A stretch of DNA of 22,204 nucleotides from a virus. A program made the position numbers and the translations under genes. Under the pieces are notes generated by a model. It was not told where the DNA came from, ran no database searches, and saw only the letters and a list, made by a program, of their open reading frames with translations. Location: IMG/VR virus record IMGVR_UViG_3300046369_000854, positions 1 through 22,204 of that record. The stretch is one strand, 5' to 3'. This document shows, one piece after another, positions 1 through 22,204 of this stretch. Position 1 is the stretch's first letter; the number at the start of each line of letters is the position of its first letter.

Positions 1-549
1 TCTAGTAAGTAATTCTCCGCCTGTCTCACTTAAATATAATACCCAGGGACTCACTTTAGCACTTCTTATATCATGTACTGCTCTTGCTGGTGTTACAACT
101 TGAAAATAATCTTGCCAATCGTTTCCTGTTTCTTCACTCCATTTATTAAAGTACATTATAGTTCTCTCTAATGCTTTAAGTCCTGGTTCCTTCTTAACAT
201 AAGTCAATAAGTATTCATCATATAACTTATCTTTACTCCAATCTGCTAATTTTTTACCTTCTTTAATTAACCATTCAGCAAATTTTTCTGGTTGTAAATA
301 TTCATTTACTACACAACTTCTACCAAACTTTGTAAATCCTTCATAGTATTGGCTTTTTATAAAGTCTTCCATACTCTTGGCTTTACTTGCCTGTGTATTA
401 AGTTCATAAAACATCTGAAATACTCTGTAGCCTAGTCTTATATGCGTTAAGTCTTTATCTGCCCAACGTCTTTTCTTTACGCACATATGAGCACTTAAAG
501 TTCTTTCACTTCTAAATACTTTATCGCACCATTTACATTTATTTTCCAA
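1..549 (-). CDS. Zinc-finger-like protein of marine T4-like phages, 3' end cut by window edge
   Basis: The reading frame stays open from 549 to the window edge (183 codons), so the C-terminus is missing. The start of the protein holds a C-x2-C pair (CKWC) followed by an H-x-C (HMC) about 15 residues on, like a C2H2/C2HC zinc finger, and then a basic KKRRW stretch. The rest is rich in aromatic and charged residues and has no motif I know. I recall similar proteins of unknown function in marine T4-like phages. I chose a TTG start at 549 because AAGGA lies five bases upstream; in-frame ATGs at 573, 576 and 582 lack a clear ribosome binding site but cannot be excluded. The gene overlaps the end of gp62 by 11 bases, which suggests translational coupling. 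DNA or RNA binding is inference from the finger only. Confidence 0.7.
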   Translation of the reverse strand, partial: MENKCKWCDKVFRSERTLSAHMCVKKRRWADKDLTHIRLGYRVFQMFYELNTQASKAKSMEDFIKSQYYEGFTKFGRSCVVNEYLQPEKFAEWLIKEGKKLADWSKDKLYDEYLLTYVKKEPGLKALERTIMYFNKWSEETGNDWQDYFQVVTPARAVHDIRSAKVSPWVLYLSETGGELLTR

Positions 550-1006
550 AGATATCCTTGATTGTTTTGTCATCATACCCATGATCTTTTGCCATTGCTT
601 TTAGATCTTCTTTACTGTTTATGTCTATTAAGTTATTAATGTCCTCTGCCTTCATATGCGGAAAAGTTTCATAAATAAAATCAAATACTTTGCTTTTCTT
701 CTTTTTACTATTAGGCGGTTTTATATAAGGATGAAACTGTACCGACCCAACACCACATACACTTAATAATAACCATTGCAGTTCAGGATGTTTACTTACT
801 TCACTAAACTGATAATTTACACATTCATTAGTCATAAAAATATAATCTGCGGCATTTTTACCTTGCACACTACTGCAATACCTCATCATCATCCAGGCAC
901 TAAAGGCCTTTTTACCTTCCTCTGACAGATTATTATAAAACTTTCTGTCTTTTTTGTCAATCGCAGACATAATATCCTTTAATGGTATTTGCGGTTTCTT
1001 AGCCAT
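539..1006 (-). CDS. 62: Clamp-loader small subunit, gp62-like
   Basis: In T4, gp62 joins the gp44 ATPase to form the clamp loader that places the gp45 sliding clamp at primer ends. This 155-residue protein resembles the gp62 version of marine T4-like phages: an N-terminal PLKD...DKKDRKFYNNL region, a central HPELQWLLLS segment, FHPYIKPP, and a lysine-rich stretch before a helical C-terminus. It is somewhat shorter than T4 gp62 (187 residues). Its ATG overlaps the apt stop in a TAATG junction, with GGAG upstream. It is unusual that no gene 44 lies directly upstream; apt takes that place. The assignment rests on remembered sequence similarity, not on a catalytic motif, since gp62 has none. Confidence 0.72.
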   Translation of the reverse strand: MAKKPQIPLKDIMSAIDKKDRKFYNNLSEEGKKAFSAWMMMRYCSSVQGKNAADYIFMTNECVNYQFSEVSKHPELQWLLLSVCGVGSVQFHPYIKPPNSKKKKSKVFDFIYETFPHMKAEDINNLIDINSKEDLKAMAKDHGYDDKTIKDIFGK

Positions 1007-1563
1007 TATTCTCCTTCAAATTCAATTAATGCTTCAACATTAAAACCTTCGCCTTCTATTATAGCACGTCCACCTAAATCGGGCAAGTCTATCACGGCCA
1101 GAATTAAAATATTTTCTTTTGGAACATTCCAACATTGTGCTATAAGGCTAGCCAATGCTTTTGCTGTTCCACCTGTTGCAATTAAATCGTCTACAATAAC
1201 AATTTTATCATTTATATTTAAATCTGAATTTCGTTGTATATGTAATGTTGCTTCTCCATATTCCAATTTATAATTTCTTTGATATGTAGGGTTAGGTAAC
1301 TTACCAGGTTTTCTTGCTAAAATTAAAGGCAATTCCATATCTCTTGCTAGAGGAGAGCCAAATATAAACCCTCTGCTTTCTATTGCAACAATTTTAGTAG
1401 CATTAAAGGACATACATGCACTACTCATACTTATTAATGCTTTGTTGAACGCTTCTGGGCGTTCTAACATGCTTGTGATGTCTCTAAACTGTATTCCTTC
1501 TAGAGGAAAGTCTGGTACTGTTCTTATACTATCTTTTATGTCCATAAGTCTATCTGTTCCCAT
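1006..1563 (-). CDS. apt: Adenine phosphoribosyltransferase
   Basis: The enzyme joins adenine to PRPP to give AMP and pyrophosphate (purine salvage, cytosol). The 185-residue protein follows bacterial Apt closely along its whole length: FPLEGIQFRDIT near residues 19-30, ESRGFIFGSPLA at 62-73, ARKPGKLP at 83-90, and the PRPP-binding motif IVIVDDLIATGGT at 121-133 with its two acidic residues intact. Nothing essential seems lost, so it is probably active. The first ATG overlaps the end of metK by 28 bases; an ATG at 1545 (MDIKDSIR) fits the family's N-terminus about as well, and neither has a strong ribosome binding site. Next to metK it may recycle adenine released from spent S-adenosylmethionine products; that link is inference. 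Confidence 0.95.
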   Translation of the reverse strand: MGTDRLMDIKDSIRTVPDFPLEGIQFRDITSMLERPEAFNKALISMSSACMSFNATKIVAIESRGFIFGSPLARDMELPLILARKPGKLPNPTYQRNYKLEYGEATLHIQRNSDLNINDKIVIVDDLIATGGTAKALASLIAQCWNVPKENILILAVIDLPDLGGRAIIEGEGFNVEALIEFEGE

Positions 1564-2627
1564 GTCATACTTGTTTTACCAAAATGACCATAGTTTGTTG
1601 TTTCTGTTAAATCTAAATTAAATAAATCAAATCGGTCTATAATACCTTTAGGTGTGAGATCAACTTTGCTAATAATTTCTTCTGCAATGTCTGTTCTTAC
1701 TTCGCCATCAGCATATACATAAACACTAGTTGGTTCTTTTATACCAATTGCATAACTTAATTGTATAGTACAATTTTCTGCTTTGCCACTTGCAACTACG
1801 TTTTTTGCTAAGTATCTTGCCATGTAGGCGGCCGATCTGTCTACTTTAGTACAATCTTTACCACTAAAGGCACCGCCACCATGTGGAGCATAACCACCGT
1901 ATGTGTCTACAATAATTTTTCTGCCTGTAATACCACTATCTCCATCAGGACCGCCAATAACAAATCTACCAGTAGGATTAATAAGCCATACAGTTTTAGA
2001 ATTAAATTTATCTTCTACTGTAGGCAATATAATATCCATTACACGTTCTCTAACCTGTTCTATACTAAGGTCATCACTATGTTGAGTACTACAAACAACT
2101 GATTTAATATCAATAGGTTTTCCAACACTATCATAATTAAATGTAACCTGTGCTTTACTGTCAGGCCCTATCCAATCAGCACCGTTACGTCTGGCTTCTT
2201 CTAATGCTTTTAGTATCTCATGACTGTAATAAATTGCACTAGGCATATAATTATCTGTTTCATTACAAGCATATCCAAACATTAATCCTTGATCTCCTGC
2301 ACCAAAGTCATCCGTACCTAGAGCAATATCAGGACTTTGTCCGTGTAGTTCGTTGTATATAGACATTTTTGCCCAATGAAATCCGTCTTGCTCATAGCCA
2401 ATATTTTTAACAACATCTCTTACAATGTGTTCAATAATATCTTTATCAAACTTATCGCTTTTATATTCTCCTGCAAGTGTAACCATATTAGTTGTAACTA
2501 AAGTTTCAACAGCGGCTCTGTGATTAATATTTTTGTCTATTAAAAATGTTGCAACGGCATCTGATATCTGATCTGCTACTTTATCAGGATGACCACTGCT
2601 AACACTCTCACTTGTAAATTCGTACAT
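1536..2627 (-). CDS. metK: S-adenosylmethionine synthetase
   Basis: MetK makes S-adenosylmethionine from methionine and ATP, releasing phosphate and pyrophosphate. The 363-residue protein is slightly shorter than the usual 380-400 and carries the family signatures: SVSSGHPDKVADQISDA near 8-24, the GAGDQG motif at 109-114, GPDGDSGITGRK at 226-237 and the phosphate-binding GGGAFSGKD at 250-258. The C-terminus ends in the typical YGHFG region. GAGGT lies just upstream of the ATG. It follows the 94-residue gene by three bases and overlaps apt. A phage MetK would raise the methyl-donor supply for methylation or another SAM-dependent step; no methyltransferase is visible in this window, so the client is unknown. 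Confidence 0.97.
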   Translation of the reverse strand: MYEFTSESVSSGHPDKVADQISDAVATFLIDKNINHRAAVETLVTTNMVTLAGEYKSDKFDKDIIEHIVRDVVKNIGYEQDGFHWAKMSIYNELHGQSPDIALGTDDFGAGDQGLMFGYACNETDNYMPSAIYYSHEILKALEEARRNGADWIGPDSKAQVTFNYDSVGKPIDIKSVVCSTQHSDDLSIEQVRERVMDIILPTVEDKFNSKTVWLINPTGRFVIGGPDGDSGITGRKIIVDTYGGYAPHGGGAFSGKDCTKVDRSAAYMARYLAKNVVASGKAENCTIQLSYAIGIKEPTSVYVYADGEVRTDIAEEIISKVDLTPKGIIDRFDLFNLDLTETTNYGHFGKTSMTWEQIDLWT

Positions 2628-2630
2628 ATT

Positions 2631-2915
2631 TTACCTCATTTTTAAATTTAATATTTCTTCCCATTCTGCATATTCTGTTTTATTAAAAGAGTTCACAGGA
2701 AACTGAGGAGGTTCAACCTTTAACCGCCTTTTTCTTTTAAAAAGTTTTTTAAACCAAACTTTTTTGCCAGTTATTGTTTTTTTAGGAGTAAAAGCAAAAG
2801 TTTTTTCCCACTTAGTTGTAATTAAGTTGTCTTCGCTATTAATAAAATCTCCTGCAATGCCTCCATTTTTCAACTGTGGATACCTCGTATATGCAGGATG
2901 GTTATAATTCTCCAT
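2631..2915 (-). CDS. Small basic protein of unknown function
   Basis: This 94-residue protein is not one I recognise. It has a tyrosine- and proline-containing start (ENYNHPAYTRYPQ), a strongly basic middle (KKVWFKKLFKRKRR, about residues 51-64) and a mixed-charge tail. There is no signal peptide or membrane segment. It overlaps the end of the kinase-nucleotidylyltransferase gene by 14 bases and ends three bases before metK, so it is clearly in the same transcript. GAGAAAGG precedes its ATG. The basic patch could bind nucleic acid, which is a guess from charge alone. Confidence 0.65.
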   Translation of the reverse strand: MENYNHPAYTRYPQLKNGGIAGDFINSEDNLITTKWEKTFAFTPKKTITGKKVWFKKLFKRKRRLKVEPPQFPVNSFNKTEYAEWEEILNLKMR

Positions 2916-3705
2916 CCTTTCTCATTTGCTCCCTGATTTTGGTAGCACTAATTTTTTGCGTTTCCTCATCTAAAACTTCTTCTTCAATTTTATAACCTAC
3001 ACCTCTACCATATGTAATATTCATAATGTTTGGTACAGGGAAACATCTGAACTTTCCGGCGTGTTCGGCCAATGCTATTTCAATGTTTTCACATATCTTA
3101 TCCACTTGCCAAGGATTGTCGTCAGTTAAAGGCATATCTCTTACAAGTAATGCTACTTGCCCATGTTTTGCCAATGCTCTTTCAAATAACTTTTGATGTC
3201 CTTCGTGCCATGGTTGAAATCTTCCTAACATTTGTGTAGTTGGTTGTTTAGGTTGGAATTCATGATCTTTAATATCAACAGCAATCAACCTTGCCCATTC
3301 TTCAACTTTTTCTTCAGTCCACCATTCATCTTTTTTTATAATAGCATTAACTTTAACACTATCCATTGTGGGCTTTTCAAACATTGCATTTGTGTCTTCG
3401 TATCTGCCTTCTTCAATTGTGTCCATCCAAATAACATACTCAGGAACATGTTGCTCACGAAGTTGATTTGTAGGACAAACAAAATCTGCTACACCATATT
3501 GTCCTTTAGCAACACTTTTACGAACATAATCTCGCATACGCAATGCTTGTCTTTCTCTGCCTTCTGGAGAAAAGTCCCAATCATTAAATGTTTCTCTTAT
3601 TTTATCTGCGTTATGCCAATCTGCATTACCTAATATCTCTACTAGTTTCTCTGCAAGAGTAGATTTACCTGAGCCAGGTAATCCAAAAATTAATACTCGT
3701 TTCAT
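2902..3705 (-). CDS. Fusion of APS-kinase-like P-loop kinase and nucleotidylyltransferase
   Basis: The protein (267 residues from the chosen start) has two domains. Residues 1 to about 150 form a P-loop kinase: GLPGSGKST at 8-16, then ADKIRETFNDWDFSPEGR (34-50), VADFVCPTNQLRE (72-84) and a YVIWMDT strand (90-96), spaced as in adenylylsulfate (APS) kinase. Residues 157-267 form a small HxGH nucleotidylyltransferase: GRFQPWHEGH at 161-170 and ISATKIRE at 252-259, closer to NMN or cytidylyl transferases than to ATP sulfurylase. If the first half is a true APS kinase it would make PAPS, the donor for the sulfotransferase at 19502-20185. The start at 3705 makes an ATGA overlap with the upstream gene and has GGAG upstream; an ATG at 3723 would add six residues. 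The substrate of either half is unproven. Confidence 0.85.
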   Translation of the reverse strand: MKRVLIFGLPGSGKSTLAEKLVEILGNADWHNADKIRETFNDWDFSPEGRERQALRMRDYVRKSVAKGQYGVADFVCPTNQLREQHVPEYVIWMDTIEEGRYEDTNAMFEKPTMDSVKVNAIIKKDEWWTEEKVEEWARLIAVDIKDHEFQPKQPTTQMLGRFQPWHEGHQKLFERALAKHGQVALLVRDMPLTDDNPWQVDKICENIEIALAEHAGKFRCFPVPNIMNITYGRGVGYKIEEEVLDEETQKISATKIREQMRKDGEL

Positions 3706-4472
3706 CTGTTTTCTCTCTCCCATTCTGCATTTTCATCGAACTCTGCAAGATATTCATCAATGTTTTCATCGATGTTTTCCTGAGTGTCGTGCCACTTAGT
3801 ATTTAACCAGCCTACTTGAGCATCATAACTTTTACCGGTGCTGTCCATGTAATCATAATCACATTCTAATTCAACTTTGTCATAAAAAACTGCATCAACA
3901 AATTCTGCTAGATTTGTCTCTACAACACCATATCCTAATTTAAATTCATCAAAGTCTTCGCCGTCTGTTTCAACAAACCAAGCACCAAAGCCACCTTTCT
4001 CTGAACTATGAAACATAAGTACAGGTACATATTCATTACCTTCCTCATCCTTTTCATTTATTAATTCAGGTTGGTCATCAGTACTAAAGTAGCCACCTTC
4101 TCTGCCATAAACATGAATTGCTTCTCCTTCATATACTTCATTATCGTGATCCCAATCGTCTGAACCATCTGCTGGAACTTCGTATACTGTAAATCCACCA
4201 TCTGCATAGGCACTATTAATGTGTTCAAAGTTATCATTTTCCCACATATAAAAGTCTTCACCAGGCATTGCAGGATGTGGTATTCCATCTGGATCTAATA
4301 ATGCATCAGAGGTTTCTTCCTCTTTTGGTTCCCAATCTTCTGCTTCTAAAACTGCGTCAACAAGTTCATCTTGTTTATCTGCATAATAACTTACAAATGC
4401 AGGATTAACTTCTCCTAAAACTGCCTCTCCACCGTATCTGCCGCCTTCTATTCTAAATTTTCTTTTTGCCAT
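3702..4472 (-). CDS. Highly acidic protein of unknown function
   Basis: This 256-residue protein has about 70 Asp/Glu residues by my count (roughly 27 percent) and many aromatics, but no membrane segment, signal peptide or known catalytic motif. The first 20 residues (MAKRKFRIEGGRYGGEAVLG) are basic and glycine-rich, unlike the rest. I have an impression of similar proteins in marine T4-like phages, without a known role. Its ATG overlaps the stop of the membrane protein upstream and GGAGG precedes it, so it should be well translated. The charge would suit a DNA mimic or a protein binding a basic partner; this is inference from composition only. Confidence 0.75.
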   Translation of the reverse strand: MAKRKFRIEGGRYGGEAVLGEVNPAFVSYYADKQDELVDAVLEAEDWEPKEEETSDALLDPDGIPHPAMPGEDFYMWENDNFEHINSAYADGGFTVYEVPADGSDDWDHDNEVYEGEAIHVYGREGGYFSTDDQPELINEKDEEGNEYVPVLMFHSSEKGGFGAWFVETDGEDFDEFKLGYGVVETNLAEFVDAVFYDKVELECDYDYMDSTGKSYDAQVGWLNTKWHDTQENIDENIDEYLAEFDENAEWERENR

Positions 4473-4888
4473 TACGCCTCCTTATTTGGGTTCCAAATTG
4501 TTAAATTACTTTTTTTGAGTCTGTTAGCAACAATAGTATATCTATTTTGTTCTTCTTTCCACTCTTTAAGCCACTTATGACCATCACGTTCTGCATCTAT
4601 AAAGATTGCATTAGTAAATGCTAATGGAAGTAATATAGCAACATGTATAATTATACTTGCTACTGTATTGTATCCAAATATTCCTAAGTAATTTGCGGCT
4701 AAGAAGCCAAAGAATACACTCCATACAGTAAACAGTACTAACATAAAGTAAGTCTGCAAACTTGGATCTGGAATATACTTTAGTGGATTGTATCTTACAT
4801 CCATTACACGCCTCCAACCATTTACAAGACTCATTACAACTCTTCTAAATAAACTTGGCTTTTTCATTATTGGTTCAATTTTACTCAT
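4472..4888 (-). CDS. Two-helix membrane protein of unknown function
   Basis: This 138-residue protein has two clear hydrophobic segments, about residues 46-68 (YFMLVLFTVWSVFFGFLAA...) and 76-98 (VASIIIHVAILLPLAFTNAI...). The N-terminal 40 residues are basic (KKPSLFRRVV, NGWRRV), which by the positive-inside rule places both ends in the cytoplasm. The tail after residue 100 is soluble and charged. AGGAGAATAAA lies just before the ATG. A 31-residue membrane peptide gene sits immediately upstream, so the two may work together in the host inner membrane. I recognise no family; a holin is possible in principle, but nothing specific supports it. Confidence 0.75.
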   Translation of the reverse strand: MSKIEPIMKKPSLFRRVVMSLVNGWRRVMDVRYNPLKYIPDPSLQTYFMLVLFTVWSVFFGFLAANYLGIFGYNTVASIIIHVAILLPLAFTNAIFIDAERDGHKWLKEWKEEQNRYTIVANRLKKSNLTIWNPNKEA

Positions 4889-4897
4889 TTTATTCTC

Positions 4898-4993
4898 CTA
4901 TTCTATATGGTTTCTAACATACTCTTTTATTACATGCATACCATATGATGCCCATGTAATAACTATCAAACTCCAGATTAACAACTCTAACAT
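4898..4993 (-). CDS. 31-residue single-span membrane peptide
   Basis: A short frame encodes 31 residues with one hydrophobic stretch (LLIWSLIVITWASYGMHVI) and a charged C-terminus (KEYVRNHIE). Its ATG shares one base with the stop of the upstream 165-residue gene (TAATG), and it ends 10 bases before the next gene, so it fills the only gap between them. That exact fit in a tightly packed operon is the main reason to believe it is real. No strong Shine-Dalgarno is seen, so it would rely on coupling. The function is unknown. Confidence 0.55.
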   Translation of the reverse strand: MLELLIWSLIVITWASYGMHVIKEYVRNHIE

Positions 4994-5490
4994 TACACTA
5001 GATCTGCTATCTGAACGTCTTTAACTTTATTTGCCTCTTTTACAAAATATGCACATTTTGGATTAGGCCCATCTTCTAATGGAACTGCCAACAAGTGACC
5101 ATTTTTTAATTTAGGAAAATACCATTTTACATCTTGGTAAACATTGGTAATCCCTACTTCTAGGCTCTGTGGAATCCTTGTAGTTAATGGATTCATTACA
5201 AGAGATCTAAAGCCTCTATTGTTAAGGCTTGCTAATGGTAAAACTTCCATGCCATCAAGATCCTCATCACACAATAATATACTCCAGTCCATAGGCATTT
5301 GTACATTATACTGGCCTATTTGTAAGCAAATTGCTGGAGCATGAAAACTCTCTAAAAATATTAGAGGTAAGAAGTAAAAATCCACAAATTCAGGATCGCC
5401 TCCATCAATAATACAATATCTTATATCGTCTATTTCGTCTGGTACACAATCTATATCATATGTGTCATTTTCTACTGTTAGTATTTTCAT
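4993..5490 (-). CDS. Conserved unknown protein next to uvsW
   Basis: This 165-residue soluble protein has no motif I can tie to an activity. Noticeable stretches are DWSILLCDEDLDGMEVLPL (about 68-86), NNRGFRSLVMNPL (90-102) and DVKWYFPKLKNGHLLAVPL (120-138). I recall related unknown proteins in marine T4-like phages, which suggests a core but uncharacterised role. AGGAAAAAAT precedes the ATG. It lies nine bases after uvsW and starts a run of abutting genes that continues to the left edge. Confidence 0.75.
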   Translation of the reverse strand: MKILTVENDTYDIDCVPDEIDDIRYCIIDGGDPEFVDFYFLPLIFLESFHAPAICLQIGQYNVQMPMDWSILLCDEDLDGMEVLPLASLNNRGFRSLVMNPLTTRIPQSLEVGITNVYQDVKWYFPKLKNGHLLAVPLEDGPNPKCAYFVKEANKVKDVQIADLV

Positions 5491-5499
5491 ATTTTTTCC

Positions 5500-6960
5500 T
5501 TATTTTTTATACTCAACTTTAGTTACTTGGAACCTAAAACCCTGCTCTTTGTAAAAGACTTTACGTTTTGTTAAATGCCTTTTACTATATTTTAAATTAC
5601 TAGTAATGTCTAATACATTTACATAGTCTTTATCAGATGCTTTTCTAATGCCTCTGCCTATACTTTGTATTACCCTTACAAAACTTTTTCCAGGTTCTAA
5701 CATAACTAAATTAAATATTCTTGGTATATTAATACCCACCGCCGCAACACCATATGTTGCAACTATTACTTTATTATCCATTTGAGAAACATCATCATAA
5801 TTTTCTTGTCTGTCTGCCTGTTTCATTGAACCAGATACAAATACCCAGTCAGGATTCAACTCTTCTAAACGTTCTCCTGTTGCTATTCTATCTATTAAAA
5901 CTAACGTATTACCATTTACTGCAACACCTTTAATTATTTCAGATATTTCCTTTAGCCTTTTTTCATCAGTTACTAGCCATTTCAACTCTTGAGCATAGTT
6001 TCCAAATTGTATCATTCCATCTTGTAGTTGCAAAATACTAATATCTAAGTCTGCAAGTACACCCATGTCCTGTAATTCTTTACTGCTCATTTTTCCTACT
6101 ACAGGACCTAAACTACAAGTACAACCAACTGCGTCATACTCCTCTTTAGGGATAGTTCCTGTAAGTCCCCATCTAATAGGAACATTCGCAAAAACACCAC
6201 TTAATAAATTTCTTAAGACGTCTGCTTTTGCTTTATGGACTTCATCTACCATTACACAGGCAACATTATCTAAAAATTGATCTATTGGAAAATCTGCCTC
6301 ATAATTTTTACTTTTCTTTTCTAATATACTTAAACTTTGCCATGTGCAAATTGTATGTGTTTTATCATATTCTTTTCTGTCACCATACAATACACCAACA
6401 TCTAAGCCTAAGTTTTTATAATCTTTTTCTGTTTGCACAACTAAATCTTTATTAGGCACTATAACTATAGTCCTGCCATAATCTTCACACTTATGACTAA
6501 GTACGGCTGTAATTAATGTCTTACCAGCACCTGTGGCAATTTCCTGCAAACATTGTGTGTTCTCTAAAAACTTATTAATTATCTCAACCTGATAATCTCT
6601 GAGTATAATAGGCTGTCCTTCTGCTGGATGTTTTTTAGGCCATGCAACATTGTCATAACTAGTTTGTTCTACTTTGTCGAATTCGAAACTCCAGGGTTGC
6701 CTATGATCTATTATTTCTATCTCATACCCTTCTTCAGTAATAATAGGTACTAGTTTATCCAATAACTGAAAATATGTTCTGCCTCCAATATCACAATACC
6801 TCACACACCCGTCCCATCTGCCTAATTTATAAGCAGGCATGTGATACGCATGAGGTAAAAAATATTTACAAGCATCAGAAATCTTTCGTCTTGCTTTCAC
6901 ATCAAGCCCTTTAAAACGAACATTTACTTCGTCTCTTATTTCTAAAACACATTTAGCCAT
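5500..6960 (-). CDS. uvsW: UvsW-like recombination helicase
   Basis: UvsW is the T4 superfamily 2 helicase that unwinds R-loops and branched DNA and moves replication from origins to recombination-primed forks. The 486-residue protein has the expected set: Q-type RDYQ near 121-124, Walker A ATGAGKT at 142-148, the DEVH box at 239-242, motif III GLTGT at 265-269, and motif VI QSIGRGIRK at 432-440. The roughly 100 residues before the helicase core match the small N-terminal domain of UvsW. There is no Shine-Dalgarno; instead a perfect TTGACA/TATAAT promoter ends five bases before the ATG, which predicts a leaderless mRNA. The promoter lies in the end of the receptor gene upstream. Confidence 0.95.
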   Translation of the reverse strand: MAKCVLEIRDEVNVRFKGLDVKARRKISDACKYFLPHAYHMPAYKLGRWDGCVRYCDIGGRTYFQLLDKLVPIITEEGYEIEIIDHRQPWSFEFDKVEQTSYDNVAWPKKHPAEGQPIILRDYQVEIINKFLENTQCLQEIATGAGKTLITAVLSHKCEDYGRTIVIVPNKDLVVQTEKDYKNLGLDVGVLYGDRKEYDKTHTICTWQSLSILEKKSKNYEADFPIDQFLDNVACVMVDEVHKAKADVLRNLLSGVFANVPIRWGLTGTIPKEEYDAVGCTCSLGPVVGKMSSKELQDMGVLADLDISILQLQDGMIQFGNYAQELKWLVTDEKRLKEISEIIKGVAVNGNTLVLIDRIATGERLEELNPDWVFVSGSMKQADRQENYDDVSQMDNKVIVATYGVAAVGINIPRIFNLVMLEPGKSFVRVIQSIGRGIRKASDKDYVNVLDITSNLKYSKRHLTKRKVFYKEQGFRFQVTKVEYKK

Positions 6961-6965
6961 AGTTT

Positions 6966-6995
6966 ATTATACTACCAATTGTACTGTAATGTCAA
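6966..6995 (-). promoter_or_regulatory. Sigma-70 promoter for uvsW, abutting its start codon
   Basis: On the minus strand TTGACA (6995-6990) and TATAAT (6971-6966) are both perfect, with an 18-base spacer. The -10 is followed by AAACT and the uvsW ATG, so transcription should begin at or next to the A of the start codon. The element spans the last codons and stop of the upstream receptor gene. Confidence 0.7.
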
Positions 6996-8657
6996 GTTAA
7001 TTTGTCTGCCTTGGTTATTGTAGTATGGTAATACTTCAACTTCCTCATCAGTAATGTTGTCTATTGCAAAGTTTAAATTCATTCCATTAGTAAATCTTTT
7101 TGTAATATATACACTAAGTTTTGTAAGATCTTCTAGGAACTCTTGTCCTTCTGAAAGAACGTCATAAGGTCCAGGTGCTCTATCAAACTGTCCTGAATAT
7201 TGTACTTTATAATTTACGTCTTTAAACATCTGTTGCCATGTAATAACACCAACATACTCTGGTATTCTAGTTTGGTCTGTATCATTAACTTTTAGATTAA
7301 TACTAAAAGGTCCCCATGTATTAGCAAATCTAATACCCTGAGTATCATACGCACCTGAATTATTATATTTTGCATTATAATAAATTTCTTCATTTATTTG
7401 TTCAGTTAAAAGATTTCCATCTGCATCATATGTAGCAGGTGCAACCAATACTGTTTCTGAATATGGTGCTGTATATTCTATCGCTTCTTCAAATTCGTAT
7501 TTAAAAATACTGATGGCACCAAATCCTATTTCATACCCAACTCCTTCCTCTGGAAGTAATTCTTCATTAGGATCTACAAAAGCATCACCATAAAGTTCAT
7601 ATAAGTTAGGTCTCCTATAACTGGTACCTACATTAAAAAAGAACTGATCTTTTGCAATACCTAATCTTAGAGCATTTTGATCATTGTTTCCGTATCTAAT
7701 ACCAAAGTTGTATTCTAAGGCAAACTTGGCATTTACACTAAAAAAGGCTCCGTAATTGTCTTGTTCTTGTTCCATGTATTGATCTTTGCTACCATCAACA
7801 CCATAAGTGACATCTAATAAATTAGATAATTTTGCTGTATCGCCTACTCTAAAAAAGTCTCTGCTACTTTCATTTTGATATGTACTAACACCTTCAGTAA
7901 AATATTCTGCTTTGTCTTCTGATCTTCCTATTGTGAAGTATTCGTTTCTAATACTTACTGTGAATCTTTCTCCGTCCTGTAAGCAATCGTTACTTTGTGT
8001 CCAACTAGCAGTATAACAATTATCATAATCGTATTCATAATCTGTTGCAGTAACATACAATGTAAAGTCACCTGCATCTGCAATAATTTTTGCACTAGTA
8101 TTTTCGTAAGTGTCTTCTTCTTCGTTATCGTTTCTTGCATTTTGCTTTACAGAAAAATCTGTAATCTGCATCCAGTTTGTAGGTGCTACTGAGATATACC
8201 TATGTGACTGATTACCAAGTCTGCCTGTTACACCTTTCTTAATTAAGTCTTTTATTAAAACTGTACCACCAATACTTCCTGAGCCATACATTACACTATT
8301 GGCTCCGCTAATTACTTTAACATCTTCCCCTGATACAATATCATGTGCAAAGTCATACCAACCTGAACCAGGTGTATTTTGCGGTATACCATTTCTGTAA
8401 ACTGCTGTATGTACAGATTGTGTACCTCGCTCTCTGAATAAAACATTGCCTCCATAGCCTCCTGCTATGTAAGTAACATCAGGCATAATACTGGTAATTA
8501 ATTTTGTATCAGTAAGTGAATCTGTTTCTGTTGCCTTAACTTCTTGTGCAATAACAATTACTTCTTCTACATCTTCAGCAAGTGCATAGGCTGTCCAAAG
8601 TGGTAAAGTAATAACGATTGCAATTTTAATTATATTCTCATAAAGGAATCTTTCCAT
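6972..8657 (-). CDS. Phage-encoded TonB-dependent outer-membrane receptor
   Basis: TonB-dependent receptors are outer-membrane beta-barrels that import iron chelates, vitamin B12 or other large nutrients using TonB energy. This 561-residue protein has a signal peptide (basic start, hydrophobic 12-25, ALA cleavage site at 25-27), a TonB-box-like EEVIVIA at 31-37, and a plug domain ending in YGSGSIGGTVLIKD at 124-137 with VYRNGIP at 86-92 where the family has its VDGVP-like motif. The rest is strand-rich and ends in QINLTLQYNW, a barrel end with a terminal aromatic. It is short for the family (about 600-900). The ATG at 8657 has GGAG nine bases upstream; an ATG at 8678 has none. It has its own consensus promoter and follows a terminator. 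The ligand is unknown. A role in superinfection exclusion or nutrient uptake during infection is inference. Confidence 0.9.
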   Translation of the reverse strand: MERFLYENIIKIAIVITLPLWTAYALAEDVEEVIVIAQEVKATETDSLTDTKLITSIMPDVTYIAGGYGGNVLFRERGTQSVHTAVYRNGIPQNTPGSGWYDFAHDIVSGEDVKVISGANSVMYGSGSIGGTVLIKDLIKKGVTGRLGNQSHRYISVAPTNWMQITDFSVKQNARNDNEEEDTYENTSAKIIADAGDFTLYVTATDYEYDYDNCYTASWTQSNDCLQDGERFTVSIRNEYFTIGRSEDKAEYFTEGVSTYQNESSRDFFRVGDTAKLSNLLDVTYGVDGSKDQYMEQEQDNYGAFFSVNAKFALEYNFGIRYGNNDQNALRLGIAKDQFFFNVGTSYRRPNLYELYGDAFVDPNEELLPEEGVGYEIGFGAISIFKYEFEEAIEYTAPYSETVLVAPATYDADGNLLTEQINEEIYYNAKYNNSGAYDTQGIRFANTWGPFSINLKVNDTDQTRIPEYVGVITWQQMFKDVNYKVQYSGQFDRAPGPYDVLSEGQEFLEDLTKLSVYITKRFTNGMNLNFAIDNITDEEVEVLPYYNNQGRQINLTLQYNW

Positions 8658-8702
8658 TTTTAAATTCTCCGTGACCATTTAGTCATAATAGTTTTAGTAT
8701 TA

Positions 8703-8730
8703 ATTATACACGAACAATATGTTTTGTCAA
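8703..8730 (-). promoter_or_regulatory. Perfect-hexamer sigma-70 promoter for the TonB-dependent receptor
   Basis: On the minus strand TTGACA (8730-8725) and TATAAT (8708-8703) are both perfect, with a 16-base spacer. The predicted leader is about 40 bases and contains the GGAG ribosome binding site. It lies just after the terminator that closes the AAA+ gene, so the receptor is an independent unit readable by unmodified host RNA polymerase. Confidence 0.8.
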
Positions 8731-8733
8731 GCA

Positions 8734-8770
8734 TAAAAAAGAAGAAACCCCCAAATAAATGAGGGTTTCT
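8734..8770 (-). terminator. Rho-independent terminator after the AAA+ ATPase gene
   Basis: On the minus strand AGAAACCCTC pairs with GGGGGTTTCT (10 pairs, one of them T-G) around an eight-base loop, followed by TCTTTTTT. It separates the AAA+ ATPase gene from the receptor promoter. Confidence 0.85.
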
Positions 8771-8774
8771 AAAA

Positions 8775-8802
8775 GTGTTCAAAGTGGGAGGGTTTTGAAC
8801 AC
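8775..8802 (-). repeat. Second hairpin between the AAA+ gene and the terminator
   Basis: A perfect 9-base inverted repeat, GTGTTCAAA / TTTGAACAC, encloses a 10-base loop, 19 bases past the AAA+ stop codon and just before the terminator. No T-run follows it directly. It may shield the 3' end of the AAA+ mRNA from exonucleases or assist termination. Confidence 0.65.
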
Positions 8803-8821
8803 TAGGGGGAACATGGGAGAC

Positions 8822-9853
8822 CTACTTATCGATCAGTCTCCTCATGCAAGTTGACTCTGCCAATTGTTTCCAATTATCGAAATCCATCTTGGCCAAGTCA
8901 GCAATTTTAAGTACCATTCTTAAACTAAGTTCCCTAAGTCTAGCACTTTTCAAAACCATAAAGTCTACTATTTCCTTTTCAAACTCTTTACTAAAGCCAT
9001 ATGATTTCAACATACCGTCTCTAATAATTTGATTAATTCTAATAAACTTATCACTAGTAGTATCCATTCCAAGATCAATGTAATGACATCTACTCATTAA
9101 TGCTTCTAAGTGATCTTGTATTTTCTTACTTCTAACATTTTCAAAGTTTACATTAGTAATAAAAATTACACCACCTGAGAATTCAAACCTATCAGGAATG
9201 CCTTCTCTTCTTAAAGCCTGTGATTCTGCTTTCCAACTAATTGTTCTCTTTTTACCAGAGTCCAAAACAGCCTTCAACATGTTCAAACATACCTCATCAA
9301 ACAAAATGCTATCACAGTCATCAAATACAAGTATGTCACCTTTGTTTGAATTATTGTATAGAGTCTGGTAGAGTCCAATTGGTGTCATTGAACCTTTTAC
9401 AACTTCTGTTCTTGGAGGTTGTCCTGACAGTTTTGTCATTGAGTCGTATTCATCAAGTATAGTCTCTACACCAAAACTTTTACCAACTCCTGGAGGGCCA
9501 CTTACTATAAGTCCTCTTACTGTACCATTTGCAACTGCATCAGTCATTTGATCTAAAACAGCAAACCTTCCAGCAATTCTATCCATTGCCTGTTGTTGCG
9601 TTTCTTTTTTCTTTTTAGTCTTCTTGACTGGCATTGTAGATTGATAATCTTCTTTACTAGCAGGTTCAACACTAAGTGGTGAGTCAACTAAAATTCTAAC
9701 TCTTTTAGCATTTGGTCCCATTAAAGAACTACCATCAACAGTAACAAAAGCACCTTTCTTTCCAAAGGTTAATTGTTTTACTACTGGGAATACCGCATCT
9801 TTAATAGGTGCATTACGGTAAGTACCTTTTTTAATTTTTACAAAGTTTTGCAT
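8822..9853 (-). CDS. AAA+ ATPase of unknown role
   Basis: The 343-residue protein has Walker A GPPGVGKS at 119-126, Walker B ILVFDDCD at 174-181 and a sensor-1 strand VIFITN at 229-234. A lysine-rich linker (KKTKKKK, about 77-83) joins this to an N-terminal domain of about 60 residues that looks like a small beta-barrel, possibly KOW- or SH3-like. It is not the clamp loader gp44, whose N-terminal signature is absent. I recall similar ATPases in marine T4-like phages; remodelling of a replication or recombination complex is a guess. The ATG at 9853 has GGGAGGAAAT just before it; a GTG at 9865 lies inside that ribosome binding region and is unlikely. It has its own promoter and ends at two hairpins. 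Confidence 0.88.
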   Translation of the reverse strand: MQNFVKIKKGTYRNAPIKDAVFPVVKQLTFGKKGAFVTVDGSSLMGPNAKRVRILVDSPLSVEPASKEDYQSTMPVKKTKKKKETQQQAMDRIAGRFAVLDQMTDAVANGTVRGLIVSGPPGVGKSFGVETILDEYDSMTKLSGQPPRTEVVKGSMTPIGLYQTLYNNSNKGDILVFDDCDSILFDEVCLNMLKAVLDSGKKRTISWKAESQALRREGIPDRFEFSGGVIFITNVNFENVRSKKIQDHLEALMSRCHYIDLGMDTTSDKFIRINQIIRDGMLKSYGFSKEFEKEIVDFMVLKSARLRELSLRMVLKIADLAKMDFDNWKQLAESTCMRRLIDK

Positions 9854-9888
9854 ATTTCCTCCCACGGATTAATTAAACTTACTATATA

Positions 9889-9916
9889 AGTATAACAAAT
9901 TTTCTATATTTGTCAA
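9889..9916 (-). promoter_or_regulatory. Sigma-70 promoter for the AAA+ ATPase gene
   Basis: On the minus strand TTGACA (9916-9911), a 16-base spacer and TATACT (9894-9889). The predicted leader is about 30 bases and holds a strong GGAGG. The -35 box contains the TGA stop codon of the 51-residue gene upstream. Confidence 0.75.
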
Positions 9917-10068
9917 CCTATAATGTTAGATAAAACAGAAAAGAATATCCAAATACCAATTATAGTACCAATGACTTCTTCTAAGCCACCAGATGCATTA
10001 TCAAGCAACATATTAATAGTCCAAATAATTGAACCTATAATGCCTAATCCGCCTATAAATGATAACAT
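9913..10068 (-). CDS. 51-residue two-helix membrane peptide
   Basis: A short frame encodes 51 residues with two hydrophobic segments, roughly residues 4-21 (FIGGLGIIGSIIWTINML) and 31-50 (VIGTIIGIWIFFSVLSNIIG), joined by a polar DNASGGLEE loop. Its own sigma-70 promoter lies upstream and GGAG stands six bases before the ATG, both strong support for a real gene. Its stop lies inside the -35 box of the next promoter. A small two-helix membrane peptide could modify the host inner membrane or act as a holin-like or antiholin-like protein; nothing decides between these. Confidence 0.72.
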   Translation of the reverse strand: MLSFIGGLGIIGSIIWTINMLLDNASGGLEEVIGTIIGIWIFFSVLSNIIG

Positions 10069-10100
10069 ATATTACTCCTATTTCCTAACTAACTATATAT

Positions 10101-10128
10101 AGTATAGCATTTTTTGGAGTATTGTCAA
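10101..10128 (-). promoter_or_regulatory. Sigma-70 promoter for the 51-residue membrane peptide
   Basis: On the minus strand TTGACA (10128-10123), a 16-base spacer and TATACT (10106-10101). The predicted leader is about 26 bases and contains the GGAG ribosome binding site. It sits just past the stop of the glycosyltransferase-like gene. Confidence 0.75.
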
Positions 10129-10135
10129 CCTTTTT

Positions 10136-11308
10136 TTATTGATTTATTAGGAGGGATTGGTTATGTTTTAGTATTGGCATCATATCCCAATACATTTCAT
10201 GTAGTTCTTCTATGGGTTTGTCATTAAGTTCTTTAACAACATCAGTCACCATATTTACTTTCTTTATGGGGTCTATTTCATTATCATAATCTTCGTTCCA
10301 ATAATTACTAAATGTTTTATATCCCATACTTCTTAAATGGTCTAAAGTACCTGTACAACAATAGATTACCTGTGGATGTAAATTTAACATAGGTCGTGTT
10401 GTTTTTTCAGTAATAAACATTTCTGTATGAAAAGGTTTGAGATAATTATTTAATTCTTCATCATCAAATTGATCTGCAAGTGTATAACATTCTGAACTTT
10501 CAGTAGTTACAGTAAAATAAGAATTTTCATATACATATCTGTAATCACCTACTTTATTCCAGTCTCCACCATCATCTCCTGTCCATTCTACAATTTCAAA
10601 TAATGTATCAAATGCTGTCTGCCAATCACCTTTAATATCGCATTGTATAGGTAAAAGTTTTTGTAATTCTTCTGGCACAGAAAACTGTGGCATAAAATCT
10701 ACATCTTTATAGTAATGAAAACTAGTTAATTTATCTGTCTCTATTAATCCCTTTTCCCACATAGACAGCATAAATCTCTGTCTGTGTGCTAACATATTTC
10801 TATTAAAACAATTAAATTTATGTTTTCTAATATCTGTGGGTGCTTCTGTAGTAAATTTTAAATAATCGTAATATCTTTTATTCTTACCATATAGTTCAAA
10901 ACCAAAGTGTTCATAATCACAATTTATTTTACCGTCATTTGGAGCATGTAAAGAATGCCATTTATTATATGAACTTTCTACTGTAGCACTTGCTGATAGA
11001 AATGTAATATTTTCTAATGGTATATTATATTTTTTTGCAAATTTGTGTATTGTGCCTGCCCACCATTCACCATTGACTAACCATAAGGTACCTTCACTAG
11101 TATACCTAAAAATTATATCTATTTGTTTTGAATAACTTGGGTCTGCTTCTAATTTGTTTACAAGATCTTTTGTAAGTGTTACTGAAAAATCTTCAAAATT
11201 AGTTCTTGCTCTTTCTTCGCAGTCTTGTAAATTAAAGTGATGGACTATTCTATCACTATGTCTTCCATTCCTGCCGTTCTCAATCTCGTTATGTGTCCTA
11301 TCTGCCAT
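10136..11308 (-). CDS. Glycosyltransferase-like protein (GT10/fucosyltransferase-like C-terminus)
   Basis: The C-terminal third of this 390-residue protein carries FITEKTTRPMLNLHPQVIY (298-316) and LRSMGYKTFSNYWNEDYD (325-342). This pattern resembles the donor-binding end of fucosyltransferase-like proteins found in marine viruses. Earlier parts (WLVNGEWWAGTIHKFAKKY, 76-94; FNCFNRNMLAHRQRF, 165-179) fit a glycosyltransferase-B style protein but carry no definite motif. It would transfer a sugar from a nucleotide donor to an unknown acceptor such as a virion protein, host surface glycan or DNA. Its only possible start overlaps the end of uvsY by 64 bases; no ATG, GTG or TTG follows within the next 100 codons or so. 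It is the last gene of the gp32-uvsX-uvsY run. Confidence 0.6.
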   Translation of the reverse strand: MADRTHNEIENGRNGRHSDRIVHHFNLQDCEERARTNFEDFSVTLTKDLVNKLEADPSYSKQIDIIFRYTSEGTLWLVNGEWWAGTIHKFAKKYNIPLENITFLSASATVESSYNKWHSLHAPNDGKINCDYEHFGFELYGKNKRYYDYLKFTTEAPTDIRKHKFNCFNRNMLAHRQRFMLSMWEKGLIETDKLTSFHYYKDVDFMPQFSVPEELQKLLPIQCDIKGDWQTAFDTLFEIVEWTGDDGGDWNKVGDYRYVYENSYFTVTTESSECYTLADQFDDEELNNYLKPFHTEMFITEKTTRPMLNLHPQVIYCCTGTLDHLRSMGYKTFSNYWNEDYDNEIDPIKKVNMVTDVVKELNDKPIEELHEMYWDMMPILKHNQSLLINQ

Positions 11309-11706
11309 TGCTTTGTATCCAATCCTTTCATTATGCCTAAGTATTTATTTCTCAAAAGGCTAAATTGGTTCACAAGGTGAGTTAGATCTATAACTGATTG
11401 TTCACCATCTACAAACTTATCTGCATCTCTACTGCTCAAAGTTCTATTATAATTTTCCAAATATTTTCTGAATGTTTTAGAACGTTCTTTGCGAAGTTCT
11501 ATATTTAGATGTTCGAGAATTGCTTCAATCTCTTGTAGTTGATTGAAGCGAAACTCTGTCAGACCGGGTAGGGAGGAGGAGGCTTTCTCCAAACTCCCTT
11601 TGATCTTTACTTCCCATCTTGCTTCGTTCAATTCTTTTTCGTAATACTCGATTGCCGGAACTATATTACCTAAGTCTTGAACAATATTATTATAATGGGT
11701 AGCCAT
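11245..11706 (-). CDS. uvsY: UvsY-like recombination mediator
   Basis: UvsY helps load UvsX recombinase on gp32-coated single-stranded DNA. The 153-residue protein is mostly helical and charged, a little longer than T4 UvsY (137). The stretch from FRKYLENYNRTLSSRDADKF to the end (GLDTKQWQIGHITRLRTAG) resembles the UvsY of cyanophages as I recall it. The location, two genes after uvsX and in the gp32 operon, supports the call. GGGAATAAT precedes the ATG, a weak ribosome binding site. Its last 64 bases also encode the start of the glycosyltransferase-like protein in another frame. Confidence 0.82.
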   Translation of the reverse strand: MATHYNNIVQDLGNIVPAIEYYEKELNEARWEVKIKGSLEKASSSLPGLTEFRFNQLQEIEAILEHLNIELRKERSKTFRKYLENYNRTLSSRDADKFVDGEQSVIDLTHLVNQFSLLRNKYLGIMKGLDTKQWQIGHITRLRTAGMEDIVIE

Positions 11707-11709
11707 ATA

Positions 11710-11943
11710 TTATTCCCAATCCTCTTCGTCATCATCATCGTCTAATCCGAATTCATAATGACTAATTAGTGCCGCCTTCATTACTGAATCAAATTGATTT
11801 AGATTGTCTTCTACTTCTGATATATCCAATTGATCATCAAAAACTCTTACAATCTCTTCAGCAACATGAAGTCGTTCCTTTACTGCTACATATGGTTTAA
11901 CACTATCCCATATATTATAAAGTAACTCTATATCAGGATTCAT
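11710..11943 (-). CDS. Small acidic protein between uvsX and uvsY
   Basis: This 77-residue protein is helical and ends in a strongly acidic tail (GLDDDDDEEDWE). It overlaps the end of uvsX by 11 bases and ends three bases before uvsY, with GGAGG upstream of its ATG. I recognise no family. Its position suggests a helper in presynaptic filament assembly, and the acidic tail could contact UvsX, UvsY or gp32, much as gp32's own acidic tail does in T4. This is inference from context. Confidence 0.75.
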   Translation of the reverse strand: MNPDIELLYNIWDSVKPYVAVKERLHVAEEIVRVFDDQLDISEVEDNLNQFDSVMKAALISHYEFGLDDDDDEEDWE

Positions 11944-13039
11944 CTGTATAATCCTCCATATTAGGTTCTAGTTCTTCTGGATCAATATCTTCTATTACAT
12001 CATCCTGTGCTATAGGATTTTGACCCCATTCATCTAAAATTACTTGAAGTTTATCATCAGTCCAGCCTTTTCTGAACTCTTTGATTTCTTCACCAGTAAC
12101 TGGCGATACATAAGAAAGTTTGTTGCCGACTTTAACCACAATGCCTTTTGCTTCTAACATTTCTAACATACCACTATAAGGGTCCATTCCTGTTTCATAT
12201 GGAATCTTGATCTGCACACCTTCAAAAGGTTTACTGTATCTTGACTTCATAACTTTACAGGCGGCTCTTATACCTTGCACAGAAGATACTTTGTTTCCGT
12301 CTGCATCTTCTTTTAGTTTTAGTTTTTTAATTGCAACTACAATACTTGATGCATAGATAAAGCCTTGACCACCTGAGATCTTGTCGTCTGGGTCAAACAT
12401 ATCTTGTGATGCATATGTATGGTTAGTTGCTACAATACCAATTGGAAATGGTGCAATTTGGTTAACTGTGTTTCTAACTAAAGACGCCAATGCCTTTGGT
12501 TTTCTACCCATATCACCTTTCATATCACCTTTCTCAAATTGAGTTACGTCAGTAGGAGTTAATAACATTCCTAAACTATCTATAACAAATAGTAATTTAG
12601 GCATATCTTCATATGCCATATCGCCATAATTGTTTTTGTAGTCTTTCATAAATTCACTTATTGCTTTAGCAACATCGTCAATCATTGAAACACTAATTTT
12701 TAATAGTTTTTCTGGTGACGTATCAACATCCAATGCCTGTAACCATTGTTCATCCAATGCATTCTCAGAGTCAAATAATACTACTTGACATCCTTGATCT
12801 TGTGCATTTTTAACAATGTTTCCAGAACATATAAACGATTTACCAGAACCTGATTCACCTGCAAATACACTAACTTTACCTAGTGGGATACCTCCATTGA
12901 AGTCCCCACTTATTAGGTAGTCTAATGTTTTGTTACCAGTACTAATCCAATCCTTTGGGTCATGGAATCCAGCACTAATACCAGTTATGCTTTTGGTTAA
13001 ACCGGTTCTGAACTTTGTTAAGTCAAATGGCTTTTGCAT
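11933..13039 (-). CDS. uvsX: UvsX recombinase (RecA family)
   Basis: UvsX is the T4 strand-exchange recombinase that pairs homologous DNA during recombination-dependent replication and repair. The 368-residue protein has Walker A GESGSGKS at 61-68, Walker B LLFVIDSLG at 149-157 and the IPLGKVSVFAGE lead-in typical of UvsX and RecA. The C-terminal 30 residues are acidic (DDVIEDIDPEELEPNMEDY), as in RecA. GGAGAG precedes the ATG. It starts nine bases after gp32 and is followed by overlapping small genes, so gp32, uvsX and uvsY should be made together. Confidence 0.96.
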   Translation of the reverse strand: MQKPFDLTKFRTGLTKSITGISAGFHDPKDWISTGNKTLDYLISGDFNGGIPLGKVSVFAGESGSGKSFICSGNIVKNAQDQGCQVVLFDSENALDEQWLQALDVDTSPEKLLKISVSMIDDVAKAISEFMKDYKNNYGDMAYEDMPKLLFVIDSLGMLLTPTDVTQFEKGDMKGDMGRKPKALASLVRNTVNQIAPFPIGIVATNHTYASQDMFDPDDKISGGQGFIYASSIVVAIKKLKLKEDADGNKVSSVQGIRAACKVMKSRYSKPFEGVQIKIPYETGMDPYSGMLEMLEAKGIVVKVGNKLSYVSPVTGEEIKEFRKGWTDDKLQVILDEWGQNPIAQDDVIEDIDPEELEPNMEDYTDES

Positions 13040-13048
13040 AATCTCTCC

Positions 13049-14065
13049 TTACGACTGTCTGTTTCTGATCATGTTAAGAATATCATCTGCTGATTTCTTA
13101 CCAGTATCTCCTGCAGGAGCAGTTGCTACTGTTTCAGCCGCTGGTGCTGGTGCAGTCTCTACCGCTGGTGCAGTTGTTTCCGCTACTACAGGTTCTGGAG
13201 CACTTACAGGTGCCACACTCTCTGTTGTAGTTGTTTGTACAGTTTGAGCTGGAGCCACAGTTGCCTGTGTTTTTGTTCCAGTATCAAGTCCATAGGGTTT
13301 GAAAAAGTTGCCCCATTTTTCTGGGTCATACAGTTCTCCATCTACTGATGCTTGGAACATCTCTGCTATCGCTTGTACACCTTCTGCTGTTGGTTTAGCA
13401 GGAAGGAAGTCGTTTAAGTTATACAAACCATGTGTATCAATTGCCGCTAAATTCTCTTCAGTAAGACCACTTTCTTTTCGTGCCCATTTACTTGTAGAAT
13501 AGTCTGCGTATTGACCTTTGGTTGTTTTAGATAATCTAAAGTCAGTACCTGCAACATAGTCTGTTGGAAGGTTTTCCATCTCTGGGTCCATAAGTGCTGA
13601 TTTGATTATGTTAAATATTTGAGGACCAATTACAAATCTTCTAATTGGATTCTCTGGTGATGTTTCATCTAAAGGATTTTCATTTACAAACCCTTGGAAA
13701 ATGTAACTTCTTTTTTTCCAGTACTTTCTACCCATGTCTTCGAGACTTGGATCTTTAAACCAAGGACGTACCTCAGTTAATACTGGACATGTTTCGCCAA
13801 ACATTTCCATACAAGGAACTTGTACAGTTGTTGGCTTTTGATCACCGCCTACTATTCCTGGGAATGTAAGTCTGATCATTTGTCGTTCTACCCAAAAGAA
13901 CGTGTTGTTTGGATCACTGTCAGGCAGGAATCGTAGTAAAGTACTACTTCCTTCGTCTATGTTCCAAAATGGGTATATTGCGTTATCGCTTTGAGCTTGG
14001 GAGTTACCTTTGGATTTGCTTTCCATTGATTGTAACTTTGCTCTTATTTCTGCTAATGAGGCCAT
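13049..14065 (-). CDS. 32: Single-stranded DNA-binding protein gp32
   Basis: gp32 coats single-stranded DNA in replication, recombination and repair. The 338-residue protein matches marine gp32 versions: a basic N-terminal helix with MESKSKGN (14-21), YPFWNIDEGSSTLLRFLPD (31-49), FFWVERQMIRLTF (56-68), and CMEMFGETCPVL with Cys85 and Cys93. T4 uses His and three Cys for zinc, so the zinc site here is reduced or absent. From about residue 257 the tail is rich in Ala, Pro, Thr, Val and Glu and ends in a short charged helix (KKSADDILNMIRNRQS). I chose 14065 because GGAG lies eight bases upstream; an ATG at 14089 lacks one. It has its own sigma-70 promoter and a hairpin in the leader, suggesting autogenous control as in T4. 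Confidence 0.93.
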   Translation of the reverse strand: MASLAEIRAKLQSMESKSKGNSQAQSDNAIYPFWNIDEGSSTLLRFLPDSDPNNTFFWVERQMIRLTFPGIVGGDQKPTTVQVPCMEMFGETCPVLTEVRPWFKDPSLEDMGRKYWKKRSYIFQGFVNENPLDETSPENPIRRFVIGPQIFNIIKSALMDPEMENLPTDYVAGTDFRLSKTTKGQYADYSTSKWARKESGLTEENLAAIDTHGLYNLNDFLPAKPTAEGVQAIAEMFQASVDGELYDPEKWGNFFKPYGLDTGTKTQATVAPAQTVQTTTTESVAPVSAPEPVVAETTAPAVETAPAPAAETVATAPAGDTGKKSADDILNMIRNRQS

Positions 14066-14093
14066 GATATTTTCTCCTATATTTGCCATGTTC

Positions 14094-14121
14094 GTAATAC
14101 CTTCTGTGTTTAGGGTATTAC
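14094..14121 (-). promoter_or_regulatory. Leader hairpin of gp32 mRNA, possible translational operator
   Basis: A perfect 8-base inverted repeat (GTAATACC / GGTATTAC) with a 12-base loop lies between the predicted transcription start (about 14124) and the gp32 Shine-Dalgarno. In T4, gp32 represses its own translation by binding from a structured 5' leader. The structure here is simpler and its role is inference. Confidence 0.5.
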
Positions 14122-14130
14122 TAGTTTTTT

Positions 14131-14159
14131 ATTATAATGCCAAGATGTAAAAAAGTCAA
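14131..14159 (-). promoter_or_regulatory. Sigma-70 promoter for the gp32-uvsX-uvsY operon
   Basis: On the minus strand TTGACT (14159-14154), a 17-base spacer and TATAAT (14136-14131). A perfect 11-base inverted repeat (14146-14172, TGTAAAAAAGT / ACTTTTTTACA) overlaps the -35 box and could be an operator or a terminator for the gene upstream. The predicted gp32 leader is about 60 bases. Confidence 0.7.
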
Positions 14160-14172
14160 GAACTTTTTTACA
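14146..14172. repeat. Perfect inverted repeat over the gp32 promoter -35
   Basis: TGTAAAAAAGT and ACTTTTTTACA (11 bases each, 5-base loop). On the minus strand the right arm ends in a T-run, so it may weakly terminate transcription from the 715-residue gene. Because it covers the -35 box it could also bind a dimeric regulator. Confidence 0.55.
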
Positions 14173-14211
14173 ACTATTGGAAATTAAATTACTTTATGTT
14201 TCCAACAAGTT

Positions 14212-14219
14212 TATTTATC
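14212..14219 (-). promoter_or_regulatory. Possible late-type promoter upstream of gp32
   Basis: GATAAATA on the minus strand lies in the intergenic stretch after the 715-residue gene, reading toward gp32. It differs from the T4 late -10 (TATAAATA) at the first base. It could give gp32 a late transcript in addition to the sigma-70 one. Confidence 0.35.
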
Positions 14220-14233
14220 TATAAAGTAGTATT

Positions 14234-16381
14234 TTACTCTACAAATTGGTTTAAAAATGCTTCATATGATTCTTGTACATCAACTGGAGCATTTTGTACT
14301 TTGTGCTGACTAGCACTTAGTAAACAACTTTTAATAGTACCATATTCAAATTGGTTAAGTTGTCCACCAGCACTAATTTTACTACTAATGCTATGTAAAT
14401 AATTTGATAATGTATTGTCTTGTGCTGTATATCCCAACTGGCTTACTTGGTGCCCAAGTTTACCGTGAGGTGTATCAAAGTCAACTATATCATCTTCTTT
14501 AAGTAAGTTTTTAACATTTGCAAAAGTTTCTGATTCTATTGCTTTAACAATTTTACTCTCAAAACTTTGTTTTCTACTCGTCATTGCTTTTAGGCTATCC
14601 ATTACATTTGCAACTTTGTCATCAAAGTGTGTTTCTGTAAACTTACTTTCTAAATTTAAATCGTCTTCTAATATTTCAACATTATTATAATTTAAGACTG
14701 ATTCTACTGCGTTAGCATAAGTTTTAACACCACTCAATCTTTTTAAATTAGTTTTAATATTACCTATGTTTTCCAATGCCATAGTAACGAACTCTTCATT
14801 TGTTTCGTTTACTAAGTTTGATTTTTTAACATAGTTTACAAATTCTTTTAATTTTTTAAACTCTCTCGACATTTCAGTAATAGACTCACCTATTTCGTCA
14901 AAAGTTTCTCCGCCATTATGCAAATGTCTTGCCATTGCTCTTGCGGCTGACAGATTGTTTTCTGCCATCTTAAATTTCTCTTCTCCACGTTGTATTAATA
15001 TACTGTGGATATTTCTGCTTCTAGCACCACGTACTTCTTCATTTACGTCTTTATTATGTCTTACAATAATTTTAACATTGTCTGCTAGTGGCTGGTAACT
15101 GGATTTTCTGCTACCAGTCATTTTACCTAAACTTGCTTCAGATATTTTTGCATTTGATTTACATCTATTAACATATGATCGGTAATCCATTTTTTGATCT
15201 TCTGCTGAACGTTTCATTGGACGACCTGTTTCCATTTCTGTCTCTTTTCTCCAATCTGCAAAATTTAGTGGTCTACCGTCGCTATAAACTGTACAACCGT
15301 TTACCGTTTTTGTAGAGGCTTCCATTTGAACAGATTCATTTTTTACATATTGTTCGTAGTCTCTTTGATATCCAGGCCATCTTGAACTTGCACGATTAGG
15401 TCTTTGTTCACCTGTGGATTCTTCCCAATCCATATATTCATGAAAATCTAACATATCACCATTATCTTTAACTGGTATTTTTCCTACCGAAGTATCTACA
15501 TATTTTATTTCTGATACACTTGCATTTAAAGTTTGATTATTTTGAGAGATAGACATACCGTCATCTTTTTTATTACTTAAAAAATCTTTTAATTTTTTAC
15601 CACCGTAAAGTGCGGCGGCTACACCTGCCGCTGGAATACCATATTTTGCTATAATAGGGCCTGCTTGTTTAATTGCACTATTAGATAAGAAAGTATCACC
15701 TACTTTGCTAGACAACCATTTTATTGCGCCTGCTGTAGTATTTAATGATCCATCAACTGCATCTAGACCAATAGTAGTTACAATTGGTCTTTTTAATCCT
15801 TGTTGAAATATTTTTCCTAAAATTCTTGCGCCTATTAGAACTGGGTTTTCAACAAGTTCTTGAGCTTCACTCACATCATCGTCCTTAGCAATAACGCCTT
15901 TATTGTCGCATTTATCACATCTTTTGCCGCCACAATCAGGACAACTAATAGCATCGCCTCTCCATATATCGGTCATATCGGATTTTGAATCACTTTCTTC
16001 TAAGCCTGAAAGGCGTCTTAATTTATTTAATTCTTCATTCATATCAGTCTCTTGTCTACGAGCAACATCTATTTCTTCTCCTTTAGGTTTTAACTGCTTG
16101 TCAAATACTCTAAAGTCAAAAGATAATAAACTATCTTGTGCTAGTTCTTTTAATAAGTTTCTTAGGTTATGGTCTGCAAAATCTTCACTGGTTTGCATAG
16201 ATATTTCTTTTTCTAAATCGTCTACTCTAACTAAAACATTAGGTTCATCACATACAAATCTTGTACCTTCCTGAGGATCTAATACTATTTTACCATCTTT
16301 ATCAAAAGTTTTAAGGTCAAACCCATGTCCTTTTAATAGGTTAAATACTTTTTCTGAAATATCTTTAAAATTTGTTGCCAT
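14234..16381 (-). CDS. Large modular protein of unknown function, likely late/virion-associated
   Basis: This 715-residue protein starts with a domain (FKDISEKVFNLLKGHGFDLKTFDKDG) that I recall from proteins of unknown function near the structural genes of marine T4-like phages. Residues 147-158 form a zinc-knuckle pattern, CPDC...CDKC, like one DnaJ repeat. Residues 241-262 (GPIIAKYGIPAAGVAAALYGGK) are glycine- and alanine-rich and could enter a membrane. The middle is polar, and the last 250 residues are mainly helical. It directly follows gp17 and has a late-type promoter five bases before its ATG with no Shine-Dalgarno, which points to late expression. An internal or ejected virion protein is a possible role; this is inference. 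Confidence 0.8.
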   Translation of the reverse strand: MATNFKDISEKVFNLLKGHGFDLKTFDKDGKIVLDPQEGTRFVCDEPNVLVRVDDLEKEISMQTSEDFADHNLRNLLKELAQDSLLSFDFRVFDKQLKPKGEEIDVARRQETDMNEELNKLRRLSGLEESDSKSDMTDIWRGDAISCPDCGGKRCDKCDNKGVIAKDDDVSEAQELVENPVLIGARILGKIFQQGLKRPIVTTIGLDAVDGSLNTTAGAIKWLSSKVGDTFLSNSAIKQAGPIIAKYGIPAAGVAAALYGGKKLKDFLSNKKDDGMSISQNNQTLNASVSEIKYVDTSVGKIPVKDNGDMLDFHEYMDWEESTGEQRPNRASSRWPGYQRDYEQYVKNESVQMEASTKTVNGCTVYSDGRPLNFADWRKETEMETGRPMKRSAEDQKMDYRSYVNRCKSNAKISEASLGKMTGSRKSSYQPLADNVKIIVRHNKDVNEEVRGARSRNIHSILIQRGEEKFKMAENNLSAARAMARHLHNGGETFDEIGESITEMSREFKKLKEFVNYVKKSNLVNETNEEFVTMALENIGNIKTNLKRLSGVKTYANAVESVLNYNNVEILEDDLNLESKFTETHFDDKVANVMDSLKAMTSRKQSFESKIVKAIESETFANVKNLLKEDDIVDFDTPHGKLGHQVSQLGYTAQDNTLSNYLHSISSKISAGGQLNQFEYGTIKSCLLSASQHKVQNAPVDVQESYEAFLNQFVE

Positions 16382-16386
16382 ACAAG

Positions 16387-16394
16387 TATTTATC
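16387..16394 (-). promoter_or_regulatory. Late-type promoter abutting the start of the 715-residue gene
   Basis: GATAAATA on the minus strand is followed by CTTGT and the ATG. The upstream TGA stop of gp17 overlaps the box. T4-type late initiation six bases after the box would start the RNA at the A of ATG. Confidence 0.6.
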
Positions 16395-17988
16395 AGATTA
16401 TGCCAATTGGCATAGGATCATCGTAGTCATCATCGTCGCCGCCTGTGGAATATAGAGAATCTACACCTAAACTGTTATTTACAGCATCATATACTTCATC
16501 TTCAAAAGTACTTACATAGTCTATTACTCTGACAGCAATCATCATGCTCATGACCAAATCATCTGAATCGCCTGGTCTTGCCGCAAAACTATTACCTTTT
16601 GATACAAAGTTTTTAAATTCTGATAAACATGCTTTACTATTAATAGTAAGTTTATCATTTTCTATTAACCTTTTCATATTGATACAAGACTCTACTTTAA
16701 CTTTATGAGTAGTATGGAATCCTCTTCTACCTGTCTTACCTTGTATTCTTTTAGGCTCGTGTAAGAAATCTCCTGGGAAAGCATCTTCTCCGGTATCTCT
16801 GATCACCACAAGTGCGGCCTCTCCAATTGCATTGTTCTCAACTGTCCAATATATAGTATGGGCGCCTTGTTCCTTAATGAAATGCATGATCTCTAACATG
16901 ACCTTTATCTGCCCTTCTATAGGAGTTTTATTATGATACCATTCACCTACTTGTACCATTGACGGTAATTCTACTATTTGTATAGCGGCATTGTCACCGC
17001 CTGTTCCTGTACTTGGATCTAGTGTTACTACATAGATATGCTCTGGACTAGGATATTTGAACCAACGTACATTGCCCATTTTCATAATAGGATCTTTGCC
17101 GTTTAGTTCTAATAATTTTAACTGATTGATAAGAGTTTCGTCATATATAACAAATTCACATTCGTGTTCACGTTTAAAACGTTCAGTGCCTATTCTTCCT
17201 CTTTCTTCTATTGCCCAATTGGCATCTCTATCAGGGTGCTCGTCCCATTTTGCTAGTAATGGTTTAAATCCATTTACGCCTACTTCTTGTTCGTTCCCAT
17301 GCTCATCAAACATTTTGTTTGCTTGGTTCCATATATTAGCAAAGGTATCTTCATCACTATTAGGCGTACTTGTAATAATACATTTACCACCTGTTGCTAG
17401 TGTAGGAGATAATGCTGTCCAAAACTCACTGGCAATTCTAGGAGGAACAAATGCAAACTCGTCTAAGTATACTAATGTAAGTGACATACCCCTACCTGTA
17501 TTTTCTGTAGTTGTTGCACTTACTATTCTACTACCATTGTCAAATGCCATAGACCCTTTGTTATATTCTGTAACACCTGCTCTTATATGATCTGGTACAC
17601 TTTCATATGCATAACGTATACGTTGCATAATTTCATATGCACCTGCCGCCTTGTGAGCCGCAACAAGTATTGTACTGTCAGGCTTAAACATAGCATACCA
17701 TAGTAAGTATCCTGCGGCTACAGTGGTTTTACCCATCTGTCTACCCAGCATGTTAATACTGTATCTAAAATTGTTGTAATTTTCTATTAAATCTAACTGA
17801 TACGCAAAGGGATCGAAATCTATTCCGCCTTTAGTAGGATGTTGTATTTTGACGTGATTATTCATAAAGTACAAAGGCCCGCCCACAGGATCTGCACAAT
17901 TTTTAAAATCTTCTAGGGTATCTGGAGTATATGCTGTTCTACTATAGCCTTGTTTAACCAGACCGGTATCTACTGTTCCTCTTGCCAT
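16393..17988 (-). CDS. 17: Large terminase subunit gp17
   Basis: gp17 is the DNA-packaging motor: an ATPase that pumps DNA into the prohead and a nuclease that cuts concatemers. The 531-residue protein has Walker A GRQMGKTT at 82-89, Walker B LVYLDEF at 172-178, the TSTPN coupling motif at 206-210, and an RNase H-like nuclease domain starting with VVTLDPSTGTGGD (320-332, Asp324). The acidic pair in GDSDDLVMSM near the end would complete the metal site. The ATG has no Shine-Dalgarno; a CATAAATA late box lies five bases before it. It is separated from gp16 by two conserved unknown genes and the sulfotransferase cassette. Confidence 0.97.
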   Translation of the reverse strand: MARGTVDTGLVKQGYSRTAYTPDTLEDFKNCADPVGGPLYFMNNHVKIQHPTKGGIDFDPFAYQLDLIENYNNFRYSINMLGRQMGKTTVAAGYLLWYAMFKPDSTILVAAHKAAGAYEIMQRIRYAYESVPDHIRAGVTEYNKGSMAFDNGSRIVSATTTENTGRGMSLTLVYLDEFAFVPPRIASEFWTALSPTLATGGKCIITSTPNSDEDTFANIWNQANKMFDEHGNEQEVGVNGFKPLLAKWDEHPDRDANWAIEERGRIGTERFKREHECEFVIYDETLINQLKLLELNGKDPIMKMGNVRWFKYPSPEHIYVVTLDPSTGTGGDNAAIQIVELPSMVQVGEWYHNKTPIEGQIKVMLEIMHFIKEQGAHTIYWTVENNAIGEAALVVIRDTGEDAFPGDFLHEPKRIQGKTGRRGFHTTHKVKVESCINMKRLIENDKLTINSKACLSEFKNFVSKGNSFAARPGDSDDLVMSMMIAVRVIDYVSTFEDEVYDAVNNSLGVDSLYSTGGDDDDYDDPMPIGII

Positions 17989-17993
17989 AATAG

Positions 17994-18001
17994 TATTTAT
18001 G
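17994..18001 (-). promoter_or_regulatory. Late-type promoter abutting the gp17 start
   Basis: CATAAATACTATT on the minus strand is one base from the T4 late form TATAAATACTATT, and the ATG follows at once. A leaderless gp17 mRNA is predicted. Confidence 0.65.
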
Positions 18002-18012
18002 TGGTAATGATG

Positions 18013-18612
18013 TTAAGAAATGCTTTTTTTAAGTTTATCTTTAATATAATTAATTAAGATTTCTTTATCTGTTTCGTATGATACGTCTGTATCTGCACTA
18101 GCACAAGGTGATTCTTCTTTATCATCTTCATGATCAGGTGATAGTAAAACTTCTTCTTGTTCTGGTTCTTGATCGTCTGCTGATGCCTGAGGCTCATCTT
18201 TATGCATGTCTTGTGGCAATGTAAGGCCTGCAAGTTTAAGTACATCTGCTAAATCTTGCATTGTATCACCACTTGCTTCTATACTTACTGAACCTTTGTC
18301 AGTATTTTTATGTTGTTTAAATTCTACTGAACTTTCTACTTCGGGCTCTGCACTAACAATACCGTATGCATCACTCATTGCTTCTTCTATAGGTTGATCT
18401 GTATTTACTTCGCTTGAATTAATCATCTGCTTATAATATTTTGGCATGAGCCTACGTGCCGCTTCGGCGTTACCTGTTTCTCTCCAAGCTCTCCAAAATG
18501 CTTCTGCCCATAGGACACCGGATTTTCTTTCGATATACTTACGCATATCCTGAGCTTTATCTTCTTCTTCAGGCGAATAATTATATTCTTGTAAAATATT
18601 ATTTATTTTCAT
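18013..18612 (-). CDS. Acidic protein between gp16 and gp17, unknown function
   Basis: The 199-residue protein has a helical N-terminal part with WAEAFWRAWRETGNAEAARRL (35-55), a middle stretch SVSIEASGDTMQDLADVLKLAGL (109-131), and an acidic tail with a final basic helix (NYIKDKLKKS). The SV-EASGD...LADVLKLAG pattern is one I recall from several structural or unknown proteins of marine T4-like phages. Its ATG shares a base with the stop of the upstream gene, so translation is likely coupled. The role is unknown; the position beside the packaging genes suggests a head or packaging function. Confidence 0.75.
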   Translation of the reverse strand: MKINNILQEYNYSPEEEDKAQDMRKYIERKSGVLWAEAFWRAWRETGNAEAARRLMPKYYKQMINSSEVNTDQPIEEAMSDAYGIVSAEPEVESSVEFKQHKNTDKGSVSIEASGDTMQDLADVLKLAGLTLPQDMHKDEPQASADDQEPEQEEVLLSPDHEDDKEESPCASADTDVSYETDKEILINYIKDKLKKSIS

Positions 18613-19310
18613 TATCTACTTCTAGAGCCGTGTTGTGCAATATCAGAGACTTGTTTTGTGCTTTCTGCACCTCTACCCATATTAGGTTGTCCTGTAAGTG
18701 CGTCATACATAGGTCTTAAATTATCACCCATTAGTTCATCCTTGCTAGGATAGTTACGGAAATAGTCTGCGCCTTTTTCGTCTTTAATTTTTTGTAATTC
18801 TTTTAAGAATGCTTCGTTAAATTCTTCGCCAAATCCAAAATCTTTAGCATCTATTCCATCTTGTTGAGCTTCATAGTGTTCCATGTTCTCATCATTTAGT
18901 AATGCATCTTCTTCACTAACTTGTCTATCTTCATCGTTTGCAAGTCTTTCTGCTTGAATGTCTGCTTCTACACTTCTCGGTTCTTTTACACCGTAACATA
19001 GTACTCTTTCGTGATCCATACCTAAATTTACTGCTAACCATACTTCTAAAATTCTTTCGTTAACAGGGTATTTTAATACAATGTCTGTGCTACATACTTC
19101 TGATGTAAAGTTGGCATTTTTTGCTCTTTGAAACTCTACTGGATTCTCTTGAATCGGAGCCCTTTTAAATGGAGTTGCACTAACAAAATTGTATTTTGCT
19201 AAACATTTTTCTATCATATCCATTTGATCTGCACTACAGTCGTGTGCAAGTTTGACTCTATAAGCATATTCTTTTTTAAATGATTCTGCTATATAATTTT
19301 TTAATTCCAT
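18612..19310 (-). CDS. Conserved unknown protein of marine T4-like phages near terminase
   Basis: The 232-residue protein begins MELKNYIAESFKKEYAYRVKLA and contains PIQENPVEFQRAK (52-64), SEVCSTDIVLKYPVNERILEVWLAVNLG (69-96) and GADYFRNYPSKDELMGDNLRPM (180-201). I recall proteins very like this in cyanophages, annotated as unknown or structural. No catalytic motif is visible. GGAG lies seven bases before the ATG, and a late-type box (19340-19333) lies upstream, so this late gene has a short leader, unlike gp16 and gp17. A virion role is inferred from the neighbourhood. Confidence 0.8.
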   Translation of the reverse strand: MELKNYIAESFKKEYAYRVKLAHDCSADQMDMIEKCLAKYNFVSATPFKRAPIQENPVEFQRAKNANFTSEVCSTDIVLKYPVNERILEVWLAVNLGMDHERVLCYGVKEPRSVEADIQAERLANDEDRQVSEEDALLNDENMEHYEAQQDGIDAKDFGFGEEFNEAFLKELQKIKDEKGADYFRNYPSKDELMGDNLRPMYDALTGQPNMGRGAESTKQVSDIAQHGSRSR

Positions 19311-19332
19311 ACTTAAACTCCGTTGATATACT

Positions 19333-19340
19333 TATTTATC
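19333..19340 (-). promoter_or_regulatory. Late-type promoter for the 232-residue gene (divergent pair, left arm)
   Basis: GATAAATA on the minus strand; the predicted RNA start is near 19327, giving a leader of about 17 bases that contains the CGGAG ribosome binding site. It stands back to back with the plus-strand late box at 19376-19383. Confidence 0.55.
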
Positions 19341-19375
19341 ATTTTACATAAAATCACTAAACAAAAAACAATGGT

Positions 19376-19383
19376 TATAAATA
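19376..19383 (+). promoter_or_regulatory. Late-type promoter for the plus-strand sulfotransferase cassette
   Basis: A perfect T4 late box TATAAATA is followed by AAGGT and an ATG at 19389, the same box-five bases-ATG layout seen on the other strand at gp16, gp17 and the 715-residue gene. It is the only perfect 8-base match among the boxes reported. Confidence 0.6.
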
Positions 19384-19388
19384 AAGGT

Positions 19389-19505
19389 ATGGAAAATATA
19401 AAAGTAAGAGAACCACAACTGCCTGTAGAAGGCGAATACACACTTTGCAATAAAGGTGAAGTTGCTGTATATAGAAATGGGGAATGGGTAAGACCTAATA
19501 AATGA
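19389..19505 (+). CDS. 38-residue peptide coupled to the sulfotransferase gene
   Basis: The peptide is MENIKVREPQLPVEGEY... ending in AVYRNGEWVRPNK, with no membrane segment and no family I know. The ATG at 19389 was chosen because it follows the late box by five bases; an ATG at 19371 would add six residues but would put the box inside the gene. Its TGA stop overlaps the sulfotransferase ATG (ATGA), so the two are probably translated together. A role as a small partner or merely as a leader peptide for the enzyme is open. Confidence 0.55.
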   Translation: MENIKVREPQLPVEGEYTLCNKGEVAVYRNGEWVRPNK

Positions 19506-20185
19506 AAACTTTCATTTTAAGTCTGGGAGTTCAGCGATCAGGCACAACTTGGCTTAGAGGATTTTTAAATAATCTACCTAATACAGACATGGGATTTAAA
19601 AAGGAATACCATTATTGGGATTCAGATAAGGAATTTTTTAATAATAAGGAATATATAACTTATTTTGATAGTTTAATTAAAGATGATATTTATAGAACCG
19701 GGGACATCACACCAAGGTACTCTTTATTAGATATTAATAAACTTAAAGAAGCAAAGGACTGTATAGAAGGTGCAGGATTTGATCTTAAAATTGTTTTCAC
19801 AATGAGAGACCCTGTACAAAGAGTATATAGTCGTGCTAAAAAGATGTCTACAAATGACCCTGAAGGCTGGATGTGGTCTAATAAGAATATATTAGAATAC
19901 AGGCAAGATTACAAAGGCATTTTAAATAATATAGATAATGTATTTAATAAAGAAAATGTATATATAAGTCTTTACGAAAGTTTTTTTACAGAGAAAAACA
20001 TAAGAAAATTTTGTAATTTTATAGATTGTGAATTCCGGCATGAAGATTTGTTAAGGGTTCCCAGCCATACCACTATAAAAAGACCCTTATCTTTAGATAC
20101 TAAAGAATATTTTTTGCAAGAGTATAAGAAGACCTATGAATACTGTGGAGAAAGATTCCCGGAAACTAAATTACTCTGGGGATGA
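19502..20185 (+). CDS. PAPS-dependent sulfotransferase
   Basis: Sulfotransferases move a sulfuryl group from PAPS to a hydroxyl or amine of a sugar, lipid or protein. The 227-residue protein has the 5'-phosphosulfate loop QRSGTTWLRG at 11-20 and the 3'-phosphate-binding MRDPVQRVYSRA at 101-112 (Arg102, Ser110), at the usual spacing. It is small, as expected for bacterial or viral members. It lies on the plus strand against all its neighbours and converges with gp16, overlapping its 3' end by 15 bases, which suggests later insertion. The acceptor is unknown. The APS-kinase-like fusion at 2902-3705 may supply PAPS; that is inference. Confidence 0.88.
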   Translation: MKTFILSLGVQRSGTTWLRGFLNNLPNTDMGFKKEYHYWDSDKEFFNNKEYITYFDSLIKDDIYRTGDITPRYSLLDINKLKEAKDCIEGAGFDLKIVFTMRDPVQRVYSRAKKMSTNDPEGWMWSNKNILEYRQDYKGILNNIDNVFNKENVYISLYESFFTEKNIRKFCNFIDCEFRHEDLLRVPSHTTIKRPLSLDTKEYFLQEYKKTYEYCGERFPETKLLWG

Positions 20186-20659
20186 GTCTTTAGTATTAAT
20201 AATTTTTAACAATTCATTTCTATCAAAAACAGTTGCTTGAACTGACTCTGCTTCAGTACCTTTATTATCAAATTTATCTATTCTTGCTTTTTTAAGCATC
20301 AAATCTATTTGTTGTAGTTTTGCCTTTGTTTTAGCATCACTGGCATCTAAGGCTATTTTTAACATATTACTTGCTTCTGCAAATACTTTACCAGCCGCCA
20401 TGTCGCTGACGTTCATACCTAGATTCATAAGTTGTTCATAACTATCGATAGCCTTTTTGGCTATATCATTCATTTCTACTTCGTGACTTTCTAACCCTTT
20501 TACTTCTTTAAAGGCTAAATTTATCTTTTCACTAATACTTAATGCACCTTGAACTTCCTCTATGACCTCCTGCGTTTCTTCTACAGTAGGTAAAGTTTCC
20601 TTTTCAGTAACTTCTTCGATAGGAGGTAAATTGAATTCTTCTTCAAGTTTCTTAGTCAT
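20171..20659 (-). CDS. 16: Small terminase subunit gp16
   Basis: gp16 forms a ring that recognises viral DNA and regulates the gp17 motor. The 162-residue protein is the length of T4 gp16 (164), with a variable acidic N-terminus, a helical coiled centre (EMNDIAKKAIDSYEQLMNLG through DLMLKKARIDKFD) and a C-terminal ATVFDRNELLKII that parallels ATVFMGSPTELMDEI in T4. No Shine-Dalgarno is seen; a late-type box ends five bases before the ATG and overlaps the stop of gp4. It converges with the plus-strand sulfotransferase gene. Confidence 0.78.
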   Translation of the reverse strand: MTKKLEEEFNLPPIEEVTEKETLPTVEETQEVIEEVQGALSISEKINLAFKEVKGLESHEVEMNDIAKKAIDSYEQLMNLGMNVSDMAAGKVFAEASNMLKIALDASDAKTKAKLQQIDLMLKKARIDKFDNKGTEAESVQATVFDRNELLKIINTKDSSPE

Positions 20660-20664
20660 ATTAG

Positions 20665-20672
20665 TATTTATT
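20665..20672 (-). promoter_or_regulatory. Late-type promoter abutting the gp16 start
   Basis: AATAAATACTAAT on the minus strand is followed directly by the gp16 ATG. The TAA stop of gp4 lies within the box. It matches the T4 late form except for the first base and one base downstream of the box. Confidence 0.6.
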
Positions 20673-21138
20673 TAACTCTAGGTTTAGAAATGCGTTTTTT
20701 CGCCTTACGAGGTTTTTTGTTTGAGAAGATCTGATCTTCGTTGATTACTTTAAAACGTATGCCTTTGCGTTTACACCATTCTTGTGCCGCTGTCCACTTA
20801 GCGGCGTTTATAATAGTTTGTATTTTTTGTCCTTGTGATCTTGCACTTTCCATTGTTGTTTGATTACGAGGTTTTATTTCTATTAATTCTACGTGTTGCT
20901 TACCATCTTTATCTGTATATTGAACCATAAAGTCTGGAACATAATTACTATAATGACCTGTTGTAGGATTTCTATAAGGTATCTTAACGTTTTCACTGGC
21001 CCACTTAGTAATGTTAGGATGATTATCACACATTCTCATAAATGCTAATTCCCAACTACTTCTATATGTAGGATTCCTTCCGCCTACAAGTTTACCTGTA
21101 TTAACGACTTCGTACTTTCCTGTTGCGAATTTGCCCAT
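20668..21138 (-). CDS. 4: Head-completion protein gp4
   Basis: T4 gp4 (also called gp50/65) acts after packaging to finish the head so that the neck and tail can join. The 156-residue protein aligns well with T4 gp4 from memory: PTYRSSWELAFMRMCDNHPNITKWASENVKIPYRN, then VPDFMVQY and VELIEIKP. The PD...ExK arrangement is that of a restriction-endonuclease-like fold, so it may trim DNA or simply bind it. The C-terminus is very basic (KKPRKAKKRISKPRVK). AAGG stands before the ATG. It follows the 144-residue gene by one base. Confidence 0.87.
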   Translation of the reverse strand: MGKFATGKYEVVNTGKLVGGRNPTYRSSWELAFMRMCDNHPNITKWASENVKIPYRNPTTGHYSNYVPDFMVQYTDKDGKQHVELIEIKPRNQTTMESARSQGQKIQTIINAAKWTAAQEWCKRKGIRFKVINEDQIFSNKKPRKAKKRISKPRVK

Positions 21139-21139
21139 G

Positions 21140-21574
21140 TTAGGCCTTAATTAATTTTGCGACTTTGCTTCTTGAGTTTGCTATAGAATTTTTTATATCA
21201 ACTTTATTGCCTGCAGGGCGAACAGCATTCATGGCATCAAAAGCATCTATACTTAATTTTAATGTATCTGCATTCATATCAAAATAAGCAGTTGGATCTA
21301 TATTTTGTACCTTAGATATTTGTATGAGTACTTGTGCCATAGCATTTGCATTAGAAGGTTTAAATCCTATTGATATAAGTTTTGTTTTTATAACATCAAG
21401 TTTTACCGGGTCTATAGCAACTTCTTTTACTTTAGCCAATTCTGCTAATATCTCTGAGCTGGCTTCTGGCAATGGAAAATTTACAGACGCATTGTCTAAA
21501 TATGCTTCTAATTTACCTGCAGTAAATCTATAATTGATTTCACTTCCAAATGTTTCGTAAAGAGATGTACTCAT
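21140..21574 (-). CDS. Unknown conserved protein between tail-tube-like gene and gp4
   Basis: The 144-residue protein starts MSTSLYETFGSEINYRFTAGKLEAYL and is helical, with KLISIGFKPSNANAMAQVLIQISK (85-108) and a tail IKNSIANSRSKVAKLIKA. I recall similar proteins in the baseplate/neck region of marine T4-like phages without a named role. GGAGGTGA, a near-perfect ribosome binding site, precedes the ATG and lies in the end of the upstream gene. A structural or assembly role is inferred from its neighbours. Confidence 0.75.
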   Translation of the reverse strand: MSTSLYETFGSEINYRFTAGKLEAYLDNASVNFPLPEASSEILAELAKVKEVAIDPVKLDVIKTKLISIGFKPSNANAMAQVLIQISKVQNIDPTAYFDMNADTLKLSIDAFDAMNAVRPAGNKVDIKNSIANSRSKVAKLIKA

Positions 21575-22204
21575 TAATCACCTCCTCTTGTTACAGCATC
21601 TACTATTCCACTAACTACTGCATCACCTAAATCATTTTTAACTTTGTCTTCCCAGTCTCCATATGTGGGCTTTATAGCAACTGCCGATGTTAATGCATCT
21701 CCTACAAAACCTCCTACTGTTTCTCCCAAGTTTTCATCTAACCAATCACCAATTGGATCTTTCGCTTTTTCAAGTGGTTGGAAAGTTCTTGGTCTAGTTC
21801 CTATTCCTGGTACACTATTTCCTGATTTGTTACCAAGGAATGCAAAATCTGTTTCTTCCTCTAATGATAAAGGTTTAAGATTTTCAGCACCTGGTATAGC
21901 AAAGTCGCCAATGTCTTCAAATCTATCTAAATCTACTTCCCCTAAATCAAAATTAACAATATCGAATACAGTAAAACTTTCATATTCAAATTGCATTGTA
22001 AATTCCATAAAATCACTAGATGAATAATCTATAGACTTAGGAGCAAATGCTTTTATCATAGGCTTAGTTATACTATACTGTACGCCTTTTCCTCCAGCAT
22101 ATAGTATATAATCAATACGTTCGAAAAAGTTTTGATCTAATTGTAAATTTAAACCTGCTTCATTACTGTTAAAAGTTCCGCCTGCTCCAGCACCAGCATC
22201 ACCG
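21574..22204 (-). CDS. Tail-tube-related protein (gp19/gp48/gp54-like), 5' end cut by window edge
   Basis: The frame is open to the right edge, so the N-terminus is missing and the ATG at 22059 (MIKAFAPKS) is internal. The visible part has a glycine-rich stretch (DAGAGAGGTFN), then FERIDYILYAGGKGVQYSITKP and IKAFAPKSIDYSSSDFMEFTMQFEYESFTV. This last pattern resembles the strand pair of tail-tube and tube-initiator proteins. A long acidic, proline-containing region follows, and a glycine-rich C-terminus (GGFVGDALTSAVAI). Which T4 gene it matches cannot be decided from this fragment; a baseplate tube protein (gp48 or gp54) is my first choice because of its position near gp4. Confidence 0.6.
   Translation of the reverse strand, partial: GDAGAGAGGTFNSNEAGLNLQLDQNFFERIDYILYAGGKGVQYSITKPMIKAFAPKSIDYSSSDFMEFTMQFEYESFTVFDIVNFDLGEVDLDRFEDIGDFAIPGAENLKPLSLEEETDFAFLGNKSGNSVPGIGTRPRTFQPLEKAKDPIGDWLDENLGETVGGFVGDALTSAVAIKPTYGDWEDKVKNDLGDAVVSGIVDAVTRGGD

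Follow-up and report, generated by a model that had tools for sequence, protein, structure and literature searches.

A gene on a T4-like marine phage fragment (IMG/VR record IMGVR_UViG_3300046369_000854; the whole analyzed stretch of 22,204 nucleotides is referred to as the window) joins a kinase-like domain to a small HxGH nucleotidylyltransferase (NTase), and raises the question of which substrate the two domains activate. The gene most probably encodes a compact bifunctional PAPS synthase, in which the NTase would make APS and the kinase would make PAPS; no biochemistry is available for this assignment.

Gene Boundaries and Domain Architecture

The open reading frame extends from 2902 to 3723 on the minus strand (273 amino acids). 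The upstream ATG at 3723 is, judged from the alignment, an unlikely start because all close homologs begin at residue 7 of the frame; this corresponds to position 3705, which is preceded by GGGAGAG and which the initial annotation had correctly taken as the start (table 1). The profile of phrog_10255, a family from Stenotrophomonas and Xanthomonas phages whose sole functional assignment is "kinase", matches the protein over its full length (E = 3e-53, 181.8 bits, residues 7–268 of the 273-residue frame). An alignment of 27 diverse proteins contained 34 invariant columns out of 267, and an AlphaFold2 model of the whole protein based on 27 homologs reached a pLDDT of 93.4 and a pTM of 0.89. The fusion described in the initial annotation was confirmed as an APS-kinase-like P-loop domain followed by an HxGH domain of approximately 119 amino acids, and the sequence contains the P-loop GLPGSGKS and APS-kinase-type motifs in the first half and both GRFQPWHEGH and ISATKIR in the second. 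Structure prediction and fold comparison, which it had proposed as a check, returned an APS-kinase-like first half and a NadM/PPAT-like second half.

Table 1. Positions of the fused gene, its domains and motifs, and the sulfotransferase gene within the window.
Feature	Residues	Position	Strand	Basis
Fused APS-kinase-like/HxGH adenylyltransferase gene	267 aa	2902..3705	(-)	
Kinase domain	1-148	3262..3705	(-)	Pfam APS_kinase above cut-off, PDB profile, Foldseek
P-loop GLPGSGKS	8-15	3661..3684	(-)	Sequence; invariant or nearly invariant
APS-site motif NADKIR...DWDFSPEGRERQALRM	32-57	3535..3612	(-)	Aligned to DGDNIR..DLGFS..R..N..RR of APS kinases
Shortened lid RYEDTNAMFEKP		3370..3405	(-)	Aligned to GFTGIDAPFEEP of a haloarchaeal canonical APS kinase
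Small HxGH adenylyltransferase domain	149-267 + stop codon	2902..3261	(-)	NadM profile, model, Foldseek (PPAT/NadM)
GRFQPWHEGH, nucleotide-binding motif		3196..3225	(-)	G, R, Q, P, H, G, H invariant
RDMPLTDDNP	189-198	3112..3141	(-)	R189, N197, P198 conserved
PNIMNITYGRGVGY	225-238	2992..3033	(-)	Signature loop YGRxVGY
ISATKIR (ISxTxxR motif)	252-258	2932..2952	(-)	Conserved motif
Sulfotransferase, possible PAPS user, not adjacent		19502..20185	(+)	PF13469 E 9.5e-10, PF00685 E 7e-9

The N-terminal half passes the Pfam cut-off for APS_kinase (PF01583, 25.2 bits, cut-off 21.1) and falls short of the NCBIfam apsK equivalog cut-off (18.7 bits, cut-off 138.7). A search of the PDB with the family profile matched APS kinases at E = 1.9e-12 and NadM at 1.7e-8, and the APS-kinase domains of human PAPSS1, several of them with APS bound, ranked at the top of the Foldseek matches. 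The initial annotation would have been refuted by a better match of the first half to another kinase family, and none was found. Polynucleotide kinase was rejected on a poor structural match (rmsd 19–20 Å, 19 Å for T4 Pnkp, compared with 1.6–4 Å for APS kinase), and a NadR kinase identity on a score far below its cut-off (TIGR01526, 33.6 bits, cut-off 341). Within the APS-site motif, D34, R37, F45 and R56 are invariant among the 27 aligned proteins and R50 and Q53 nearly so. The APS-contacting pattern of D, R, F and R (DGDNIR...LGF....R) is met by D34, R37, F45 and R50, the counterparts in the alignment of the APS-binding D-x-x-R, F and R residues of known kinases. The kinase lid is approximately 19 residues shorter than that of the canonical kinase from haloarchaea, and a Q stands in the place of the APS-kinase residue N83.

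The C-terminal half scores 20.4 bits against Pfam CTP_transf_like, slightly under the cut-off of 21, and its profile matches NadM at E = 3e-10. A model of the isolated domain (pLDDT 91) retrieved PPAT and NadM alike in Foldseek. No match to the ATP-sulfurylase domain of Sat (PF01747) was found in the protein up to E = 0.1, and Sat was not among the best 50 fold matches of the NTase. This bears out the earlier impression that the second half is closer to NMN or cytidylyl transferases, in the form of an NMN/PPAT-like rather than an ATP-sulfurylase-like fold, and the domain would therefore be an analog and not an ortholog of ATP sulfurylase. The curated NadM cut-off is not met either (TIGR01527, 18.1–20.5 bits, cut-off 181), and the segment separating the PNI motif from ISxT, which helps NadM to bind NMN, is shorter in the NTase.

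Distribution and Gene Neighborhoods

At least 80 closely related viral loci contain the fused gene, and a wider viral scan returned more than 460 candidates; among 80 viral loci from the wider scan, the two domains were fused in 28 and split in 46. Fused proteins are also encoded by Stenotrophomonas and Xanthomonas phages, some SAR11 contigs, Rhodospirillaceae, Bradyrhizobium, a Microvirga plasmid and haloarchaeal plasmids. In most of the SAR11 contigs that were fetched, in SAR86 and in other marine alphaproteobacteria, the kinase (~136 amino acids) and the NTase (~124 amino acids) are separate genes that usually adjoin or overlap. The family is thus no chance assembly, since it recurs in viral loci and in cellular homologs from SAR11, SAR86, other Alphaproteobacteria and haloarchaea. 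A few loci contain the kinase only, and in one locus a second, kinase-only copy (38% identity, L030:8816-9232) lies directly downstream of the fused gene.

Sulfation genes were observed beside the family in both phages and cells. In 13 phage contigs a sulfotransferase gene is located directly upstream of the kinase on the same strand, usually followed by the NTase, by 2OG-Fe(II) oxygenases and by a large, recurring gene of structural appearance. Overall, 15 out of 17 such phage sulfotransferases lie no more than 1.5 kb away from the target (binomial 4e-8, although contigs that are related do not count as independent). Four phage cassettes combine the sulfotransferase and PAPS-synthase genes with as many as three 2OG-Fe(II) oxygenases; their products might first hydroxylate and then sulfate a molecule of the virion or the host.

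The window carries its own sulfotransferase gene, 16 kb from the target, with the PAPS-binding motifs QRSGTTWL and RDPVQRVYS, and a single further viral contig contained it, as an identical copy. An adjacent sulfotransferase is absent from this phage lineage, and of 50 related viral records none contained a PF13469 sulfotransferase above cut-off. A family of 194-amino-acid proteins encoded near the target in eight sister contigs (PRTGG/FRTGS start) was considered as a sulfotransferase and is not claimed as one, having no Pfam match. Within the lineage, the synteny of the target with metK, an apt-like gene and uvsW is conserved; metK (S-adenosylmethionine synthetase) and the adenine-phosphoribosyltransferase-like gene (1006-2627, minus strand) are next to the target in approximately 60 sister loci. 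A 568-amino-acid reading frame with a TonB-dependent receptor plug domain (PF07715; 6972-8678, minus strand) adjoins uvsW, and its family is present in 40 of approximately 80 sister phage loci, an unusual case of a phage-encoded outer-membrane receptor-like protein. An anti-defense role was considered and rejected, as PADLOC gave only weak matches.

Among the cellular loci, haloarchaeal plasmids carry a sulfotransferase gene upstream of the fusion, with a YqcI/YcgG gene nearby, and the kinase halves of the full-length haloarchaeal homologs (159.6 and 147.8 bits) pass the apsK equivalog cut-off of 138.7. A CysQ-type (PAP) phosphatase is encoded near the pair in eight marine alphaproteobacterial contigs, directly upstream where inspected, and in one contig the phosphatase just upstream passes the CysQ equivalog cut-off. 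A TPR-sulfotransferase gene is adjacent and divergent in one genome, three others carry a sulfotransferase within approximately 4 kb on the same contig, and at a further locus the downstream genes are CysH-like and of the inositol-phosphatase family.

On a Microvirga symbiosis plasmid the gene order is nodH-target-nodP-nodQ, and the encoded NodQ lacks an APS-kinase domain. A check of 22 conserved positions in 187 NTase domains identified a loss of catalytic motifs in this one protein only (G21S, P50R, R86L, V88L and R110Q), beside NodPQ. The changes turn HxGH into HESH, NP into NR, GRxVGY into GLxLGY and ISxTxxR into VSPTAVQ and leave the kinase motifs intact. The evidence from decay is a single case, and Bradyrhizobium and Rhodospirillaceae retain an intact NTase despite a CysD elsewhere in the genome.

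The same Microvirga NodQ/CysN (L085:12181-13770) ends in a DUF2061 domain, at the C-terminal position that an APS kinase normally occupies in NodQ. Other phages show the order kinase-DUF2061-NTase, and overall this small membrane protein is encoded between the kinase and the NTase or directly beside the fused gene at nine phage loci. Its place at the NodQ C-terminus suggests a role of DUF2061 in sulfate activation.

Absence and Displacement of the Canonical Genes

Among 34 genomes that contain the family, Sat was found in three, CysD in three and a sulfotransferase in 23. A sulfotransferase with neither Sat nor CysD was present in 18 of the 34, which agrees with the reported absence of cysDNCHIJ and sat from Ca. 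P. ubique (PMC5069961). On a complete SAR86 chromosome with two sulfotransferases, the target is the only APS-kinase match.

Displacement of the canonical genes was observed in the Pelagibacterales. Of 197 genomes, 151 contain the NTase and 11 the canonical CysNC, which adjoins CysD in the genomes inspected, and none contains both (Fisher p = 4e-8). An rpoB tree of 50 Pelagibacterales genomes requires six changes of the CysNC label; five of the six are forced by well-supported branches, so that CysNC arises at five or more points of the tree and the carriers are not one clade. A test of exclusivity on independent pairs did not reach significance, with too few pairs. Presence of a sulfotransferase was not significantly associated with the target across the Pelagibacterales genomes (115/151 with and ~30/46 without, p = 0.18), and approximately 21 genomes contain a sulfotransferase and neither route, many of them perhaps incomplete. 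The CysD of several Pelagibacterales genomes is extended at its N-terminus by approximately 195 amino acids without a Pfam match (e.g., L201:7398-8885).

A Predicted Compact PAPS Synthase and Its Alternatives

The most economical mechanism leads from sulfate to APS to PAPS within one small protein or gene pair. The C-terminal HxGH domain would convert sulfate and ATP to APS and PPi, and the N-terminal domain would phosphorylate the 3'-OH of APS, giving PAPS for sulfotransferases. The initial annotation had suggested phosphorylation followed by nucleotide addition; the likely order is the reverse. The evidence from gene order, from fusion and from the displacement and decay of genes strongly favors its option of a minimal analog of PAPS synthase. 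Homology and domain identities, folds, conserved motifs, gene linkage and the displacement of canonical genes were observed directly. Both reactions and their coupling are inferred, the formation of APS from ATP and sulfate from context only. It is likewise an inference that a sulfotransferase of the phage or its host uses the PAPS, and the sulfated target would probably be a surface glycan or a virion component. Counting against the PAPS-synthase reading, the NTase is unlike Sat in fold searches and offers no assignable sulfate site. The lack of PF13469 in the 50 sister records, the non-significant association and the genomes with neither route in the Pelagibacterales, the low power of the pairs test, AprBA in SAR11, and the intact NTase alongside CysD in Rhodospirillaceae and Bradyrhizobium weigh in the same direction.

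Alternatives are retained because SAR11 has AprBA and the NTase resembles NadM. The APS kinase might be real while the substrate that the NTase adenylylates is some other small acceptor, with APS supplied by AprBA from sulfite and AMP in SAR11 or by a host ATP sulfurylase. The NadM/PPAT-like fold and the few kinase-alone loci would be compatible with this, and Ca. P. ubique does have AprBA (PMC5069961). The explanation is nevertheless unlikely: phages, SAR11, SAR86 and haloarchaea have the two domains fused or side by side, decay of the NTase catalytic motif is confined to the copy beside the NodPQ ATP sulfurylase, and CysNC and the NTase are mutually exclusive in the Pelagibacterales.

It is highly improbable that the pair activates another anion or group in a PAPS-like manner (e.g., phosphoramidate) for a non-sulfate transferase. 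APS-kinase homologs with other substrates are known, such as Cj1415 of Campylobacter (phosphoramidate), and the shortened lid and the N83-to-Q replacement leave room for one, but Pfam places the neighboring transferases among the PAPS-dependent sulfotransferases, the other partners are CysQ and genes for Nod-factor sulfation, and the haloarchaeal fusion has a canonical APS kinase.

An NAD salvage of the NadR kind in reversed order (kinase to NMN, NMN adenylyltransferase to NAD), for instance as anti-defense NAD+ repair, is rejected as hardly credible even though NadM proteins are the closest solved relatives of the NTase, phages carry NadR and NadM (PMC9503650) and a NADAR-domain gene lies directly upstream of the kinase-NTase gene in one phage (Stenotrophomonas phage Bhz60), since the scores are an order of magnitude under the cut-offs (NadR 33.6 against 341, NadM 20.5 against 181), the NadM segment between PNI and ISxT is missing, the kinase matches APS kinase and has its substrate motif, and the neighbors are sulfotransferase, CysQ and NodH/P/Q genes.

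With the PAPS-synthase reading preferred, it is likely that sulfation in SAR11, SAR86, haloarchaea and many phages draws its PAPS from an unrecognized third class of ATP sulfurylase (NadM/PPAT-like, ~120 amino acids), which occurs by itself or in a fusion with APS kinase. Such an enzyme would have no sequence relation to CysDN and would be a distant superfamily cousin of Sat. If this is true, lineages described as lacking sulfate activation would make PAPS, the sulfotransferase and PAPS-synthase genes of some phages would together form a complete sulfation cassette, and the family's "cysC" annotations in viral and marine genomes would indicate sulfation and not assimilatory sulfate reduction. 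SAR11 are among the most abundant ocean bacteria and most of their genomes sampled here have sulfotransferases; a compact PAPS synthase would resolve the contradiction of sulfotransferases without cysDNC and sat (PMC5069961). Literature searches on the fusion, on a novel ATP sulfurylase, on SAR11 sulfotransferases and PAPS and on haloarchaeal PAPS turned up no account of this enzyme; subscription papers and preprints were outside its scope and a prior description is possible.

Comparison with Known Systems

Animal PAPS synthases (PAPSS1/2) likewise place an APS-kinase domain before an adenylyltransferase of the HxGH superfamily in one chain, and the same overall reaction is predicted for the window protein. 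They differ in that the second domain of the window protein is NadM/PPAT-like, with approximately 119 amino acids and no PF01747 match, and in the kinase lid, which is approximately 19 residues shorter in the window protein; with 267 amino acids compared with ~620, this protein would be a markedly smaller single-chain source of PAPS. CysD/CysN(C) and the rhizobial NodP/NodQ occupy the same predicted position in the pathway. The pair replaces CysD/CysN(C) in SAR11, and in Microvirga the family kinase fills the missing kinase slot of NodQ, but neither CysD, a PAPS-reductase-fold enzyme, nor CysN, a GTPase, is homologous to the small NTase. The archaeal NMN adenylyltransferase NadM and PPAT share the fold and the GRxQPxHxGH and ISxTxxR motifs with the window NTase, which nevertheless stays under every curated cut-off, lacks the PNI-ISxT segment and has its own conserved loop, YGRxVGY. 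NadR also combines a P-loop kinase and an HxGH NTase in one chain, whereas its order (NMN adenylyltransferase, then ribosylnicotinamide kinase) is the reverse of that in the window protein, its kinase belongs to a different family and its TIGR01526 cut-off is far from being reached.

Follow-up and report, generated by a model that had tools for sequence, protein, structure and literature searches.

Our analysis revealed that a marine jumbo phage of the T4 superfamily carries a complete TonB-dependent receptor, under purifying selection, whose overall fold, as modelled, is closest to that of BtuB. We tentatively favor the view, with confidence slightly short of even, that the phage makes this receptor during infection as a TonB-energised importer of a corrinoid (vitamin B12 type); here the cargo and the timing are what we infer. 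The window, the whole stretch of 22,204 nucleotides analysed, is a piece of such a phage, and PA5oct is one of its closest deposited relatives. The initial annotation had called the phage T4-like, which is right for the superfamily and wrong for classical T4.

The receptor gene and its predicted structure

On the minus strand, where all features located here lie, the reading frame 8678-6972 is open and comprises 568 codons counted from the first ATG. A ribosome-binding GGAG motif at 8670-8667 indicates the second ATG, at 8657, as the start of a receptor of 561 amino acids (6972-8657), which was assigned to a BtuB-like branch on the basis of its open frame, a Pfam plug domain, AlphaFold2 and fold matches, and the comparison of a family profile with BtuB. 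The span 6972-8821 first given for the gene does contain the receptor; however, 8658-8821 is intergenic.

The hydrophobic N-terminus suggests a signal peptide of residues 1-27 (8577-8657), with probable cleavage after ALA as judged by eye, and is modelled as a helix followed by a low-confidence stretch. The TonB box VEEVIVIA occupies residues 30-37 (8547-8570); its mean pairwise identity is 0.67 in a 20-row alignment, and E31 and V35 are invariant in 97/97 aligned sequences. A strict TonB-box pattern is present in 86 of the 97, and the misses listed (8 of 11) are variants such as IEEVIVYA. The plug domain, residues 38-132 (8262-8546), scored above the cut-off of Pfam Plug PF07715 (E 4.8e-10), a domain matched in all 20 family members scanned. 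Residues 142-560 (6978-8234) form a predicted 22-strand beta-barrel, according to DSSP of the model, with strands counted by hand and a hairpin at 399-406 omitted, and to VIA-align superposition on BtuB. The AlphaFold2 model, in which plug and barrel are both predicted, has a pLDDT of 84.3 and a pTM of 0.80. The C-terminal residue is W, as in 81 of the 97 aligned sequences; the others end in K (14, after Y in the rows shown), Y (1) or I (1). Sequence and structure prediction together bear out the earlier claim of a complete receptor with signal peptide, TonB box, plug, barrel and terminal aromatic residue.

Two extracellular stretches are strongly conserved. The acidic loop NDNEEED, residues 176-182 (8112-8132), lies between barrel strands 3 and 4, and D177, N178, E180 and D182 are invariant in 97/97 sequences. 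The acidic/cysteine stretch DYEYDYDNCY...C, residues 206-225 (7983-8042), covers the end of strand 5 and the following loop, and Y209, Y211, D212, C214 and C225 are likewise invariant in 97/97. In BtuB, the Ca2+ ligands are located in extracellular loops 2 and 3; the invariant acidic residues of the phage receptor are in the matching loops, where sequence alignments to BtuB disagree.

VIA-align superposed the window receptor on E. coli BtuB over 501 residues (Z 36.4, rmsd 2.6, identity 18%). When two family members were compared in this way, B12 transporters filled the top 15 rows of each, 11 E. coli BtuB entries followed by 4 Bacteroides BtuB entries. The Z-scores of the two members were 36.4 and 37.6 for E. 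coli BtuB, 32.3 and 32.9 for the lowest Bacteroides BtuB, and 31.0 and 31.5 for ZnuD, which was found with FhuA, ChuA/ShuA and OprC at Z 29-31 below the B12 transporters. A FhuA-Llp entry appeared among the matches owing to its FhuA component. Foldseek also placed BtuB first, but its BtuB rows were interspersed with the siderophore receptors PirA and PfeA, starting at rank 3. A family profile searched against the PDB matched E. coli BtuB with E 6e-21 over positions 56-528 of 530, while the other eight matches had E of at least 0.018 and were confined to the plug region. The NCBIfam B12-receptor model was matched by 17/20 members, more than any other model, and the haem-type model TIGR01786 by 13/20; haem-receptor models match the plug. 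Against the curated B12-receptor equivalog TIGR01779, the receptor scored 27.9 bits, below the cut-off of 599.7.

The initial annotation described the gene as an independent unit, bounded upstream by a terminator and read from its own promoter. Both elements were found: a TTGACA-N16-TATAAT promoter at 8730-8703, with a 12/12 match to sigma-70, and, between it and the AAA gene, an intrinsic-terminator-like hairpin with a T tail at 8770-8743 (11 pairs, 5 G-C), which has the most pairs among the 8 terminator-like sites in 4000-22204. Neither kind of site is enriched in that interval (terminator-like, 8 vs 7.2 in shuffles; promoter-like, 83 vs 78.7). The independence of the unit was not upheld, since the promoter belongs to a genome-wide class; each of three records >200 kb has 11 to 16 exact copies. 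The adjoining genes carry near-perfect promoters of their own at 9916-9889 and 6995-6966, so the receptor gene does not stand out by having one. When spacers of 15-19 and at most one mismatch were accepted, the site was present in 57/77 loci of the window's phage group, window counted, and in 0/19 loci of group B and 0/1 of group C.

Selection, cargo and role

The receptor has a median dN/dS of 0.124 over the whole gene (79 pairs), with 0.097 in the TonB box and plug region and 0.139 in the extracellular loops within allele families, where no positive selection was seen in the loops. Receptor alleles have been swapped between phages, and the exchange breaks at the gene edges. Median pairwise identity is 50% for the receptor vs 78% for uvsW, and the flanks of one pair of loci, L091 and L112, are 93-96% identical, while their receptors share 49%. 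The AAA and uvsW trees are in conflict as well (1000 replicates, below the number advised by the program), so exchange is not confined to the receptor.

Three roles had been suggested initially: replacing the host receptor to block superinfection, maintaining iron or vitamin import, and trapping virions or competing phages. Import fits best, because purifying selection acts on the TonB box and plug, and the fold lies on the B12-transporter side; a superinfection block is less favored. The conservation of this energised part also argues against a mere decoy, which should not need it. A corrinoid importer would be exported and inserted by the Sec and BAM machineries of the host and driven by host TonB-ExbB-ExbD, and it would keep host enzymes supplied with cobalamin. 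The surface ocean contains little vitamin B12, which many marine bacteria are unable to make. By encoding the receptor, these phages may equip infected cells for continued import of the scarce vitamin. Exchange of alleles would adapt the exposed loops to the form of the cargo or to the host, or would help the receptor to evade other phages and toxins that target it.

The carrying phages provide a further B12 context. B12-binding radical SAM genes were present in 8/45 receptor-carrying records, including all three >200 kb (two of them near-identical, the third below the family cut-off), vs 0/24 records without the receptor (13 deposited jumbo phage genomes and 11 fragments of 9-46 kb), a contrast that is confounded by clade and habitat. 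In a Melnitz/cyanomyophage-like (T4-like) lineage, the receptor stop is followed after 11 nt by the start of such a gene in 2/2 loci. In a number of these phages, imported cobalamin would also serve this phage-encoded enzyme. No B12-binding domain was found in 37/45 receptor-carrying records, most of which are fragments; it is absent from all four of the long group B records (56-93 kb), as well as from five group A records with >20 kb upstream (G005, G009, G012, G035 and G040).

A B12-dependent ribonucleotide reductase was considered as a motive for B12 import and rejected. An NrdA-like reductase occurs in 12/42 records, 11 of which also carry NrdB; no match exceeded the NrdJ cut-off, and the enzyme of these phages looks class I rather than B12-dependent. 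Likewise, the AAA gene upstream of the receptor was rejected as CobS, as it is T4 nrdC.10-like (phrog_1250) and the CobS model had no match in the window; among the 45 records, a CobS-like ATPase was found in one, below the cut-off.

A wider reading is possible but speculative, and we hold it with less confidence than the importer itself: marine jumbo phages would run a private, exchangeable B12 economy with a BtuB-type importer and often a cobalamin-dependent radical SAM enzyme and a SAM synthetase (MetK), the infected cell becoming a B12 scavenger and the importer alleles a traded cassette for several genome slots.

A TonB-driven importer of a metal ion or chelate (zinc, copper, iron or haem), with the acidic and Cys residues of loops 2 and 3 as the metal site, is the strongest rival, and we judge it unlikely. 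The invariance of these residues is consistent with it, as are the scores of ZnuD, FhuA, ChuA/ShuA and OprC, which trail the Bacteroides BtuBs by just 1-2 Z, the high Foldseek ranks of PirA and PfeA, and the plug matches of haem-receptor models. Class I ribonucleotide reductase requires a metal, not B12, which also fits. In contrast, E. coli BtuB scored 5-6 Z above ZnuD in both models, the full-length profile matches were to BtuB only, and the B12-binding radical SAM genes of receptor-carrying records argue for a corrinoid.

TonB-dependent receptors are frequent phage entry points. The phage receptor might act in superinfection exclusion or as a competitor trap, replacing the host receptor or absorbing rivals as a decoy, with allele swaps tracking competitors. 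Its swapped alleles and its divergence, far greater than that of its neighbors, are consistent with this; however, a blocker should be able to do without a TonB box, which is in fact kept under purifying selection, the loops have no excess of amino-acid change within allele families, the AAA and uvsW trees conflict too, and the B12 context is left unexplained. We regard this role as more doubtful than metal import.

It is very improbable that the receptor is a virion part, borne inside or on the surface of the particle, with a function in adsorption. The group B gene is near baseplate wedge and endolysin genes, and the TonB-dependent receptor of the pelagiphage Polarivirus skadi has been taken to suggest a role in adsorption (PMC10504331). 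In group A, however, the surroundings are uvsX, gp32, AAA and uvsW genes, and no gene of the window turned up in the vicinity of the group B receptor; these different surroundings indicate that the receptor is tied to no structural gene cluster. The signal-like N-terminus and TonB box moreover suggest export and coupling to the inner membrane.

Carriage by phages

The gene, considered rare in the initial annotation, has 216 relatives in viral contigs. Among 118 receptor loci read, 96 are complete, 22 are cut only by contig ends, and none has a broken frame. The receptor occupies the same genomic slot in 68/118. The T4 nrdC.10-like AAA gene (8822-9865 in the window) is its immediate upstream neighbor in 78/118, and a UvsW-type helicase gene (5500-6960) its immediate downstream neighbor in 78/118. 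The contigs derive from many different samples, and the receptor GC3 of 0.19 is within the range of seven other window genes measured. An assembly chimera is rejected on this recurrence in separately assembled contigs, and, with the GC3 value and the lack of a bacterial homologue in two motif-limited scans, we consider a chimera or accidental host scrap practically negligible as an explanation. The receptor is truly phage-carried.

The nearest bacterial receptor was sought in those two scans of bacterial genomes, which gave 28 and 234 pattern matches and no relative; they rely on short peptide patterns, so that divergent bacterial kin may be missed. As a candidate auxiliary metabolic gene, the receptor is maintained by selection, its bacterial source did not emerge from these scans, and its metabolic function is a predicted one. 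A tblastn search of plasmids gave three plug-sized matches (E 3e-3 to 5e-3), and the same search of a collection of deposited phages gave none. E. coli BtuB itself matched 53 records of the phage collection, and the 25 matches listed are apparently either gut contigs that lack annotation or bacterial sequences filed as phage. We recognised no report of a phage BtuB-like receptor family in the literature, judged mainly by titles.

If the corrinoid importer is real, it would tie viral infection directly to vitamin traffic and would be a clear example of an outer-membrane transporter owned by phages. It raises the testable question of increased cargo uptake by infected cells. The exchange of alleles is a natural experiment on the selection of a phage-made surface protein.

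Comparison with known systems

The phage receptor shares with the E. coli and Bacteroides BtuBs a plug, a 22-strand barrel, a TonB box and acidic residues in extracellular loops 2 and 3. It differs in sequence, sharing about 18-20% identity with E. coli BtuB and 14-16% with the Bacteroides proteins, and in its shorter loops, invariant Cys pair and score far below the curated cut-off. It is also phage-encoded, its cargo is a predicted one, and no cobalamin riboswitch was found upstream, where two Rfam matches were below the gathering score and belonged to unrelated families. A cobalamin riboswitch is reported upstream of the btuB of OM43, the host of phage Melnitz (PMC9004378).

The one strong viral structure match was A0A8D9FQQ5, "TonB-dependent receptor SusC [uncultured marine phage]" (13% identity), which we guess is a protein of the megaphage Mar_Mega_1. 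Phage genes aimed at TonB-dependent receptors include superinfection-exclusion lipoproteins, such as Llp acting on FhuA. Unlike these small proteins, which bind the host receptor, the phage gene described here encodes a full receptor.

The marine megaphage Mar_Mega_1 and LR745206 resemble our case in that a very large phage encodes a TonB-dependent receptor, "SusC", which is described as possibly raising carbohydrate uptake during infection (PMC9723777); LR745206 had no match to our family profile, in a search run without a positive control. Polarivirus skadi is likewise a marine phage with an annotated TonB-dependent receptor; in contrast to the gene studied here, that receptor gene sits between tail tube and capsid genes and is linked to adsorption (PMC10504331).

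The receptor gene and the phage that carries it

The TonB-dependent receptor is encoded by an open frame of 561 aa on the minus strand (6972-8657); the frame from the first ATG would encode 568 aa, but the position of GGAG (8670-8667) speaks for a start at the second. Pfam Plug matched residues 38-132 (E = 4.8e-10) and all 20 of the receptor family members scanned. The AlphaFold2 model (20-row alignment; pLDDT 84.3, pTM 0.80) contained plug and barrel, with 22 predicted barrel strands when the hairpin at 399-406 is assigned to an extracellular loop. Both results bear out the initial annotation of a complete receptor with a plug and a barrel, and the terminator and TTGACA-N16-TATAAT promoter that it placed upstream were also seen, as a terminator-like hairpin and a 12/12 sigma-70 promoter. 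Exact TTGACW-N16-TATAAT occurred 13, 11, and 16 times in the three records longer than 200 kb, all on one strand, while the reversed pattern, used as the control, occurred 1, 1, and 0 times; the receptor promoter belongs to a genome-wide class. A second perfect promoter-like site, TTGACA-N18-TATAAT (6966-6995, minus strand), lies at the end of the receptor gene, before uvsW.

Among 50,697 phage records, the terminase was closest to those of the jumbo phages PA5oct and kin (57.6%), Phosso, Atu_ph07, XaC1, and CBB, and UvsX to the same phages plus GAP32 and SCTP-2; PA5oct is classified under Arenbergviridae. Because both proteins are nearest to jumbo phages, the window, a virus record of 22,204 bases, is, judged from its sequence, a piece of a marine jumbo phage belonging to the T4 superfamily, “marine” being taken from the related contigs and sequences with which it groups. 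The earlier label “T4-like phage” holds at the level of the superfamily, but the nearest phages by terminase and UvsX are the jumbo phage PA5oct and its kin.

The gene was sought in related phage genomes: a protein query retrieved 64 loci in viral contigs, and a 20-row profile retrieved 216 relatives, of which the best 80 were taken. The 118 loci read (L002-L119) comprised 96 complete single frames and 22 cut by the contig end; none was broken, which rules out an assembly chimera. All 21 records searched held one copy each. By tblastn, the window receptor matched nothing in the collection of phage genomes, and the search for the nearest bacterial receptor found no relative in 84,980 prokaryote species, one genome each (two scans, limited to motifs). 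The supposed rarity of a phage-encoded receptor does not hold, given the 216 relatives, and the kind is already known, phage-borne TonB-dependent receptors having been described in PMC9723777 and PMC10504331. In the literature searched, we found no report of a BtuB-like branch that is specific to phages, occupies several genome slots, exchanges alleles, and has genes for B12 enzymes as neighbours.

Genome slots and exchange of receptor alleles

The receptor lay between the AAA gene (T4 nrdC.10-like) and the UvsW-type helicase gene uvsW in 68 of the 118 loci; only the AAA side was visible in 10 and only the uvsW side in 7. It immediately preceded the AAA gene in 4 loci, and in another 4 where one side could be seen, and stood between g10136 and uvsW, with the AAA gene undetected, in 3. 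The g10136-receptor-uvsW order was seen in L068, L087, and L119, as if the AAA gene had been replaced. No window gene was near the receptor in 22 loci. When 11 of these were compared with one another, L059 stood apart (group C), and the other ten formed group B by common neighbours. The group B receptor adjoins a 181-aa gene, with baseplate wedge, endolysin, and late sigma genes nearby, and an SbcD-like protein near it is closest to PA5oct-like phages. A search of 29 records for the 181-aa gene gave 14 with a match, three of them group B; in 11 records of group A, the window's own phage group, the homologues lay on the downstream side of the receptor, ~3 to 4.5 kb away. Among the best 80 of 170 uvsW loci, the receptor adjoined uvsW in 62, was missing despite upstream sequence in 13, and could not be judged in 5 that were too short. 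The AAA gene ended ~110 nt before uvsW in nine of the 13, a clean empty slot; in the other four, which are more distant relatives, that position held a different short frame or an AAA match was lacking.

Downstream of the window receptor, 1006-2627 encodes adenine phosphoribosyltransferase and S-adenosylmethionine synthetase (MetK, E = 6e-130, above cut-off); metK was near many, not all, group A receptors among the loci listed. The product of 2902-3723, with a kinase-like N-terminal and a nucleotidyltransferase-like C-terminal part, weakly resembles NadR/NMN adenylyltransferase and is possibly involved in NAD metabolism. A lone plus-strand gene within the minus-strand block (19502-20185) appeared sulfotransferase-like by eye, with no NCBIfam match.

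For 44 non-redundant loci, drawn from 59 with intact receptor, uvsW, and AAA genes, median pairwise protein identity was 50% for the receptor, 67% for AAA, and 78% for uvsW (946 pairs), and 82% for uvsX (561 of those pairs). L091 and L112 shared 49% in the receptor and 93-96% in five flanking genes, while L024 and L025 shared 89% and 65-76% (three flanking genes). Within group B, L080 shared 45% with the L109 receptor and 73-97% across all 12 of the listed flanking genes, and 91% with the L089 receptor and 29-85% in the 11 matching flanking genes. In three pairs, the drop and the recovery of nucleotide identity each fell no more than about one 100-nt step from the receptor gene edges, and the receptor, uvsW, and AAA trees were mutually rejected by the AU test (1000 replicates). 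Since the AAA and uvsW trees also reject each other, exchange is, on these trees, general in these phages, with the receptor as its extreme case and not its sole case. Receptor alleles at L057:10001-12031 and L061:9944-11947 are ~100 residues longer, mainly in two stretches predicted as extracellular loops in the window's model.

Sequence constraint and B12 context

Median dN/dS for the receptor, over 79 non-independent pairs at 85-98.5% identity, was 0.124; the values for AAA, uvsX, and uvsW were 0.113, 0.088, and 0.075. By receptor region, dN/dS was 0.097 in the TonB box and plug, 0.102 in strands and turns, 0.139 in extracellular loops, and 0.271 in the signal. E31 and V35 of the TonB box (VEEVIVIA, residues 30-37), D177, N178, E180, D182, Y209, Y211, D212, C214, C225, and G229 were identical in 97 of 97 aligned receptors (96 complete loci and the window). 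These values and invariant residues argue that a working receptor, including the TonB contact, is being maintained. In BtuB, the vitamin B12 transporter, Ca2+ is bound next to the ligand by extracellular loops 2 and 3; the model places the invariant acidic residues of the phage receptor in its own extracellular loops 2 and 3, a putative counterpart of the BtuB site.

Of 45 receptor-carrying records, 8 had a match to the B12-binding domain PF02310, which exceeded the cut-off in 5. Frames scanned from five of the eight had a Radical_SAM domain in 5/5 and the B12-binding domain within the scanned piece in 4/5, the G057 frame beginning downstream of it; the protein of a sixth, L059, had both, the B12-binding match being below cut-off. 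The pieces from G013 and G014 are 100% identical, the G019 protein aligns with the group A proteins at 32-39% (the domain scan covered others), and CxxxCxxC is kept in all eight pieces retrieved. In NCBIfam, the nearest family was the methylcobalamin-dependent KedN5 for the two group A proteins compared (E ~1e-64, below its cut-off), and PhpK together with further B12-binding radical SAM families for the L059 protein. A B12-binding radical SAM gene was present in all three records longer than 200 kb (two of the three near-identical) and in none of 24 receptor-less records, namely 13 jumbo phage genomes from deposited records, one of them labelled partial (receptor absence by tblastn), and 11 fragmentary contigs of 9-46 kb (by profile), a contrast confounded by clade and habitat. 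In L059 and L283, it shares the strand of the receptor and begins 11 nt past the receptor stop; the gp46-like protein of this lineage is closest to Methylophilales phage Melnitz, then cyanomyophages, and L059 has a CobS-like ATPase, below cut-off, 4 kb further on. An AurF-like domain (PF11583, E = 1.6e-12) lies at L059:17086-18150 in this T4-like lineage that pairs the two genes. In two records (L239:530-1486 and L241:2140-3096), the B12-binding radical SAM gene is adjoined by one that looks, by eye, sugar-nucleotide epimerase-like, a hint of a C-methylated sugar or a surface glycan. Against a link to B12, 37 of the 45 receptor-carrying records, long ones included, had no B12-binding gene, and the ribonucleotide reductase of these phages looks class I.

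Our best reading is that host polymerase would transcribe the receptor gene from its promoter of the genome-wide class, and that the product would be exported, coupled to host TonB, and presumably bring in corrinoid-type cargo during infection.

Likeness to BtuB

The receptor family profile matched E. coli BtuB in the PDB (E = 6e-21, positions 56-528 of 530), and the other eight of 14 matches, with E of at least 0.018, were confined to the plug region; hhalign aligned the family to BtuB over 456 columns (probability 99.2). VIA-align of the window model to BtuB gave Z 36.4 (501 residues, rmsd 2.6, 18% identity), and that of a group B model gave Z 37.6. In both models the first 15 rows were B12 transporters, 11 from E. 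coli and 4 from Bacteroides (the latter Z 32.3-34.1), followed by ZnuD (Z 31.0 and 31.5). Foldseek placed BtuB first (E = 1e-19), with PirA and PfeA interspersed among the BtuB rows. The phage receptor is thus predicted to be like BtuB in fold, but differs from it in scoring below the curated cut-off of the B12-receptor model. Because a common fold proves no function and this score falls short, we regard the modelled receptor as BtuB-like, not BtuB.
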